64,000 nt of DNA from Acidocella sp. (GTDB lineage: Bacteria; Pseudomonadota; Alphaproteobacteria; Acetobacterales; Acetobacteraceae). Shown here in pieces: positions 1 to 64,000 of the stretch. The stretch covers positions 1 through 64,000 of the forward strand of contig JAMFRU010000050.1 in NCBI GenBank assembly GCA_026224875.1. Reading direction: 5' to 3'. How positions within the stretch are numbered: the first letter of the stretch is position 1; each line of letters opens with the position of its first letter. The position numbers were made by a program, and so were the translations under genes. The notes under the pieces were generated by a model. That model was given only the letters and a program-made list of their open reading frames with translations. It had not been told where the DNA came from and ran no database searches.

Positions 1-41
1 CACGTTCCCGAAGGTCCATCGAATATGCTCGTGCCATCCAT
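1..41 (-). CDS. Start of an unidentified gene, leaving the window
   Basis: On the minus strand an ATG at 41-39 opens a frame (M-D-G-T-S-I-F-D-G-P-S-G-T) that stays open to the window edge. A strong Shine-Dalgarno AGGAGG (plus-strand positions 49-54) lies 7 nt before the ATG, and this is the main support. Only 13 codons are visible, so no family can be named. It lies downstream of the ABC ATPase gene on the same strand, about 200 bp away, so it could be a further member of that operon or an independent gene. Confidence 0.4.
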   Translation of the reverse strand, partial: MDGTSIFDGPSGT

Positions 42-245
42 GCCGGCCTCCTCCACCAGCAAAAATGCTGAACCAAATCACACCGCGTCGAGGCAAGGCA
101 AAATCCGACTCCGAGTAAAATCATACCGCTCTAATGGAGGCTGGGCCTAGCCCAGCAGGGTGCGCCATGGTGCGACATCGAAATCAGGCCGTGCTTTCGG
201 AAGATCAGGCTGCCCGTAAAGCCCGACCGTCCAGGGTAAAGCCGG

Positions 246-1298
246 CTATTCAGGTATCAAATAAGCATTCGCCGGCGCAAATCCGAGATAAACCATATCG
301 CCTGGCCGGGCGGAGAGGCTGTTCTCCCGCCGGGGCATCCGTACTGTCAGTTCCTGGTCCCAGCCTGTACGCACATTATAGGCGGTGACGTCGCCCAGAT
401 AGACGCTATCGGTCACCCTGGCCTGGATGCCTTCCGGCGCCAGGTAGAGATGCTCGGGGCGCAGCATCAGCCGCCCAGCACCTTCCCGCGCGGCGTCATG
501 GTCGTTCAAGGCTGGGCCGTGCAAGGCCGTACCGTCGGGTAGATGCGCCATACCTTGCTTCAGCGTGATGTCGATGAGGTTGGAGTTGCCGATGAAGCCA
601 GCGGTGAAGGCGCTGGCCGGGCGGTCATACAGATCCGGGCCCGTGCCGATCTGCTCGATACCGCCATGGTTGAACAGCACGATACGGTCCGACAGGCGCA
701 GCGCCTCCTCCTGGTCATGTGTCACATAGATAATCGTGACACCTGTCTCGACATGGATGCGCTTGATCTCGGTCTGGATTTCCTCTCGCAGCTTTTTGTC
801 GAGCGCCGAAAGCGGCTCGTCCATCAGCAAAATCTGCGGATCGTAGGCCAAAGCGCGCGCCAAGGCCACGCGCTGCTGCTGCCCGCCGGAAAGCTGGGCG
901 GGTTTGCGCTCGCGCATCGGTGCCAGATGCACGAGGTCGAGCATCGCGGCCACCTTCGCCGCGATCTCGGCTTTCGGGCGGCGCCGTACGCGCAACGGAA
1001 ACGCCACATTCTCCGCCACGGTGAGATGCGGGAACAAGGTGTAGCGCTGGAACACCATGCCGATATCACGATGATTCGGTGCCACGCCGCGCAAGCTGCG
1101 GCCATTCAACAGCACATCGCCATGTGTGGGGTCGATGAAGCCGGCAATGGCATAGAGCGTGGTGCTCTTGCCCGAGCCGGAGGGGCCGAGAAAAGTGATG
1201 AATTCACCTTGCTGAATCTGTATCGAGATATCGTCGATGGCGACGAAATCCCCGAAACTCTTGCGCAGATTGCGCAGCTCAAGATACGCGCCGCTCAT
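246..1298 (-). CDS. ABC transporter ATP-binding protein, spermidine/putrescine (PotA) type
   Basis: This 350-residue cytoplasmic ATPase energises the importer encoded by the next three genes. Walker [10 protein letters not shown] is at residues 38-46, the Q-loop at about 84, the signature LSGGQ at 136-140, Walker B ILLMDE at 156-161 and the H-loop His at about 193. A C-terminal TOBE-type region fills residues 270-350, as in PotA/FbpC-family ATPases. The start overlaps the upstream permease stop by 4 nt (ATGA), so translation is probably coupled. It is the last gene of the operon NIPSNAP, binding protein, permease, permease, ATPase. The substrate cannot be read from sequence; the family covers polyamines, Fe(III) and related cations, and the partner genes favour an organic amine or N-containing substrate. 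Confidence 0.9.
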
Positions 1299-2095
1299 CG
1301 TTTTGAATCCTTGTTGAAGAGGGCCGCAATTCCCATGAGGATGACCGTGCCGAGCACGAGCAAGGTCGAGACGACGGCGATATCCGGCGAGAGATTCTGC
1401 CGTAGCTCGCCCAGCATGCGCAAAGGCAATGTCTGCAGGGTCGGGCTCGCCATGAAAATGGCCACCACCACCTCATCCCATGATGTCAGAAAGGAGAAGA
1501 CCGCGGCGGTGAAAATACCATGCCTTATGGCGGGGAGGATGACGCGGATGCGTGCCTCCCAGAGCGACGCGCCGCAGAGCATCGCGGCATCCTCCAGGGA
1601 TTTGTCGGTCTGTTCCAGCGCGCTGGTGATGGCGGTGATGGAAAACGGCAAGGCCAGCACCAGATGCGCCAGCACGAAACCGAGGAAACTGCCCGCGAGA
1701 TGCAGCCGCAGGAAAGCGGCATAAAGTGCGATGCCCAGCACGATGGACGGCATGATCATCGGCGTGAGGAAAAAACCGCGCAGCAGTTCGCGCCCCGGAA
1801 AGCTGCCCCGCGCCAAAGCGAAGCCGCCCAGCAGCCCGAGCAGCACGGAGGCCAGCGTGACGGCCGCGCCCAGCTCGACACTGGTGAGGAAGGAGCTGAG
1901 CCAGTCAGGATCGGCGAACACCTCCTGATACCATTGCAACGTCCAGCCCGGGGGTGGGAATTGCAGCCATTGCGAGGCATCGAAGGAGAGTGCCACCAGC
2001 AGCAGCAAGGGCGCCAGTAGAAACACCATGGCGATGCTGGCCAGCGTGCAGAGCACCCAGCGCCAACTGCCAAGCTGTGAGAAATCCAGCAACAT
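1295..2095 (-). CDS. ABC transporter permease, PotC type
   Basis: A 266-residue inner-membrane permease of the spermidine/putrescine class (MetI-like fold), with about six hydrophobic segments. The first follows a short basic N-terminus (W-VLCTLASIAMVFLLAPLLLL region). The EAA-type cytoplasmic loop that contacts the ATPase lies around residues 165-185 (EDAAMLCGASLWEARIRV). It sits 3 nt after the other permease gene and overlaps the ATPase start by 4 nt, as expected for co-translated subunits. The length is normal for PotC-like proteins. Confidence 0.88.
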   Translation of the reverse strand: MLLDFSQLGSWRWVLCTLASIAMVFLLAPLLLLVALSFDASQWLQFPPPGWTLQWYQEVFADPDWLSSFLTSVELGAAVTLASVLLGLLGGFALARGSFPGRELLRGFFLTPMIMPSIVLGIALYAAFLRLHLAGSFLGFVLAHLVLALPFSITAITSALEQTDKSLEDAAMLCGASLWEARIRVILPAIRHGIFTAAVFSFLTSWDEVVVAIFMASPTLQTLPLRMLGELRQNLSPDIAVVSTLLVLGTVILMGIAALFNKDSKR

Positions 2096-2098
2096 GGC

Positions 2099-2980
2099 TC
2101 AGCCCCTGTTCCGCCCGTGCGGCGCCAGATAGCGCGCCTGCACGGTGTAAAGCGCCAGGGTAAGTACCAGCAGCACGAAGGCAGCGGCACCAGCCAGGCC
2201 CCAGTTCAGCAGCGTCTGCACCTGCTGGGCGATCAGCTCCGCCAGCATCATGTCCTGCGCCCCGCCGAGCAGCGAGGGGGTGATGTAATAGCCGAGCGAC
2301 ATGACGAAGATGATCAGCGCGCCGGCTGCCAGCCCCGGCAGCAGTAACGGCAGAAACACGCGCGTAAAAGCCTGCAGCCGCGAGGCGCCGCAGAGCGAGG
2401 CGGCCTGGAACATTGCCGGGTCCAGCGCCGCCAGCGGCCCGCGCAGCGAGATGACCATGAACGGTAGCATGATATACACCATGCCGATCACCACCCCCGC
2501 CATGCTGCCGTAAAGCGGCCGGGGGGTTTGGATCAGCCCCGTCCAGATCAGGAAATTATTGATGGGCCCGTTATCCTGCAGCAGCACCATCCAGGCATAG
2601 GTGCGGGCCAGCAGGTTGGTCCACATGGAAAGAATGACGACCCCGAATGTCAGACGCCCGAGCCAGCCGGGCGCCACCGCCACGAACCAGGCCAGTGGCA
2701 GGCCGGCCAGCGTGGTGATGACGGTGACAAGGCCGGCGATCAGGAAGGTGTTTTCCAGCACATTGGCATAGGTGCTGGTGGCCAGCAGGGCGGTGTAGTT
2801 CTGCAGACCGAAATGTGGCTCCAGCACGGAGCGCAGCAGCAGGACGATAACTGGCAAAGCGAAGCAGAGCAGCAGAAACGCCAGCACCGGCAGCGCCGGG
2901 GCAAACCCCCGTGAGCGCCAGCGGGGTAGGCTGGCCGGGGCGGGCTGCACCACCCCGGCGAGCGTCATTTGGTCTGCCAT
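2099..2980 (-). CDS. ABC transporter permease, PotB type
   Basis: A 293-residue inner-membrane permease forming the heterodimeric channel with the downstream PotC-type subunit. Several hydrophobic segments are visible, and the EAA-like loop (FQAASLCGASRLQAFTRV) lies near residues 190-210. Two starts are possible. ATG at 2980 overlaps the binding-protein gene by 16 nt. ATG at 2968 overlaps its TGA as ATGA and gives a product four residues shorter, which is more typical of coupling. Family assignment is by length, topology and operon position; substrate unknown. Confidence 0.87.
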   Translation of the reverse strand: MADQMTLAGVVQPAPASLPRWRSRGFAPALPVLAFLLLCFALPVIVLLLRSVLEPHFGLQNYTALLATSTYANVLENTFLIAGLVTVITTLAGLPLAWFVAVAPGWLGRLTFGVVILSMWTNLLARTYAWMVLLQDNGPINNFLIWTGLIQTPRPLYGSMAGVVIGMVYIMLPFMVISLRGPLAALDPAMFQAASLCGASRLQAFTRVFLPLLLPGLAAGALIIFVMSLGYYITPSLLGGAQDMMLAELIAQQVQTLLNWGLAGAAAFVLLVLTLALYTVQARYLAPHGRNRG

Positions 2981-3978
2981 GCGTACCAGCGGTCAGCGAT
3001 CTCGTCACGATGCGCGGCCCAATATCCCATGTCGAGGTCGATATGCGACTGCGCATGAGCATTGGGCAGATTCGCCAATGCGGCAGCGGTCATCAACGTG
3101 GCGGCGCCGGTATTCACCGGGGCGTAGCCGGTATCGCTGGCGAATTTTGCCTGTGCCCCGGCGCTGGTGGCATAGGCGATGAACGCCTGCGCCGCCGCTT
3201 CGTGCGGGGCATTTTTCGGGATTACCAGCATATCGCCGGTGGTCAGATCCTCATCCCAGCTCATCGCCACCGGCATAGCTGTGTCCTCCAGCGCCTGCAC
3301 GCGGCCATTCCACATCAGGCTTATCGGGCACTGGCCGGAGGCCAGCTCCTGCTGAGATTGCGCGCCGGTGCTCCACCACACAATATTCTTTTTGATGCTG
3401 TCGAGTTTCCTGAAAGCGCGGTCGAGGTCGAGCGGATAGAGCTTGTCCGGTGCCACGCCGTCGGCCAGCAGGGCTGCCTCCAGCACGCCGGCGGCTGACC
3501 ATTTATAGAAGCAGCGCTTGCCGGGGAATGTCTTGAGGTCGAACAGATCCGCCATGGATTGCGGTGTCGCGCCATGGAAGGCATTCTTGTCATGGGCGAT
3601 GACGAAGGCATAGTAGAAGGACCCGGCGGCATATTTGGTGAGGAAACGCGGGTCGATCTGCGCCGCCTGGGCCGGGGTAAGGCTGAGCGGCGTCAGCAGC
3701 CCATCCTCTCCCGCGCGCACGGCGAAATCATATTCCACATCCACCACATCCCATGACACATTTCCGCTCTGCACCATGGCCGTGAACTTGCCGTAGTCGG
3801 TCGGCCCGTCCTGCACCACGGTGATGCCGGTTGTTTTGGAGAACGGCTTTGCCCAATCCTTCTGCTGCGCCGCCTGGGTGGTGCCTCCCCAGCTCGTGAA
3901 CACCATGCTGTTCTGCGCCTGGGCCGATAAAGCGGTACCCAACGCCAGACATATACCTAACCCCAAGCTATGCCGCAT
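2965..3978 (-). CDS. Periplasmic extracellular solute-binding protein (PotD-like)
   Basis: A 337-residue secreted binding protein that delivers substrate to the two permeases. Residues 1-22 form a Sec signal peptide (short basic start, hydrophobic core, cleavage after AQA). The mature part begins QNSMVFTSWGGTTQ, typical of family 1/PotD-like binding proteins for polyamines and similar amines. The interior segments NIVWWSTGAQSQQELASGQ and MSWDEDLTTGDMLVIPKNAPH fit this family. It follows the NIPSNAP gene by 2 nt. The ligand pocket cannot be assigned from sequence alone. Confidence 0.88.
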   Translation of the reverse strand: MRHSLGLGICLALGTALSAQAQNSMVFTSWGGTTQAAQQKDWAKPFSKTTGITVVQDGPTDYGKFTAMVQSGNVSWDVVDVEYDFAVRAGEDGLLTPLSLTPAQAAQIDPRFLTKYAAGSFYYAFVIAHDKNAFHGATPQSMADLFDLKTFPGKRCFYKWSAAGVLEAALLADGVAPDKLYPLDLDRAFRKLDSIKKNIVWWSTGAQSQQELASGQCPISLMWNGRVQALEDTAMPVAMSWDEDLTTGDMLVIPKNAPHEAAAQAFIAYATSAGAQAKFASDTGYAPVNTGAATLMTAAALANLPNAHAQSHIDLDMGYWAAHRDEIADRWYAWQTK

Positions 3979-3980
3979 TG

Positions 3981-4319
3981 TCAGATCTCCTTGTTGACCG
4001 GATGGCCAGGCAGTGGCGAGAACGGCGCGGGACGTAGGATCTTCGTCTCCATCGTCTCGATCAAGGCCTGAATTTTGGGCAGAAAGGCCAGCCAGCGTGC
4101 ATCACGCATCAGCGCGGCCCGGCGGCGCTCGCGTTCATCCAGGCTGGTATAGGCCCAGATATGCACGATCTCGTTCAGCGGCCCGATCTCGGTGGCGAAA
4201 TACCCGGCCAGCCCGCCCAGATACGCGCTCTGGATGGCGATGCCCTCCTCTTCCACCAGTTTGAGATAGAGCGGCACCGTGCCGGTCTTCAGACGATAGC
4301 TGCGCAGCTCGTAAAACAT
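3981..4319 (-). CDS. NIPSNAP-family small protein
   Basis: A 112-residue cytoplasmic protein opening with MFYELRSYRLKTGTVPLYL and containing the segment EIVHIWAYTSLDERERRRAAL, a hallmark of the NIPSNAP/dimeric alpha-beta barrel family. Bacterial members are often encoded beside catabolic oxygenases or hydrolases but rarely have a known reaction. It is the first gene of the minus-strand transporter operon, and its start lies 20 bp from the 22-bp palindromic operator at 4340-4361. This suggests an accessory role in the pathway controlled by the neighbouring GntR regulator. Confidence 0.85.
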   Translation of the reverse strand: MFYELRSYRLKTGTVPLYLKLVEEEGIAIQSAYLGGLAGYFATEIGPLNEIVHIWAYTSLDERERRRAALMRDARWLAFLPKIQALIETMETKILRPAPFSPLPGHPVNKEI

Positions 4320-4339
4320 CGGATGCGGACTCCCGCTTT

Positions 4340-4361
4340 ATCATATGGTATACCATATGAT
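4340..4361. promoter_or_regulatory. GntR operator copy 1, perfect 22-bp palindrome
   Basis: A perfect palindrome with core ATGGTATACCAT, extended on both sides as ATCAT/ATGAT, lies 20 bp before the NIPSNAP start. On the minus strand a TTTACA -35-like hexamer sits 18 nt before a TATGGT -10-like hexamer inside the palindrome, so repressor binding would block RNA polymerase. A near-identical site is at 5287-5308 on the other side of the gntR gene. Assignment to the GntR/FCD protein is inference from position and symmetry. Confidence 0.8.
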
Positions 4362-4500
4362 TGTCGTAAGCACCCTGTAAAGAGGGAAATCGCTCATTTG
4401 CCTTATTTAGCGTCATATGCCCACATCACGCGCCCATCACCGCGACTTTCGCAGGAAAACCAGGCGTCCGTGCCCAAATTTTATGCGCCGTGGCAGCGGC

Positions 4501-5196
4501 TTACGGCTGTGTCTGCGCCAGCGCCAGGCGCAGGGCGTTCTGCAGATGCCGGACGGACGCCGCTTCGGCCGCATCCGGATCGCGCACCTCAATAGCGTCC
4601 AGTATTGCCTGCATCTCGGCCATGCCGTGCTTGTCCCGCCCGGCGGTGGAAATGGTACGCGCCCGCAAATGGGTGATGCGCCCGTTCAGCGAGACCAGCA
4701 GTTCCCAGGCCACGGCACGGCCCGCGGCGCGGAACATCGCCTCATAGAAACTGGCGGTGGCGGCCAGCACGGCGAAAGGGTCGGCGCTGGCATAGCCGGC
4801 GCGCACTCGCTCAAGCGCTGCGCGCAGGGCATTCAAATCCGCGGGCGTGGCCCGCGCCGCGCAATGGCGCGCCGCCAGCGCCTCCAGCATCGAACGCAGC
4901 TCATAAATCTGCGTGATTTTCGCGGGTTCGGGTGCTGCCACGGCAGGGCCATGCCCCGGGACGGTCTCGACCAGCCCCTCGGATTCCAGATGCCGAAGCA
5001 CCTCGCGCACCACGCTGCGGCTCACCCCCAGCCGCTCGCATAAAGCTCGCTCCACCAGCCGCTCACCGGGGCGGAACTTCATCGTCAGAATCGCCTCGCG
5101 CATTTTTTCCAGCGCCAACAGCCGCAATGTCTTGGCGGTGCGGTCAACCAGCAGCGTGTCAGTCTGGGTATCTGGCTCAGCTTGGGTATCTGGCAT
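4501..5196 (-). CDS. GntR-family transcriptional regulator, FadR/FCD subfamily
   Basis: A 231-residue DNA-binding regulator. The N-terminal winged helix-turn-helix (about residues 25-90) contains the GntR signature FRPGERLVERALCERLGVSR followed by SVVREVLRHLESEGLV. The C-terminal all-helical FCD ligand-binding domain spans about 105-225. It lies between two divergent operons, each with a 22-bp palindromic operator at its promoter (4340-4361 and 5287-5308), so it most likely represses both and responds to a pathway metabolite. Its own start at 5196 is about 90 bp from the second operator, so autoregulation is possible. Confidence 0.93.
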   Translation of the reverse strand: MPDTQAEPDTQTDTLLVDRTAKTLRLLALEKMREAILTMKFRPGERLVERALCERLGVSRSVVREVLRHLESEGLVETVPGHGPAVAAPEPAKITQIYELRSMLEALAARHCAARATPADLNALRAALERVRAGYASADPFAVLAATASFYEAMFRAAGRAVAWELLVSLNGRITHLRARTISTAGRDKHGMAEMQAILDAIEVRDPDAAEAASVRHLQNALRLALAQTQP

Positions 5197-5286
5197 TGTG
5201 AAAACCTACTCCCTCTGGCCCAGTCTATACCGGGCCATAAAAAACGATAGTCGGGACAGTTTCCTCTTTACAGGGCTTTACTGTCA

Positions 5287-5308
5287 ATCTTATGGTATAC
5301 CATAAGAT
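5287..5308. promoter_or_regulatory. GntR operator copy 2, perfect 22-bp palindrome
   Basis: A perfect palindrome with the same ATGGTATACCAT core as the copy at 4340-4361, differing only at the flanking T/A pair. It lies 14 bp before the DUF1185 start. A TTTACA -35-like box (5267-5272), 18 nt from a TATGGT -10-like box inside the palindrome, reproduces the geometry of copy 1. The motif CCTCTTTACAGGG just upstream (5263-5275) is also shared, in inverted orientation, with 4373-4385. Confidence 0.8.
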
Positions 5309-5322
5309 GAAAGAGATTCGCC

Positions 5323-5910
5323 ATGATGCTCTCGCTGCGTAAACTCGTCACCTATACCGAAGATATCCGCATCGAAGGCGGGCGACCCGCGCCGGTCCCT
5401 CTCAAGCTGTTCGCCGCCGCCGCTGTGCTCGCCAACCCCTGGGCCGGGCGCGGCTTCGTCGAAGATCTGTCACCCGAGATCCGCACCATCGCGCCGCAGC
5501 TGGGCGAGCTGCTCACCGCTGAAATCCTGCGCCTGGCCGGCTCCGGCGCTGCGGTGGAAGGCTACGGCAAATCCGCCGTGGTGGGCAGCGCCGGCGAAGT
5601 CGAGCATGCCTCCGCGCTCATCCATACCCTGCGCTTCGGCAATCATTACCGCAGCGCAGTGGGGGCAAAATCCTATCTCGCCTTCACCAACACGCGCGGC
5701 GGGCCGGGGGCCGCCATCCATATCCCGCTGATGCACAAGCATGACGAGGGCATGCGCTCGCATTACCTCACCGTGCAGTTCAGCATCGACGATGCCCCCG
5801 CCCCGGACGAGATCGTGGTGGCGCTGGGCGCCTCCATCGGCGGGCGGCCGCACCACCGCATCGGTGACCGTTACAAGGACCTGGCCGAGTTGGGCGATGG
5901 GCATGGCTAA
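5323..5910 (+). CDS. DUF1185 'amino acid synthesis family' protein
   Basis: A 195-residue soluble protein of the DUF1185 family, whose 'amino acid synthesis' name has no firm biochemical basis. Family-like segments visible are VGSAGEVEHASALIHTLRFG and NTRGGPGAAIHIPLMHKHDE. The start follows AAGAGATTCGCC, a modest Shine-Dalgarno. It is the first gene of a plus-strand operon with an alpha/beta hydrolase, a luciferase-like monooxygenase and an aldehyde dehydrogenase, under the second GntR operator. The context suggests a role in breaking down a nitrogen-containing compound imported by the divergent ABC system. Confidence 0.85.
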   Translation: MMLSLRKLVTYTEDIRIEGGRPAPVPLKLFAAAAVLANPWAGRGFVEDLSPEIRTIAPQLGELLTAEILRLAGSGAAVEGYGKSAVVGSAGEVEHASALIHTLRFGNHYRSAVGAKSYLAFTNTRGGPGAAIHIPLMHKHDEGMRSHYLTVQFSIDDAPAPDEIVVALGASIGGRPHHRIGDRYKDLAELGDGHG

Positions 5911-6724
5911 GGGGTTTCATCTCGGCCAGTTCGGTGGCACGGGCTATTGCCGGGCCGGGCAAGGCCCCGCTTTGGTGCTGATCCATGGTGTCGGCATGCA
6001 TGGAGGTTTCTGGGCACCGCAGATGGCGGCCTTTGCCCCGCAATGGGATGTGATCGCCTATGACACTCTGGGCCATGGCGGCAGCCCGCTGCCGCCGGAA
6101 CACCCCAGCCTCGCCGACTATACAGCCCAGTTGCTCGCCTTGCTGGATGGGCTGGGCCTGCAATCGGTTTGCCTTGCCGGCCATTCCATGGGGGCGCTGA
6201 TCGCGCTGGATTTCGCTTTGGCGCATCCCGGGCGCGTAAATGCTTTGGTGCCGATGAACGCGGTCTACTGCCGCAGCCCGGCGCAGCGCGAGGCGGTGCA
6301 AGCCCGCGCCGCGGCACTGGAGACCGGCACACAGGCGCTGGCCTGGCGTCAAGCCGCGATCGACCGCTGGTTCGGCGCGCCGGTGCCACCGGCGCTGCTG
6401 GAAACCGCCGCCTGGGTTGGCGCGTCCCTCGCGATTGTCGATCCTGTCGGCTATGCCCGCGCCTATGACCTGTTCTCCCGGGCCGATGCCGCTCATTTGG
6501 GGCGGCTGGAGAGGCTGGCCATGCCGGCTCTGTTCCTCACCGGTGAGGAGGATGAAAACTCCTCCCCCGATATGTCCCAACGCATGGCCGCGGCGGCGCC
6601 GCGCGGCCGGGCCTTGGCATTGGTCGGCCAGCGCCACATGATGAGCCTGGCCGCAGCGGGGCTGGTGAACGGCGTTCTCGCCCGTTTTTTCGCTGAAACC
6701 GCGTTGTTGCAAGCTGCGCAATAG
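5903..6724 (+). CDS. Alpha/beta-fold hydrolase
   Basis: An approximately 273-residue soluble hydrolase. The nucleophile elbow GHSMG lies near residue 93 (catalytic Ser), preceded by the oxyanion-hole segment LIHGVGMHGGFW. The strand SPLPPEHPSLADYTAQ and the late His in VGQRHMMSLA complete a likely Ser-Asp-His triad. I chose the ATG at 5903, overlapping the DUF1185 stop by 8 nt; an ATG at 5897 is also possible. RutD- and 3-oxoadipate-lactonase-like enzymes look similar, so the substrate is open. Together with the adjacent flavin monooxygenase it resembles oxidative ring opening followed by hydrolysis. Confidence 0.85.
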   Translation: MAKGFHLGQFGGTGYCRAGQGPALVLIHGVGMHGGFWAPQMAAFAPQWDVIAYDTLGHGGSPLPPEHPSLADYTAQLLALLDGLGLQSVCLAGHSMGALIALDFALAHPGRVNALVPMNAVYCRSPAQREAVQARAAALETGTQALAWRQAAIDRWFGAPVPPALLETAAWVGASLAIVDPVGYARAYDLFSRADAAHLGRLERLAMPALFLTGEEDENSSPDMSQRMAAAAPRGRALALVGQRHMMSLAAAGLVNGVLARFFAETALLQAAQ

Positions 6725-6745
6725 CGCCACGCCGGAGGCACGCTG

Positions 6746-7813
6746 ATGAAATTCTCGCTGTTTGTGCATATGGAACGCCTGGACCCGGAACAAAGCCACA
6801 GCGCGCTGCTCGGCGAGCTTGAGGCCCTGGTTGTGCTGGCCGAGAAGGGCGGCATGACAGCGGCCTGGATCGGCGAGCATCACGGCATGGAATTCACCAT
6901 CGCCCCCAACCCCTTCATCCAGATCGCCTATCTGGCGGCAAAGACCAGGACGATCCGTCTCGGCACCAGCTCGGTGATCGCGCCCTTCTGGCACCCAATC
7001 AAGCTCGCCGGCGAAACGGCGATGACGGATATCATCACCGGCGGCCGGCTGGAGCTGGGCATCGCCCGCGGCGCCTACAGCTTCGAATATGAGCGGCTGC
7101 ATCCCGGACTGACCCCGGCTGAGGCGGGCTTGCGTATGCGCGAGCTGGTGCCCGCAGTGCAGAAATTGCTCGCGGGCGATTACGAACATTGCGGCGAATA
7201 CTGGCAATTTCCAAAAACCAGCGCCGTACCGCAGCCGCTGCAGAAAAACGGCCCGCCGATATGGGTGGCGGCGCGCGACCCGAACTCGCATGAGTTCGCT
7301 GTGCGTACGGGCTGCAACGTGCAGGTAACGCCGCTGGCCAGTGGCGATGGCGAGGTGGAAAGCCTCATGCAGCGCTTCAATGCCGCCTGCGCGGCCAATC
7401 CGCAAAGACAACGCCCGCAGATCATGCTGCTGCAGCATTGCTACGTCGCCGCGGATGAGGCGGATGCAGCACAAGGTGCGGAGGAGCTGAGCCGGTTCTA
7501 TTGCTACTTCGGCGCCTGGTTCCAGAATAAAAAAACCGTGACCAGGGGCATGATGCAGGGACTGACACCCGAGGAGCTGGCTGCGATGCCGCAATATGCA
7601 CCCGGTGCGATACGGCAGAATCTCGTCATCGGTACGGCGGCTGCGGTGGTGGCGCGGCTGCAATCCTATGAAGCGATGGGCTATGACCAGTTCAGCCTGT
7701 GGATCGACAGCGGCATGAGCTTCGTGCGCAAGCAGGCGTCGCTGACGCGCTTCATCGAGCAGGTGATGCCGCATTTCCAGAAGCAGCCGGAGAAGGCGCC
7801 GCATTATGCCTGA
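6746..7813 (+). CDS. LLM-class flavin-dependent monooxygenase
   Basis: A 355-residue luciferase-like TIM-barrel monooxygenase that uses reduced FMN and O2. Typical features are MKFSLFVHMERLDP at the start, the GEHHGMEF segment near residue 50, RLGTSSVIAPFWHPIKLAGE (residues 72-90) and GGRLELGIARGAY. The start has a clear Shine-Dalgarno GGAGG 8 nt upstream. No flavin reductase is encoded nearby, so FMNH2 must come from elsewhere. It overlaps the aldehyde dehydrogenase start by 8 nt. It probably oxidises the substrate imported by the divergent ABC transporter. Confidence 0.9.
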   Translation: MKFSLFVHMERLDPEQSHSALLGELEALVVLAEKGGMTAAWIGEHHGMEFTIAPNPFIQIAYLAAKTRTIRLGTSSVIAPFWHPIKLAGETAMTDIITGGRLELGIARGAYSFEYERLHPGLTPAEAGLRMRELVPAVQKLLAGDYEHCGEYWQFPKTSAVPQPLQKNGPPIWVAARDPNSHEFAVRTGCNVQVTPLASGDGEVESLMQRFNAACAANPQRQRPQIMLLQHCYVAADEADAAQGAEELSRFYCYFGAWFQNKKTVTRGMMQGLTPEELAAMPQYAPGAIRQNLVIGTAAAVVARLQSYEAMGYDQFSLWIDSGMSFVRKQASLTRFIEQVMPHFQKQPEKAPHYA

Positions 7814-9284
7814 ACTGCAGAAATTCCAGCACTATATCGGTGGGGCGTTCGAGGATGCGGCTGAATATTTTGCCAGCCTCGACCCCGCCACGGGCGAACC
7901 CTGGGCGCTGATGCCCGCCGCCTCGGCACAAGATGTGGACCGCGCCGTGCGCGCTGCCGCTACGGCATTGCGCCACCCGGCCTGGGCCGGGCTCACCGCC
8001 ACGGCACGCGGGCGGCTTTTGTACCGGCTGGGCGATCTGCTGGCCGCGGCAGCACCAAGTTTGGCTGCTTTGGAAACGCGTGACACCGGCAAGATCATCC
8101 GCGAGACCGGCGGCCAGATCGCCTATATCGCCGAATATTACCGCTATTACGGTGGGCTCGCCGACAAGCTGATGGGCTTGTATGTGCCGGTGGACAAGCC
8201 GGACATGGAGGTGACGCTGCGCCGTGAGCCGGTTGGTGTGGTTGCCGCCATGGTCCCCTGGAACTCGCAGCTGTTCCTGGCCGCGGTAAAGCTGGGCCCG
8301 GCCTTGGCGGCAGGCTGCACGGTGGTACTGAAGGCCGCCGAGGACGGTGCCGCGCCGCTCCTGGAATTTGCCCGCATCGTGCATGAGGCCGGGTTTCCGC
8401 CAGGGGTGGTCAACATCATCACCGGCACTGGGGTGGAATGCGGCCAGGCGCTCACCAGCCATCCGTTGGTGGCACGTATCGCCTTCACCGGCGGGCCGGA
8501 GACGGCACGGCAGATCCTGCGCAACAGTGCTGCCAACCTCGCCGCCACCACGCTTGAGCTGGGTGGAAAATCTCCTGTTCTGGCCTTCGCCGATGCTGAT
8601 ATCGAGAATGTCTGCAACGCCGTTATCGCCGGCATCTTCGCGGCCAGCGGGCAGAGTTGTGTGGCCGGTTCGCGGCTGCTGGTGCAGCGCCCGCTGCTGA
8701 CGCCCCTGCTGGAACGGTTGAAGGCGCGGGCCGAGATGATCCGCATCGGCGATCCTGCCAGCCCGGATACGCAGATGGGCCCTCTGGCCACCGCCCGCCA
8801 ACGCGACCGCGCGCTGGATCTCATCGCCAGCAGCCTGGCCGAAGGGGCGGAGTTGATCACTGGCGGCACCGTGCCGGCGGAGCATCCCGAAGGTTTCTAT
8901 CTTCGCCCCACCATCCTGCTCTGCGCGAAGCCCGATACGCCGTGCCTGCGCGAGGAATTCTTCGCGCCGGTGCTGAGCGTGATGGCATTCGACACCGAGG
9001 AAGATGCACTCGTTCTGGCCAATGACAGTAAATTCGGCCTGGCCAGCGGCGTCTTCACGCGCGACCTCGCCCGCGCGCATCGCCTGTCCCGTGCCATCCA
9101 TGCCGGGGTGGTGTGGGTGAACACCTACCGGGTGATCTCGCCTCTGGTGCCGTTCGGCGGCTTCAAGGAAAGCGGGCTGGGCCGCGAAGGCGGCATCGAA
9201 TCGATCCTAGACTACACCCGCACCAAATCCATCTGGATCAATACATCCGACACGCCATTGCCCGATCCATTCGTGATGCGCTGA
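7806..9284 (+). CDS. NAD(P)+-dependent aldehyde dehydrogenase
   Basis: A 492-residue enzyme of the ALDH superfamily that oxidises an aldehyde to the acid. The motif VVAAMVPWNSQLFLAAVKLG (about 140-160) contains the catalytic Asn. LELGGKSPVLAFADAD (about 250) holds the general-base Glu, and ASGQSCVAGSRLLVQ (about 280) holds the nucleophilic Cys. FGGFKESGLGREGG closes the domain. Length is normal. It is the last gene of the operon, consistent with a terminal step of catabolism. Substrate preference (betaine, gamma-amino or hydroxy aldehyde) cannot be decided. Confidence 0.93.
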   Translation: MPELQKFQHYIGGAFEDAAEYFASLDPATGEPWALMPAASAQDVDRAVRAAATALRHPAWAGLTATARGRLLYRLGDLLAAAAPSLAALETRDTGKIIRETGGQIAYIAEYYRYYGGLADKLMGLYVPVDKPDMEVTLRREPVGVVAAMVPWNSQLFLAAVKLGPALAAGCTVVLKAAEDGAAPLLEFARIVHEAGFPPGVVNIITGTGVECGQALTSHPLVARIAFTGGPETARQILRNSAANLAATTLELGGKSPVLAFADADIENVCNAVIAGIFAASGQSCVAGSRLLVQRPLLTPLLERLKARAEMIRIGDPASPDTQMGPLATARQRDRALDLIASSLAEGAELITGGTVPAEHPEGFYLRPTILLCAKPDTPCLREEFFAPVLSVMAFDTEEDALVLANDSKFGLASGVFTRDLARAHRLSRAIHAGVVWVNTYRVISPLVPFGGFKESGLGREGGIESILDYTRTKSIWINTSDTPLPDPFVMR

Positions 9285-9419
9285 GGCGAAAAACGGGCAG
9301 TGGTTAGGTCCGGGATACATGTAAAAAGTGGTCACAAATGCGCCGGCTTGGCGTCTCGTAAAATATTTACGCGTAAAAATACGCATAATGATTTCGATGT
9401 CCTACTATAGTGAATCACA

Positions 9420-9953
9420 TTAAGAATGTGACGATATTAACTCGTCCACGGATTTTCCGGAGAAGATTCTCTGTCGTTTGAGGATGGCGAAAGCCTTTTC
9501 GATTGGGTTGAAATCAGGCGAGTACCTGGGCGGCGGCAGCAGGCGGTGACCATGCTCGGCAAGCATTTCGGCGATTTTGGGCTTGTTATGGAAGGGGGCA
9601 TTATCCATGACGACAAGGCTTTGCGGCCTGAGCGTGGGCAACAGCATCTCCTTCATCCATGTTGTCACCGTCAGGTGGGTGCAGCTTGTCTCGAACAACA
9701 TGGGCGCGATCCAATCTTTGCCTCGTTGCGCCATGATGAGATTGGTTCGTTTATGGTTGTTGCCGGTGATTTTACCAAAGACCCTGTTGCCCCGTGGGGC
9801 CCAGCCATGCGGCCGGTGAACACTGGCTTGGAAACCACTCTCATCAAAATAAACGACGTTTTTCCAACCGTGCTCGGCGGCCCAAGCGCGCAATTGGCGC
9901 AGGAATGTGATTCGTTCTTCGCAACGACTTTCAGAATACCGGGTCGTTTTTTT
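9420..9953 (-). CDS. IS630 transposase, second frame (DDE catalytic part)
   Basis: The catalytic half. Coordinates cover the open frame from the A8 tract; the first ATG in it is at 9893. The triad is visible as D in VVYFDESGF, D in LVVMDNAPFHN and E in PDFNPIEKAF. This frame is offset +1 (equivalent to -2) from the first frame, so a fused product requires slippage at the A8 run, by ribosomal or transcriptional frameshifting. The stop codon lies about 12 nt from the left end of the element, as is typical. Confidence 0.85.
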   Translation of the reverse strand, partial: KKTTRYSESRCEERITFLRQLRAWAAEHGWKNVVYFDESGFQASVHRPHGWAPRGNRVFGKITGNNHKRTNLIMAQRGKDWIAPMLFETSCTHLTVTTWMKEMLLPTLRPQSLVVMDNAPFHNKPKIAEMLAEHGHRLLPPPRYSPDFNPIEKAFAILKRQRIFSGKSVDELISSHS

Positions 9954-10278
9954 TGGTGATGGCCAATTTCTTCAGTGCAACCCAAATCGCGTTGATCGTC
10001 ACGCCAAAATGTGCGGCCCGCTCTCGCAACAACGCGTCCGGAAAATCTCGCACATGAACCGCAAGCGCCGCCTTATCCAACTTGCGCCTGCGCTCCTTGG
10101 CAGGTTTCGGGCGCAAATCCGGCGCACCAAGCCAGCGATGAAGGGTCGTCCGGCTGACCTGGAACAATCGCGCCGCTTCCGTCGGGCCGCCGCCGCCACG
10201 CACATAGCCAACAACACGCTCACGTAAATCAACGCTGTAGCTCATCTTTCGCCCCCACAAGGTGGCAAATATTAGCAC
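9931..10278 (-). CDS. IS630 transposase, first frame (helix-turn-helix part)
   Basis: The N-terminal DNA-binding half of the transposase. Segments MSYSVDLRERVVGYV and GPTEAARLFQVSRTTLHRWL form the helix-turn-helix. The longest frame starts at a GTG at 10278, but the ATG at 10245 (MSYSVDL) matches family starts better. The frame ends just after an A8 run (9954-9947) where the second frame begins, as in other two-frame IS630 transposases. Confidence 0.85.
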   Translation of the reverse strand: MLIFATLWGRKMSYSVDLRERVVGYVRGGGGPTEAARLFQVSRTTLHRWLGAPDLRPKPAKERRRKLDKAALAVHVRDFPDALLRERAAHFGVTINAIWVALKKLAITKKNDPVF

Positions 10279-10303
10279 GTAATGTTGTTAATGTGAATCA
10301 CTA

Positions 10304-10899
10304 TAGTTGGCTCTGTTTTCCGGTTTTACCTATTTTTCGTGGAAAAAGGTATCATAGCACCCAGCCCAAGGCGGGAGGCCCACAGGCGCCGAACTTGAGG
10401 CGGCGCAGACCGCTATAGTCCAGGCGGCTGCCGCCATAATAAAAGGATATTACCTGGCCGGTCAGGTGCACGCGCTGACCCTTTGCATCGGCGGCCTAAC
10501 CGAAATCTACGAGGCGAGCGAGGACACCCAGCCCGAAATCACCGACACCTTCCACATCCAGACAGACGCCGTCGCCCGCGCTCACGCCTCCGACACGTCT
10601 ACCATCGACCAACTCGCCCCACGCCTGGCCGCCGCTGCCGACCAGGCCAGCGCAGCCATACCTGGACCATGCGGATACGCACGGTCCTCGGCGGCGGCGG
10701 CCGGCCAGCCACACTTCACGTCGCCGTGGCTATGACGGCGGGCCCGGAGCCGCCTCCCTGCTCAACCATTATGGCGTTGAATGATCCGGTGCCCGCCCTA
10801 GCCGCCTGTAAACTGTCGATCTCAACCGACGACGAAGGGCGCCGGTTCTGCTCTCTTCCATTCTGACTGAACCCATTTCCACCGCCGCGTGGCCATTAT
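10304..10899. other. Intergenic region between IS630 and the Sel1 gene
   Basis: About 600 bp without a recognisable gene. A GC-rich open frame runs on the plus strand from about 10358 to 10735 (ELEAAQTAIVQAAAAIIKG, then ALTLCIGGLTEIYEASED), with a GTG at 10466. It has coding-like composition, but I recognise no family and see no convincing ribosome-binding site; it may be a decayed gene. The rest shows no RNA or repeat that I can support. Confidence 0.4.
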
Positions 10900-11781
10900 C
10901 TAGGCGCGTTCGGTTCCAACCTCCTGTTTGGCGCGCCGGCCCATGTGATTGAGCCAGGTTCCGAGCCGGCGTATCAGCGCGGCACCTCGCCAGGATGCAG
11001 CCGGCGCCGAAGCGGCCGCCAGCCTGTGCCGCGCCAGCGCCGCCGCCGGGGCGAAGTCCGGGCGATCCTTCAGCGTCTCCGCCATTACCTTCAATAAATC
11101 CGGCGAAGCCACCGCCGCGGCGGCTGCGAATTGCGCCGCTGCCTGCGCTGTCTGGCCACGCTGCGCGAGCCAACTGCCCCAGTTATAGCTGCCGCGGTAA
11201 TCGCCGCCCGCCGCCGCCTTCTGATACCATTCGGCCGCTGCCGCCGGATTGCACGGCATCTCCCAGCCTTCCTCCAGGAACCGGCCGACCAGGTTCATCG
11301 ACTTCGCATGTCCCTGCGCCGCCGCAGCGCAGAAGCACCGATACGCCGCCTTCCGGTCATGCGGCAGCCCGCGGCCCCGCAGCAGCGCATTGCCGAGGTT
11401 GTATTGCCCCCAGTCCAGCCCTTGCTCCGCCGCGCGCCGGTACCAGATTGCCGCCTCCGTCACGTCTACGGCGCAGCCCCAGCCCCGTTCGCGGCACCGG
11501 CCCAGCATGTTCATAGCCGGTGCGTAGCCGCTGCGCGCCGCGGCTTCGAACCATGTAACAGCCAGCTCCTGGTCGGCGGCACAGCCTTGGCCGTCCAGCA
11601 GGCACTGGCCAAGCCCCGTCTGTGCTTCCGGCAGGCCGTGTCTCGCCGCGGATTCGAGGCAGGCGAAAGCTGTCTCCGGGCTTTCAGCCAGCAGCTGCTC
11701 AAGCACGCGCGTGTTGCCCCAACGCAAATCGGAGATTGAGTATTTGCGCCGAATCCGGCGCTGATTCGCGGCCCACCACAT
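10900..11781 (-). CDS. Sel1-like (TPR-type) repeat protein
   Basis: An approximately 293-residue protein built of at least five Sel1-like helical repeats, for example GLPEAQTGLGQCLLDGQG, GYAPAMNMLGRCRERGWG, GLDWGQYNLGNALLRGRG and GHAKSMNLVGRFLEEGWE. Such repeats mediate protein-protein contacts. I chose the ATG at 11781 (MWWAANQRR) because the upstream extension to 11868 would run into the receptor promoter. It is divergent from the TonB-dependent receptor, 98 bp from its start. Sel1 proteins accompany PiuC-type receptor/dioxygenase loci in other proteobacteria, so it likely belongs to the same iron-responsive unit. Its biochemical role is unknown. Confidence 0.85.
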   Translation of the reverse strand: MWWAANQRRIRRKYSISDLRWGNTRVLEQLLAESPETAFACLESAARHGLPEAQTGLGQCLLDGQGCAADQELAVTWFEAAARSGYAPAMNMLGRCRERGWGCAVDVTEAAIWYRRAAEQGLDWGQYNLGNALLRGRGLPHDRKAAYRCFCAAAAQGHAKSMNLVGRFLEEGWEMPCNPAAAAEWYQKAAAGGDYRGSYNWGSWLAQRGQTAQAAAQFAAAAAVASPDLLKVMAETLKDRPDFAPAAALARHRLAAASAPAASWRGAALIRRLGTWLNHMGRRAKQEVGTERA

Positions 11782-11843
11782 TTTCCAGCCTCCACCAATT
11801 ATTTCACTGAAATATACTTGCCGTCCCGTGGGACCGCTGTTAA

Positions 11844-11865
11844 TGCAAACTAGAATTATTCGCAA
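11844..11865. promoter_or_regulatory. Possible Fur-box-like operator
   Basis: A 22-bp imperfect palindrome beginning TGCAAACTAG and ending TTATTCGCAA lies 14-35 bp before the receptor ATG. Read on the minus strand it begins TTGCGAATAATTCT, close to Fur-box half-sites in Gram-negative bacteria. Position and the iron-uptake context support iron-responsive control of the receptor and possibly of the divergent Sel1 gene. No binding evidence can be derived here. Confidence 0.45.
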
Positions 11866-11878
11866 CAAGGGGTTTTAC

Positions 11879-14068
11879 ATGTCTCGTTTCACAGCACCTT
11901 CCGCCGGTCTGCTTGCCAGCACCGCTGTCGGTTTCTTCGTCGCACTCGGCGCAAAGCCGGCGCTCGCACAAGCCAGCACCAGCAATGCGGGCGGCGACGA
12001 TGCGGAAACGCTCCCCACCCTCAACGTCCAGGGCACACAAGGCAGCGGCTACAACATCACCACACCATCGCTCGGCAAGCTTACCTCCTCGCTGGTGAAC
12101 ACGCCGCAGACCATGATCGAGGTGTCAAAGCAGCTCCTGCAGGACCAGAACGCGACGACCATGCGCGACGCGCTGCGCAACGTGCCGGGCGTTAGCCTGG
12201 CGGCCGGAGAAGGCGGCCAGCAGGGCGACAACCTCTCGATTCGCGGCTTCAACGCGCAGGACGATTTCTATCTCGACGGCATGCTGGATTTCGGCAGCTA
12301 CTACCGCGACCCCTTCAATCTGGAGCAGCTTGAGGTGCTGGAGGGGCCGAACTCCGTTCTTTTCGGCCGCGGTTCAACCGGCGGCGTCGTCAACCAGGTG
12401 TCGAAGCAGCCGCAGCTCACCCCGGTCTCCGAGGCCGAGGTCTCGCTCGGCACCGATGGGCTCTACCGCGTCACCGCGGACCTCGGCCGCCCCATCGAGG
12501 GTGTGCCAAACGCCGCGTTCCGCCTCAATGTGATGGCCAATACCAACGGCGTGCCGGGGCGTGATGCAGCCCATAACCGCCGCCTTGGCGTCGCCCCGGA
12601 ACTTGCCTTCGGCATCGGTACGCCGACCCGCCTCACCATCGACTACTACCACCTGCAATCCAACGACACGCCCGATTACGGCATTCCCTGGATCAACGGC
12701 AGCCCAGCGCCGGTGGCCCATGATACGTTCTACGGCTACCCGGACAAAGATTACTTCCGCACCAACGTCAATATCGCCACCATAAAGTTCGAGCATGATT
12801 TCAGCGATAATTTTACAGTGACAAACCAGTTCCGCTACGGCAACTACCAGCGCGCGCTGCGTGTGGTGGAGCCGCAGATCCTTGCCCAGGGCGCAGGCAC
12901 GGATGTGTTGAACCCTAGCATCCCATTATCCTCGGTCGTGGTCTCGCGCAGTGCGATCTCGCTCAAAAGCACCGAGACGCTGCTCGACGATCAGTTCTAC
13001 GGCACCTGGAGCTTCGGCTCAGGCTTCGTCCACAACACGCTGGTCGGCGGTGCTGAGGTTTCGCGCCAGGGTTCGGACCCGACACGTTATTCCTATACAA
13101 AAACGACGACAAGCCTGTTCAACCCAGCCCCCATCCCCTTCACTTTGTCGCCTTTGACCACAACCGTCACCAAGACCGTGGTGAACGATGTGGCACCCTT
13201 CGCGGTCGATACGCTCAGCCTTGGCCGCTATGTTGACCTGATCGGCGGCTGGCGCTGGGACTCCTACAGTTCAAAATTCAGAGCGATCTCCCCAACCGTC
13301 TCGACAATCGACCGCGACGACGACCTGCCAAGCTGGCGCGGCGCGATCGTCGTCAAGCCGACCGACAACGGCAGTATCTATTTCGACTACGGTACATCCT
13401 TCGATCCCTCCGCCGAGGGGTTGAGCCTGAGTGTCGCCACCGCATCCGTGGCGCCGGAATCCACCACGATCTATGAGCTCGGCACCAAGTGGAACCTGCT
13501 CCACAACGCTTTGTCGCTCACCGGCTCGGTCTATCAGCTCGAAATGGCGAATGTGCGCGAGAGCAATCCCGCGGACCCGACCACCGACATCCTCGCCGGC
13601 AACTACCGCATCAGGGGCTACCAGGTGAGCATTTCCGGCAATGTCACACCGCGCTGGAACGTCTTCGGCGGTTTTGACTATAATGACGGGATCGTTGTCT
13701 CCTCGCCGAACAAGTTGGAGGTCGGCCACGCCCCCGCCAACGCGCCGAAGGACATGCTCTCCGTCTTCACCACCTATCAGCTGCCGATGCCGGCCGGGCT
13801 GCACGATCTGCAGATCGGCGGCGGCGCCAACTGGGTGTCCAGCCGGGCGGCCAGCAGCGCCCCGCTCGCCGGCGCCACTTTCATCGAGCGCGCACCAGGC
13901 TACGTCACGGCGCAGTTGATGGCGAAATACCCGATCAACAAGCACCTCAACGCGCAGGTGAACATCCAGAATGTCACCAATACGTATTATTATGACGAGC
14001 TGCATCCGTATCACGTCATCCTCGGCCCGTCCCGCTCGGCGACGTTCGAACTCGCTGCCAGCTTCTGA
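11879..14068 (+). CDS. TonB-dependent siderophore receptor (Fiu/PiuA-like)
   Basis: A 729-residue outer-membrane beta-barrel that imports ferric (probably catecholate-type) siderophores using TonB energy. Residues 1-31 form a signal peptide (cleaved near KPALAQA). A TonB-box-like ETLPTLNVQG follows. The plug domain carries VPGVSLAAGEGGQQGDNLSI and LEVLEGPNSVLFGRGSTGGV. The barrel ends with a terminal Phe, as in outer-membrane proteins. The ATG at 11879 has AAGGGG 7 nt upstream; the frame is open further upstream but that extension would lack a signal peptide. It is first in a plus-strand operon with a PiuC-like dioxygenase, a PepSY protein and ExbB/ExbD/TonB. Confidence 0.92.
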   Translation: MSRFTAPSAGLLASTAVGFFVALGAKPALAQASTSNAGGDDAETLPTLNVQGTQGSGYNITTPSLGKLTSSLVNTPQTMIEVSKQLLQDQNATTMRDALRNVPGVSLAAGEGGQQGDNLSIRGFNAQDDFYLDGMLDFGSYYRDPFNLEQLEVLEGPNSVLFGRGSTGGVVNQVSKQPQLTPVSEAEVSLGTDGLYRVTADLGRPIEGVPNAAFRLNVMANTNGVPGRDAAHNRRLGVAPELAFGIGTPTRLTIDYYHLQSNDTPDYGIPWINGSPAPVAHDTFYGYPDKDYFRTNVNIATIKFEHDFSDNFTVTNQFRYGNYQRALRVVEPQILAQGAGTDVLNPSIPLSSVVVSRSAISLKSTETLLDDQFYGTWSFGSGFVHNTLVGGAEVSRQGSDPTRYSYTKTTTSLFNPAPIPFTLSPLTTTVTKTVVNDVAPFAVDTLSLGRYVDLIGGWRWDSYSSKFRAISPTVSTIDRDDDLPSWRGAIVVKPTDNGSIYFDYGTSFDPSAEGLSLSVATASVAPESTTIYELGTKWNLLHNALSLTGSVYQLEMANVRESNPADPTTDILAGNYRIRGYQVSISGNVTPRWNVFGGFDYNDGIVVSSPNKLEVGHAPANAPKDMLSVFTTYQLPMPAGLHDLQIGGGANWVSSRAASSAPLAGATFIERAPGYVTAQLMAKYPINKHLNAQVNIQNVTNTYYYDELHPYHVILGPSRSATFELAASF

Positions 14069-14071
14069 ACG

Positions 14072-14752
14072 ATGTTGTTACGGATACCGAGCGTACTCGA
14101 TGCGCCGTCCCTGCATATTATGCGGGCGGCGCTCGAGGCAGCCCCCTGGGTGGACGGAAGGGTAACCGCCGGCTTCCAGTCCGCACGGGCGAAAAGCAAC
14201 ATGCAGTTGCCGGAGACGCATCCGGTGGCGCGGGCGCAGGGTGAGTTGATCCTGCAGGCGCTTGCCCGCGCCCCGCTTTTCACCATGGGGGCGCTGCCGC
14301 TGCGGGTTTTTCCGCCGCTGTTCAACCGCTATGGTGAAGGCAGCGCCTTCGGCATCCATGTCGACAACGCAATCCGCGGTGCCGCCGGCACATCGCAACG
14401 GCTTCGTACCGATCTCTCGGCCACTTTATTCATTACGGAGAAAGATGATTACGATGGCGGCGAGCTGGTGGTCGAGGACAGCTATGGCAGCCATAGTGTG
14501 AAGCTGCCGGCGGGAGACATGGTGCTGTATCCCGCCACCAGCCTGCACCGTGTCGAACCGGTAACACGCGGCACACGAATCTCTTCCTTTTTCTGGATTC
14601 AAAGCATGATACGTGACGACGGGCAGCGTAGCCTGCTTTTCCAACTCGACACTGCGCTCCAACAATTGACGCGGGACGTGCCGGACCATGCGGCAACGGT
14701 AAGCATCACGGGTGTTTATCATAATCTGCTGCGGCAATGGGCCGAGCTATGA
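14072..14752 (+). CDS. piuC: Fe(II)-dependent PKHD-type dioxygenase, PiuC/YbiX family
   Basis: A 226-residue 2-oxoglutarate/Fe(II) dioxygenase. The iron-binding facial triad is H96-x-D98 (GIHVDNAIR) and the distal H159 ([14 protein letters not shown]), followed by the 2-oxoglutarate-binding Arg of GTR. The opening [21 protein letters not shown] is typical of PiuC/YbiX. Members are encoded next to catechol-type siderophore receptors (Fiu, PiuA). The substrate is not established, though a role in siderophore modification or iron release is suspected. It starts 4 nt after the receptor stop and overlaps the next gene as ATGA. Confidence 0.9.
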
Positions 14753-15882
14753 AACCCCTCTTCCGCCGCCTACACCGCTGGTTCGGCCTCGCCATTGCTT
14801 TGCCGATGATGCTGCAAGGCGCAACGGGCGCCTTTCTGGTCGCGGCGCCCACGGTCGATCAATGGCATGCGCCAAAGCTTGCCGCCCCCGCCGCCGCCAC
14901 GCTTGCGGCCCCGCTCATCAACGCGGCGGCGCAGGCAACACCTGGCCTGACGCCGGTCGCCTATCAAGCGGCCTCCGGCCTGGTGCCGGCGGCAGTCGAT
15001 TTCGCGCCGGCGGCCAGCCAGCGCGCCACGCTCCGGCTGTGGATCGACCCGGCTGACGAAGCCGTGCTGGGCCACGAACAGTATCCGGGCGCCTTCTACC
15101 GCCTCGTGCACGGCCTGCATGAGTCGCTACTCCTGCCGTTTGGCCGGAACCTCGTCGGCACGCTTGGCATCTGCCTGTTGCTTATGACGCTCACCGGCGC
15201 CGTGCTGTGGCTGCCGCCGCCCGGCCGCCGCCTCGCCGGGCTCGCCTTGCCCCGCAAAGTGCGCGGCACCCGCCTGTTGCGGGAGTTGCATGCCGTGGTT
15301 GCCGTCTGGCTGCTCCTGCCTCTGGCCTTTCAGGCCGTCAGCGGCGTGTCGATGAGTTTTCCCAACCAGGCCCGCGCGCTGTTCGGCCTGCCGCCGCTGC
15401 ATTTGGCGCAGCATGCAGCACCGCCGCGGGCTGACGCTGGCCAAGGCCATTCTCGCCCAGCCGGTAAAGCCGGCCCTGGCCTTGCTACGCTGGCCACCCA
15501 GGCCGAAGCCGCCGGCAACGGGGCGGCGCTGATCTCTCTGCGGTTTCAGGGCCAAAGCGGCACCGCCATGGCAGCGCTGCGGCCGGCGCCGGGGGTAAGC
15601 AGCGGGATGCTGCAACTCGCGCTCAAAGGCGGCGGGGTGACGATCCTCAACAACCAGCGCCAGAATGCGGCGGTGCTGACTTTCATGCGCCAACTGCACG
15701 GTGCTGAGATCGGCGGCCCAGTCTGGAAGCTCATCTCCTTCATAATGGGCATCTCACTGCCCTTGCTCGGGATCACCGGCAGCCTGCTGTGGCTCCTGCG
15801 CTGGCAGCGCCGGCGCCAACAGCGCCTACACACGCCCCCGATCGCAGCCACCATCCCGTCCAAAATGGAGACATCCGCATGA
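14749..15882 (+). CDS. PepSY-associated membrane protein (PiuB-like)
   Basis: A 377-residue inner-membrane protein with an N-terminal segment [20 protein letters not shown] typical of PepSY-TM proteins and about four transmembrane helices (near residues 12-32, 137-158, 183-205 and 330-355). Family members act as siderophore-reductase or iron-release proteins in the inner membrane, and the conserved His near helices fit haem or flavin-linked reduction. I chose the ATG at 14749, which overlaps the PiuC stop (ATGA); an upstream in-frame ATG at 14737 lies inside piuC. Likely role: reducing ferric siderophore after import. Confidence 0.85.
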
Positions 15883-16781
15883 ACCGCCTGCTTCCTCATC
15901 GCTCCCTGGCACTCGGGCTAACACTTGCCATCGTCATGGCCGGCGCAGCCTCGGCTCAAGCCACAACCCCCGCAGCCGTGGCGCAACCCGCCCCCCCGGC
16001 CGTGACCTCACCTGCGCCGCAACCCGCTTTGCCCGCAGCACCTGCCGCCGCCGCGCCGGATACGGTGCCCAGCCTGCCCGCTACGGAAGACAACACGCCG
16101 CCGGCGGATCTTTCAGTGCGCGGCATGATCAGCCATGCAAGCTGGGTGGTGCAAGCGGTCCTGGCGTTGCTCGGCGCCGCCTCGGTCGTGACCTGGACAT
16201 TTCTACTCGGCAAGGCCATCGAGCTGATCCACGCCAATCGCAAAATTCGCCAGGGTGTGGCAATGGCGGAAGCCGACGCGCCGGACAGCGAACAGGGGAT
16301 GCCACACCCGCTGCTGACCATGCGCGCGGCCGTACACGCCGAGCTGGCCGCTTCCACAGGTGCCACGCCTGACGGTACCAAAGACCGCCTCGCCAGCAGG
16401 CTACACCGGCTGGAGATGCGCTTCGCCCGTCAGGCGCAGCGCGGCACCGGCATATTGGCGACCATCGGCGCCACCAGCCCCTTTGTCGGTCTGTTCGGTA
16501 CCGTCTGGGGTATTATGAACAGCTTCGTCGGCATCGCCCGGCTGCACACAACCAATCTCGCCGTCGTCGCCCCCGGCATTGCGGAGGCACTGCTGGCCAC
16601 CGCCGCCGGCCTGGTCGTGGCGATCCCGGCTGTCGTGAGCTACAATATTCTGGTCCGCTGGATCGCCGCCTATCGCCATGGCCTCGGCGACCTTGGCGAG
16701 ATCGTGCTGCGCCATACTGCCCGCATCCTGGACAAAGCACCCCCGGTGTACCCCGAAAGGGGCCGTCTGGCAGCGGAGTAG
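15879..16781 (+). CDS. exbB: ExbB/TolQ/MotA-type proton channel with signal peptide
   Basis: A 300-residue inner-membrane proton-channel subunit that energises TonB. Residues 1-25 look like a Sec signal peptide, followed by an Ala/Pro-rich periplasmic stretch (about 26-75). The three-helix ExbB core comes next; GTGILATIGATSPFVGLFGTVWG near residue 195 is the family signature. Starts with ATGA overlap of the PepSY gene; 4 nt separate it from exbD. The extended N-terminus is seen in the long ExbB subclass (about 300 residues versus about 240). Confidence 0.92.
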   Translation: MNRLLPHRSLALGLTLAIVMAGAASAQATTPAAVAQPAPPAVTSPAPQPALPAAPAAAAPDTVPSLPATEDNTPPADLSVRGMISHASWVVQAVLALLGAASVVTWTFLLGKAIELIHANRKIRQGVAMAEADAPDSEQGMPHPLLTMRAAVHAELAASTGATPDGTKDRLASRLHRLEMRFARQAQRGTGILATIGATSPFVGLFGTVWGIMNSFVGIARLHTTNLAVVAPGIAEALLATAAGLVVAIPAVVSYNILVRWIAAYRHGLGDLGEIVLRHTARILDKAPPVYPERGRLAAE

Positions 16782-16785
16782 CATC

Positions 16786-17205
16786 ATGACAATCCATCTC
16801 GACGAGGGCGACGGCCTCACGGAGGCGCATGAGATCAACGTGACCCCGTTCATCGATGTCATGCTCGTGCTACTCATCATCTTCATGGTCGCAGCACCTC
16901 TGGCGACGGTGGACGTGCCGGTGCAGCTCCCTGTTTCCGGCCTGCAATCGCCGCCCCGGCCGGACAAGCCAGTCTTCATCACCCTGCAGAGCAACGGATC
17001 GATTTCGCTCAGCGACGAGGCCGTGCAGCCGGGCGCGCTGGTTCCGCAGTTGGACGCCGAAACCGGCGGCGATCACGGGCAGCGTATCTTCATGCGGGCC
17101 GACCGCAATGTTCCTTACGGGATGCTTATGGCGACGATGGAGCAGCTGCGCCAGGCCGGCTATCTGAAAATCGGCCTGGTCGCGGCGCAGGATACCACGC
17201 CATGA
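16786..17205 (+). CDS. exbD: ExbD/TolR-type energiser
   Basis: A 139-residue inner-membrane protein with one N-terminal transmembrane helix (about residues 18-40) carrying the conserved Asp of INVTPFIDVMLVLLIIF. This is the proton-coupling residue that works with ExbB. A small periplasmic domain follows. The ATG at 16786 lies 4 nt after the exbB stop. The open frame extends upstream into exbB, but the core and length fit this start. It overlaps tonB by 4 nt. Confidence 0.93.
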   Translation: MTIHLDEGDGLTEAHEINVTPFIDVMLVLLIIFMVAAPLATVDVPVQLPVSGLQSPPRPDKPVFITLQSNGSISLSDEAVQPGALVPQLDAETGGDHGQRIFMRADRNVPYGMLMATMEQLRQAGYLKIGLVAAQDTTP

Positions 17206-17951
17206 CCAGCCAGTCCGCATTGCGGGAGCCGCGCGCGCCGCGCGCCATCCTCTGGGCGGTCTGCCTCGGTGCCGTCCTGCTGCTGCATCTGTCGCTGCTG
17301 CTGGTCTGGAAGCGTCCGCCGCCCGGCGCCGCAATAGCGCCCCCGGCAGTGCTGATCGATCTGGCACCACCGGCGCCCGCACTAACCTCGCCCACCCCTG
17401 CCCCGCCAGTGGCGATGCAGAAACCAACGCCGGTGGCGCTGCCGAAGGTGCCGCCAGCGGCAGCGGCGCCAGCCAATCTTCCACCTCCCCCGGTAAAACC
17501 GCATTTGCGCGTGATCCACCAAACCCTGCGCAAGATCGTACCGCTACCAGCCAAGCAGCCTATCCCGCCGGCTCCCAATACCCCTCCTTCCGCCATGGCC
17601 TCCCCCGTTACTACTGCGCCAGCCGCGCATGCGGCAGCGGCGCCGCCCTCCGGCGCTGTTCGGCAGGATTGGCTGGCGCATGTGATGGCCCATATCGAAC
17701 AGTTTAAGACCTACCCAACGCCGGCTTTGCAGCACGAGTGGGAAGGCAAAACCATGCTGAGCTTCACCATCCGGCGGGACGGCAGCCTCGTTTCCGTTAC
17801 CTTGACCGGCAGCTCCGGCCACGAGGTGCTGGACGCCGCCGCATTGCAGACAGTGCACGATGCAAGCCCGTTGCCCCCACCCCCGCCAAGCATCCCTGGC
17901 ACGCTGATTACGCTCACCCTGCCCATTGGATTTTCGATGACGGACCGTTGA
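17202..17951 (+). CDS. tonB: TonB energy transducer
   Basis: A 249-residue TonB. A single N-terminal membrane anchor (about residues 14-34, AILWAVCLGAVLLLHLSLLL) is followed by a long Pro/Ala-rich periplasmic spacer (about 38-145). The C-terminal TonB domain (QDWLAHVMAHIEQFKTYP through LITLTLPIGFSM) contacts the receptor's TonB box. It overlaps exbD (ATGA). A dedicated TonB-ExbB-ExbD set in the receptor operon suggests self-contained energisation of this uptake system. Confidence 0.92.
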   Translation: MTSQSALREPRAPRAILWAVCLGAVLLLHLSLLLVWKRPPPGAAIAPPAVLIDLAPPAPALTSPTPAPPVAMQKPTPVALPKVPPAAAAPANLPPPPVKPHLRVIHQTLRKIVPLPAKQPIPPAPNTPPSAMASPVTTAPAAHAAAAPPSGAVRQDWLAHVMAHIEQFKTYPTPALQHEWEGKTMLSFTIRRDGSLVSVTLTGSSGHEVLDAAALQTVHDASPLPPPPPSIPGTLITLTLPIGFSMTDR

Positions 17952-17988
17952 GATCATGCCAGTGCAATGTCACCTGCGGATGGTGAAC

Positions 17989-18158
17989 CTTACCACAGGT
18001 GCCATTGCCGACAGTACGGAAGCCCAGGCGGTCTTGCAGGCTTTGAGCCAGCGCTGGCCTTGGGTCAAACACCTATTCGCCGATGGTGCCCTACGACCGG
18101 CGGCAACTGCGCGACCGAGTTGTCTTCCTAGAGTTTGTCGTCAAGATCGTCCGTCCGT
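17989..18158 (+). pseudogene. IS5-family transposase fragment with frameshift
   Basis: The plus strand reads NLTTGAIADSTEAQAVLQAL and then WPWVKHLFADGA, followed after a +1 shift (an extra C near 18091) by YDRRQLRDRVVFLEFVVKIV. Both blocks match the central catalytic part of IS5-family transposases, but neither ends of an element nor a full gene exist. This is relic DNA just downstream of tonB. Confidence 0.65.
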
Positions 18159-18161
18159 CTG

Positions 18162-18586
18162 TCTGACCAGGGGGTTATCCGTCAGGCCAAGGGTTCAAAG
18201 CCGCGGACAGCGTATCTCACCGACGAGGGCACGACGCATTTCAAGAGACTGATGACGGGAAAGCCCGGTGACACACTGATCCTCACTCGGGCCGACGGCG
18301 AGCCTTGGGGCAAGTCGCATCAGACCCGCCCGCTGCTCGAAGCCTGCAAGAACGCATCGATCGCGCCCGCCATAAACTCCACATCCTGCACCACACCTAT
18401 GCCTCGCGCCTCGCCATGGCCGGTGTGCCAATGACCGTAATCGCCGCCGGGCTTGGCAATAGCGAGGTGATCTGCGCCAAGCACTACGCCCATCTCTGCC
18501 CCACCTACATTGGCGATAGCCTGCGCGCAGGCTTCGGTACGCTGGGAATTGTCCAGCCCGATGCCAAGGTCGTGGCATTACGGTGA
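18162..18586 (+). pseudogene. Tyrosine recombinase/integrase C-terminal fragment, frameshifted
   Basis: One frame gives RQAKGSKPRTAYLTDEGTTH and LIFTRADGEPWGK-like sequence (here LILTRADGEPWGKSHQTRPL). After a frameshift near 18372 another frame continues HILHHTYASRLAMAGVPM and ICAKHYAHLCPTYIGDSLRA. These are the C-terminal catalytic domain of a phage-type integrase, with the nucleophile Tyr in HYAHL. The conserved box-II Arg (H-x-x-R) is replaced by His. No N-terminal domain is present, so the gene is dead. Confidence 0.75.
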
Positions 18587-18591
18587 GGAGG

Positions 18592-18706
18592 AAAGGATGG
18601 CGAGCACGGCCTCACGCAGATAATCAGCGCCGTATCCTTTGTCGCTATGACAGCTTCGGGTTCGAAGCCCTCGATCAATTCGTGGGCCTGGGTGATGTCG
18701 TTGCGT
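18592..18706 (-). pseudogene. IS5-family transposase fragment (minus strand)
   Basis: On the minus strand the sequence reads QRNDITQAHELIEGFEPEA, then after a one-base shift DKGYGADYLREAVLAI, which is the DDE-region block of IS5-type transposases. It is too short to function and is inverted relative to the IS5 fragment at 17989-18158, so the locus has seen at least two insertions or a rearrangement. Confidence 0.6.
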
Positions 18707-18719
18707 TGGCCTGGTCCGA

Positions 18720-18860
18720 GAGGTTTTCGAGACCAACACCTTCGGCACGATGGCGATGACGCAGGCCGTGCTGCCGCAGTTCAGGGCGCGGCGCGCGGGC
18801 GTGGTCATCAATGTAACATCAACCGTCACGCTACGGCCGCTGCACCTGCTCTCGGTCTAG
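18720..18860 (+). pseudogene. Short-chain dehydrogenase fragment
   Basis: The plus strand encodes VFETNTFGTMAMTQAVLPQF followed by GVVINVTSTVTLRPLHLLSV and a stop (TAG at 18858-18860). This is the central strand region of a classical SDR (NVFGT...IVNVSS). It lacks the nucleotide-binding motif upstream and the YxxxK motif downstream, so it is a remnant. Confidence 0.6.
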
Positions 18861-19046
18861 CGGACGCGATGATCTGCGGCCTGACGGGCGCGGCCGCTAG
18901 AAGGTCCGCTTTGCAGCACTTCCGCCGGGAAATGTCATAGGCGAGCGTGCCTATTAGCGGATCAATACCCCGGCCCGGTGATCTCCCCTCCCCGCCGGGG
19001 GGAAACTCTGGCATACTCACCCAATAGCATGGGGAGATAATCCAAG

Positions 19047-20441
19047 ATGCGGTATGAGCATGATTCGATCGGCGAGATAGAAGTACCCGACGCCGTCTAC
19101 TACAGCGCACAAACCGCGCGGGCGATGACGAATTTCCCGATCTCCGGCATCCCCATTTCACACCATGAACATTTGCTGCGCGGCTTTGCCATGGTGAAAA
19201 TTGCCACCGCGCGGGCGAATGTGAAGCTGCAGAAACTCGACCCGGCCATCGGTAGTGCCATCGAACAGGCCGCCCAGGAAATCCTGGCCGGCAGACTGCA
19301 CGACCAGTTCCCCGTGGATGTGATGCAGGGTGGCGCCGGCACCTCGACCAATATGAACTTCAACGAAGTGCTGGCAAATCGTGCACTGGAGCTGAGCGGA
19401 CATAAAATCGGGGAATTCGAATATATTCACCCCAACGATCACGTGAACCTCAGCCAATCCACCAATGACACCTATCCCACCGCCGTCCGTGTGGCCATCA
19501 TCCTGGCACAGAGATCGCTCTCCGAAGCGCTGGACGGTCTGGCTTCGGCTTTCGAGGCCAAAGCTGGTGAATTTTACGACATTGTAAAATTGGGCCGGAC
19601 GGAAATGCAGGATGCGGTGCCTATGACCTTGGGTCAGGAATTCAGCGCATTTGCCACGACAATCCGCGAGGATATAGCGCGGCTGGTCGATGCCGTGGAG
19701 CTGCTGACAGACGTAAATCTGGGCGGCACCGCCATCGGTACGCGGATTAATGCGGACCCCACCTATGGGCCAATTGCTATTGCAGAACTAGCGGCACTTA
19801 GCGGCGTACCCTTTACCCAGTCAGGCAATCTGCTGCAGGCCAGCTGGGATATGGGGGCGTTTGTTATGTTTTCAGCCGTGCTGAAACGTATCGCGACAAA
19901 GCTCTCGAAAATCTCCAACGATCTTCGCCTGCTGTCATCCGGCCCACGCGGCGGCCTCGCAGAAATCTCCCTACCTTCCCGCCAGCCAGGTTCCTCGATC
20001 ATGCCGGGCAAGGTCAATCCCGTTATCCCGGAGATGGTCAATCTCGTCTGTTTTCAGGTCATCGGCCATGACCTCGCGATTACCCTCGCCGCGGAAGGCG
20101 GTCAGTTACAGCTCAACGCCTTCGAGCCTTTGATCGCCCATAATACGCTCGACAGTATTTCCCTTCTGACAAATGCCGTGAACACGCTCTCGAAATTATG
20201 CGTCCAAGGCATCCAGGCTAATCCGGAGAATTGCCTCAAACACCTGGAAGTCAGCACGGCGACACTGACGGCATTGGTGCCGTATATTGGATACGAACGC
20301 GCCGCGGCCCTGGCGAAGACAGCGCTGGCCACGGGCAGCACAATCCGGGAGCTGGCCAAAACAGTCTTGCCCGACGCTGATATCGACGAGATTCTCGACG
20401 CCAAGGCATTGGCCGGCATGGCATTGAAACGGGAGTTATAG
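19047..20441 (+). CDS. aspA: Aspartate ammonia-lyase (aspartase)
   Basis: A 464-residue enzyme of the fumarase/aspartase superfamily that converts L-aspartate to fumarate and ammonia. The signature loop GSSIMPGKVNPVIPE is near residue 315. The segments DQFPVDVMQGGAGTSTNMNF (about 91-110), NPNDHVN-type PNDHVNLSQSTNDTYPTAVR and GRTEMQDAVPMTLGQEFSAF match aspartase more closely than class II fumarase. The ATG has GGGGAG upstream. It stands alone after the pseudogene zone, with a short CCGGC-AAAA-GCCGG hairpin just after the stop (20445-20458). It could feed nitrogen and TCA metabolism. Fumarase activity cannot be fully excluded. Confidence 0.85.
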   Translation: MRYEHDSIGEIEVPDAVYYSAQTARAMTNFPISGIPISHHEHLLRGFAMVKIATARANVKLQKLDPAIGSAIEQAAQEILAGRLHDQFPVDVMQGGAGTSTNMNFNEVLANRALELSGHKIGEFEYIHPNDHVNLSQSTNDTYPTAVRVAIILAQRSLSEALDGLASAFEAKAGEFYDIVKLGRTEMQDAVPMTLGQEFSAFATTIREDIARLVDAVELLTDVNLGGTAIGTRINADPTYGPIAIAELAALSGVPFTQSGNLLQASWDMGAFVMFSAVLKRIATKLSKISNDLRLLSSGPRGGLAEISLPSRQPGSSIMPGKVNPVIPEMVNLVCFQVIGHDLAITLAAEGGQLQLNAFEPLIAHNTLDSISLLTNAVNTLSKLCVQGIQANPENCLKHLEVSTATLTALVPYIGYERAAALAKTALATGSTIRELAKTVLPDADIDEILDAKALAGMALKREL

Positions 20442-20887
20442 CGGCCGGCAAAAGCCGGAGGACTGAACTGCCAAAAACACAGTTGCCGCGCTGCCGGGCC
20501 ATAGCGCTATGCTGCTGGAATACAAGAAATCCGTCCAGCAGCGAGGTCCGCCATGCGTAACCAGCAGCCGCTCAGCCTGCATATCCCGGCGCCGCACACC
20601 CGCCCGGGCGAGACACAGGCCTAAGTACGCCAGACCTAAATACGATTGCCAGACGCGGGGAAGCATTTTAACATATATTTCGTATGCAACCTTTTAACTT
20701 CTCACGAACACCACAAAATAAACAGCTCTCTTACGCAAACAACTTACCCTTCGATCTTTAAGTTTTCGACTTTGCCGGAAAAAAATGGTTCCACGCCCGG
20801 GTCATAGCGTGGTCATAGATAGTCGACCTAATCTATTGAAAATGTTACAAGTTTAAAATACCATCTCAACCGAATAGAGAGGCGCGC
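20442..20887. other. Intergenic region after aspA
   Basis: About 450 bp with no intact gene. It begins with a weak hairpin (20445-20458) and contains a short fragment (20553-20624) that resembles the start of a branched-chain 2-oxoacid dehydrogenase E1-alpha gene. The remainder is AT-richer and holds no element that I recognise. Confidence 0.4.
20553..20624 (+). pseudogene. Possible remnant of a branched-chain 2-oxoacid dehydrogenase E1-alpha start
   Basis: A 23-codon frame beginning ATG at 20553 reads MRNQQPLSLHIPAPHTRPGE and then stops (TAA at 20622). The pattern QPLSLHIPAP-x3-RPGE resembles the N-terminus of branched-chain 2-oxoacid dehydrogenase alpha subunits (…LRLHVPEP…RPG…). Nothing of the downstream gene remains. 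The call rests on about 20 residues and could be coincidence. Confidence 0.3.
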
Positions 20888-21382
20888 ATGTTCAAAGACC
20901 GCATTTTGGCAGCACTGATTTTTCTGGCCGCCAGCACTCCGGCCGCCATGGCAGATGGACCGACTCCGGCGCAGGCCAAAGCCCTGGATACGCTGAACAC
21001 GCTGGTGACAAATATGGGCTATACCACCACCTACAGCCCCAATAAGGCCCATTTCTATTTCGATCTCCAAGGAAAATATGACTACCGCATCGACATGACG
21101 ATCTCCCCCAACGAAGAGCTGGTCTACGTGTATTATTACATTGATACATTCAATGCCGAGCAGATGGCAAAAGTGCCGTACCAGAAAATGATGGAATTTC
21201 AGAATTCCGGCAGTGTGTTTTTCTCAATGGACGGCAGCAGCGGCAAAGGCGAGGATCTTTATGCCAACGAATTTTTCGGCTATCCTGGCCTAACATCGGT
21301 TATTCTGCGGGGTGAGTTGGACAATTTCACACAATCATTGGATTCCACCGATAATTTGTGGAACACGAAATTGTGGAAATAA
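20888..21382 (+). CDS. Small secreted protein, YbjN-like
   Basis: A 164-residue protein with a clear Sec signal peptide (residues 1-22, ending AAMA). The mature part is rich in Tyr/Phe (YTTTYSPNKAHFYFDLQGKY, YVYYYIDTFNAEQMAKVPY), compatible with a YbjN/type III chaperone-like fold. That assignment is tentative. Good Shine-Dalgarno GAGAGG 7 nt upstream. It has no obvious operon partner, and the coding sequence is less GC-rich than its neighbours. Function unknown; probably periplasmic. Confidence 0.75.
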   Translation: MFKDRILAALIFLAASTPAAMADGPTPAQAKALDTLNTLVTNMGYTTTYSPNKAHFYFDLQGKYDYRIDMTISPNEELVYVYYYIDTFNAEQMAKVPYQKMMEFQNSGSVFFSMDGSSGKGEDLYANEFFGYPGLTSVILRGELDNFTQSLDSTDNLWNTKLWK

Positions 21383-21430
21383 AGTTTTCGGATTGGGAAT
21401 TAGAACTGTTTCATTGGTAGAAGATTACCA

Positions 21431-21961
21431 TTAGTTCTGGTCGAAACCATCCGATCGAGTCACTGACAGGATCACGGCCAGGATCGAAACGGCGTAAAAT
21501 ACACCACTGATGATCGCGGCCAGCTTTGAAGTGCCCCCAGACCTTGCAAGTGCTGCCTGCCGCGCGCCGCCCTCAGTCTCCGTTGCCCTCATTTTAGCGA
21601 TTCTAGGAAGTGCGTCTTGAAGATAGAGGCACTTCGCCATCATGGCGATGACGATAGCTAAGCCACCAAGCCCTCCCGTTGCTGTCGGAAAAAGGAATAT
21701 CAAAACGACCGGCAGAACAATAAGCATCCCGCCGATGAGCCATTGCTTGCGGTAAAAGAACCAAACATATGAAAGAAAAAAGGTGGGCCAGCTAAAGCTC
21801 CAAGTAAGGCCGTGTCCTTTTTTGAGGATCATCCCCCGTTGCTTTTCCCAGACTGGACGAAACCTCTCAGCATTGGGACCAATAAAGGCGGCGACATCCT
21901 CCCAAGGCGTATCTGCCCAAATCTCCTGCAGCCGTTCTCTACGGTTCTTGATATTCGTCAT
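21431..21961 (-). CDS. DUF2628-type membrane protein
   Basis: A 176-residue protein with a charged N-terminal third (NRRERLQEIWADTPWEDVAA), then a hydrophobic block at about 60-110 (SFSWPTFFLSYVWFFYRKQW and LIGGMLIVLPVVLIFLF) and a last membrane helix near 150-168. The sequence FSWPTFFLSYVWFFYRKQW is characteristic of DUF2628. I chose the ATG at 21961 (MTNIKNRRER); a longer frame to 21997 exists. Function unknown; probably inner-membrane. Confidence 0.7.
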   Translation of the reverse strand: MTNIKNRRERLQEIWADTPWEDVAAFIGPNAERFRPVWEKQRGMILKKGHGLTWSFSWPTFFLSYVWFFYRKQWLIGGMLIVLPVVLIFLFPTATGGLGGLAIVIAMMAKCLYLQDALPRIAKMRATETEGGARQAALARSGGTSKLAAIISGVFYAVSILAVILSVTRSDGFDQN

Positions 21962-22063
21962 AGCCACCAATTTAGCGATAATTGTTTGACCCGGCAAACC
22001 GGTACTGTTTTCGGGACGATGGGCCTTGTTTATTGGGCGTTGTTTATGCGGCGAACTTCCGCT

Positions 22064-22516
22064 CTAATTTTCGTCGCTTCCGCCAAAGTCCCAACTATCC
22101 ACGGATAATTCTGTCACTGCATCCGGGGCACCCCAAGCGGAGATGTCTCCTGTGACAATCACATGGAGGCGCTCGCCGCTCTTCAGATTGCGATAGCTCA
22201 TCTCATTATACTCGACCGGCCCCGACGATGTGTCGAACACTTCAGGGAGTTGGACGCAGAGCGCTTCATCGATCTGGCCGAGGCAAGGCGGACTATGGGC
22301 AATTGGTCTCCAGCCCTGGGCCAGCACGACGCGCCTGAACGCCACGAAACCCATGCCCGGCTTGATGGCATGCAACAGTGTGGTACGAGCCTCCGCTCGA
22401 ACTGCCGAGGTTACGCCCGGTTGCGGTTGAGCTGGCTGAGCCGTAGCTGCCAAGGTGCCGGCGCCGAACGTTAAGACGACGCCAAGAATGAGCGCCATGG
22501 ACGTGATGTACTTCAT
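22064..22516 (-). CDS. Hypothetical secreted protein
   Basis: An approximately 150-residue protein starting MKYITSMALILGVVLTFGAG, a convincing signal peptide with cleavage near ATAQPA. The mature part contains PCLGQIDEALCVQLPEVFDT with two Cys that could form a disulfide. I recognise no family. It lies 18 nt after the LprI-like gene on the same strand (4 nt if the ATG at 22531 is used), so the two are probably co-transcribed and act in the periplasm. Confidence 0.65.
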   Translation of the reverse strand: MKYITSMALILGVVLTFGAGTLAATAQPAQPQPGVTSAVRAEARTTLLHAIKPGMGFVAFRRVVLAQGWRPIAHSPPCLGQIDEALCVQLPEVFDTSSGPVEYNEMSYRNLKSGERLHVIVTGDISAWGAPDAVTELSVDSWDFGGSDEN

Positions 22517-22534
22517 TTGGGGCCTCCGCATCTT

Positions 22535-23194
22535 TCAACCTCCAAAGCATTCGCTCGACGTGAAATCGATCGAATCTTTCTCCGATTCGTCGTCTGGTGC
22601 AACTGGCTGCATGGCGAAACGCCCGAACAGATCGTCATTGCATATCTTGACGGCCGTTCTCTTGCTCCCCTCCTCGAGGATACAATATCCGCCATAGCTA
22701 TCGTTGCTGTTCGCATAGCCTACGGGGAGTTCCAGAAGTTCCGTACAGCCAACAATCTTTCCCGGTGTTTTTTGCGCAATGAGTGCCTGGTTAAAAGACG
22801 TGATCCGAATATTGGGATCACGATCACGCACAACAGATTGGCAGGCCGTGCTACCGCTCGGGGTCTCGCAGGAGGTTTGGCTGACAATATAGCGTTCGTT
22901 CCTCGCCAACGCCGCAATGCGCAAACTATAGGTCTGTTGCAGGCAAGCCGTGTTCTGACATAAAGCCCGAGTATAACGAAGCCAGTTGCGTTGCTCGTTT
23001 ATCAAAGCGTGCTTACTTGAGGGGGCAACCACTGCCAGCGTGCCCTCGTAGGCCTCGCCAAGCTTACTATCGAGCGCCAAAAGCGCTGGATCGTTGCAAA
23101 TCAACACTTTCGTACTAGTGTTCGCCTTGGTACAGTCCAAGCTTGCAACTGATAAGACGATGGCGACGCCGACAAGTCGAAACAGCGCATTCAT
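22535..23194 (-). CDS. Secreted LprI-like (DUF1311) protein
   Basis: An approximately 219-residue protein with an N-terminal signal peptide (MNALFRLVGVAIVLSVASLD). The following part, TKVLICNDPALLALDSKLGE then LINEQRNWLRYTRALCQNTA, matches the lysozyme-inhibitor LprI N-terminal/DUF1311 pattern, with paired Cys and the EQR-W signature. The C-terminal half is not recognisable. Alternative ATG at 23206. Possibly a periplasmic envelope-stress or lysozyme-inhibitor protein; no experimental role follows from the sequence. Confidence 0.75.
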   Translation of the reverse strand: MNALFRLVGVAIVLSVASLDCTKANTSTKVLICNDPALLALDSKLGEAYEGTLAVVAPSSKHALINEQRNWLRYTRALCQNTACLQQTYSLRIAALARNERYIVSQTSCETPSGSTACQSVVRDRDPNIRITSFNQALIAQKTPGKIVGCTELLELPVGYANSNDSYGGYCILEEGSKRTAVKICNDDLFGRFAMQPVAPDDESEKDSIDFTSSECFGG

Positions 23195-23206
23195 AGTTCT
23201 CAGCAT

Positions 23207-23631
23207 GAGGGCAATTATATCGAGGGACGGAGCTGGCGCAAGCTGCACCCCTAACAAGCACGAGGCCGGCCCTGATCGGGAGTAGTTTTTTTCATTTTAT
23301 CGCCTGAGCTGAGAACAAAGCGTCATTTCTTGCGATATAGAACTAGATGGAGGCCGTCCATCGGCACTTGAGGGACTGGGAGGATGATGAAGCGCGCGGA
23401 GAGGGTGATAACCCGCATGAAGGCCCTCGCTAGCACGATGAAAACGCGACCGGCAACTTGAAGTCCACGTTGCACAACCGCCAGCATGAGCTTGATATTT
23501 CTTCGGGATCCCGGCTCGACCGGGTGTTGTTCAGGGCGCGGCGAAGTCAGACTTTTGTCTAATCCGTATCGGCCCCCGGCACCAGAGGTCTTGATGTGGA
23601 CGCAACCGCCCGTCTCAAATCACCGCATTGA
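23207..23631. other. Intergenic region before the Rieske gene
   Basis: About 420 bp. A minus-strand frame of about 54 codons ending at 23323 reads MLAVVQRGLQVAGRVFIVLA and is hydrophobic, but it lacks a supporting ribosome-binding site or homology. I see no RNA, repeat or IS end that can be supported. Confidence 0.35.
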
Positions 23632-24846
23632 CTACGTATGAAGCGGACCAGTCATCGGGGGCTTGCCACCCTGCAGCCGCGCTGCCAGGTAGCGCTGGAT
23701 CAGCCAGACCGGCTCTTCCAGATGGCTGAGCCGGCCGCGCACAGCATAGCGTGAGCCCAGGCCTTTCTGCACACCGGTATTCATCTCCATGTCTTCTAAG
23801 TGGAAATCCCGCAGCAGCGGGGTTTCGGCTTCGACCATGGCGGGGAAATCAGGTGAGGCCAGGGTCTCCGGGCTCACCAAGGTGATGGTCTGTAAACGGC
23901 AGCGTTGCGCGCCGCTGGGCAGGAGCCGGTACCAGAGGAGCCGGTCTGGCATGGTGAGGAACATGAAGCAGGGATAGCCCACGAATAGCCCCCATTCCTT
24001 TTGCTGCTGCCCGGCCAGCCCGGTAATCGGCAGAAATCCCGGCATGGCCTCGCCGCGCGCCTGGGTTGCCGCGACCTCCGCCTGTAGCGCCTCGGTATAG
24101 GGCAGATGCGCATGGATAAAATGCGGGTGCTCCGCTTCGATCCATGTATTCTGCCCGGGCATGATGGGGTTCAGCGTGGTGCTATGCGCGCCGATATGGT
24201 GATAGGATTCCATCCAATTCTCCACCATGATTTTCCAGTTGAATGCGCATTCCCATTCCATGTTGATGGCGACGCTCATTTCCGCGATCTGCCAAGGTGC
24301 CAGCAGCGCATCCAGATCGGCGTAATGCTCCGCCACCGGTGCTGCCGTGCCGTCGAAATTGATGAAGACAAAGCCGTTCCAGATTTCGCTGCGCAAGGCT
24401 GTGAGCGGCCAGTCGGATTTGTTGAAATTCGCGGCATTCTGCATATGCGGGCAGCCGCGCAGGCCGCCGTTCAGTCCGTAGCTCCAGGCGTGATAGGGGC
24501 AGACCAGCATCGCGGCATTGCCCCTGCGCGGCGCACCTGTTTCGCCCGGCAAAATATCCATCGCGCGATGGGCGCAGATGCGGGAGAGCACATGGATTGC
24601 GCCGTCCTTGCCACGGGTGATGACGAGCGGCTCGTTGATGATGTCGATGGTCAGATAATCACCGGGTTGGGGCAGCTCCGAGACATGAGCGATGCAGAGC
24701 CAGCCGGCACGAAAGATTTGCGCTTCCTCCACAGCGAAAAATGCCTCGCTGGTATAGGCGCTGCGCGGCAGAAGCTGTGCCTGGGTCAACGGCAAGGCGG
24801 CGGTGGCCGCAATGTCTGCGGTCAGCAGGGCGAGGTCTTCGGGCAT
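23632..24846 (-). CDS. Rieske non-haem iron oxygenase, alpha subunit
   Basis: A 404-residue ring-hydroxylating-oxygenase-type protein. From the ATG at 24846, the Rieske [2Fe-2S] ligands are C91-x-H93 (ICAHRAM) and C116-x2-H119 (LVCPYHAW). The mononuclear iron site includes the NWKIMVENWMESYHHIGAHS segment near residue 200. An upstream ATG at 24876 or 24933 would add up to 29 residues without support. No reductase or small beta subunit is adjacent, so electrons must come from a partner elsewhere. The family includes betaine/carnitine demethylases and aromatic dioxygenases. A LysR regulator is divergent, 122 bp away. Confidence 0.9.
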   Translation of the reverse strand: MPEDLALLTADIAATAALPLTQAQLLPRSAYTSEAFFAVEEAQIFRAGWLCIAHVSELPQPGDYLTIDIINEPLVITRGKDGAIHVLSRICAHRAMDILPGETGAPRRGNAAMLVCPYHAWSYGLNGGLRGCPHMQNAANFNKSDWPLTALRSEIWNGFVFINFDGTAAPVAEHYADLDALLAPWQIAEMSVAINMEWECAFNWKIMVENWMESYHHIGAHSTTLNPIMPGQNTWIEAEHPHFIHAHLPYTEALQAEVAATQARGEAMPGFLPITGLAGQQQKEWGLFVGYPCFMFLTMPDRLLWYRLLPSGAQRCRLQTITLVSPETLASPDFPAMVEAETPLLRDFHLEDMEMNTGVQKGLGSRYAVRGRLSHLEEPVWLIQRYLAARLQGGKPPMTGPLHT

Positions 24847-24922
24847 GGGCAGGCTCCTTGAACTTGGGGTCGCCATACTGGCTAGGCCTAAAGCACACCG
24901 GGGGTGTAGAGGGTATTTTTCT

Positions 24923-24937
24923 ATCAAAGCCATTGAT
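24923..24937. promoter_or_regulatory. LysR-type operator candidate (T-N11-A palindrome)
   Basis: ATCAAAGCCATTGAT, an interrupted palindrome (ATCAA-N5-TTGAT) that contains T-N11-A, lies midway between the divergent Rieske oxygenase (start 24846) and LysR (start 24968) genes. This is the classic placement of a LysR-type recognition site. Confidence 0.5.
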
Positions 24938-24967
24938 GAAATCTATGTCTGCGCGCTAGGCTCAGGT

Positions 24968-25912
24968 ATGAAATCGCCCCAGCCCCAGCCCGACTCAGGC
25001 GAGATGTTGCGGCGTCTCGACCTCAACCTGCTCAAAATCTTCCATGAGATCACCCGTGCCGGCAGCATCGGCGGCGCGGCGAAGCGGCTCAACCTGCAAC
25101 AGCCCTCCGTCAGCCTGGCGCTGAAACGGCTGGAGGAAAATCTCGGCGTGACTCTCTGCCTGCGCACCTCGCGCGGGGTGGAGCTGACGCCGGCGGGCCA
25201 GGTTGTGGCCAGTCTGGCCGAGGAGCTGCGCGGCGCGGTGCGAAACCTGCCCGCGGCTTTGGCCGTGGCGTTGGGCGAGGTCGAGGGCGTGCTGACGATT
25301 GAGGCCGTCTCCGGCGTGGTCTCACCCGAGTTAGATACGGCCTTGGCGGTGATGAGCCGGCGCCACCCGCGCGTGCGCCTGCGCCTTGGCATCGCCCCGC
25401 AACGCAATGTGCTGGACGCGCTGCTGCGCGACCGCGCGGAGCTGTGCATTGCATTCGACGCCGCCCCCCGCGCCGATTTGCACTACGAGGCCCTGGTGCG
25501 CGAATATCAGCAGATTTACTGCAGCACCGCGCATCCTTTATTCGGCCGGCATGTCACCGATCCCGCTTTGCTGGCCCCGGAGCGCTTTGTGCTGACGGGG
25601 CTGGATGAGCCTGAAGAGGTGCAACGTTACCGGCTGCGCTACCGGCTGGGTGAGCGTCCCGCCGGCACCTCCGACCATTTGGACGAGGCGATGCGGCTGA
25701 TTGGCGCCGGTGTCGGTATCGGCTTTCTGCCGACCGTTCTGGTGCAAGGCAGGGCGGCGCAGGCGCAATTCTGGCCGCTGCTGCCGCGCGCCATTCTGCC
25801 CAATTATCTGCTGTACCTCATCTCCAAGCCGGAGCGCGATGTTACCGCACCGGCCTTGCTGTTTCTGCGCGAGATCAGGCGTCAGCTGCAGGGGCGAGGC
25901 ATACCGGTCTAG
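24968..25912 (+). CDS. LysR-family transcriptional regulator
   Basis: A 314-residue regulator. The winged helix-turn-helix at about residues 18-75 is clear (LNLLKIFHEITRAGSIGGAA then SVSLALKRLEENLGV, with ELTPAG). A periplasmic-binding-type effector domain follows (about 100-300). The ATG at 24968 is chosen; the open frame extends 55 codons upstream but into the divergent promoter. It probably controls the divergent Rieske oxygenase gene through the ATCAAAGCCATTGAT site. Its last bases overlap the end of the convergent LysR gene at 25909-25912. Confidence 0.9.
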   Translation: MKSPQPQPDSGEMLRRLDLNLLKIFHEITRAGSIGGAAKRLNLQQPSVSLALKRLEENLGVTLCLRTSRGVELTPAGQVVASLAEELRGAVRNLPAALAVALGEVEGVLTIEAVSGVVSPELDTALAVMSRRHPRVRLRLGIAPQRNVLDALLRDRAELCIAFDAAPRADLHYEALVREYQQIYCSTAHPLFGRHVTDPALLAPERFVLTGLDEPEEVQRYRLRYRLGERPAGTSDHLDEAMRLIGAGVGIGFLPTVLVQGRAAQAQFWPLLPRAILPNYLLYLISKPERDVTAPALLFLREIRRQLQGRGIPV

Positions 25913-26814
25913 CCTTCCTGCGTGGCACTCAGATGACGGCGCAATTCGGCGATGAACAGTTTTATCAGCGGCTGCTCGCGGTCGGCCCGCCGGTAGGCGG
26001 CGTAATGCTGCGAGAAAAATTGGTACGTCTGCGGTTTTAACGCGCGCATCTGCCCTTGGCGGACGTAGCCGTCGCCAATATGCCGCGGCAGAAAGCCGAT
26101 ATATTGGCCTGAAAGGATCAGCATCGTCTGCGCCTCCATATGGATGACATTGGCACTCGCGCGCGGGTGGTTGACGCGGTACAGATCCTCCAATTGGCGA
26201 TAGCCGCGTACCGAAAACAGCGAGGCCTCGATATCCGCCGTGCTGGGTGTTTCCACGGCAAAAAGCGGGTGCAGCATACCGCAATACAGCGCATGCGCCT
26301 CGCGGTGCAGCGGCACATACACCACCCCCGGGCCATGCTGCGCGAACGGGCCGATGACCACATCGCGATGCCCTTCCGTGACCCATTGCTCCAGCTCGTG
26401 CGGGTTGCCGAGCCGCAGATCCACAAACACGTCGGGGGCGGCCTGGATGACCTTGCGCAGCGGGCCCTGCAGCCCCAGTTCCGGGCTGCTCACCACCCCA
26501 TCGACAATGCCGATGCCAAGCCGGCCTACCAGCCTGTCGCTGGAGCGGCCAACGCGTTTCTGGAACATGTCGATATCCGCAAACAGCTGTCGCGCGGCCG
26601 CAAGCGTCGCCTCGCCGAACGGGGTGAGGCGGAAGCCGCGCCGGCCGCGCAGGCAAACAGGCGCGCCCAAGCTGCGCTCCAATGCCGCAATATGCGTGCT
26701 GAGGGTGGATTGCGAGAGGTTGAGCGCGATCTGTGCCCCGGCGAAACTTCCGGCCTCGGTCAATGTCACAAAGACGCGAAGCAGGCGCAGATCGATATTG
26801 TCTAGGCGGCGCAT
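25909..26814 (-). CDS. LysR-family transcriptional regulator
   Basis: A 301-residue regulator with helix-turn-helix at about 8-65 (IDLRLLRVFVTLTEAGSFAG, LSQSTLSTHIAALERSLG, RLTPFGE) and a C-terminal effector domain (about 90-290). ATG at 26814 chosen (MRRLDNIDLRLL); an ATG at 26832 adds six residues. It is divergent from, and almost abuts, the gene at 26844-27614, so it likely regulates that gene and the nitrogen-scavenging operon that follows. The stop codon overlaps the neighbouring LysR stop in a CTAG palindrome. Confidence 0.9.
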   Translation of the reverse strand: MRRLDNIDLRLLRVFVTLTEAGSFAGAQIALNLSQSTLSTHIAALERSLGAPVCLRGRRGFRLTPFGEATLAAARQLFADIDMFQKRVGRSSDRLVGRLGIGIVDGVVSSPELGLQGPLRKVIQAAPDVFVDLRLGNPHELEQWVTEGHRDVVIGPFAQHGPGVVYVPLHREAHALYCGMLHPLFAVETPSTADIEASLFSVRGYRQLEDLYRVNHPRASANVIHMEAQTMLILSGQYIGFLPRHIGDGYVRQGQMRALKPQTYQFFSQHYAAYRRADREQPLIKLFIAELRRHLSATQEG

Positions 26815-26843
26815 ATCGGTAGAATATATCAATTTAAGCTAAA

Positions 26844-27614
26844 GTGAATGGGGCCTTATCCGTGGAAATTATAAATATATCGACGCTGGGTGGCATCTGG
26901 ACTCGTTCACTAAAGGTGCAGCCGGATGGCAGCCGGGACGAGACCACCGCTGTCGCCTGGGCCCAGGGTCCTTCGCTCTATATCGATCTGCGCCAGCCCG
27001 CCGGCCGCCCGGATTTTTCCCATGTAACAGCCCTGGCTGATCTCACCGCCTCGGATTGCGGCTGGCTGGCCACGCAACAGGGCTTTGCCGGCGTGCTGCG
27101 CCAGGAGGATGAATTTGTAGAATGGGTCCGCCTGCTGGATTTTCAGCCCCCCGCCGGGCCGGACGCCGGGCGGTTGTTCTGGGAGAACGGCATTCTGGTC
27201 GAAACCGGGCGCTATAAGGATTACCGTGAGCATTGGCACCGCGACGAGGCCTTGCCCCGCCTGCCATGCGCCGCGGCACAGCTCTGCGACAGTGAGGGGC
27301 GGATGGGTATGTTGATCAGGCTGGGGGATGATTTCCTGATGGCGCGAGGCCGGCGGCCCGCTCAGGCCGTTAAAGGCGCCAATTTGGCCGAGGCTGTGGC
27401 CGCAACCGCCACGCTGGCGGAAGCTCAGGCGCTGCTGGACTGCGAAATCTCGCAGGGACGCATTGCGGACGACGTCTGGCGGATTACCCGTTCGACTCTG
27501 CCGTTTCGTGAGAAGGCCGTACTCACCGTCAAATTTGCCGAGGAAGGGGTGCTGCATCTGGACGGCGCGGGCTGGGAAATACTGGCTTTGGAGGGCGACA
27601 TACCTTCACATTGA
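26844..27614 (+). CDS. Conserved hypothetical protein
   Basis: A 256-residue soluble protein of no family I can name. It contains PSLYIDLRQPAGRPDFSHV then LATQQGFAGVLRQEDEFVEW, LLDFQPPAGPDAGRLFWENG and RYKDYREHWHRD, a regular pattern of aromatic and acidic residues that suggests an all-beta (lipocalin-like) fold. There is no signal peptide. The start is GTG at 26844 or GTG at 26862; neither has a strong ribosome-binding site. It is divergent from a LysR gene and 103 bp before the SsuABC-type operon, so it probably belongs to that pathway. Confidence 0.7.
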   Translation: MNGALSVEIINISTLGGIWTRSLKVQPDGSRDETTAVAWAQGPSLYIDLRQPAGRPDFSHVTALADLTASDCGWLATQQGFAGVLRQEDEFVEWVRLLDFQPPAGPDAGRLFWENGILVETGRYKDYREHWHRDEALPRLPCAAAQLCDSEGRMGMLIRLGDDFLMARGRRPAQAVKGANLAEAVAATATLAEAQALLDCEISQGRIADDVWRITRSTLPFREKAVLTVKFAEEGVLHLDGAGWEILALEGDIPSH

Positions 27615-27717
27615 TAAATCTCGATGGATTTACGCAAAAATTCTTATTTTTATGCATGTATCACCTTGGTAGCGTGAGCCCGTAACGTCATCATCCTCAC
27701 TGACAAGGGTCGGACTC

Positions 27718-28719
27718 ATGAAATTCTCAAGCCTGCTCCCCTGCGCCCTCACCGCCACGCTGCTGACCACGGCTCCGGCCATGGCCGACAACACCATCCG
27801 CATTCTCTGCCCCACCTGGTCGGGCTATGCGCCGATCTTCGTGGCCGAAGACCTTGGCTATTTCAAAGCCATGGGCATCAAGGTCGATATCAAATTCGAC
27901 GATGAACGCGCCGATGTCATGGCCGCCATGGCGCGTGGTGATATCGAAATGGATTTGCGCACGGCCGGTGAGTACCAAGGCCGGCCGCGCGATGAAAACA
28001 CGCCTGGCATCATCATCGGCACAATTGACGAATCACTAGGTGGTGACGGCGTGATTGCCGCCGGCGACATAAAATCCGTGGCTGACCTCAAGGGCAAGAT
28101 CGTCGCCTCCGAGCTCAACATCCCCGGCCGGCTACTGCTGCAGCTGGACCTTAAAAAGGCCGGGCTGACTCTGAAAGATGTTAAGTTAAAAGAGATTGCC
28201 ACGGCCGATACGATCGCCGTCTTCGCCGATCCGTCAGTCTCCGCCGTGGTCAGCTACGAGCCCTATATGAGCCAGGCACTGAAAGTGGATGCGGCACGCC
28301 ACCCGAGCGAGATCGTCTCATCGGCGCAATATCCGGGCTATATCACGGATGTCATCATCGTGCGCGCCGATGATCTGAAGGCTAATCCGCAGAAATACCG
28401 CGAATTTCTCGAAGGCATCTATAAAGCCGTAGCCTATTACAATACCGATCCGGCCGGTTTCATCAAACTCGCCGCCCCGCATTACGACCTTTCCCCGGCC
28501 GATTTCAAAGCCAGCATCGACGGCACTTTGACCTATACCAGCCTTGCGGATACCCAGGGCATGATCGGCGCACCGGGCAAGCCGGGCACACTGTACAATG
28601 TGTTCGACACGCTGATGGGGCTGAACCTGGAAAATGGCGCGGCGGACCACAAACTAGACGCCGCTAATTCCATCGACAGCTCGGTTGTTTCGACCCTTTC
28701 CGCCAGTGATCTGAAGTAA
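27718..28719 (+). CDS. ABC transporter substrate-binding protein, SsuA/NMT1 type
   Basis: A 333-residue periplasmic binding protein. Residues 1-22 are a Sec signal peptide ending AMA. The mature start DNTIRILCPTWSGYAPIFVA matches the SsuA/TauA/NMT1-THI5 family that serves nitrate/sulfonate/taurine/pyrimidine-type importers. GRLLLQLDLKKAGLTLKDVK and YEPYMSQALKVD are further family segments. It begins the importer operon with AAGGG upstream of ATG. The ligand is not readable. Adjacent amidohydrolase and ureohydrolase genes favour a nitrogen-rich compound. Confidence 0.88.
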   Translation: MKFSSLLPCALTATLLTTAPAMADNTIRILCPTWSGYAPIFVAEDLGYFKAMGIKVDIKFDDERADVMAAMARGDIEMDLRTAGEYQGRPRDENTPGIIIGTIDESLGGDGVIAAGDIKSVADLKGKIVASELNIPGRLLLQLDLKKAGLTLKDVKLKEIATADTIAVFADPSVSAVVSYEPYMSQALKVDAARHPSEIVSSAQYPGYITDVIIVRADDLKANPQKYREFLEGIYKAVAYYNTDPAGFIKLAAPHYDLSPADFKASIDGTLTYTSLADTQGMIGAPGKPGTLYNVFDTLMGLNLENGAADHKLDAANSIDSSVVSTLSASDLK

Positions 28720-28722
28720 ATC

Positions 28723-29520
28723 ATGGCGACCACGCCGTCGCTTGCCAGGTTGTTCGTATTTCGCGGACAATTGAGCCGTAAAATTAAGTTTTTTGCGGGT
28801 TTGCTGACGGCACTTGCCGCCATCGGCATATGGGCGGCGGCCCCGATGCTGGGCTGGATCGAGCCCATCTTCCTCCCCTCTCCCTGGGCGGTGCTGCAGG
28901 CGTTGTGGATCATGGTCACGCAGAATGGGCTGCTGACCGATGCGGGCATTTCCATCGCCCGCGTCTGGGCCGCTTTTCTGCTTTCGGCGATCATGGCGGT
29001 GCCGCTTGGCATATTGATGAGCAGCTACCGCATCATCGGCGCCGCCTTCGAGCCGTTGATCGACTTCGTGCGCTACCTGCCCGTGCCGGCGCTGGTGCCG
29101 CTGGCCATTATCTGGTTCGGCATTGGCGAGGAGACGAAGATTTTTCTCCTTTGGCTGGGTACGTTTTTTCAACTGGTGTTATTGGTGGCGGAGGATATGA
29201 AGCGCGTGCCGCAGGAATATTTCGAAACAGCCTATACCATCGGTGCCCGTCCCTACCAGGCGCTCACCAGCGTGGCGCTGCGTGCTATGGCACCGTCGCT
29301 CGTGGATAATTTGCGCATCACTTTGGGCTGGTGCTGGACTTATCTCATCATCGCGGAAATCGTCGCCGCCTCGAATGGCCTCGGTTTCGTTATCTGGACG
29401 GCCCGGCGCTATATGGCTACCGACCAGGTCATGGCCGGGGTGCTGGTTATCGGGTTGATCGGCCTGCTCAGCGACCAGGCTTTGCGCGCGCTACATCGCT
29501 TCATGTTCCGGTATCTCTGA
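28723..29520 (+). CDS. ABC transporter permease, SsuC/TauC type
   Basis: A 265-residue inner-membrane permease with about six hydrophobic segments. The N-terminal SRKIKFFAGLLTALAAIGIW is followed by ISIARVWAAFLLSAIMAVPL, and the EAA-loop equivalent YETAYTIGARPYQALTSVAL-like region lies near residue 175. It starts 3 nt after the binding-protein stop and is followed 3 nt later by the ATPase. Normal length for the SsuC family. Confidence 0.88.
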   Translation: MATTPSLARLFVFRGQLSRKIKFFAGLLTALAAIGIWAAAPMLGWIEPIFLPSPWAVLQALWIMVTQNGLLTDAGISIARVWAAFLLSAIMAVPLGILMSSYRIIGAAFEPLIDFVRYLPVPALVPLAIIWFGIGEETKIFLLWLGTFFQLVLLVAEDMKRVPQEYFETAYTIGARPYQALTSVALRAMAPSLVDNLRITLGWCWTYLIIAEIVAASNGLGFVIWTARRYMATDQVMAGVLVIGLIGLLSDQALRALHRFMFRYL

Positions 29521-29523
29521 GCT

Positions 29524-30306
29524 ATGCAGCCTGTCCCTTATCTTCAATTCGCCTCCGTCACCAAAAAATTCGGTGAACTTGCCGTGGTGGAGCAGCCGTT
29601 CAACCTCATCATTCCGCGTGGCCAGTTCGTTGCCTTCCTCGGCCCCTCGGGCTGCGGCAAGACCACGCTGATGCGCATGGCTGGCGGACTGGACACGCCA
29701 TCCACGGGCAACATCTTGCTCGAGGGCGCGCCGGTCGGCCCGCCGGACCGGCGCCGCGGCATGGTGTTCCAGTCCTATTCGTCTTTCCCCTGGCTTACGG
29801 TTGAGCAGAATGTGCTGTTCGGCATGAAATACCGGCGCGACATACTGCAATCGCAAAAACGCGAGCGTGCCGCGCATTACGTGCGCCTGGTCGGGCTTGC
29901 GGAATTCGCCAAGAGTTTTCCCAACCGTATTTCCGGCGGTATGCGCCAGCGCGTAGCCATCGCCCGTACATTGGCGGCGGGGTCGGAAATTCTGCTGATG
30001 GACGAGCCTTTTGGCGCGCTCGATGCGCAATTGCGTGAAGAGCTGCAGGTCGAGCTGCGCCGCATCCAGTCCGAGGACCGGAAGACAATTATTTTTGTCA
30101 CCCATGACGTCGAAGAAGCGGTGTTCCTGGCCGACCGCATCATCGTCTTCTCGCCCCGCCCGGCGCTGATCCGCGCGGATATCGATGTCACCGCCGTGCT
30201 GGGCGCGAAGCGCGATCTGGCGACGCGCGATAGTGCCGAATTTTTTAAATTCCGTACCAGTATTCTGCATATGCTGCGCGCGGCACATGCCAAGGAGAGC
30301 GCATGA
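29524..30306 (+). CDS. ABC transporter ATP-binding protein, SsuB/TauB type
   Basis: A 260-residue ATPase. Walker [10 protein letters not shown] (about residues 40-48), the signature [15 protein letters not shown] (about 137) with a variant ISGGM instead of LSGGQ, typical of the SsuB/TauB group, Walker [13 protein letters not shown] (about 157) and [14 protein letters not shown]. It overlaps the next SDR gene by 4 nt. Completes the importer with the two preceding genes. Confidence 0.9.
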
Positions 30307-31052
30307 ATTTCACCGGCAAAACCGTGCTCATCACCGGGGCGAGCCGCGGCATCGGCTATGGCATCGCCCAAGGTTTTGCCGCGGCTGGGGCCACGCTGCA
30401 TCTGTTGGCCGATGATGCGCAGGTGCTGGAGGCGGCAAAAGCCATCGGTGCCACGGGCCATGTTACGGATATAACCGATGCCGCCGCCGTAGCGGCGGCG
30501 CTTGCCGGAATCCCGCAGGTCGATGTGCTGATCAACAATGCCGGGCTGGAGCGCCTCACACCGCTTGACGATCTCTCCAGCGAAACACTAGAGGTTTTCC
30601 GGCGCGTCATCGATATCAATATCGCCGGCACCTATATCGTCACGCGTGCGGCGCTACCGCGCATGAGGCAGGGAGGGCGGATCGTCAGCACAGCCTCGGT
30701 CTGGGGCCGGGTTGGCGAGCCGCTGTTCGGCGCCTATGTCGCGTCCAAACATGCCATCATTGGCCTCACCAAAACCTGGGCGAAAGAGCTTGGCCCACGC
30801 GGCATCAATGTCAACGCCGTCGCCCCGGGTTGGGTCGAAACCGGCGCTGCGTTACGCTCGCTCTCACTCATGGCCACACGCCGCAATATGGAGGAGACGG
30901 ATTTGCTGGAAGAAATATTGCAGGGCCAGGCCTTGCCCGGGCTGATGCGGCCGGAAGACATGCAAGGGGCGTATATGTTCCTGGCTTCAGATCATGCCGC
31001 CAACATCACCGGCCAGACTTTGGGTGCCGATCGCGGCGAGGTACCGTATTAA
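30303..31052 (+). CDS. Short-chain dehydrogenase/reductase (SDR)
   Basis: A 249-residue NAD(P)-dependent oxidoreductase. The glycine-rich motif [13 protein letters not shown] is at residues 12-24, the NNAG motif near 77 and the catalytic YVASK (Y-x3-K) near 145. A conserved Ser lies in VSTASVWG. It overlaps the ATPase by 4 nt and shares its stop/start (TAATG) with the next SDR. It is one of two tandem SDRs that probably oxidise or reduce a hydroxyl or carbonyl group of the imported substrate. Confidence 0.9.
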
Positions 31053-31738
31053 TGCGCGTTCTTGTCACAGGTGCCGCCAGCGGCATCGGTCTGGCCGCGG
31101 CGCGCGCCTTCATTGCTGCCGGCGCAACCGTCGTGGGGCTGGATATTGCGGCGCCCCCGCCGGAAATTGCCTGGGTGCAGGTTGATCTTTGCGATCCCGC
31201 TGCCGTTACCGCCGCTGTAAACAAGGCCGCTGCGCAGCTTGGCGGGTTGGACACGGTGGTGAATTGCGCCGGCGTGGAATATGATGCGCCACTGCATGCG
31301 TTGGATGTGGCGGCATTGGACAAAATGTTCGCCATCAATCTGCGCGGGCCGATGCTCGTCGCGGCCGCGGCTTTGCCGCATATCGCCAAAGGCGGCGCCA
31401 TTATCAACATTGCCTCGGAGCTGGCCTATCTCGGCCGCGCCGGGGCCTCTGGCTATTGCGCCACCAAAGGTGCCATCCTCAGCCTCACCCGCTCCTGGGC
31501 GCGCGAGCTGGGGCCGGATATCCGCGTCAATGGGGTGGCTCCTGGGCCCATCGACACGCCTTTGCTCAATTTCGCGGGCATGTCCGCGGCGTTGCAAAAA
31601 CTGGAAACCAGCAACCCGCTCGGGCGTATCGGGCGGCCGGAAGAAGTGGCCGCGGTTATCCTGTTTCTCGCCAGCCCGGCGGCAAGTTTCATCACCGGTC
31701 AATGCTTTTCCGCCGATGGCGGCGCGGCAATGCACTAA
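31052..31738 (+). CDS. Short-chain dehydrogenase/reductase (SDR), second copy
   Basis: A 228-residue SDR with TGAASGIGLAAARAF at the start, NCAGVEYDAPLH near 70, INIASEL near 117 and catalytic YCATKGAIL (Y-x3-K) near 132. It shares TAATG with the preceding SDR, so the two are tightly coupled. It is clearly divergent from the first (different active-site surroundings), implying two steps rather than a simple gene duplication. Cofactor choice cannot be decided. Confidence 0.9.
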   Translation: MRVLVTGAASGIGLAAARAFIAAGATVVGLDIAAPPPEIAWVQVDLCDPAAVTAAVNKAAAQLGGLDTVVNCAGVEYDAPLHALDVAALDKMFAINLRGPMLVAAAALPHIAKGGAIINIASELAYLGRAGASGYCATKGAILSLTRSWARELGPDIRVNGVAPGPIDTPLLNFAGMSAALQKLETSNPLGRIGRPEEVAAVILFLASPAASFITGQCFSADGGAAMH

Positions 31739-31750
31739 AGGAAGCAAAAA

Positions 31751-32524
31751 ATGGTTGACAGCGTCTTCATGGCCGAACTCACCTGGCCCGAATGGAAAGC
31801 AAAAATTGATGGCGGGGCCATCATCTTTATTCCCCTCGGCGCCACCGAACAACATGGCCCGCATCTGCCGTTGAATGTGGATGTGATTCTCCCTACCGCC
31901 GTATGCGAGGCCGTGGCACGCAATACCGGCGGCCTGGTCGCGCCCACATTGGCCTATGGCTATAAATCCATGCCGCGCTCGGGCGGCGGCCAAAGCTTTC
32001 CCGGCACCACCAGCCTCGACGGCAATACTTTCAGCCTGATGCTGCGCGATATCATCCGCGACATGGGCGCGCATGGCGCACGGCGTTTCGTGCTGGTCAA
32101 CGGGCATTATGAAAACGCCTGGCCGGCCGTTGAAGGCCTCGATCTCGCTTTGCGTGAACTGCGCCGCGACGGCATTACCGATGCCACCGCCATGCGTCTC
32201 GAATACTGGGATTTCGTGAAGCAGGAGACGCTCGAGCGCATCTTCCCCGAGGGCTTCCCCGGCACCGAGCTGGAACACGCCAGCCTTATCGAAACCTCGC
32301 TGATGCTGCTGCTCCGCCCCGACCTCGTGAGCCAGACCAAAATCCCGCAGGAAGGCCGTGCCTCGTTTCCGTCTTACGACATCCACCCGCCGCCGGCCGG
32401 TTACCTGCGCCAGTCCGGCGTGCTGGCCGATGCGCGCGGCTCACGCGCGGAAATCGGCCAATGGCTGATGGATGATCACGTCTCGATGATCACCCAGGCT
32501 GTAAAAAAGGAGTTCGGGCTGTGA
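31751..32524 (+). CDS. Creatininase-family amidohydrolase
   Basis: A 257-residue metal-dependent amidohydrolase of the creatinine amidohydrolase superfamily, which opens cyclic amides such as creatinine. Metal-ligand motifs visible are the Glu and His of GATEQHGPHLPLNVDVILPT (about 30-50), the His of VNGHYENAW (about 118) and the Glu of EHASLIETSLML (about 178). Shine-Dalgarno AAGGAAG precedes the ATG. It overlaps the first ureohydrolase gene (GTGA). Creatininase, amido-ring opening or related N-formyl hydrolysis are all possible. Confidence 0.87.
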   Translation: MVDSVFMAELTWPEWKAKIDGGAIIFIPLGATEQHGPHLPLNVDVILPTAVCEAVARNTGGLVAPTLAYGYKSMPRSGGGQSFPGTTSLDGNTFSLMLRDIIRDMGAHGARRFVLVNGHYENAWPAVEGLDLALRELRRDGITDATAMRLEYWDFVKQETLERIFPEGFPGTELEHASLIETSLMLLLRPDLVSQTKIPQEGRASFPSYDIHPPPAGYLRQSGVLADARGSRAEIGQWLMDDHVSMITQAVKKEFGL

Positions 32525-33456
32525 CATTGTTCGAGCCGCAGGACGCAGCGGTTATTCCACGCTTTGCCGGTACGCCCAGCTTCTTCCGCCTGCCGATGCT
32601 CACCGACCCGGCGGAGGTCGATGTCGCCCTTATCGGCGTGCCGTTTGACGGCGGCACCACCAACCGCCCCGGCACGCGCCATGGCCCACGGGAAATCCGC
32701 AACCAGTCCAGCCTGATGCGCCGCATTAACGCCAACGGGGTCTCGCCGTATGATACGCTGCGCGTCGCCGATCTTGGCGATTGCCCCGTAAATCCCATCA
32801 ATCTTCTGGATTCCCTCCAAAAGATTGAAACCTTCTTCAGCACCATTGCGCAGGCAGGTGCCGTGCCCATCACGGCGGGTGGCGACCACCTCATCTCGCT
32901 ACCCATCCTGCGCGCCCTCGCGCGCAAGGAATCCGTTGGCCTTATTCATTTTGATGCTCATTCTGATACGAATGATCTATATTTTGGCAATAACCCCTAT
33001 ACCCATGGCTCGCCCTTTCGCCGTGCCGTGGAGGAGGGGCTGCTCGATCCCAAACGCGTCGTGCAGATCGGCATTCGCGGCACATATTACCATGAATCCG
33101 ATTGGGATTTTGCGCGCGGCTGCGGTATTCGCATCATCACCATGGATGAGGTGATGGATCGCGGCATCACCGACGTCATTGCCGAAGCTCGGGCCATTGC
33201 CGGCGCGCTGCCAACCTATGTCACTTTCGATATCGACTGCCTGGACCCCGCCTATGCCGTCGGCACCGGCACGCCAGAGATCGGCGGGCTCACCACACGC
33301 GAGGCGCAGCGCATGTTGCGCGCGCTTGCCGGTCTCAACATCATCGGCGCCGATGTGGTGGAAGTATCGCCGCCCTTCGATCCCTCCGGGCTGACCGCAC
33401 TCACCGGTGCGACCATGATGTTTGAATTGCTATGCGTGATCGCGGGGAGGAGCTGA
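32521..33456 (+). CDS. Ureohydrolase (agmatinase/guanidinobutyrase-like), copy 1
   Basis: A 311-residue arginase/agmatinase-superfamily enzyme that hydrolyses a guanidino group to urea and an amine with a binuclear Mn site. Metal motifs are GGDHLISLP (GGDHS variant, about 119), HFDAHSDTND (about 143) and TFDIDCLDPAYAVGTGTPE (about 234). Starts with GTG overlapping the creatininase stop. Lies 1 nt before a second, different ureohydrolase. The exact guanidino substrate (agmatine, guanidinobutyrate, guanidinopropionate or guanidine) is unclear. Confidence 0.88.
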   Translation: MTLFEPQDAAVIPRFAGTPSFFRLPMLTDPAEVDVALIGVPFDGGTTNRPGTRHGPREIRNQSSLMRRINANGVSPYDTLRVADLGDCPVNPINLLDSLQKIETFFSTIAQAGAVPITAGGDHLISLPILRALARKESVGLIHFDAHSDTNDLYFGNNPYTHGSPFRRAVEEGLLDPKRVVQIGIRGTYYHESDWDFARGCGIRIITMDEVMDRGITDVIAEARAIAGALPTYVTFDIDCLDPAYAVGTGTPEIGGLTTREAQRMLRALAGLNIIGADVVEVSPPFDPSGLTALTGATMMFELLCVIAGRS

Positions 33457-33457
33457 T

Positions 33458-34417
33458 ATGGCCCATGGCTATGAAACAGGGCGGCTGAACCTGCCCTTCG
33501 TCGGCATCTGCAGCTTCGGCAAATATCCAATCCAGCTGGACTGGGATCATATCGATGCCGATGTCGCCGTACTGGGCGCGCCGTTTGACGGCGGCACGCA
33601 ATGGCGCGCCGGCGCGCGTTTCGGCCCCCGTGCCATACGCGAGGCCTCCACACTTTTCGCCTTCGGCCATGCCGGCGCCTATGATCATGAGGATAACGCC
33701 GTCTACCTGGCGGATTGCCGCATCGTCGATATTGGCGATGCCGATATCGTGCATACCGACACAGAGAAGAGCCACGCCAACATTGAGACCGGTGTGCGCA
33801 AAATCCTCGCCGCCGGGGCGCTTCCCGTCGTACTTGGCGGCGATCACTCCATCAACATCCCCTGCATCCGTGCTTTTTCAGAACAGCCGCCGATGCATCT
33901 GGTGCAGATCGACGCGCATCTCGATTTCGTCGACGAGCGCCACGGTGTCCGCCACGGCCATGGCAACCCCATGCGCCGCGCCGCCGAACAACCTTGGATC
34001 ACCGGGCTGACACAGATCGGCATCCGCAACGTCTCCTCCACCGCGCGGGATGGGTACGAGGATGCGCGCGCCATGGGCTCAGACATCATCTCCGTCCGCC
34101 AGGCACGCGCACTCGGCATCCAGGCCTTGCTTAACCGCATCCCGGCTGGCGTGCGCTATTACGTCACCATCGACATCGATGGCTTTGATCCCTCCATCGC
34201 GCCCGGCACGGGCACGCCAAGCCATGGAGGGTTTGCCTATTACGAAGTGCTGGAGCTTTTGGCGGGCCTTGCCAAACGAGGCACGATCGTGGGAATCGAT
34301 GTGGTTGAGGTTGCTCCGGACTACGACCATGCGGGTGTAACATCCGTGCTGGCGGCGCAGCTAACCCTGAACCTTATCGGCCGCGTCATTGCCGCCAGAG
34401 ACCCCGCCCCACGGTAA
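33458..34417 (+). CDS. Ureohydrolase (agmatinase/guanidinobutyrase-like), copy 2
   Basis: A 319-residue ureohydrolase with GGDHSINIP (about 128), LVQIDAHLDFVDE (about 149) and TIDIDGFDPSIAPGTGTPSH (about 238), all carrying metal-binding His/Asp residues. Good Shine-Dalgarno (GGGAGGAGC). It differs substantially from copy 1 (for example DIDGFDPS versus DIDCLDPA), so the pair may act on two substrates or form a heteromer. It closes the operon of SsuABC-type importer, SDRs, creatininase and ureohydrolase. Confidence 0.88.
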   Translation: MAHGYETGRLNLPFVGICSFGKYPIQLDWDHIDADVAVLGAPFDGGTQWRAGARFGPRAIREASTLFAFGHAGAYDHEDNAVYLADCRIVDIGDADIVHTDTEKSHANIETGVRKILAAGALPVVLGGDHSINIPCIRAFSEQPPMHLVQIDAHLDFVDERHGVRHGHGNPMRRAAEQPWITGLTQIGIRNVSSTARDGYEDARAMGSDIISVRQARALGIQALLNRIPAGVRYYVTIDIDGFDPSIAPGTGTPSHGGFAYYEVLELLAGLAKRGTIVGIDVVEVAPDYDHAGVTSVLAAQLTLNLIGRVIAARDPAPR

Positions 34418-34579
34418 TCCAGACGCCGCCATTGGACGTCTTCGCCTGTAACCGGGCCGCAGCCATTCATATTCTCAACCAACGTTTCCTTGGTCACCAA
34501 ACATCCGCCATCAAAATCAAACCGCAAGATTCAGGATCAAGGGGATCAATGCAAGGCGGAAATTAGTTTACGCTTACGC

Positions 34580-34925
34580 TCAACCATCACCTGGGAGCGG
34601 ATTTCTAGAGCGTGATGACTTTAGCATGACGCATATCCTGAATTGACGAGGATCGTTGACATTCCGATTGAGGTCTGGGCTGTAGGCCGGCAGCAACATC
34701 AGCCTTGCACCGACGGCGCATATGGCATCGCGAACGGGTTTTCCTTTGTGGCTCGGCAGGTTGCCGAGGATCACGATATCGCTTGGCGCAAGGTCGGTAT
34801 GAGGCATTGCCCGACCCAGGCACGGAAGCTTTTGCCGTTGATCGGCTGGTCGAAGACATAGGGCGCGGTGATCTTAGCGCAGCGCGCGGCTTGCGCGTCT
34901 TAGGCCGGTTTATTTCGTAAAACCA
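34580..34925 (-). pseudogene. IS630-family transposase remnant
   Basis: The minus strand reads APYVFDQPINGKSFRAWVGQ, then after a frameshift DLAPSDIVILGNLPSHKGKP and LMLLPAYSPDLN, the middle of an IS630-type transposase. The catalytic Asp expected in VILDN is Gly here, the sequence ends at PDLN before the final Glu, and no terminal inverted repeats remain. It is unrelated in sequence to the intact element at 9408-10303. Confidence 0.7.
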
Positions 34926-35105
34926 TATGCATGGCGGATAAAGAATTCGATTGTGGACCTTACACGATTTTACCACAGTTTCGAAGCTTTTTTAGCTCGA
35001 CAATTTAGCCCGGCACCGTGGCCGGCGGTAGTCTGTTGGCGTGAGGGCCTCTCGGAAATCGAGTCACCGCGCCGACATCAGTCAGGGGTTATTCGCGGGC
35101 CGCTG

Positions 35106-35129
35106 AACGGTCCTACCCAATGGACCGTT
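35106..35129 (-). terminator. Possible terminator after the response-regulator gene
   Basis: A hairpin with an 8-bp perfect stem (AACGGTCC/GGACCGTT) and an 8-nt loop starts 14 nt beyond the response-regulator stop codon. No T-tract follows, so Rho-independent activity is uncertain. Confidence 0.35.
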
Positions 35130-35142
35130 GCCACGTGCTGCT

Positions 35143-36066
35143 TTAGCCACCTTCGAGCGCACGGATGGTCACGGCAACGGCCGCGGTTCGGGTCTCGACG
35201 CCGAGCTTGGGGTATATTTGTTCCAGGTGTTTATCGATTGTGCGGTAGCTGATCTCGAGAATTTGCGCGATGTCGCGGTTGGATTTACCGCGCGCGAGCC
35301 AGAGCAGCACCTCGGCCTCGCGGGGGGTGAGCTTGCCCCGCTCCTGCAGGCGGCTGATGTCGTTGTTACGGTCATGTGCCGTAATACGCAACAAAAACTC
35401 GCCGTCGGCGAGGGGACCGATCAAGGCGAATTCCACCTGCTTCTTGCTCGGCTCCGGCATCAGGCAGGTGATGGTCTCGGCGATATGTTGCGGCTTAGGT
35501 GCCAGCTTTGCGCGCAGCCAGTCGCGCACGTCAGGCGGCAATTGCATGCCCGCTGCGAGGCCGCCAAGCAGTTGGGAAGCCTGGTGCGTGCTCCAGCGCA
35601 GATGCCCGGCGGCATCGGTGGCGAGCAGGTGGCGGCCCGAGACGTCCATGGCGTGCTGGGCGCTCCGGGTCAGCTGCGCAGTGGCCAGATGCACACGGAT
35701 GCGCGCGATCAACTCGTCAGGCGCCACGGGCTTTGTCACATAATCCACCCCGCCCGCCTGCAGCCCATTCACCACACTTTCGGAATCGGTAAGGCCGGTC
35801 ATGAAGATGACCGGCACCAGAGCGAGGTTGGCGTTGTGCTTGATGCGGCGGCAGGTCTCGAAACCGTCCAGGCCGGGCATCAGCGCGTCGAGCAGAATCA
35901 CGTCCGGCGTGACCTGTTCCAGCAGCATCAGCGCCATGTCGCCTTGCATGGCCACCAACACGTTGAAGCCGGCCGGCTCCAGAATGTCGATCAGCAGGCG
36001 CAGCATCGTCGGCTCGTCATCGATGACCAGAATGGTGGCGCGCTGTCCTGTGTCAGGGCGGATCAT
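35143..36066 (-). CDS. Response regulator with LuxR-type DNA-binding domain
   Basis: A 307-residue two-component regulator. The N-terminal receiver (about residues 10-125) has the acidic pair VIDDEP, the phospho-acceptor Asp in ILLDALMPGL and a Lys in YVTKPV. A middle region (about 140-230, without a clear domain) is followed by a LuxR helix-turn-helix (about 240-300: LTPREAEVLLWLARGKSNRD, ISYRTIDKHLEQIYPKLGV). The ATG at 36066 overlaps the end of the kinase gene by 14 nt and has GGAG 7 nt upstream. It is the cognate partner of the NCS1-fused kinase and probably activates the amide genes nearby. Confidence 0.92.
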   Translation of the reverse strand: MIRPDTGQRATILVIDDEPTMLRLLIDILEPAGFNVLVAMQGDMALMLLEQVTPDVILLDALMPGLDGFETCRRIKHNANLALVPVIFMTGLTDSESVVNGLQAGGVDYVTKPVAPDELIARIRVHLATAQLTRSAQHAMDVSGRHLLATDAAGHLRWSTHQASQLLGGLAAGMQLPPDVRDWLRAKLAPKPQHIAETITCLMPEPSKKQVEFALIGPLADGEFLLRITAHDRNNDISRLQERGKLTPREAEVLLWLARGKSNRDIAQILEISYRTIDKHLEQIYPKLGVETRTAAVAVTIRALEGG

Positions 36067-39000
36067 CGGCAATCTCCTCAAGCGCCTTCAGAAACTCCGG
36101 CAGGCGGAGAGATTCGACCAGGGCCTGCAGCGTGGTGCTAAGCTCACGTGCTGCTGGGTCTTCCAAGGCGACCTTGCTCAGGCATTCCTGCAGGCCGCGG
36201 ACGAAACCGATGCCGGCGAGCGTGCGCAATTGCGCGACATGCGGGCGCATCGCGGCGCGCCCGGCCAATAAATCATCGGCACTCTCCACAGGAGGCGGTG
36301 TGCTGGTTTGGGTATGCCAGCGCAGGCGGAGCAACTGACCGATGGTCTCAAAGAGGAGTGAAATATCGACCGGCTTGGCGAGCACGGCATCATAAGGCAC
36401 GGCCGGACCCGGGCGTAGTTCCGGCGCGTGGGCCGAGAGGATAACGATTGGGGTGGCCGCATGCCGCCCCGTGCGCAAATGCCTGGCCAGGGCAAGCCCG
36501 TCGAATTCCGGCGCGCTATCCAGCGGCATCGAGATGTCGAGCAGGAAGAGATCAGCATCATGCTCTTGCGCCAGACGCAGGCAGGATGGGCCGTCTGGTG
36601 CGGTGAGAAGCGTGAAGCCAGCAGGGGTGAGCGCGTCGCGCAGCAAGGCGCGGTGCAATGCATTGTCCTCCGCGGCGATGATGCTGCGGCGCGGGCCGTC
36701 GTAACCGGTGATGCGGCTGGGAATGGCGGCGGCCGGGCGCGGCTGGGCGGCCGCAGGCAGGCGCAGCTGCACCTTGAACCGGCTGCCAACCCCTGGCGTG
36801 CTTTCCACCGAGATGCGCCCGCCGAGAATCTCCGCCAGCAATTTGGTGATGGTGAGGCCGAGCCCGATGCCCTGCACCGGGGCCATGCCGGGCGGCGGGG
36901 CGACACGTTCGAACGGCTCGAAAATGCGTTTGATATTGGCCGGCGCGATGCCCGGGCCGGTATCACTGACCTCGAACTCCATCACCTCGCCGGGAATGCG
37001 CAGGGTGAAGCATATATGCCCGGTTTCGGTGAATTTGAGCGCGTTGGAGAGCAGGTTGATGAGGATCTGGCGCAGACGGATTTCGTCGGTAAACACGCTG
37101 GCGGGCAGCCGGGCGGGATAGTCGAATCGGAAGTCGAGCCCTTTTGCCGCCGCCTGCAAACGGAACATGCCGGCGATCTGGGACAGAAAATCCATCAGCC
37201 GCACCTCGCGCCGCTCAATCTCGATGCGCCCGGCCTCGATTTTGGAAATATCCATCAACCCTTCGATGAGCCCCTGCATATGTTCGCCGCCGCGGCGGAT
37301 AATCCGCATGGCCTCGCGCCGGTGCGGCGGGATGGAGTCGTCCTGTTCCAGCAATTGGGCATAGCCCAGCACGGCATTCAGCGGTGTGCGCAACTCATGG
37401 CTAACGCTGACGATGAAGCGGGTTTTCGCGAGGTTGGCAGCCTCGGCCACGGCGCGGGCGCGGGCCAGCATGGCATCGGTACGGCGGTGCGCGTCGATTT
37501 CGGTGAGGAGGAGCTGCGTCTGCCGGCGGCTTTCCTCCTCGGCGGCGCGGCTGGCTTCGCGCGCCAACACTTGCAGCCAGGCGAACACGCCGGCTACCAG
37601 CAGCAAGCAGATGAAGGCACGCCAGAGGGTGGTGGCGAGCAGGTCGCCCGGTGCCAGGCGCAGGCTGCCTGACTGCCAGTAAAGCCCGGCGAGGATCAAC
37701 CCGAGCAGGAGCCCGGCCAGTGAGAACACGCCGAGGAAACGCAGCAGCACTGGGTCGAGCCGTGAGCGCAGGCCGGCGGGCAGGATGCGCCGCATCAGGG
37801 TGGTGATCTGCGCGCTGTAGCGGGCATGCGGCTTGCAGGCGTCGTGGCAGCGGGAATCCAGCGTGCAGCACAGTGAGCAAATGGGTGCCGCATAGGCCGG
37901 GCAGTAGGCGATATCCTGCGGCTCGAAGGCATTGCCGCATACGCCGCAGGCGCGCTCGCCCTGGCTCTGCCAAGCGCGGCGAGGCTTGCGGGCGAGGTAG
38001 TAGCGCCCCTTGGTGGCCCAGGCGATGGCGGGCACGGTGACGAAGGTCGCTGCCAGCGCCAGGAACGGTGCGAAAGCATGGGCATAGGCACCCAGCAGCC
38101 CGGCCACGGCGGCCGCCCCCACCAGCGTGGCCACGGCCATGGCACCCGTGCCGACCGGGTTTATGTCGTACAGATGCGCGCGCTTGAACTCGATATTGCG
38201 CGGGCCCAGGCGCAAGCCTTTGACCAGAACCAGATCCGTGAAAATCGTCCCAACCCAGGCGCAGGCCAGTACGGAGTAGAACGACAGTAACGGCTCAATG
38301 GAGCGGTAGATGTCGAGCTCCATCAGCAGCAGCGCGAAGGCGGTGTTGAAGACCAGCCAGACGACGCGGCCGGGATGGTGATGGGTGAGGCGGGAGAAGA
38401 AATTCGACCAGGCGATGGAGCCGGCATAGGCGTTGGTGACGTTGATTTTGGTCTGTGCCACGGCCACCAGCGCGGCGGCGGCGGCCAGGGCCAGCGGGCC
38501 GGGTAGGAACAGCCCATAGGCGACACGGTACATATTGGCAGGCCGCCCCGCCTCGAGCCCGTAGCCAGCATGCAGCGCCAGCACTGCGAGAACCGAGCCG
38601 GCCAGGGCCTTGAGCATGCCGGGGATCACCCAGCCCGGCCCGGCGAGGATCAGCGCCGTCCACCACCGCCACCGCCGCCCTGGGGTGGGTGGTGGCAGGA
38701 AGCGCAGATAATCGACCTGCTCGCCGATTTGCGCCAGCAGTGAAGCAATGACCGAGGCGCAGATGCCAAAGGGCAGCAGAGCGAAGCCGGCATGGCCCGT
38801 GTTGCCGGGAAAGTGCCGCCAGCCATGCAGCAGTGCCGGATGCATGGCTACGTAGATGATGGGCAGAAAATTCAGCACCAGCCAGAAAGGCTGAGTCCAG
38901 GCCTGGAAGCGGCTGATGAAGGTGACGCCGTAGGCCACCAGTGGAATAATGCCAGCGGCACTCAGTATATAGCCGAGCCAGAGCGGCACGCTGAACACCA

Positions 39001-39427
39001 GCTCCAACATGCCGGCAAAAATTGAGGCCTCGATGGCGAAAAAGATGAAGGTGAAGGAGGCGTAGATAAGCGAGGTGATCGTCGAGCCGATATAGCCGAA
39101 GCCGGCGGCGCGGGTGAGCAGATCGATATCAACCCCGGCGCGAGCTGCCGCATAGGAGATGGGGGCGGCAGTGATGGCAATGAGCAGGCCGACGGCGATG
39201 ATGGCCGCCACCGCATTGACGGTGCCGTACTGCAAGGTGATGCCGCCGCCAATGGCCTCCAAGGCGAGGAAGGAGGTGGCGCCGAAAGCCGTGTTGGCGA
39301 TTTTGGGTGCGGAAAACTTGCGCGCCGACAGTGCCGTGAAGCGCAGGGCGTAATCTTCCATCGTCTCGTCAGCGACAAACTGGTTATACGAGCGGCGGAC
39401 CGATGAAATGCGCTGTGGAAGTGCCAT
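36053..39427 (-). CDS. NCS1 permease fused to a hybrid sensor histidine kinase
   Basis: A 1124-residue membrane protein combining a complete transporter with a signalling kinase. Residues 1-480 are an NCS1 (cytosine/purine/hydantoin-type) permease of about 12 helices. Residues 494-531 form a Cys-rich, probably metal-binding module with pattern C-x2-C-x11-C-x7-C-x2-CC-x5-C-x3-C. Two more helices (about 561-583 and 600-622) precede the HisKA domain (phospho-acceptor His677 in SVSHELRTPL), the HATPase domain (N-box Asn791, GIGLGLTIT near 853) and a receiver domain (phospho-acceptor Asp964). The last 80 residues have no clear domain. It is divergent from the fmdA gene, 187 bp away. It is most likely a transporter-type sensor of an amide, analogous to CbrA, which is a fused sodium-solute symporter kinase. 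Confidence 0.9.
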   Translation of the reverse strand: MALPQRISSVRRSYNQFVADETMEDYALRFTALSARKFSAPKIANTAFGATSFLALEAIGGGITLQYGTVNAVAAIIAVGLLIAITAAPISYAAARAGVDIDLLTRAAGFGYIGSTITSLIYASFTFIFFAIEASIFAGMLELVFSVPLWLGYILSAAGIIPLVAYGVTFISRFQAWTQPFWLVLNFLPIIYVAMHPALLHGWRHFPGNTGHAGFALLPFGICASVIASLLAQIGEQVDYLRFLPPPTPGRRWRWWTALILAGPGWVIPGMLKALAGSVLAVLALHAGYGLEAGRPANMYRVAYGLFLPGPLALAAAAALVAVAQTKINVTNAYAGSIAWSNFFSRLTHHHPGRVVWLVFNTAFALLLMELDIYRSIEPLLSFYSVLACAWVGTIFTDLVLVKGLRLGPRNIEFKRAHLYDINPVGTGAMAVATLVGAAAVAGLLGAYAHAFAPFLALAATFVTVPAIAWATKGRYYLARKPRRAWQSQGERACGVCGNAFEPQDIAYCPAYAAPICSLCCTLDSRCHDACKPHARYSAQITTLMRRILPAGLRSRLDPVLLRFLGVFSLAGLLLGLILAGLYWQSGSLRLAPGDLLATTLWRAFICLLLVAGVFAWLQVLAREASRAAEEESRRQTQLLLTEIDAHRRTDAMLARARAVAEAANLAKTRFIVSVSHELRTPLNAVLGYAQLLEQDDSIPPHRREAMRIIRRGGEHMQGLIEGLMDISKIEAGRIEIERREVRLMDFLSQIAGMFRLQAAAKGLDFRFDYPARLPASVFTDEIRLRQILINLLSNALKFTETGHICFTLRIPGEVMEFEVSDTGPGIAPANIKRIFEPFERVAPPPGMAPVQGIGLGLTITKLLAEILGGRISVESTPGVGSRFKVQLRLPAAAQPRPAAAIPSRITGYDGPRRSIIAAEDNALHRALLRDALTPAGFTLLTAPDGPSCLRLAQEHDADLFLLDISMPLDSAPEFDGLALARHLRTGRHAATPIVILSAHAPELRPGPAVPYDAVLAKPVDISLLFETIGQLLRLRWHTQTSTPPPVESADDLLAGRAAMRPHVAQLRTLAGIGFVRGLQECLSKVALEDPAARELSTTLQALVESLRLPEFLKALEEIADDPP

Positions 39428-39614
39428 TATACCCCTTCACCCAAAATTCGTTCGAGGCGTCTCGCTTTCTTTAACAGGTAAACGGCCAATCTGGCTTCTA
39501 AACGCACGTTAGCCGGTAAACCGCGCAGGGGAATACGCACTCCACCGTATTCCGTTCGGCCGGGCTAATTTGGAGGCTACCCTCCACGTAAGCCTGTAGC
39601 CAATGGAGATTCCC

Positions 39615-40847
39615 GTGCCAGAGACGCTGATCAAAGTCGATCTTTCCAGCTCGCCCCTGGGTAATGACATGCTGCACAACCGCTGGCATCCCGATATTCC
39701 CATGGTGGCCAAGGTGAAGCCCGGGGATGATTTCATCCTCGAATGCTACGACTGGACCGGCGGTTTCATCAAGAACAACGATTCCGCCGATGATGTTCGT
39801 GATATCGACCTCTCCACCGTGCATTATCTCTCCGGCCCCATCGAGGTGGAGGGGGCCGAGCCGGGAGACCTTCTGGTTGTGGATTTCCTCGATATCGGCG
39901 TGCTGCCCGGCAATGAATGGGGCTTCAATGGTTTCTTCTCGAAAAAAAATGGCGGCGGGTTTCTTACCGATCATTTCCCCCAGGCGCAGAAATCGATCTG
40001 GGATATCAAGGGCATGTTTACCAGCTCGCGGCATATACCTGGGGTTAATTTCGCCGGGCTTATCCACCCCGGCCTCATCGGCTGCCTGCCAGACCCAGCC
40101 ATGCTGGAGATGTGGAACACGCGCGAGGCAGCGCTGATCGCCACCAACCCCACACGTGTGCCAGGCCTGGCCAACCCGCCATTCGCCCCCACCGCGCATA
40201 TGGGGCGCATGCAGGGGGAAGCCCGCGATGCCGCGGCCGCCACGGGGGCGCGCACCGTGCCGCCGCGTGAGCATGGCGGCAATTGCGACATCAAGGATCT
40301 TTCGCGCGGTGCCAGGGTGTATTTCCCGGTCTATGTCAAAGGGGCGGGCCTGTCCGTCGGCGATCTGCATTTCAGCCAGGGCGATGGAGAAATCACCTTC
40401 TGCGGCGCCATCGAAATGCCGGGCTTCATTCATCTGGGCATCCATTCGCTCATCAAGGGCGGCATGGCGAAATACGGGATCAAGAACCCGATCTTCAAAC
40501 CCAGCCCGATCAAGCCGAATTACCAGGATTATCTGATTTTCGAGGGTATCTCCGTCGATGACAGCGGCACGCAGCATTATCTCGACATGTTCACCGCCTA
40601 TCAGCAGGCCTGTATGAATGCGATCAACTACCTTACCAAATTCGGCTATTCCGGCGCTCAGGCCTACTCCATCCTCGGCACCGCCCCCGTGCAGGGGCAT
40701 ATCTCCGGCATCGTCGATGTGCCCAATGCCTGCGCCACGCTCTATCTGCCGACCGAGATTTTCGAGTTCGATATCAACCCCACCGCCGCCGGTCCCACGC
40801 GCTTCATCACCCGCGGTGTCGACCTGCCGCTCTCGCCCGATAAGTGA
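39615..40847 (+). CDS. fmdA: Formamidase/acetamidase FmdA
   Basis: A 410-residue amidase of the FmdA/AmdA family that hydrolyses formamide or acetamide to the acid and ammonia. Segments such as HNRWHPDIPMVAKVKPGDDF, ECYDWTGGFIKNNDSADDV, REHGGNCDIKDLSRGARVYF and FCGAIEMPGFIHLGIHS match the Methylophilus-type formamidase. I prefer the GTG at 39615 (MPETLIKVDL, Shine-Dalgarno GGAG at 39605-39608) over the ATG at 39603. It is the first gene after the divergent promoter region facing the NCS1-kinase gene, and is followed 9 nt later by fmdB. Confidence 0.92.
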   Translation: MPETLIKVDLSSSPLGNDMLHNRWHPDIPMVAKVKPGDDFILECYDWTGGFIKNNDSADDVRDIDLSTVHYLSGPIEVEGAEPGDLLVVDFLDIGVLPGNEWGFNGFFSKKNGGGFLTDHFPQAQKSIWDIKGMFTSSRHIPGVNFAGLIHPGLIGCLPDPAMLEMWNTREAALIATNPTRVPGLANPPFAPTAHMGRMQGEARDAAAATGARTVPPREHGGNCDIKDLSRGARVYFPVYVKGAGLSVGDLHFSQGDGEITFCGAIEMPGFIHLGIHSLIKGGMAKYGIKNPIFKPSPIKPNYQDYLIFEGISVDDSGTQHYLDMFTAYQQACMNAINYLTKFGYSGAQAYSILGTAPVQGHISGIVDVPNACATLYLPTEIFEFDINPTAAGPTRFITRGVDLPLSPDK

Positions 40848-40856
40848 GGCCAGATA

Positions 40857-41183
40857 ATGCCAATTTATGATTATATGTGCACCACCTGCGGCCCCTTCAC
40901 CGCATTAATGCCGATGGCCGATTTCGACCTGGACCTTGGCTGCCCAGAATGCGGCACGGCAGCACCGCGGGCACTCCTCACCGCGCCGCATTTCGCGAAC
41001 ATGAACTCAGACCGCAAAAAGGCCTTCGCCGCCAACGAAAAATCATCCCACATCCCACAAACCACAGCCGCCACCGGCCGCCACCCACCCAGTTGCAGCT
41101 GCTGCAAACCCACCAAACGCACCGCCGACAGCCCCGCCATGAAGACCACCACCGGGTCCCGTCCGTGGATGATCAGCCATTGA
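40857..41183 (+). CDS. fmdB: FmdB zinc-ribbon protein
   Basis: A 108-residue protein whose N-terminal zinc ribbon has Cys8-x2-Cys11 (MCTTCGPF) and Cys29-x2-Cys32 (CPECGTA). FmdB-family proteins are encoded with formamidase and are thought to be regulatory. The C-terminal tail is Ser/Pro/Lys-rich and ends RPWMISH, with two further Cys pairs around residue 81 (CSCC). Its final codons and stop lie inside a 32-bp arm of the inverted repeat at 41170-41451, so the C-terminus is partly encoded by repeat DNA. Confidence 0.88.
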   Translation: MPIYDYMCTTCGPFTALMPMADFDLDLGCPECGTAAPRALLTAPHFANMNSDRKKAFAANEKSSHIPQTTAATGRHPPSCSCCKPTKRTADSPAMKTTTGSRPWMISH

Positions 41184-41451
41184 GGGTTTAAGGAAAAAGG
41201 CGGGGGCTCCGCCCCTCGACCCCGCTGGGGCCTGAAGCCCAGACCCCCACCACCCGGGCCTGAAACAGGGAGGGGGGCAATTTATCCTAGTATATGGCTT
41301 TCCATATACTAGGATAAATTGCCCCCTCCCTGTTTCAGACCCAGGTGGGATCCAAGGGCCCTTCGGCCCTTGGCGGGTCGTCACGCCGGAGGCGTGCTAC
41401 GCACGACGGCAGAGCCCTGGCCTTTTTCCTTAAACCCTCAATGGCTGATCA
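41170..41451. repeat. Nested inverted repeat between fmdB and amiE
   Basis: Outer arms 41170-41201 and 41420-41451 are a perfect 32-bp inverted repeat (arm starts TGATCAGCCATTGAGGG), containing the fmdB stop in one arm and the amiE stop at the edge of the other. Inside lies a near-perfect hairpin, 41260-41297 pairing with 41302-41338, with a single one-base bulge and a 4-nt loop. Smaller GC-rich palindromes (GGGGGCTCCGCCCC near 41202, AGGGCCCTTCGGCCCT near 41355) are also present. It likely acts as a bidirectional terminator of two convergent genes, but its size and mirrored stop codons suggest a repeat or mobile origin. Confidence 0.85.
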
Positions 41452-42471
41452 CTCGGTCGGGATTCCGTCGATTGGGCATTCGGCTGTCCCGGGGGCGGTG
41501 CGGGTGATGGCTTCGACTTTGGCGCGGGTGGCTTCGGGGTCGGTTACCCATTCGCGGTAGAAGTCGAAGGGGCAGATGGCCATGCCGGGCTGGTTTTCGC
41601 GTGAGTTGATCATGCCTGTGTAGCCACGGTGCAGGAGTTTGTAGAGGTGGTTTTGTGATTGCATATTTTTGCGGGCGTCGCGGATGAGGAATTTTGAGAG
41701 GGCAGCGTATTGAATGCCGTAATCCTCTTCGCCGCATTCGCCGAGGGTGCGGCCGTCGAAGCCGATGAGGGCGGAGTGGCCGAAATAGGAATAGACGCCG
41801 TCGAATCCGGTGGCGTTGGCCACGGCAACGTAGACGTTGTTTGACCAGGCCATGGCTTTGGACATGAGGATTTGCTGCTCCTTGGCCGGGTACATATAGC
41901 CCTGGCAGCGGATGATGAGTTCCGCACCTTTCATTGCGCAGTCACGCCAGATTTCGGGGTAATTGCCGTCATCGCAGATGATGAGGCTGATTTTCATGCC
42001 CTTTGGTCCATCCGACACATAGGTGCAGCCGCCGGGATACCAGCCTTCGACCGGCACCCAGGGCATGATCTTGCGGTATTTTTGTACGATCTCACCCTGG
42101 TCGTTGATGAGGACGAGGGTGTTGTAGGGGACTTTATGGGGGTGTTCCTCATGGCGCTCGCCGGTGAGGGAAAACACGCCCCAGACTTTTGCACTTCTGC
42201 AGGCCGCGGCAAAGATTTCCGTTTCCGCGCCGGGGATGACGGCGGCGGTTTCCATCATTTCGCCGGGGTCGTACATGATGCCTTGCGTCGAATATTCGGG
42301 GAAGACGATGAGATCGAGCCCCGGCAGGCCGAGCTTGATGCCGGGGATCATGGCCGCGATTTTATGGGCGTTTTCCAGCACCTCTGCCTTGGTGTGCAGA
42401 CGGGGCATTTTGTAATTGACAACGGCAACGCCGACCGTGTCGGCACTGCTCGAAATATCTCCATGCAGCAT
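41449..42471 (-). CDS. amiE: Aliphatic amidase AmiE
   Basis: A 340-residue nitrilase-superfamily amidase hydrolysing short aliphatic amides (acetamide, propionamide, formamide). The catalytic triad residues are Glu59 (FPEYS), Lys134 (KYRKIM) and Cys166 ([10 protein letters not shown]), at the same positions as in Pseudomonas AmiE. The start [20 protein letters not shown] is closely related. The ATG at 42471 has AAAGG about 8 nt upstream. No AmiC/AmiR pair is present; the NCS1-kinase system nearby may replace it. It is convergent with fmdB and followed upstream by the NCS1 permease gene on the same strand. Confidence 0.95.
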
Positions 42472-42546
42472 GTTCTGAACCTTTCGTGAAATGAAACATA
42501 AAAGGCCGGGTGCGGTGGAGCACCCGGCCAGTACGGCGGCCTAGCT

Positions 42547-44229
42547 TTAGAGGTTAAGGTCGGCCGGCGTGCCGAAGGAGAGCACAGGATCGGCGTGCGG
42601 CCGTTTGCACATGTCGTCACAGTTTGCTTCGAGCGAGCAGCAGAGCGAGCAGATATTGCCCTTGAGGAAGGGGCAGCTGGCCATGTCCAGTTGCTCATAC
42701 TCGTAGCCGCATGAGACGCAGCTCAGCGTGCTATGCGTTATACCGGCATGGGCGCTGGGCTCACGCGCGATATAGTATTTGCCCTTGGTGGCGATGCAGA
42801 TGATGGGCGAGAGAATGAAGGAGACGCCAAGGGCGATGAAGGCGGAATAGGCCTGCGCATAGGCGCCGAACAGGTTGAAGAACGCGAGCACGGAGATGAC
42901 CGAGGCGATGGCCATGGCGCCGAAGCCGACGGGATTGAAATTATAGAGATGCGCGCGTTTGAATTCTACGTAAGACGGGCTGAGTTTCAGCAGCGGCTTG
43001 TTGATGACGAGGTCGGCCGTGACGGCGCCGATCCAGGCGACGGCGACGTTGGAGTAGAAGCCGAGAATATGCCCGAGGAAGCTGAACATGTTCAGCTCCA
43101 TCATGGTGAGCGAGATGCCGACATTGAAGAAGATGTATACGATGCGGCCAGGATGGGCATGGAAGATGCGCGAGAAGAAGTTCGACCAGGAGAGCGAGCC
43201 CGAATAGGCGTTGGTGACGTTGATCTTGATCTGCGAGAGGATCACGAAGAATGTTGCGACGGACACCGCCACCATGCCGGCGCCAAAAATATAGGTGAAG
43301 CCGGTGTGGTACATCTGGATGGGCTCGTTCGATTTGGCGAGCGGCGTGCCATGGCTGAAGGCGAGCGAGGCGAAGAACGAGCCCATAAGCTGCTTGGCGG
43401 CGCCCAGGATAACCCAGCCAGGCCCTGCACCGAGCACGGCAAGCCACCAGCCGAAGGAGTTTTTCGCCGTCTTGTCCGGCATGAAGCGCAGATAATCCGC
43501 CTGCTCGCCGATTTGTGCGATGAGCGAAAGGGCGATGCCGGCAGCCGCACCGAACAGCAGCGGGTTGAAGCTTGAACCGCTCGGCGATGCGCCTGCGAAA
43601 TGGAACCAGGTGTTTATGGCGTGCGGGTCCATATACAGCACGGCGACCGGCGGTGCGAACAGCAGCGTGAGCCAGATTGGCTGTGTCCACACCTGCAGTT
43701 TTGAAAGCAACGTCATACCGAAAGCCACGAGCGGGATGATCATGAGCGAACCCAGCGCGTAGCCAATCGGCAACGGAATGCCAAAATACAGATTGAAGGC
43801 CTGCGCCATGATCGAGCCTTCAAGTGCGAAGAAGATGAAGGTGAACGAGGCGTAGATGACCGAGGTGATGGTGGAGCCGAGATAGCCGAAACCGGCGCCG
43901 CGCGTGAGTAGATCGACATCGACATTATACTTGGCGCAGTAATAGGCGATGGGGATGCCGGTAAGAAAGATGATCACGGCGGCGGCGATGATGCCCCAGA
44001 ACGCATTTTCAAACCCATAGGCCACGGCGAGCGAGCCGCCGATGGCCTGGTCGGCAAGATAGGCGATGCCGCCAAGTGCCGCCGAAAAGACCGCATATTG
44101 CGACCAGGTACGAAAGCTCTTGGGTGCGTAGCGTAGCGAGTAATCCTCGATGACCGGATTCGCAACAAATTTATTAAATTTGCGCTGCGGCGGCGGGACG
44201 CTGGTAATGACCGGATCTGATGCAGACAT
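42547..44229 (-). CDS. NCS1-family permease with Cys-rich C-terminal module
   Basis: A 560-residue inner-membrane transporter of the NCS1 (cytosine/purine/allantoin) family with about 12 helices (residues about 25-480). It shares TDLV, NIxFKRAHLYNxNPVGxGAMA and GSTITSVIYASFTFIFF segments with the kinase-fused permease. The C-terminal module repeats its Cys pattern exactly (SCVSCGYEYEQLDM, then SLCCSLEANCDDMCKR). The ATG at 44229 has GGAGG 5 nt upstream; the ATG at 44241 is less likely. It lies upstream of amiE on the same strand and may import the amide or a related heterocycle. Confidence 0.93.
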   Translation of the reverse strand: MSASDPVITSVPPPQRKFNKFVANPVIEDYSLRYAPKSFRTWSQYAVFSAALGGIAYLADQAIGGSLAVAYGFENAFWGIIAAAVIIFLTGIPIAYYCAKYNVDVDLLTRGAGFGYLGSTITSVIYASFTFIFFALEGSIMAQAFNLYFGIPLPIGYALGSLMIIPLVAFGMTLLSKLQVWTQPIWLTLLFAPPVAVLYMDPHAINTWFHFAGASPSGSSFNPLLFGAAAGIALSLIAQIGEQADYLRFMPDKTAKNSFGWWLAVLGAGPGWVILGAAKQLMGSFFASLAFSHGTPLAKSNEPIQMYHTGFTYIFGAGMVAVSVATFFVILSQIKINVTNAYSGSLSWSNFFSRIFHAHPGRIVYIFFNVGISLTMMELNMFSFLGHILGFYSNVAVAWIGAVTADLVINKPLLKLSPSYVEFKRAHLYNFNPVGFGAMAIASVISVLAFFNLFGAYAQAYSAFIALGVSFILSPIICIATKGKYYIAREPSAHAGITHSTLSCVSCGYEYEQLDMASCPFLKGNICSLCCSLEANCDDMCKRPHADPVLSFGTPADLNL

Positions 44230-44699
44230 AAAAACCTCCATGGGCGGGAGCTACCCGGATGATTCGATGCCGTGTACTATTGTTTCCTGCGGGGATATGA
44301 CGATACGCGGGCCCTGCCTGGGAATAAGGCGCTTAACCGGGGGGTGTGCGGCGTTCTACGTATAAGGCAATGTATAAGGCAATCAGTCCGGACATAGCTT
44401 GGTGTGAGTCGCGCTCTGAAAGAGTGGATGACGTCGCCTGCCGCTGACGAGCCATGTTCGCGATACAACTGGCCCAAGCTCAAGCGGGCCGGGCGTAGGG
44501 GTATAAGCGTGGCTCACCGTTCAATGATAATTTAACATTTTACAGGAAATACCATACTCACTACCCGTCAGGCTTCCTGAAAACGCATGGCTTGGCAAAA
44601 TTTGCCGCTGGAGAGGAGCTTCTTGATCGGTCAACATGGAACGCGGCCGGGCGGCAGGCCGGCAACATCGCGATTAAACGCATCACACGAGCACAGCCC
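44230..44699. other. Divergent intergenic region with a 12-bp tandem repeat
   Basis: About 470 bp between the NCS1 permease gene (minus) and the molybdoenzyme gene (plus). A perfect two-copy tandem repeat of GTATAAGGCAAT occupies 44360-44383. The rest is likely promoter DNA for both genes, with no recognised protein or RNA gene. Confidence 0.45.
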
Positions 44700-47021
44700 A
44701 TGACGCAGCCACCGGCGCCGCGCCTGCGTTACCACGCGGCGCATTGGGGTATTTATGAAATAGATCAGGGTGAGGACGGCCAGCCCAGATTAAAGCCGCT
44801 CGCCGCCGATCCCGATCCGTCAGCCATCGGCCTGGACCAGCTTGACCCCGCGGTGGCGCGGTTGCGTGTGCAGCGGCCGGCGGTGCGCCGGTCTTTTCTT
44901 GAGCATGGCCACCGGGCAGATCCCGCCGGCCGGGGGAATGAGCCCTTTGTGGAAGTCGGATGGGATCAGGCGCTCGATCTCGTCGCGACGGAGCTTAGCC
45001 GCGTACGGGATCAGCATGGCAACCGGGCGATTTTCGGCGGCTCCTACGGCTGGTCCAGCGCTGGACGCTTCCACCATGCCAATGGCCAGCTCCACCGCTT
45101 CCTAAACCTGTTTGGCGGGTATGTGCGCAGCGTCGATAGTTACAGCCTTGGCGCAGGGCGGGCGCTGATGCCGCATATCGTGGCACCCATGGACGAGATC
45201 ATTCAAACCCATACCTCCTGGGACGTATTGGAGGCACATACGACGCTATTCATAGCGTTCGGCGGCATACCGTTAAAGAACACGAGGGTGATCGGCGGGG
45301 GCGCCGGGCGGCATCGTGTGCGGGACGCCCTGAGACGCATGCAAACAGCGGGATGCCGCTTCATCAATATCAGCCCGGTTAACGATAACCTGGACACCGG
45401 TGGCCCCGTCGAGTGGATTCCCATCAGGCCCAATACGGATACGGCGCTGATGCTGGCACTGGCTTATGTGCTGCTGCAGGCGCAACGCCATGATCCCGCG
45501 TTTCTAAGCCGCTACACGGTGGGTTTCGAGCGGTTCCGGCTGTATCTGGAGGGACAGGAGGACGGCGTCGCCAAAACGCCCGAATGGGCCGCCGGCATTA
45601 CCGGGATCGATAGTCAGCGCATTCACCGCCTCGCGTTCGAATTGGCCGATAACCGCACCATGCTGAACATCGCCTATGCACTGCAACGAGCATCGCATGG
45701 CGAACAACCGTTCTGGATGCTGGTGACGCTGGCGGCGATGCTGGGGCAGATCGGCCTGCCAGGCGGTGGTTTCGGCCTGGGCTATGGCGCTATGGCCGGA
45801 CAGGGCTCCGCCAATGCAAGATTCAGCGGCCCGACATTTCCTCAGGGTCAGAATGCGGTAAAGGATTTTATCCCTGTCGCCCGCATTGCCGATTTGCTGC
45901 TCCAGCCGGGAACGCCATTTACCTATGACGGCAAAACGCATCTCTATCCCGACATCCGGCTGGTTTACTGGGTCGGCGGCAATCCGTTTCACCACCACCA
46001 GGATCTGAACCGGCTGAACCTGGCCTGGCAACGGCCAGAGTCCATCATCGTGCATGAACAATATTGGACCGCCACGGCGAAACGAGCGGATATCGTACTG
46101 CCCGCGACCATCACCCTTGAACGCGACGATATCGGCTTTGCGACCAAGGAGGATTTTTTGGTGGCGATGCCAAGGGTCGTGGCACCGCAAGGTGAGTCGC
46201 GGGACGACCATGACATTTTCGCGGCAATCGCGGCTCAGCTTGGATATGGCGGGCGCTTCACGGAAGGGCTGAACGCCTCTGGCTGGCTGCGCAAGATCTA
46301 TGGCGGCACAGTTGAACGCGCTGCGAAAGCGGGGATCGAATTGCCTGTTTTTGATGAATTCTGGGAACGCGGAATCATCGACCTCTCCGGCTATCAACGT
46401 CCGGGCGTGATGCTGGAGGAATTCCGGCGCAATCCGGACGGGCACCCGCTTGCAACACCTTCCGGGAAAATCGAAATTTTTTCAGAGACGCTGGCATCTT
46501 ACGGCCAGTTCGATTGCCCAGGCTATCCGGTATGGCGCGAGCCCCATGAATGGCTCGGCGGCCCACTGGCGCGGCGCTTTCCGTTTCATCTGCTTTCGGA
46601 TCAGCCAGCAAGGCGTTTGCACAGCCAGCTCGATGCGGCGCCGTTCAGCGAGGCCGGCAAGATGACGGGACGCGAACCGGTTTATATAAGCCCGGCCGAT
46701 GCCGAGGCACGCGGCATCCGTACCGGCGATGTCGTAGCGCTCTGGAATGATCGCGGCCGCTGCCTGGCAGGTGCGGTGGTCTCGGCGGAGATCATGCCGG
46801 GTGTCGCGCGGCTGGCAACCGGCGCGTGGTATGACCCGCAGGCGGATGGCAGCGAGACGCGGGGGAATCCCAATGTGTTGACGCTCGATGTGGGCGCGTC
46901 ATCATTTTCCCAGGGCTGCGCTGCGCAGACCTGCCTGGTTGAAATTGCGAAATATGACGTTGTTGATTCCCAGCCGCTTGAAGCGTGGCGCCTGCCGGAG
47001 TTTCTTGGTGCGGGAGATTGA
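44700..47021 (+). CDS. Cytoplasmic molybdopterin oxidoreductase, BisC-like (biotin/methionine sulfoxide reductase type)
   Basis: A 773-residue Mo-bis-MGD enzyme of the DMSO-reductase family. The motif FGGSYGWSSAGRFHHANGQL (Ser Mo-ligand region) and the segment VDSYSLGAGRALMPHIV are typical, and YWVGGNPFHHHQDLNRLNLA lies near residue 425. There is no Tat signal and no FeS-cluster motif, so it should be cytoplasmic, as are BisC-type reductases that act on biotin sulfoxide or methionine sulfoxide. ATG at 44700 chosen (length equals BisC); an upstream TTG at 44592 is unlikely. Sits near a flavin monooxygenase, suggesting sulfur or N-oxide metabolism. Confidence 0.87.
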   Translation: MTQPPAPRLRYHAAHWGIYEIDQGEDGQPRLKPLAADPDPSAIGLDQLDPAVARLRVQRPAVRRSFLEHGHRADPAGRGNEPFVEVGWDQALDLVATELSRVRDQHGNRAIFGGSYGWSSAGRFHHANGQLHRFLNLFGGYVRSVDSYSLGAGRALMPHIVAPMDEIIQTHTSWDVLEAHTTLFIAFGGIPLKNTRVIGGGAGRHRVRDALRRMQTAGCRFINISPVNDNLDTGGPVEWIPIRPNTDTALMLALAYVLLQAQRHDPAFLSRYTVGFERFRLYLEGQEDGVAKTPEWAAGITGIDSQRIHRLAFELADNRTMLNIAYALQRASHGEQPFWMLVTLAAMLGQIGLPGGGFGLGYGAMAGQGSANARFSGPTFPQGQNAVKDFIPVARIADLLLQPGTPFTYDGKTHLYPDIRLVYWVGGNPFHHHQDLNRLNLAWQRPESIIVHEQYWTATAKRADIVLPATITLERDDIGFATKEDFLVAMPRVVAPQGESRDDHDIFAAIAAQLGYGGRFTEGLNASGWLRKIYGGTVERAAKAGIELPVFDEFWERGIIDLSGYQRPGVMLEEFRRNPDGHPLATPSGKIEIFSETLASYGQFDCPGYPVWREPHEWLGGPLARRFPFHLLSDQPARRLHSQLDAAPFSEAGKMTGREPVYISPADAEARGIRTGDVVALWNDRGRCLAGAVVSAEIMPGVARLATGAWYDPQADGSETRGNPNVLTLDVGASSFSQGCAAQTCLVEIAKYDVVDSQPLEAWRLPEFLGAGD

Positions 47022-47041
47022 AAGGCTCTTTTCAGGATATC

Positions 47042-47078
47042 AGGCCGGCGCAAATACTTTGTTGGATTGCGCCGGCCT
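47042..47078. terminator. Bidirectional terminator-like hairpin
   Basis: A 12-bp perfect stem (AGGCCGGCGCAA/TTGCGCCGGCCT) with a 13-nt loop lies between the convergent molybdoenzyme and flavin monooxygenase genes. It lacks a T-tract but is the strongest hairpin in this gap. Confidence 0.6.
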
Positions 47079-47149
47079 CACGCGTTTGAGGTGAGACGGG
47101 TAGATAAGGCGGTGTTTCGCCGCCAGAACGGTTTACCCGAATTCTCCGT

Positions 47150-48520
47150 TCAGGAAGGGACCGCTTCCAGCTCGGCTTGGCGCGTGCCTGATCTCAGATT
47201 TTGCGGTTTCGCCAGACCGAGATTCCCGCGAAGCGTGGTGTCGGCATATTCCGTTTTTACGATGTTGCGTTTCTGCAGCAGCGGTATCACCTCATTTGTA
47301 AAGCGCAGAAACTGGCTGGGATGGCCGAGATGGACGTTCATGCCGTCGAAGGCGCGGCCTTCGAACCATCGGATGATCTCGTTGGCGACAGTCTCGGCCG
47401 AGCCTGAAAAGGGCGTCTTCCTGGCGCTGCTGATCAATTCGACGGTCTGGCGCAATGTCAAACCCTTCGATACAGCCAGATCGGTGATGTTCTTCGACTG
47501 CGTATAGAAACTGTCTTTCGCGAAGTTGAGTGCCTCAACGGGAAATGGCGCATCGAGCTCATATTGGCGGAAATCATGCCAGCCAAAAGGGCGGCCGAAT
47601 TCAGCCAGTGCCTGATCGAAATTCTGATCGAGCCTGCGGTAATGCGCTTCTATCTCGCGGGCTTCCTCATCGGTATCGCCGATAAAGATCACGAAGCCCG
47701 GCATGATGAGCAACTGCTCCGGATCTCTCCCGGCTTTCGCCGCCCTGCCCTTGATATCGGCATAAAAACTCTGCCCCTGCTCGAAGGACGCCGCATGGGT
47801 GAAGATGGCGTCGCTGAGCTGTGCGCCGAGATTGCGGCCAAGATCGGAATCCCCGGCCTGGAATATAACAGGCTCACCCTGCGGCGAGCGCTGTATGTTG
47901 AGTGGACCGGCGACCGAGAAATAACGGCCTTTGTGATGCAGCGCATGGAGCTTGGTCTTGTCGAGAAATACGCCGGTTGCACGGTCACGCGGAAAGGCAT
48001 CATCTTCATAGGATCGCCAGAGTCCGCGCACGACCTCCAGGTATTCATGTGCCCTGCCATATCTGGTATCGTAGTCGAAATGGTCGTCCCTGCTGTAATT
48101 ACCCGCGGTTTTGGCGTCACCGCTGGTCACGACGTTCCAGCCGGCACGGCCGTTGCTGATAAGATCGAGCGATGCAAGCCGTCGCGCGATATTGAAAGGG
48201 TCGTTATAGGAGGTCGTCAGCGTGCCGACGAGCCCAATATGCCGGGTTGTTACCGCAAGGGCTGAGAGCAGTGTGAGTGGTTCGAGCCGGTTGAGATAAT
48301 GCGGCGGCGAATCCGGGGTGATGAACTGGCTGTCGACGATGAAGATCAGGTCGAATTTGGCCGCTTCAGCCTGCTGCGCCAGTTTGATATACCACTCGAT
48401 GTTGACGCTGGCATTTGCCGGAATATCGGTGTCCAGCCATCTGTTGCTTTCACCTGGTCCGCCGACACCGGTCGGAACCAAACCCAATTTAAGTTGTCGC
48501 TGTGTCAAAGATGACTCCAT
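47150..48520 (-). CDS. LLM-class flavin-dependent monooxygenase (NtaA/SnaA/DszA type)
   Basis: A 456-residue FMNH2-dependent monooxygenase of the nitrilotriacetate/dibenzothiophene-sulfone (NtaA/DszA) subfamily. Segments AAKFDLIFIVDSQF (about 55), ARRLASLDLISNGRAGWNVV (about 115) and RDDHFDYDTRYGRAHEYLEV (about 145) are diagnostic. The family also includes alkanesulfonate- and alkylamine-acting enzymes. The ATG at 48520 lies one base from a 24-bp tandem repeat. The frame also runs through the repeat (EASAYINC twice) to a possible upstream ATG at 48592, so the start is uncertain. Confidence 0.88.
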   Translation of the reverse strand: MESSLTQRQLKLGLVPTGVGGPGESNRWLDTDIPANASVNIEWYIKLAQQAEAAKFDLIFIVDSQFITPDSPPHYLNRLEPLTLLSALAVTTRHIGLVGTLTTSYNDPFNIARRLASLDLISNGRAGWNVVTSGDAKTAGNYSRDDHFDYDTRYGRAHEYLEVVRGLWRSYEDDAFPRDRATGVFLDKTKLHALHHKGRYFSVAGPLNIQRSPQGEPVIFQAGDSDLGRNLGAQLSDAIFTHAASFEQGQSFYADIKGRAAKAGRDPEQLLIMPGFVIFIGDTDEEAREIEAHYRRLDQNFDQALAEFGRPFGWHDFRQYELDAPFPVEALNFAKDSFYTQSKNITDLAVSKGLTLRQTVELISSARKTPFSGSAETVANEIIRWFEGRAFDGMNVHLGHPSQFLRFTNEVIPLLQKRNIVKTEYADTTLRGNLGLAKPQNLRSGTRQAELEAVPS

Positions 48521-49315
48521 ACAGTTTATGTAAGCAGAAGCTTCACAGTTTATGTAAGCAGAAGCTTCAAAAATGCAAAAATTCGTTGCCATGTGGCGCG
48601 GCTTTCGTGCCCCGGCGTAGCCGTTTATTCGCAAATCCCTTTTTTGATGATGAAAGTTGAGTAAATAGCGAAAGAGTGGGTGTCAAACGAGGATTACTCA
48701 ACGCGTTCGGAGCGAGCGTCATATCTCCATCGTTTGCGCAGATGTCAGCACGCCTGCCGTGCCCGCGGTGCGGCGCTGTTTGCGGAGCAGCGCGATCTCT
48801 TCATTGAAACCACAGGCTCCCGCGGACTCCATGCCCGTCGCGTATTTTGTGTTGGTGCCGGGTTCCCTTACGAGGCAGTGGCATGGGCCGCGAGCACGTC
48901 GGACAAATCGCCCAAGCGTATGGAGATGCCGGCTTCGACCGCGTTTTCGTCGCGCAAAATTCCAACAATCCGGACTCGCAGGTCGCCACCTATTAGCGAA
49001 ACTGAACAATCAGAGCGATTTTCGAATTTTACGTCTCAAGCGAAGCATATTAACTCTATAGGCGTGATAACTTATATGCTGGCGCGTGATGCCGGCCGGG
49101 GAATGTGGTGCTTGGCTGGTTGTCTCACAGAATCGCCCGAAGGCGGCCATCGAACATGCCTGGTTCCCGGACCAAGGTCATGGACGGCATGGAATTCAGG
49201 CCTTGGCAATGGCCGCGTCCAGACCGGGTTCGGTCATATGCCGCAATTCCCTCAATGATTCACGAAGCCGGTGCGGGTGCCTCTTGGATGCGCGCTGCCT
49301 GCGTAGGAATTCGCC
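48521..49315. other. Intergenic region with 24-bp tandem repeat; no intact gene recognised
   Basis: A perfect two-copy direct repeat of 24 bp spans 48522-48569 (unit begins CAGTTTATGTAAGC). The remaining 750 bp between the flavin monooxygenase (minus) and MFS (plus) genes holds long open frames on both strands with no family match. The minus-strand segment VGILRDENAVEAGISIRLGD may be a decayed gene. I cannot support any intact gene. Confidence 0.5.
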
Positions 49316-50602
49316 GTGCATGATGTCGTCGCATATGTTCCGATTGTTAAGACACGGCGGCGCTGGACGGTCGGTGGCCTGCTTTCACTGATGATCGTCG
49401 TAAATTACCTGGAGCGCAGCAATATCGGTATCGCGCTCCCAGCGATCCGGCATGATTTGGCGCTGAATAATGTTCAGATCGGCATGGTCCTGTCTGGATT
49501 TCAGTGGACATATGCCATTGCTCAGGTTCCGATGGGGCTCGTGGTCGACCGTTTTGGTCCTCGGCGCGTGGTTCTCACGGCGGGGCTCATCTGGTCGGCC
49601 TTTGCCGCGGCGACGGGATTTGCTACAAGCTTGGTGTTTCTGATCATCGTGCGCGCCTGGGTAGGATTGGCGGAGTCGCCGATGTTTCCCTCGGGTATCA
49701 AGGTCGTGGACGCATGGTTTCCCACGCGTGAAAAGGCAAGAGCGATCGGGATGTACGAGATCGCCACGCAGCTCGGCGGAACCTGCGCACCGTTGATCGC
49801 CGCCTTGCTGATCAAAGCCGCCGGCTGGCGGCTGATGTTCATCCTGATGGCCGCACTCGGGCTGGTGCCATTGTTGCTGTGGTGGCGGTTTTACCAGAAG
49901 CCGGAAGATGATAAATTTCTGTCGCCGGATGAGCGGGCGCTCATCCTCTCCGGAAGACAGGATTTCAGCACCACGGTACCAACATTTGCCGAATGGCGCA
50001 GGCTTTTCACCTATAAACAGACTTGGGCGATGATCGCGGGTGGATTGAGCTTTAGCGGGATGATCGGCTTTTATGCATGGTTGCCGATCTATCTGCAGGA
50101 GACCAGGCACCTCAGTCTCGTCGCCGCCGGCGGGAGCATCAGCTTCCTGGGGGTGTTCGGCATCACCGGCGTCATCGCCGGTTCGTCATTGTCGGATTTC
50201 CTCATCAGGCGCGGCTGGCAAGCGTTCAACGCCAGGCGTATCGTGGTCGTGAGTGGCTCCTTGTTGGGGGCGGTCGCCATTGGCTACACGGCCGTCTCTG
50301 GTGGCTATGCTGTGATGCTCGCGGCGCTCGCGGCCGGAGCCTTCTGCGGCGGCTTCAATGCTGCGTCCTGGTGGGCGCTGGCGCCGGCGGTATCACCCAA
50401 CGACCGGCTCGTTGCATCGCTCGGCAGCCTGCAGAATGGCGGGGCGTTCCTCGGTGCCGCGATCGTGCCGTTACTGATCGGCCGGCTGCTCGACCTGCAT
50501 TATGATTTTCACAGCGTCATCGCCGTTTCAGCCTGTTTCGGGCTGTTGAGTGCCTTTATCTACGGCGTTCTTCTGCGCGGTCCGATCGAACGGACGGCGT
50601 GA
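49316..50602 (+). CDS. MFS transporter, anion:cation symporter (ACS)-like
   Basis: A 428-residue inner-membrane transporter with about 12 helices. RRWTVGGLLSLMIVVNYLER, then NNVQIGMVLSGFQWTYAIAQ and VPMGLVVDRFGPRR (the conserved MFS loop 2-3 motif) identify the family, with AESPMFPSGIKVVDAWFPT typical of the phthalate/tartrate/glucarate group. Substrates of this group are organic acids. It is followed 58 nt later by a paralogous MFS gene. GTG/ATG at 49316 is the first start with a convincing N-terminus. Confidence 0.88.
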   Translation: MHDVVAYVPIVKTRRRWTVGGLLSLMIVVNYLERSNIGIALPAIRHDLALNNVQIGMVLSGFQWTYAIAQVPMGLVVDRFGPRRVVLTAGLIWSAFAAATGFATSLVFLIIVRAWVGLAESPMFPSGIKVVDAWFPTREKARAIGMYEIATQLGGTCAPLIAALLIKAAGWRLMFILMAALGLVPLLLWWRFYQKPEDDKFLSPDERALILSGRQDFSTTVPTFAEWRRLFTYKQTWAMIAGGLSFSGMIGFYAWLPIYLQETRHLSLVAAGGSISFLGVFGITGVIAGSSLSDFLIRRGWQAFNARRIVVVSGSLLGAVAIGYTAVSGGYAVMLAALAAGAFCGGFNAASWWALAPAVSPNDRLVASLGSLQNGGAFLGAAIVPLLIGRLLDLHYDFHSVIAVSACFGLLSAFIYGVLLRGPIERTA

Positions 50603-50660
50603 AGATTTTCATGCGGACAATCATCTTGTCCAGCTCAAATATTTGCCAATAGGAAACATC

Positions 50661-51980
50661 ATGGCGGGTACCATATCAGCGATACGTGAGGTTGTGAAAT
50701 CGAACCGGCGGTGGACAACCGTTGGAATGCTCTCTTGGATTATCGTGGTTGATCTATGGGCGCGGAGCAATCTCGGCATCGCCATTCCCCTCATCCGGCA
50801 TGATTTTTTTCTTACGAATTTGCAAGTGGGAATGATCTTTGCGGCCTTCCAGCTATCATATGGTCTTTCACATGTTCCGATGGGACTGATCGTAGACCGC
50901 TTCGGCGCGAGGCGAGTGGTTTTGGTGTCAGGATTGGCCTGGACTGTCTGTGCGGCGGCCACGGGATTGGCAACGAGCCTGACCGTGTTGCTCATCATGC
51001 GGGTATGCCTCGGCATCGCCGAGTCTCCCGTGTTTCCGGCCGGCATCAAGATCGTCGACTCATGGTTTCCCAACCGCGAAAAAGCCATGGCTGTCGCTTC
51101 GTATGAGGTGGCGGTGCAAGTCGGCTTCGCCGGCGCGCCATTGGTGGGTGCATTGCTTCTCGTCGAAATCGGCTGGCGCCTGATGTTCATCGTCATGGCG
51201 CTGCTTAGCCTTATTCCGCTTTTCATCTGGTTCATTCGATACCAGCAGCCCGAAGATGATCGAGCGCTAACCCCAAAGGAGCGCGCGTTGATCATGACGG
51301 GGCGAAAGAGTACATCCGTTGTTGCTCCAACCTTTGGTGAGTGGGGCAGCCTGTTCACGCATATCCAGCCCTGGGCAATGATCGCCGGCGGCATCAGTTC
51401 CGCCATTATGACCGGGTTTTATCTCTGGCTGCCGATCTATCTTCAGCAAACGCGCCACTTCAGTGTCGTGCATGCCGGCGGCAGCATCACATTGTTTGGA
51501 TTGGCCGGGATTGTCGGCGTGATCATTGGCGCTTTGTTATCGGATTTTCTGATCAGCCGCGGCGGCGAGGTTCTTGCCTCCAGGCAACAAGTTCTCGTTG
51601 CCTCACTGTTGCTGGGTGGCGCAGCGATCTACTGTACCTCCTTGCTCCATAGTAATACTGCGATTCTCGCGACGATCACTCTGGGTTATCTTGCCACCGG
51701 GCTCGGCGCTGCAACCGGATGGGCGCTTGTTCCAGCGGTGGCGCCAAATGCAGGGCTTATTGCTTCGCTTGGCAGTTTGCAGAATGGCTCATGGCAATTA
51801 GGGCAGGCCATTGCACCACTGGCGATCGGGATTCTACTCGATAAAGGATTTGAATTTAAAACGATCATGGCTATTTCGGCGGGCTTTGCACTCATAAGCG
51901 CCACGGCTTACGGGGTCATTCTGCGCAGCCCCATCGAACAACGGGCTCCAGTGGAAGGGATGGCGAAAACCGCATATTAA
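50661..51980 (+). CDS. MFS transporter, second tandem copy
   Basis: A 439-residue paralogue of the preceding MFS protein, sharing NRRWTTVGMLSWIIVVDLWA, RSNLGIAIPLIRHDF and AESPVFPAGIKIVDSWFPN. The ATG at 50661 has Shine-Dalgarno AGGAAA; the frame extends upstream to 50550 but inside the previous gene. Tandem paralogous permeases suggest two related organic-acid substrates or different affinities. The pair lies upstream of a TonB-dependent receptor, alpha-hydroxy-acid oxidase and aldolase. Confidence 0.88.
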   Translation: MAGTISAIREVVKSNRRWTTVGMLSWIIVVDLWARSNLGIAIPLIRHDFFLTNLQVGMIFAAFQLSYGLSHVPMGLIVDRFGARRVVLVSGLAWTVCAAATGLATSLTVLLIMRVCLGIAESPVFPAGIKIVDSWFPNREKAMAVASYEVAVQVGFAGAPLVGALLLVEIGWRLMFIVMALLSLIPLFIWFIRYQQPEDDRALTPKERALIMTGRKSTSVVAPTFGEWGSLFTHIQPWAMIAGGISSAIMTGFYLWLPIYLQQTRHFSVVHAGGSITLFGLAGIVGVIIGALLSDFLISRGGEVLASRQQVLVASLLLGGAAIYCTSLLHSNTAILATITLGYLATGLGAATGWALVPAVAPNAGLIASLGSLQNGSWQLGQAIAPLAIGILLDKGFEFKTIMAISAGFALISATAYGVILRSPIEQRAPVEGMAKTAY

Positions 51981-52257
51981 TATGCGTGGATTGGACCGTT
52001 ATTCACCGGACAATTCTGAATGAACGCCGGAATATGCACGTAAAATTTGAAACCTTCCGCCGCGGTGAAAACGCTAGGTTGAGGTAAAAATTTGCTCACT
52101 GCGGATCGACGCGTTAGTTGAGCCAAACTAAAGAGATGTTGAATAATCAAAACTTTACAGCGGCCCCTAAGCTGCTATCTCCACATATACGATCGGTTAA
52201 CAGGGATATTGGTGCGAATGCACCAGTCAACAGGGCTTGAATAAGTCAGGAGCAATC

Positions 52258-54762
52258 ATGCGTTATATGCGTGTCTCGAAGATAGAACCACCCGCCGGCA
52301 AGCGGCGGCGCAAAGCTTGGCCGTCGCTTCGCAACGCGCTCCTTGCTTCGATTGCGATCTCAACATTTTCCAGCAAACTGGTATTTGCACAGAGTGCGAA
52401 TGCACAGGCCGCGCAAGGAAACAGCGCGCAGGCAACGCCACCCATCGAAACGGCCTCGTCGCCATCCACCAGCACGCATCTGAATGACATCATCGTTACC
52501 GGTACCAGGCAAGGCGGGCAAAGAGCGCGCGATAGCGCCACGCCCATTGTCATCATTTCGGGTACAGCCCTACGGGCAACCGGGCAGGTCGACCTGCGGG
52601 CTGCACTGGAGCAATTATCGCCGCAAATCTCCCAGCCAGGCTATGTTCCCAATGGGGGCGGCTTAAAAGATACCATCAGTGTCAATGGATTTAATCCAAA
52701 CGAGGTTCTCGTCCTGGTCAACGGCAAGCGGCGGCATCCATCCGCTAACGTAACGGCAACGGGAGGTTCGCAGCAGGGCGCTACGGGCGTCGATCTTGAC
52801 ATGATTCCCGTCAGCGCGATTGATCATATTGAGATCCTGCAAGCTGGCGATTCCGCGCAATATGGCGCCGATGCCATCGCCGGGGTCATCAATATCATCC
52901 TAAAATCATCGGACCATGGCGGCTCATTCGATACCACGCTCGGGCAGTTTTACGCCGGCGACGGTTTTTCGCGCGATGTTACCGGCAATGTTGGTACCAG
53001 TCTCGGGTCGAACGGCTTTTTGAATCTCAGCACGGAATACAGCGGGCACGATCATACCGCTAGAACATATTATGATTCTCGTGACAATTTGTTTGACGTC
53101 AGAGATCCAAATGAGTTCTCCGTCAACCGGGAATCCTTCGAGTTTAATGCAGGCTACTGGGTCAACGATAATTTCGAGATGTATGGGTTTGGTACTTATG
53201 CGCATCGTACGGGTAGTCAGTTTGAAGATCCTCGCCTTCCGGCGCAGCTCCCTGCGGTCTATCCGGACGGGTTTACGCCCCAGCAAACCGTTAGCGAAGA
53301 TGACTGGTCCCTGACGGCAGGTGTGAAAGGTCATCATCTTTTGGGCTGGGACTGGGACCTGAGTTCCACCTATGGTTCTGACACTGACAACATAGGCATA
53401 TTCGAATCCGCCAATATCGGGCTGTATGACGCCACCGGCGCCACACCGACGAACTTCCATCTCTACCAGCTCACCAGCACGCAATGGACCAACAACCTGG
53501 ACCTCACGCGTTCGTTCTCCGTCCCCGTTCTGCCGGCGCCGCTGAACATTTCGTTCGGAGGAGAGGACCGGCACGAATTTTACAGCCTCGGTGCCGGTGA
53601 CGTTGATTCTTATATTGACGGCGGATCCCAAGCGGCGCCCGGTCTCAATCCGCTGAGTGCGGGCTCACATTCCCGCAATGTACTTGCCGGCTATCTCGAT
53701 CTCGCGACGAAGCTGACGCCGAAATGGAAGGTCGATGCGGCGGGAAGGTTCGAGCATTACACCGATGTGGGCGATACGACCGTTGGAAAACTATCGACAC
53801 GATATGACTTTAATCGATACGTTGCCGTCCGGGGGAGTTTTGGAACGGGCTTCGATGCCCCTTCGCTTGCGCAGGAATACCTTACGACGATCACGGTAAC
53901 GCCCACCACAAGTGCTGGCGTGCCGATCGAGGATGCCTCCGGGCTACTGGCGGCCAATTCCGCCGCGGCGCGCAGCATCGGCGCCGTGCCGCTTAAGCCC
54001 GAGCAATCCACCAATTTTGACCTTGGCTTCGTGTTCAACCCGCTGCCAAATTTCAACCTCACGGTTGATGCCTATCAGATCGATATCCGAGACCGCATTG
54101 TCACCGGCGGCACGGCGTCCGGCTCGGCGGCGCTGAATGCTCTGGTTGAAGCAGGGTTCACGCTGACGCCCCAGCTTGAGGGAGGTGTGTTAAGCACGAG
54201 TTACTTCACCAATGGTGCGAACACGCGCACCAGAGGTCTCAATGTTCAAGGCAGCTATCTGGAGGATCTGCAGAGTCACGGCCTCATCAACTGGACCCTT
54301 GCGGGTAATGTCAATGATACCGAAATCACGCATATCGGCAAAAACGCGAATGGCTCACGGAGCCTCAATGCCCAGCAGATTGCGTGGCTGACGACGGCGA
54401 CGCCGAAGTACCGCGCGATTGTCGGTGCAAATTGGCAGTTGGATAAATGGGCATTGGCGGTGCATGAAAACCTGTACGGCCCTACAACCAACCAGCTCAC
54501 CTATGCCACAGGCCCGAATGCTTTCTCCACCACCAAATTCGTGCCGTTTACGGAAGGGTTTAAAGCCACGACGGATATTGCGCTGCATTATCAGCCGACA
54601 CGGCATTTGCAGCTCACCGTCGGCGCAAATAATCTCTTCAATACCTACCCGGATAAAGTGCCGCTGGTTGCCCAGTATCTTGGTGTTCCCTATGATTTCA
54701 GCTCGTCTCAAATCGGCTATTTCGGAGGATTTTATTACGTCAACGCGCGGTATGTATTCTGA
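52258..54762 (+). CDS. TonB-dependent outer-membrane receptor
   Basis: An 834-residue outer-membrane receptor. A twin-basic signal peptide (RRRKAWPSLRNALLASIAIS, cleavage near FAQS) is followed by a TonB-box-like LNDIIVTGTRQGGQRAR and a plug domain (QVDLRAALEQLSPQISQPGY, then NGFNPNEVLVLVNGKRRHPS). The barrel ends with Phe. The ATG at 52258 has AGGAG 6 nt upstream; an upstream TTG at 52237 is unlikely. No Fur box is apparent, and the following genes are metabolic. The cargo may be a carboxylate or related organic compound rather than iron. Confidence 0.9.
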   Translation: MRYMRVSKIEPPAGKRRRKAWPSLRNALLASIAISTFSSKLVFAQSANAQAAQGNSAQATPPIETASSPSTSTHLNDIIVTGTRQGGQRARDSATPIVIISGTALRATGQVDLRAALEQLSPQISQPGYVPNGGGLKDTISVNGFNPNEVLVLVNGKRRHPSANVTATGGSQQGATGVDLDMIPVSAIDHIEILQAGDSAQYGADAIAGVINIILKSSDHGGSFDTTLGQFYAGDGFSRDVTGNVGTSLGSNGFLNLSTEYSGHDHTARTYYDSRDNLFDVRDPNEFSVNRESFEFNAGYWVNDNFEMYGFGTYAHRTGSQFEDPRLPAQLPAVYPDGFTPQQTVSEDDWSLTAGVKGHHLLGWDWDLSSTYGSDTDNIGIFESANIGLYDATGATPTNFHLYQLTSTQWTNNLDLTRSFSVPVLPAPLNISFGGEDRHEFYSLGAGDVDSYIDGGSQAAPGLNPLSAGSHSRNVLAGYLDLATKLTPKWKVDAAGRFEHYTDVGDTTVGKLSTRYDFNRYVAVRGSFGTGFDAPSLAQEYLTTITVTPTTSAGVPIEDASGLLAANSAAARSIGAVPLKPEQSTNFDLGFVFNPLPNFNLTVDAYQIDIRDRIVTGGTASGSAALNALVEAGFTLTPQLEGGVLSTSYFTNGANTRTRGLNVQGSYLEDLQSHGLINWTLAGNVNDTEITHIGKNANGSRSLNAQQIAWLTTATPKYRAIVGANWQLDKWALAVHENLYGPTTNQLTYATGPNAFSTTKFVPFTEGFKATTDIALHYQPTRHLQLTVGANNLFNTYPDKVPLVAQYLGVPYDFSSSQIGYFGGFYYVNARYVF

Positions 54763-54809
54763 CAGAGCCAGCGTCTTTCGTTCGGCCTCGCAATCGAAGG
54801 AGCTTTCCA

Positions 54810-55943
54810 ATGTCTGAAACCAGGCTCCAGCCAGAGCATTCGGTAAGCGATGCTGAACAACAGCAGGAGACAGAAATCCGATCGAATGTCTTTTCGCACA
54901 GCGCCGGGGGGCCGGATGGGCTTCCCGGCGTCCTGAATTTGGCCGAGCTGGAAGAACGCGTGCGCGGTATTATTCCGAAGGGCGCGTTTGATTTCATCGC
55001 CAGCGGGGCCGGTGACGAATGGACATTGGGCGAAAATCGCAGGGCTTTCACGCGGCGGGAGATTCTTCCCCGCGTCTATGCGGGCGTTGATCAGGTGGAC
55101 GTCTCCACCCATTTGCTGGGCATCGATCTGGCGACACCGATTATCGCGGCGCCCACCATGGGGCACGGGCTGGTGCATGCAGACGCTGAGTTCGGCGCAA
55201 TCAAGGGTCTGGCAAGGGCGAATGTTCTTTTTACGCTGAGCTGCCTGTCAAGCCGTACACTTGAAGATGTGGCGCAGCAGGCCACCGGGCCGCTCTGGTT
55301 TCAACTCTACCAGCAGGATGATGATGGCATCACGCGTGAACTGGTCCAACGCGCCGCGGCGGCTGGTTATAAGGCGATTGTGCAAACGGTGGATGCCGAT
55401 GTGGCCGGCAACCGCGAAGCCAATCTGCGGAACCAGTTCACGTCGCCTCCCTCTCTGGCGCTCGCCAATTTCGCCTCTGCCGGCGGCGTGCATAGACGCA
55501 AAAAGCTTAGCTGGGCCGATCTCGAACTCGTGCAGAAATATTCGGACCTGCCGGTCATTCCGAAAGGCATCCAGCATCCCGAGGATGCCGCCCAGGCCGT
55601 ACGGCTGGGTGCCGCGGCAATCTGGATTTCCAACCATGGCGCGCGGCAACTGGATGGTGTGCCCTCTGCCTTTACGGTTCTTCCCACCGTTCATAATGCC
55701 GTTGCCGGGCGCGTTCCAATTATTTTGGATGGCGGTGTGCGCCGTGGACAGGATGTCTTCAAGGCTCTGGCGCTGGGCGCATCTGCCGTGGCCATCGGCC
55801 GGCCGGTACTCTACGGCCTGGCGTTGGGCGGCGCGGATGGAGTTGCCGAGGTCTTCCGGCGCCTCACCGGGGAACTCAGCAACGTGATGCAGCTGGCGGG
55901 GGTGTCGTCGCTGGCCGGTATCACACCCTCGGCGTTGCTCTGA
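54810..55943 (+). CDS. FMN-dependent alpha-hydroxy-acid oxidase/dehydrogenase (lactate-oxidase-like)
   Basis: A 377-residue TIM-barrel flavoenzyme of the glycolate/lactate oxidase family. The active-site His is in SNHGARQLDG (about residue 275), with Lys in VIPKGIQHPEDA and the flavin-binding GGVRRGQDVFKALALGA. In the N-terminal motif the usual Tyr of GYIASGAGD is replaced by Phe (FDFIASGAGDEW), which may change substrate or rate. Starts 47 nt after the receptor stop. Probably oxidises a 2-hydroxy acid imported by the neighbouring receptor/MFS systems. Confidence 0.9.
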   Translation: MSETRLQPEHSVSDAEQQQETEIRSNVFSHSAGGPDGLPGVLNLAELEERVRGIIPKGAFDFIASGAGDEWTLGENRRAFTRREILPRVYAGVDQVDVSTHLLGIDLATPIIAAPTMGHGLVHADAEFGAIKGLARANVLFTLSCLSSRTLEDVAQQATGPLWFQLYQQDDDGITRELVQRAAAAGYKAIVQTVDADVAGNREANLRNQFTSPPSLALANFASAGGVHRRKKLSWADLELVQKYSDLPVIPKGIQHPEDAAQAVRLGAAAIWISNHGARQLDGVPSAFTVLPTVHNAVAGRVPIILDGGVRRGQDVFKALALGASAVAIGRPVLYGLALGGADGVAEVFRRLTGELSNVMQLAGVSSLAGITPSALL

Positions 55944-56059
55944 TGGCGGCCCATCGCCCGGACCTCGGCAACTTCCGGGTTTGTGAGATATTTGGCATTG
56001 CCTATGCATTGGCACTGCCAATGCAATCGAAACGATCAGGTAAATAGAGAGGCAATGAG

Positions 56060-56851
56060 ATGAACAGCACTGTTTTTGCGCATCAAGGCACCGATAATTC
56101 CATCAGCCCGGAGGAATGGAAGGTGCGCGTCAATCTGGCGGCGTTCTATCGGCTGGTGGCGCTCTATGGCTGGGATGATCTCCTGGCAACCCACATCTCG
56201 GCGCGCGTTCCGGGGCCGGATCTGCATTTCCTGATCAATCCGTTCGGCCTTATGTTCGAGGAAATTACGGCATCCAGCCTGGTCAAGATTGACCTGGATG
56301 GCAATATCATAAACCCTAGCCAATACGGCATAAACTACGCGGGATTTGTCATCCATTCAGCTATCCATGCGGCGCGCGACGATGCCCATTTTATCGCGCA
56401 TTTTCATTCACCTGACGGCACCGCCGTATCGTCGCATAAGGAAGGGCTTTTGCCGCTCAATCAAAAAGCGCTCGGTATCATTCCATTTTTGCGATATCAT
56501 GATTACGAAGGCGTTGCGGTAAATCTCGACGAGCGCGAGCGGCTTGTCGCCGATCTGGATGATGCGCATTTTCTTCTCCTGCGTAACCACGGGACGCTTG
56601 CGCTGGCCTCCTCCATTGGTGCCGCGTGGGGGCGGATCTATCAGCTTGAAACAGCCTGCACCGCGCAGGTACGTACGCTTTCAATCGGGCGCGAGAATGT
56701 CCTCATTGCCCCCGAAGCAGCGCAGGCGGAGGTCCGGCGCCAGGCGGGAAGTTTCGCCCAGAAATCCGGTGTCGCGGGCGACTTTCATGATCTTCTCTGG
56801 GCTGCCTCCTTGCGCAAGGTGGTTCGGGAGGCGCCAGGCTTCGAACGCTGA
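56060..56851 (+). CDS. Class II aldolase/adducin-family protein
   Basis: A 263-residue zinc-dependent class II aldolase/adducin fold. Metal-binding His pair in FIAHFHSPDGTAVSS (about residues 112-120) and a third His in LLRNHGTLALASS (about 178). VNLAAFYRLVALYGWDDLLA and HISARVPG are also typical. Activity (aldol cleavage, decarboxylation or a non-enzymatic role) is undetermined. Follows the oxidase gene by 116 nt with the same orientation and may act on its product. Confidence 0.87.
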   Translation: MNSTVFAHQGTDNSISPEEWKVRVNLAAFYRLVALYGWDDLLATHISARVPGPDLHFLINPFGLMFEEITASSLVKIDLDGNIINPSQYGINYAGFVIHSAIHAARDDAHFIAHFHSPDGTAVSSHKEGLLPLNQKALGIIPFLRYHDYEGVAVNLDERERLVADLDDAHFLLLRNHGTLALASSIGAAWGRIYQLETACTAQVRTLSIGRENVLIAPEAAQAEVRRQAGSFAQKSGVAGDFHDLLWAASLRKVVREAPGFER

Positions 56852-56878
56852 CGCTAAGCTGCCGTGAATTTCGCAGGG

Positions 56879-57127
56879 CTAGATGCCGCCGCACACGCCG
56901 CAGCGGATCAAGCCCGACAGCAAATGGCGGGGACGTTGGTTGAACCAGAACTCGGTTTTGGGCTGGGTGTCGGCCCTCTTGTCACCGCTGAAATCGTCTG
57001 TGGTGAAGTTGGCGGCAGGGGCAAAGCCCGGCCTGCGGGCATCGAACTGCCGGGCTTTTACGGCTTGCCACAGCTCCTTATCTACGATGCGCAGTTCGGG
57101 GACGTCCGTAATGACCCAGCTCTCCTG
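56879..57127 (-). pseudogene. Serine recombinase (resolvase) remnant
   Basis: The minus strand encodes QESWVITDVPELRIVDKELW, QAVKARQFDARRPGFAPAAN and RPRHLLSGLIRCGVCGGI followed by a stop (TAG at 56881-56879). This is the middle region of a large serine recombinase, with the Cys-pair zinc-ribbon start. The catalytic N-terminal domain is missing, so it is a fragment and marks a former mobile element between the aldolase and ABC exporter genes. Confidence 0.75.
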
Positions 57128-57355
57128 CGGGTTTCAGCATATCATCATTTGCTTGAGGCTCAGCCATTGCTGCGTGAGGGGACCGCTGACGCGGAGAAAT
57201 TATTTTTTGCGGATCGTCCCAAATTATCGAATAAAAGTGATTCAATATTGTTCTGGCAAGGAAGATGCTTCGGCAAGAAGCGTTTCTAAGTGCATTAATA
57301 TGATCAACTTTATAACGATTGATTCCCGGCAGCTCTGTCTCTATTTAGCGTGGCC

Positions 57356-59209
57356 ATGATCGCTCAAATCAATGCCGCCCAAGTCGACGGTATACCGGCT
57401 CGCAATCTCACCACGGCGTTGAACCTTGCCGGCGCGCCGCGTATTCTTGGCCGGGTGCTCGGCTTTGCTTTGCATTACCGCTGGCGCTTTGCCGTCGCGG
57501 GGCTGACCAGCCTTGCCGCCACAATGTTCAACCTCGCGATTCCGCGGTTGCTCGGCTGGGCGGTGGATCAGGCGCATGCGCTGCTGCAGCACGCCGCCGG
57601 CACGCCACAGGGGGCAGTGCTGACCCGGCTGGTGACGATCGGCCTGCTGCTGGTCGCGGCCGCCGCGGCGCGCGGCTTTGCGCAGATGGTGGCGGGCTAT
57701 CAGAGCCAGTATATCGCCCAGGCCGTGGGGCGGGATTTGCGGCTGCGGTTTTTTGAGAAATTGCAGCGGCTGGGTTTTTCCTTTCATGACCGTATCCATT
57801 CCGGCGATCTCATCACCCGCGGCATGCTCGACCTTGAGGGCGTGCGCGGCTTTATCGAGAACGCGCTGCAGGCCTGTCTTTCGCTGCTGCTGCTGGTCGT
57901 TATCGGCAGCACCATGCTGGTGCTGCAGAATCCGCTTATGGCGCTGCTGGCCATGAGTTTCGTGCCCTTTGCCGCCTGGCGCGCGGGGCGCATGGGATTG
58001 CTGCTGCGCCTGGCCTGGACAAAGCTGCAGGAAAAAATGTCGGTGCTGACGCGGGTGATGGAAGAGAATCTGCAGGGCATGCGCGTGGTGCGGGCGTTTG
58101 CCTCGAAGACATTCGAGATCGGCAAATTCGACGAGGCCGGGGATGAGGCATTGCGCCTGTCCAACCGGCGGATTTTTATCCGCTCAGGGGCCATGGTGTT
58201 TATCAATTCCAGCTATTTTATAGCCATGGGGCTGGTGGTGTGGGTTGGCGGGCGCGAAGTGCAGGCGCATCGGTTTACCATTGGCGAGCTGACCGAGTTT
58301 CTTACCTTGATGACGATTTTGCAGCAGCCGGTGCGGCAGATGGGCATGATCATGAATGCCTCGGCGCGGGCTGTGTCTTCCGGCAAGCGCCTGTTCGAGA
58401 TTCTCGACATGGTGCCCAACATCCGCGACCGTGATGGCGCGCAGGCGCTGCAATTGAGGGAGGGGGTGCTGCGCTTCGAGAACGTCTCCTTTGCCTTTGA
58501 TGGCAGCACGCCGGTGCTGGAGAATATTTCCTTCACCGTGCGGCCGGGCCAGACGCTTGGCATTGTCGGGCCGTCCGGTGCTGGTAAATCGACCATCGCC
58601 CAGCTGATCCCGCGGTTTTACGATGTCAGTGCCGGGCGCATCACCATAGATGATCAGGATGTACGCGAGGTCACGCTCGATAGCCTGCGCAATGCCGTGG
58701 GGCTGGTGCAGCAGGATGTGTTTTTGTTCGATGATGGTATCGATTCAAATATCGCCTATGCCGATCCGGAGGCCGAGGTGCATGAGCTGATCGATGCCGC
58801 GCGCACGGCGCAAATTCATGATTTTGCGGCCAGCCTGCCGGCTGCCTATGCCACGCGCATCGGCGAGCGCGGCATGGGGCTTTCGGGCGGGCAGCGGCAG
58901 CGGCTTTCCATTGCCCGGGGCATGGTGCCGGACCCGGCAGTGGTGGTGTTCGACGATGCCACCTCGGCCGTGGATGCGGCGACGGAACACCAGCTGCGCC
59001 ACGCTTTGCGCGCTGCCACGGGCAAGCAGAGCACCATCATCATTTCGCACCGGCTCGGCTCGCTGCTGCATGCGGATGAGATTATAGTGCTGGATGCCGG
59101 ACGTATTATCGAGCGCGGCACGCATGAGCGGTTGATAGCGGCGGACGGATATTACGCCGCTTTGTTCCGGGCGCAGAGCCAGAATGTTGCGGCGGGAGAA
59201 GCGGCATGA
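57356..59209 (+). CDS. ABC exporter, subunit 1 (half-transporter with degenerate ATPase site)
   Basis: An approximately 617-residue MsbA-type half-exporter: six membrane helices (about residues 30-310) and an ATPase domain. Walker A GPSGAGKST is near residue 405 and the signature LSGGQRQRLS near 509. Walker B ends VVFDDATSAVD, with the catalytic Glu replaced by Asp (about 534). Such replacement is typical of the degenerate subunit of a heterodimeric exporter. GTG at 57350 is also possible. Overlaps subunit 2 by 4 nt (ATGA). Substrate unknown (lipid, peptide or drug). Confidence 0.9.
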   Translation: MIAQINAAQVDGIPARNLTTALNLAGAPRILGRVLGFALHYRWRFAVAGLTSLAATMFNLAIPRLLGWAVDQAHALLQHAAGTPQGAVLTRLVTIGLLLVAAAAARGFAQMVAGYQSQYIAQAVGRDLRLRFFEKLQRLGFSFHDRIHSGDLITRGMLDLEGVRGFIENALQACLSLLLLVVIGSTMLVLQNPLMALLAMSFVPFAAWRAGRMGLLLRLAWTKLQEKMSVLTRVMEENLQGMRVVRAFASKTFEIGKFDEAGDEALRLSNRRIFIRSGAMVFINSSYFIAMGLVVWVGGREVQAHRFTIGELTEFLTLMTILQQPVRQMGMIMNASARAVSSGKRLFEILDMVPNIRDRDGAQALQLREGVLRFENVSFAFDGSTPVLENISFTVRPGQTLGIVGPSGAGKSTIAQLIPRFYDVSAGRITIDDQDVREVTLDSLRNAVGLVQQDVFLFDDGIDSNIAYADPEAEVHELIDAARTAQIHDFAASLPAAYATRIGERGMGLSGGQRQRLSIARGMVPDPAVVVFDDATSAVDAATEHQLRHALRAATGKQSTIIISHRLGSLLHADEIIVLDAGRIIERGTHERLIAADGYYAALFRAQSQNVAAGEAA

Positions 59210-61008
59210 GCGGGTTTGCCGTGGGTGGCGGGACGGGCGGCGAGATTGACGAGGATATTTATGCGCCGTTTAGCGCCTCGGTGCTGAAGCGCGTCGCCGG
59301 TTTCGTCAGCCCCTACCGGCTGTCCTTCATCGCCGCGTTCGGCGCGGTGCTGGCTTTTGTCGCGGCCCAGCTTGCCATTCCCTATGTCATTCGCGCGGCT
59401 GTCAATTCAGCCGTGCATAAGCCGGGGGCGCTGCCGATAAATATGGTGGGTGCTGTTTTTCTTGGCGTGATCATTTTCAACGCGGGGGCAAGCTACGCGC
59501 AGGAGGTGCTCTCCGCCCGCCTCGCCCAGCGGGTGATTTTTGATATGCGGCGAGAAATGTTCACGCATCTGCAGGATGTAGCACTCGCCTTCCTGGATAA
59601 GACCCATGTCGGGCGCATCATGTCGCGCCTGCAGGGTGATGTGAACGCGCTGCAGGAGTTTTTCGAAACCTCCATTCAGGCCGTCGGCGATCTGGTGCTG
59701 TTGTTCGGCATTGTGTTCGTGCTGCTGGCGATGGAATGGCGTCTGGCGCTCGTGACACTCACCGTGCTGCCGGTGATGGTTGGCATCCGTGCCGCCTGGT
59801 TGCCACAGGCAAAAATCAAATTCAGGCGCGCGCGCGATGCCTCTTCCATCGTCAACGGCGCGCTGGCGGAAAACATTGCCGGTGTGCGTGTGGTCCAGGG
59901 CTCGCGGCGCGAACATGTCAATTTGGCCGATTTCACCGTGAAGGCGAATGAGAATTTTGCGGCCCAGGTGGATGTGTCGTGGACCTCGCAGATCATGGTG
60001 CCGACGGTCGATATCCTGACCGGGCTGGCGATGGCCGCAATTGTGCTGCTGGGCGGCCATTTTGTGCTGCACCGGGCCATGGATCTCGGTGTCATGGTCG
60101 CCTTCATCTTCTATGTGCAGCGGTTTTTCGACCCCATCCGCACGCTGAGCCAGCAATACACAATGCTACAGCGGGCGATGGCGGCGAGCCATCGGATTCT
60201 CGAAGTCATTGATGTGCCCTTGCAGATTGAAGACAGAGCTGGTGCTGAGCCGCTTGAAACGAAAGATTTTTCCATCGAATTTCGCGATGTTTCATTTGGC
60301 TACAAGCCGGGGCAGACGGTGCTCAAGAACCTCAGTTTTACCGTACCCGCGCGCAAAACTGTCGCACTTGTCGGTCCCACCGGCTCGGGCAAGACCAGCA
60401 TTTCGGCGCTCATCCACCGCTTTTACGATGCCAATGAAGGGGCGGTGCTGATCGGCGGCCGGGATGTGCGTGACGTGACTCTGGGCTCGCTCGGCCGCAA
60501 CATCGCCATTGTGCTGCAGGAGCCGTTTTTGTTTACCGGTACCGTGCTGGAAAACATCCGCTATTCCAGCCATTGGGTGAGCCGTGAGGAGATCATCGCG
60601 GCGGCAAAGGCAACGCAGGCGCATGACTTCATCATGCGCCTGCCGCTTGGTTATGATACGATGCTGGAGCAGCGCGGCCAGAATCTGGCCATCGGCTAGC
60701 GCCAGCTTTTGAGTTTTGCGCGCGCTCTGGTGGCCGATCCGCAAATCCTTATTTTGGATGAGGCGACGGCGAGCATCGATTCGTTCGTGGAGGCGCAGAT
60801 CCAGCAGGCCTTGCGCGTGCTGCAGGCGGGGCGCACCAGCATTGTCATCGCCCATCGCCTGGCCACTGTGCGCGATGCCGATGACATCATCGTGCTGCGT
60901 CAGGGCGAAATTCTGGAACAGGGTAATCACACACAGCTCCTGGCGCGGGATGGGCTCTACGCCAGCCTCTACCGGCGGAATTTCTCGTCGTTTGACGAGG
61001 CAGCCTGA
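59206..61008 (+). pseudogene. ABC exporter, subunit 2, interrupted by an in-frame amber codon
   Basis: A 601-codon half-exporter gene. Its frame is open from 59206 except for a TAG at 60697-60699 (codon 498) inside the signature motif: NLAIG-stop-RQLLSFARALV, where the residue after LxxG should be Gln. A CAG to TAG change explains it. Downstream the frame resumes with Walker B ILILDEATASID, VIAHRLATVRDAD and an intact C-terminus, all in the same frame. The catalytic Glu is present in Walker B, so this is the canonical ATPase site of the pair. It is either a recent nonsense mutation, a suppressed stop, or a sequencing error. Confidence 0.85.
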
Positions 61009-61563
61009 CACAAAATTCAGGGCGAACGGATCGTCGATGTGATAAACGCTGTTTTGGCGGCTGTATAAGCTTCCCGGTCCGTTCGGCGGTAAAGAGACTG
61101 TGCGTCTGCTTTTGCGCAGGGCAGTCCGATACGCCTAGCCGGCGCTGACGCAGTGGACTTGCAATCGCTTCGTCAGGCAGGGAGGAGCAAGCACTTCCAC
61201 GAGGTTGGCCGGGAGAATGCGCGCAATCCTGGGTAAACGGCAGTGATAAACGGACATGAGGTGTTAGCCGCACAAGTTAAAATGTTCGGGTTTCAGCCCC
61301 GGGAGTGAACCGCGTCACAGCTCAACTGGCCGCGGATGGCGGCCTTGGGGTTGGGCGCGGTGCTTCACCTTGCCGTTTTCTTCATGTTTCATGAAGTTGA
61401 ACAATCGGCCTGTGCACCCATTTCTGTAAAATACGTCAGCTTATCTTGCATCTCCGTGAATCGTTTTCTGCTCATCAAGTCCCGGTGCGGCTGGAGCCGC
61501 CAGATGTGGTTTAGGCAGATGTGGTTTAGGCGGTACATAATTCGAAATGTGGAGGTCTTTTTC
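61009..61563. other. Intergenic region with a 15-bp tandem repeat
   Basis: About 550 bp upstream of the glycosyltransferase. A perfect two-copy tandem repeat of CAGATGTGGTTTAGG is at 61501-61530. The rest has open frames without a family match and no RNA or terminator that can be supported. The region probably holds the glycosyltransferase promoter. Confidence 0.45.
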
Positions 61564-62667
61564 GTGAGGATAGCCCAGATTGCCCCCCTTGCGGAATGCT
61601 GTCCGCCGCGCCTTTATGGCGGCACCGAGCGTATCGTTTCCTATCTTACCGAGGAGCTGGTGCGCCAGGGGCACGAGGTGACGTTGTTCGCGAGCGGGGA
61701 TTCTGTCACCGCAGCGGAACTGGTACCGGGCTGTGATGTGGCGCTGCGCCTTAACCCCGCCGTAATAGATCCAGTTCCCTATCAGCTCATGATGATGGAC
61801 CAAATACGCCGCAGGGCCGGCGAATTTGACGTGCTTCACTTCCACATGGACTTTCTTCACTATCCAATGGCAAGCGTTTTCGCGGGGCGGATGCTCACCA
61901 CACTGCACGGCCGCCTCGACCTGCCAGACCTGAAGCCGTTTTTTCGCGCGTTTCCCGATTTTCCCCTCGTATCGATCTCTGACGAACAGCGGCGGCCGAT
62001 GCCGCCGGTGAATTGGGCCGGCACGGTTTATCATGGACTGCCCCAAGACCTATTGCCGTTTACAGCTAAACCCAAGGGCCGCTATCTCGCCTTCCTCGGG
62101 CGTATTGCGCCGGAGAAGCGCCCAGACAGGGCGATTGAAATCGCAACCCGCGCCGGCCTGAAGCTCAAAATTGCCGCCAAGATCGATAAAGTAGACCAAG
62201 CATATTGGGACGAAACCATTGCGCCAATGGTCGCTGGCCATCCCAACGTCGAATTTATCGGCGAGATCGGCGAGCATCAAAAAGCTGAGTTCCTGGGAAA
62301 TGCCGAAGCGCTGCTCTTCCCGATCGACTGGCCGGAACCTTTTGGCCTCGTGATGATCGAAGCCATGGCCTGCGGGACGCCGGTGATTGCGTTCCGCAGC
62401 GGCTCCGTTCCTGAGATTATTGAAAATGGTGAGACCGGCTTTATCGTCGACGGTCTCGACCAGGCCGTGGCAGCGGTACGCATGGCGGCCAAGCTCGACC
62501 GTGCCAACGTTCGAGCGGTCTTCGATAAGCGCTTTACCGCTGAGCGAATGGCTATCGATTATCTGACGATTTATGGCGAGCTACCGGCTATGCGCAGCCG
62601 CACAATGCTGTTCCCGGCAATCGCGAATGCAATTGACGGCGCCATCGCCTTAAAGGCGATTGCCTGA
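61564..62667 (+). CDS. GT4-family glycosyltransferase
   Basis: A 367-residue GT-B glycosyltransferase. AQIAPLAECCPPRLYGGTER (N-terminal domain, RLYGGTE being the usual glycine-rich loop) and GRYLAFLGRIAPEKRPDRAI, followed by the E-x7-E motif FPIDWPEPFGLVMIEAMACG, mark the family 4. GTG at 61564 is chosen (Shine-Dalgarno GGAGG 8 nt upstream). The frame is open further upstream through repeats but without coding character. It is probably co-transcribed with the amylo-alpha-1,6-glucosidase, suggesting glycogen or glucan metabolism. Confidence 0.85.
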   Translation: MRIAQIAPLAECCPPRLYGGTERIVSYLTEELVRQGHEVTLFASGDSVTAAELVPGCDVALRLNPAVIDPVPYQLMMMDQIRRRAGEFDVLHFHMDFLHYPMASVFAGRMLTTLHGRLDLPDLKPFFRAFPDFPLVSISDEQRRPMPPVNWAGTVYHGLPQDLLPFTAKPKGRYLAFLGRIAPEKRPDRAIEIATRAGLKLKIAAKIDKVDQAYWDETIAPMVAGHPNVEFIGEIGEHQKAEFLGNAEALLFPIDWPEPFGLVMIEAMACGTPVIAFRSGSVPEIIENGETGFIVDGLDQAVAAVRMAAKLDRANVRAVFDKRFTAERMAIDYLTIYGELPAMRSRTMLFPAIANAIDGAIALKAIA

Positions 62668-62682
62668 CGAGAAAGGTCTCCC

Positions 62683-64000
62683 ATGCACGCCCCTACCAGC
62701 GTACACGCCGTCGCAAACGCTAACGCGGCGGCGGAGCAGACCACGCCGACGGCGCAGTATTTTATTCGCGCGACGTCGTCGCTGCAGGAACGGCGGCCCC
62801 TTACGTTAAAACACGGCGACACCTTTGCCGTCTTCGACCATAACGGTGACGCTCTTGCCGCCCCCGGCAGCCCGGAAGGCCTTTACCACCGCGACACGAG
62901 ATACCTCTCCGGGCTCGTCCTCTTGATCCACGGCGAGCGGCCGATTTTGCTGTCTTCGACGCTGCGCGACGACAACGCGACGCTCACCTGCGATCTCAGC
63001 AATCCTGATTTGGCCGACGCCGCCGGCCAGATAATCCTCGAGCACGACCTCCTGCATGTTCGTCGCTCCCGTTTCCTTTGGAAGGGCGCATGTTACGAGC
63101 GCTTCTCCTTGCGCAATTTTGACGACCGCAAGCGGACCGTGCGGATCGAAGTCTGCTTTGCCGCTGACTTTGCCGACCTCTTCGAAGTGCGCGGCGCCAA
63201 ACGAAAGCGGCGCGGCACGCTTCAGCCACCGGAGGTTCACGAAAATCGGGTGCAACTCTCTTATCTCGGCCTTGACAACAGGCAGCGCCGCACGCGGCTG
63301 CGTTTCGACCCTGCCCCGCAGACGCTGACAGCGGAACGTGCCAGCTTCGTCTTCGAGCTTGATCCGCACCAGGCGGCAAACGTCGTTCTTGATATTGCCT
63401 GCGACGCTTCCGATGAGTTGCCCGTGCGCAAAGCCTTCAGCCAAGCTTTGCGCGCTTCGCGCCAGGCGTTGCGGTCTTCTGCCTCGCGCGCCGCTGCGAT
63501 TACCAGTTCCAACGAGATTTTTAACGAAGCGGCGCGCCGCTCCATTGCGGATCTCTACATGCTGATTACGGACACGCCGGAGGGGCCCTACCCCTATGCT
63601 GGCATTCCTTGGTTCAGTACGGTGTTTGGCCGCGACGCCCTCATCACCGCGCTGGAAACGCTCTGGCTCGACCCGGACATCGCCCACGGCGTGCTCCAGC
63701 ATCTCGCCGCCAACCAAGCAACCGGCTACGATGCAGCGGCCGACGCCGAGCCAGGAAAAATTCTGCACGAGGTCCGCTACGGCGAAATGGCTGAACTCAA
63801 GGAAGTGCCGTTCCGGCGCTATTACGGCAGCGTCGATTCCACCCCACTCTTTGTTATGCTGGCCGGCGCTTATTTCGAGCGCACCGGCGATCTCAGCACT
63901 ATCCGCCGCCTATGGCCGCACCTTGAGGCAGCACTGGCGTGGATCGAAAAGGATGGCGATCGCGACAATGACGGCTTTGTCGAATATGGCCGTCAGACCG
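62683..64000 (+). CDS. Amylo-alpha-1,6-glucosidase-type protein (glycogen debranching), 3' end beyond the window
   Basis: A partial frame of at least 439 codons running off the window. It has an N-terminal glycogen-debranching-type beta domain (about residues 30-240, with GDTFAVFDHNGDALAAPGSP and GLYHRDTRYLSGLVLLIHGE), then the (alpha/alpha)6 catalytic domain starting near 300 (YPYAGIPWFSTVFGRDALIT). The motif GIPWFSTVFGRDAL is typical of the family. The ATG at 62683 has Shine-Dalgarno GAAAGG. Lies 15 nt after the glycosyltransferase stop, so they are probably one operon. Confidence 0.88.
   Translation, partial: MHAPTSVHAVANANAAAEQTTPTAQYFIRATSSLQERRPLTLKHGDTFAVFDHNGDALAAPGSPEGLYHRDTRYLSGLVLLIHGERPILLSSTLRDDNATLTCDLSNPDLADAAGQIILEHDLLHVRRSRFLWKGACYERFSLRNFDDRKRTVRIEVCFAADFADLFEVRGAKRKRRGTLQPPEVHENRVQLSYLGLDNRQRRTRLRFDPAPQTLTAERASFVFELDPHQAANVVLDIACDASDELPVRKAFSQALRASRQALRSSASRAAAITSSNEIFNEAARRSIADLYMLITDTPEGPYPYAGIPWFSTVFGRDALITALETLWLDPDIAHGVLQHLAANQATGYDAAADAEPGKILHEVRYGEMAELKEVPFRRYYGSVDSTPLFVMLAGAYFERTGDLSTIRRLWPHLEAALAWIEKDGDRDNDGFVEYGRQT

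Follow-up and report, generated by a model that had tools for sequence, protein, structure and literature searches.

Can a permease that is joined to a histidine kinase act as a receptor, and if so, for which compound, and by binding or by transport? The question is raised by a gene of Acidocella sp. within a 64,000-nucleotide stretch of DNA (the window). Fusions of a transporter with a kinase are rare, and whether they read flux or binding is debated. From our analysis, we consider the protein to be probably a receptor for urea or short amides that controls fmdA, amiE and a permease gene. Its reading frame, with exactly the ends noted earlier, is uninterrupted over 1124 aa, and because it is kept in many genomes, it is neither a chance frame nor an assembly artefact. 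The gene and its parts are as follows.

36053..39427, minus strand: hybrid histidine kinase gene (NCS1-like permease, Cys module, two TM helices, kinase; 1124 aa)
37988..39370, minus strand: NCS1-like permease domain, residues about 20-480, with invariant E133 (TM3) and K327 (TM8) and with L56 in TM1 (hhalign, fold, conservation)
37835..37948, minus strand: eight-Cys module, residues 494-531, predicted to bind zinc and treble-clef-like, invariant in 73 rows
37568..37756, minus strand: two additional helices ahead of the kinase, residues about 558-620 (AlphaFold2 model)
37229..37429, minus strand: HisKA, residues 667-733, with H677 (Pfam match)
36755..37090, minus strand: HATPase_c, residues 780-891 (Pfam match)
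36344..36682, minus strand: receiver domain, residues 916-1028, with D964 (Pfam match)

The original prediction had read the protein as a nucleobase/hydantoin-type permease followed by a Cys-rich module, two more helices, HisKA and HATPase domains and a receiver, and this order is confirmed by Pfam and by an AlphaFold2 model of residues 2-660 (mean pLDDT 88.5). The position of H677 is His in 69 of 69 aligned kinases and that of D964 is Asp in 64 of 64 hybrids; with HisKA, HATPase and receiver domains all present, the protein is a hybrid histidine kinase. A C-terminal HPt domain of the TorS/ArcB/BarA type was ruled out: Pfam Hpt does not match the kinase, and no column of the tail behind the receiver has His in more than 30% of the 64 hybrids. 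For residues 1-646, Pfam gave nothing above the cut-off, even at E 10, and among the NCBIfam matches listed (25 of 102) the earliest start is at least residue 599. Since Pfam is blind to the permease part, we examined this part by profile comparison and predicted fold.

Both approaches show that the first ~480 residues of the 1124-aa kinase are a divergent NCS1-type permease, so the transporter class first proposed is upheld. By hhalign, the permease part aligned with a set of 19 NCS1 proteins, all but one taken from Acidocella genomes or the source genome itself, over 358 columns (probability 96.9, E 1.9e-10), and with Mhp1 as the template row the probability was 98.1 in local and 99.3 in global mode. 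A PDB sequence search with the permease part gave no match at E up to 1 with the single sequence or at E up to 10 with a profile, and a fold search was therefore required. In the model, the TM1 helix is interrupted near residues 49-53 and membrane helices continue to about residue 472. The top Foldseek matches of the model were CodB (E 1.0e-9, TM 0.77 by target length) and then Mhp1 (E 2.4e-9), and VIA-align gave Z values of 35.4 for CodB, 29.9 for Mhp1 and 25.6 for the best non-NCS1 entry. CodB and Mhp1 outrank every other LeuT-fold entry in this comparison, SLC5-type ones included, which supports the earlier view of a CbrA-like architecture built with another transporter class. PF02133 did not match the kinase up to E 10, and its search of the source genome returned three other loci and not this one; the domain is therefore named NCS1-like and not counted as a PF02133 member. 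It thus resembles Mhp1 and CodB (NCS1, PF02133) in profile and fold, but differs from them in lacking a PF02133 match and in having a C-terminal Cys module.

In an alignment of 73 diverse sequences, the permease-Cys region has about ninety invariant columns, and a core of E133, K327, N329, T331, N332, Y334, D239 and R242 is identical in the kinase-less and fused forms of the family. Positions 134, 335 and 339 are perfect or nearly perfect in the first set and looser in other genomes, with Gly134 in L165 and L173 (our handles for relatives' loci), Ala at all three in L179 and L180, and Ala339 in L181-L185. T331 aligns with T313 of Mhp1 and V330 with S312, two of the Mhp1 Na2 ligands (A38, I41, A309, S312 and T313); K327 falls inside a three-residue insertion in TM8, opposite S312 if the alignment is read ungapped. 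None of the substrate residues of Mhp1 (Trp117, Gln121 and Asn318; PMC4195764) is retained, F129, E133 and G336 being aligned with them by hhalign.

Between the permease and HisKA, where Pfam has no match, the model places a small strand-turn-helix Cys module and then two long helices. The cysteines of the module (C494, C497, C509, C517, C520, C521, C527 and C531) are invariant in 73 aligned relatives, and its pLDDT is about 86 over the core (mean 73.5). A fold search with the module gave nothing significant (best E 0.49), PHD, RING, FYVE and LIM entries being abundant in the list; RING/PHD/FYVE zinc-finger membership requires a significant structural match, which was not reached, and a Prok-RING_1 match (E 6.8) was dismissed as chance. 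Judging from its sequence, the module probably binds zinc. It is not peculiar to the kinase, as had been supposed: kinase-less relatives retain it, and it is therefore more than a linker. In some Actinomycetota permeases the module is reduced, with only four or five cysteines.

One such kinase-less relative is found in the window itself, among the following neighbours of the kinase gene.

35143..36081, minus strand: receiver-GerE (LuxR-type) response regulator, adjoining the kinase gene downstream (Pfam and NCBIfam)
39603..40847, plus strand: fmdA, formamidase, divergent from the kinase (NCBIfam NF045496 at 740.7 bits, cut-off 500)
40857..41183, plus strand: fmdB-type zinc ribbon protein (Pfam and NCBIfam)
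41449..42471, minus strand: amiE, aliphatic amidase (NCBIfam NF009802 at 697.4 bits, cut-off 427)
42547..44241, minus strand: kinase-less sister, a 564-aa NCS1-like permease with Cys module, lying 75 bp upstream of amiE, TM1 Asp present

Coordinates and domain matches agree with the initial description of a kinase gene divergent from fmdA and beside a LuxR-type regulator; as called, the reading frames of kinase and regulator overlap by 29 nt. The kinase-less sister is 48% identical to the N-terminal part of the kinase, and a paralogous kinase lies elsewhere in the source genome between urtABCD and urease genes. This sister, the urea-side paralog, the breadth of the family and the operator described below go beyond the original prediction. 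Riboswitch control, guanidine included, was dropped, since no Rfam family reached its gathering score in the 64-kb window.

Of the 398 Pseudomonadota genomes sampled, 52 have full-length relatives, and the permease-Cys input is coupled to plain kinases, hybrid kinases or GGDEF-EAL. Linkage to amide genes proved not to be rare. In an even class-level sample of 19 kinase loci, urtA lies within ~19 kb at 15 and fmdA at 9, and a LuxR-type regulator is the next gene at all 19. In the contig set, urtA, fmdA, amiE or urease genes are near 43 of 52 kinase loci and the regulator adjoins 38 of 52, under a distance limit by which some true neighbours are missed. These counts are raw frequencies at the relatives' loci alone, and the neighbour table omits L074, L064, L061 and the window. 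In Pseudomonadota the linkage covers a narrow set of genes (urt, fmdA, amiE and urease), and plasmid copies adjoin urtABCDE in Sinorhizobium and urtABCDE-fmdA-fmdB-amiE in Methylobacterium. Within the examined stretch, urtA, fmdA, amiE and urease genes are absent from 4 of the 19 class-sample loci and from all 4 GGDEF loci, and 12 of 23 kinase-less loci outside the window are without an amide or urea gene. Kinase-less permeases do lie beside amidases and ureases elsewhere, among the 80 top-ranking of at least 591 relatives, ordered by similarity to the kinase-less protein, several of which are on short contigs. No nucleobase or hydantoin genes were seen beside kinases at the examined loci; at one Streptomyces kinase-less locus (L072), a PF02133 permease is adjacent. 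An amide or a heterocycle had been suggested as the ligand; the amide and urea neighbours speak for the former, and the heterocycle was dropped because the kinases have no linked nucleobase or hydantoin gene. We found no description of an NCS1-kinase fusion in the open-licence literature, and earlier work may exist outside it. A 2026 genome paper on Ectopseudomonas reports a hybrid kinase and a LuxR regulator adjoining urtABCDE, a permease domain being unmentioned in its passage on these genes (PMC13296017).

The kinase-less and fused forms are told apart by position 56 in TM1: over all sets together, Asp stands there in 31 of the 32 kinase-less proteins and is absent from the 119 others. All 24 kinase-less rows of the first set have it and none of the other 80 does; in other genomes it is present in all 7 Actinomycetota kinase-less rows and missing from all 39 fused rows; the exception is the distant kinase-less relative L194, which has Phe. 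The counts leave aside, from other genomes, L186-L191, L193 and L195, too distant for the frame, and L192, a fragment, as well as L177, L178 and L197, which repeat earlier genes. The 39 fused and 7 kinase-less rows still contain near-copies, such as L179/L180 (99.8% identity) and L150/L151 (98.7%), and L157 and L160 share 97% identity with the training locus L100. In a quick tree, made without bootstrap and with several long branches, the 24 kinase-less rows all fall on one side of one branch, so the Asp56 change may have been a single evolutionary event. The split suggests that the kinase-less proteins are transporters and the fused ones binding receptors. For the transport residues the picture is mixed: a conserved core is there, but Gln121 and Asn318 of Mhp1 are replaced and the receptors lack the TM1 Asp, and binding-sensing is therefore favoured over flux-sensing, the two having been left side by side in the original prediction.

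A candidate operator was also found. Many proteobacterial kinase loci have the palindrome ATACGTCA-NN-TGACGTAT in common. A matrix trained on 25 loci recovered it at 10 of the 11 loci set aside; p values of that scan are given to one decimal, a value of 0.0 meaning less than 0.05. In other genomes it was recovered at 24 of 28 loci, where no more than 3 of 300 shuffles did equally well, and at 9 of 12 when restricted to loci whose protein is less than 80% identical to any earlier row. The site lies no more than 400 bp upstream of the permease start at 43 of 72 fused loci and in some lies before urtA instead; ten loci of Pseudomonas, Stutzerimonas, Alcanivorax, Alloalcanivorax and Marinobacter have a second site before fmdA. 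It was not found at L042, L156, L165 and L173, nor within 400 bp of the permease start of the cyanobacterial, Polyangium, Pelagibius and Ferruginivarius kinases. Two sites are predicted in the window.

39532..39551, no strand assigned: predicted operator AATACGCACTCCACCGTATT, between the kinase and fmdA (PWM 8.4, matched by 102 of 10000 shuffles)
44345..44364, no strand assigned: predicted operator upstream of the permease-amiE operon (PWM 11.4, the best in the window, matched by 67 of 10000 shuffles of the 350-bp region)

Each is weak singly (p about 0.01 for the fmdA site and 0.007 for the permease-amiE site), and shuffled windows hold a mean of 1.6 matches equalling the weaker one. The genome has a single ATACG-N8-CGTAT, and likewise a single copy of the reversed control. 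In Acidocella aminolytica, the kinase/fmdA site reaches PWM 9.8 and the site before the kinase-less permease just 5.7.

We propose a plausible mechanism for signalling by the kinase. The NCS1-like domain would bind urea or a short-chain amide (formamide, acetamide), transport not being required; this ligand is inferred from gene context. Binding would shift the conformation of the domain, the Cys (zinc) module and the two extra helices could relay the shift to the kinase, and the kinase would autophosphorylate at H677. The relay would be completed by receiver D964 and the adjoining LuxR-type regulator, which may bind the palindrome and activate amide and urea genes: in the window fmdA-fmdB and the operon of kinase-less permease and amiE, elsewhere urtABCDE-fmdA. 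The kinase-less sister would be the likely importer for AmiE and FmdA.

This scheme recalls CbrA and CrbS, SLC5-STAC kinases in which a LeuT-fold transporter domain likewise leads through a linker module to a kinase, and CrbS also works with a LuxR-type regulator. They differ in having an SLC5 transporter and a four-helix STAC bundle where the present protein has an NCS1-like domain and, by prediction, an eight-Cys module with two extra helices; here, a PAS domain is not found and the linkage is to amide and urea genes. In CbrA, the Na2 site holds a Lys (K196), and transport of histidine is discussed jointly with sensing (PMC13022988); the invariant K327 here lies in the TM8 stretch of Na2 ligands. 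Together with the core shared by both forms, this would fit a true transceptor, whose permease domain transports amide or urea while the kinase reads the flux, but we regard this as unlikely, given that Asp56 marks the kinase-less proteins and is missing from all others. KsAmt5, an ammonium transporter-histidine kinase in which the transporter domain likewise serves as a receptor, argues the same way: its fused domain reportedly translocates ammonium inefficiently, as the lost TM1 Asp would suggest here, although it has the Amt fold and another ligand, and a Cys module is unmentioned in that account of it (PMC8534201).

The eight invariant cysteines, and GGDEF-EAL and cyanobacterial fusions that are mostly without amide neighbours in the examined stretch, would also suit another stimulus, such as pH, membrane potential or metal/redox sensed by the module, with the amide genes as a slice of a general nitrogen or acid response. 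We think this improbable: kinase-less permeases with the same module, reduced in some Actinomycetota, stand beside amidases and ureases, and the linkage in Pseudomonadota is restricted as described above. That our searches matched the permease-Cys part to no Pfam or NCBIfam family might be taken to mean an ordinary hybrid kinase with a mere membrane anchor and a historical amide linkage, but this is hardly credible in view of its invariant columns and of the same input being joined to unrelated outputs. We therefore return to a urea or short-amide receptor. Its presumed target genes are those of the Methylophilus fmdCABDEF and Pseudomonas veronii amiE-fmdA-fmdB-urtABCDE clusters, for which the cluster descriptions name no two-component sensor and the present kinase is a candidate. 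The amide-responsive control of amiE by AmiC-AmiR involves other protein classes, AmiC being a binding-protein-type sensor and AmiR an RNA-binding antiterminator (PMC13209695).

Urea and short-amide genes are known to be inducible, with no two-component sensor named in the pertinent section of one report (PMC10781810), and the kinase and the predicted operator provide a concrete candidate pair for them. The locus also opens the way to a protein family that neither Pfam nor NCBIfam models and holds a natural control, kinase-less and fused sisters within one 64 kb. The sisters differ at a handful of core positions, a difference stable across several phyla, and the TM1 Asp versus Leu difference bears on what makes a transporter a receptor. 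More broadly, and with the balance about even, the NCS1-fold permease and zinc module may be a portable, so far undescribed sensory class older than the split of several phyla: with Asp in TM1 it would be an importer of urea or short amides, and with Leu, Met or Cys a non-transporting receptor in histidine kinases, hybrid kinases and c-di-GMP enzymes, which in Pseudomonadota would be the missing sensor of fmd, urt and amiE genes, acting via one palindrome.

The kinase gene and its neighbourhood are laid out as follows:

27718-30306, plus strand: SsuA/TauA-like ABC transporter genes
30303-31052, plus strand: further gene of a possible guanidino cluster
32521-33456, plus strand: gene resembling agmatinase, which served as the agmatinase-like query
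33458-34417, plus strand: arginase-family gene, above the agmatinase cut-off
36053-39427, minus strand: hybrid kinase, an intact ORF of 1124 aa by ORF reading
39532-39551: predicted operator between kinase and fmdA (102 of 10000 shuffles as good)
42547-44241, minus strand: kinase-less sister, 564 aa, 48% identical, 75 bp upstream of amiE
44345-44364: predicted operator upstream of the permease-amiE operon, best score in 64 kb (67 of 10000 shuffles as good)
44592-47021, plus strand: BisC/TorA-type molybdopterin S/N-oxide reductase, divergent from the kinase-less permease

Pfam matches HisKA, HATPase_c and receiver domains in the kinase, and for its first 646 residues a search up to E 10 returned nothing except a RING match that we set aside as chance (E 6.8). 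AlphaFold2 models residues 2-660 with confidence (mean pLDDT 88.5, pTM 0.89), and the solved structures closest to this model by Foldseek and VIA-align are the NCS1 transporters CodB and Mhp1 (VIA-align Z 35.4 and 29.9; following entry 25.6). A profile comparison aligned the permease with NCS1 proteins, nearly all from the window's genus, over 358 columns (probability 96.9, E 1.9e-10). Because the nearest folds and the profile agree, the NCS1 permease that the original prediction had recognized by eye is correctly identified. A PF02133 search of the same genome returned three other loci and not this domain, which is a divergent NCS1 branch outside the reach of PF02133.

Three copies occur in this genome: the kinase, its sister and a second hybrid kinase (L044), which lies between urtABCD and the urease genes and is 52% identical over the first 646 residues. 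Acidocella aminolytica (L045) has the same arrangement (kinase 75%, sister 86% identical). A scan of named genomes gave at least 591 relatives, the best 80 of which were taken further, from phyla including Pseudomonadota, Cyanobacteriota, Bacillota, Actinomycetota, Campylobacterota, Myxococcota and Verrucomicrobiota. Among evenly sampled genomes, 52 of 398 from Pseudomonadota (60 reached E 0.001, 8 of these weakly or with fragments), 12 of 244 from Cyanobacteriota and 8 of 246 from Actinomycetota (16 at E 0.001) have strong matches. Among the 59 strong pseudomonadotal matches, 58 belong to open frames of 894 codons or more; the sole frame of kinase-less size (567 codons, 1/59) is the window's own. 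The same permease-Cys input is joined to plain kinases (the cyanobacterial L051, and L057, L067 and L083), to a PAS-hybrid-Hpt kinase (L073) and, in Sulfurimonas/Hydrogenovibrio, to GGDEF-EAL, as confirmed for three loci (L070, L071, L092). A fourth locus of that set (L075) was grouped with these forms from length and tree place only. A quick tree of 104 rows has a branch (99% support) that separates the 24 kinase-less rows from the fused forms.

Is the fused domain a transporter or a receptor? E133, K327, N329, T331, N332, Y334, D239 and R242 are identical in kinase-less (24) and fused (77) rows, and E133 aligns with Gln121, a substrate ligand of Mhp1. K327 lies within the part of TM8 where Mhp1 has Na2 ligands. 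This position recalls CbrA, for whose Na2 site PMC13022988 describes a lysine. The mode may be proton-coupled or ion-free. At the TM1 break, most kinase-less rows read A-Y-D at residues 52/53/56 (Asp56 in 24/24), and 80/80 other rows, 4 GGDEF and 3 cut ones among them, read S-F-L, S-F-C or S-F-M. Rows from other genomes show Asp56 in 7/7 kinase-less cases from Actinomycetota and in 0/39 fused ones (28 Pseudomonadota and 11 Cyanobacteriota, with near-copies among them). Phe56 and Arg327 occur in L194, one distant kinase-less relative (about 36-38% identical) that perhaps has another substrate; it has a Cys module of its own and shares a genome with the actinomycetotal locus L060. The difference at residue 56 may represent one ancient change; it has been retained through several phyla, and we read it as importer (kinase-less) versus binding receptor (fused). 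The proposed receptor state resembles that of KsAmt5, whose fused Amt domain is reported in PMC8534201 to translocate inefficiently.

The Cys module has eight cysteines (residues 494-531, C-x2-C-x11-C-x7-C-x2-CC-x5-C-x3-C), invariant in the 73/73 rows of alignment A2, with ICSLCC as its sequence core; the structural core is predicted to be a strand-turn-helix of treble-clef type. A fold search returned abundant PHD, RING, FYVE and LIM entries, none significant (best E 0.49). The module is complete in kinase-less relatives and is therefore part of the permease; it did not arise as an adaptor for the kinase. Five Actinomycetota relatives (L181-L185) have a reduced module without the last cysteines, which would fit two metal sites, one of them dispensable. 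These kinase-less permeases have four or five cysteines plus a His and are about 50% identical to the window's sister.

The linked genes have urea and short aliphatic amides as their common denominator. In a class-level even sample (19 loci besides this genome, neighbours counted within a stretch of about 19 kb), the LuxR-type regulator is immediately adjacent in 19/19, with urtA in 15/19 and fmdA in 9/19; four loci, three of them from one genus (L034, L038, L039) and the other L031, have neither. In the contig set, urtA, fmdA, amiE or urease genes accompany 43/52 kinase, 11/23 kinase-less and 0/4 GGDEF loci. CN_hydrolase is the top Pfam family (7) in a set of 100 genes neighbouring 20 kinase-less ones, and FmdA_AmdA, urease beta, MFS, amino acid permeases and GntR have 3 each. 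Plasmid copies adjoin urtABCDE in Sinorhizobium meliloti and urtABCDE-fmdA-fmdB-amiE in Methylobacterium currus. At two loci (L037, 920-6317, and L035), two long genes (1196 and 595 aa) adjoin the regulator, and their first residues resemble, by eye, urea carboxylase and allophanate hydrolase. BBP2-type outer-membrane porin genes adjoin kinase-less permeases at L047 (4239-5474) and L048 (3490-4650), perhaps paralleling the amide porin FmdC. In the window, the agmatinase-like and arginase-family genes are consecutive; since agmatinase-type enzymes release urea, 27718-34417 may be a guanidino-compound cluster feeding the urea side.

An 18-bp palindrome, ATACGTCA-NN-TGACGTAT, is common to the divergent promoters of permease-kinases. 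A weight matrix from 25 training loci recovered it in 10/11 loci kept back (the miss is L042) and in 24/28 loci of other genomes, many of them close kin of training loci (misses L156, L165, L173 and, narrowly, L172); among the 12 of these 28 whose protein is <80% identical to any earlier row, it was recovered in 9. The 1.79 Mb of loci, which include those used for training, contain 86 hits scoring at least 12. Of these, 63 are no more than 600 bp upstream of urtA, fmdA or a permease-kinase gene, and some of the remaining hits precede another gene, about 1.3 kb upstream of urtA or fmdA. A second copy precedes fmdA in Pseudomonas, Stutzerimonas, Alcanivorax, Alloalcanivorax and Marinobacter. The window's two sites, 39532-39551 and 44345-44364, are each weak alone, and their position is what counts. 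ATACG-N8-CGTAT has one genome-wide match, as does the reversed control. At the L044 paralog (19.7-kb locus), the highest-scoring site is directly before urtA. Sites of at least 8.4 occur upstream of 3/24 kinase-less genes (window, L046, L047), all from Pseudomonadota; a similar but weaker sequence (5.7) precedes the A. aminolytica sister. Because no site was found upstream of cyanobacterial and several other kinases, the predicted operator is a proteobacterial feature.

Based on these findings, we propose that the NCS1-like domain would bind periplasmic urea or a short amide and that its change would reach the kinase by way of the Cys module and two helices; the regulator would then bind the palindrome and switch on hydrolases and importers. 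No conserved His was found in the tail behind the receiver, so this domain may modulate the kinase instead of supplying an HPt domain. The proposed inducer pattern fits Methylophilus, for which induction by formamide and urea and repression by ammonia are reported. Their gene orders point to formamide or acetamide as the probable ligand of the window's kinase and to urea as that of its paralog. Transporter-kinase fusions are known from the SLC5 and Amt classes. In the open-licence literature searched, we found no description of an NCS1-class input that carries its own Cys module, serves both kinases and c-di-GMP enzymes and has a transporter sister alongside.
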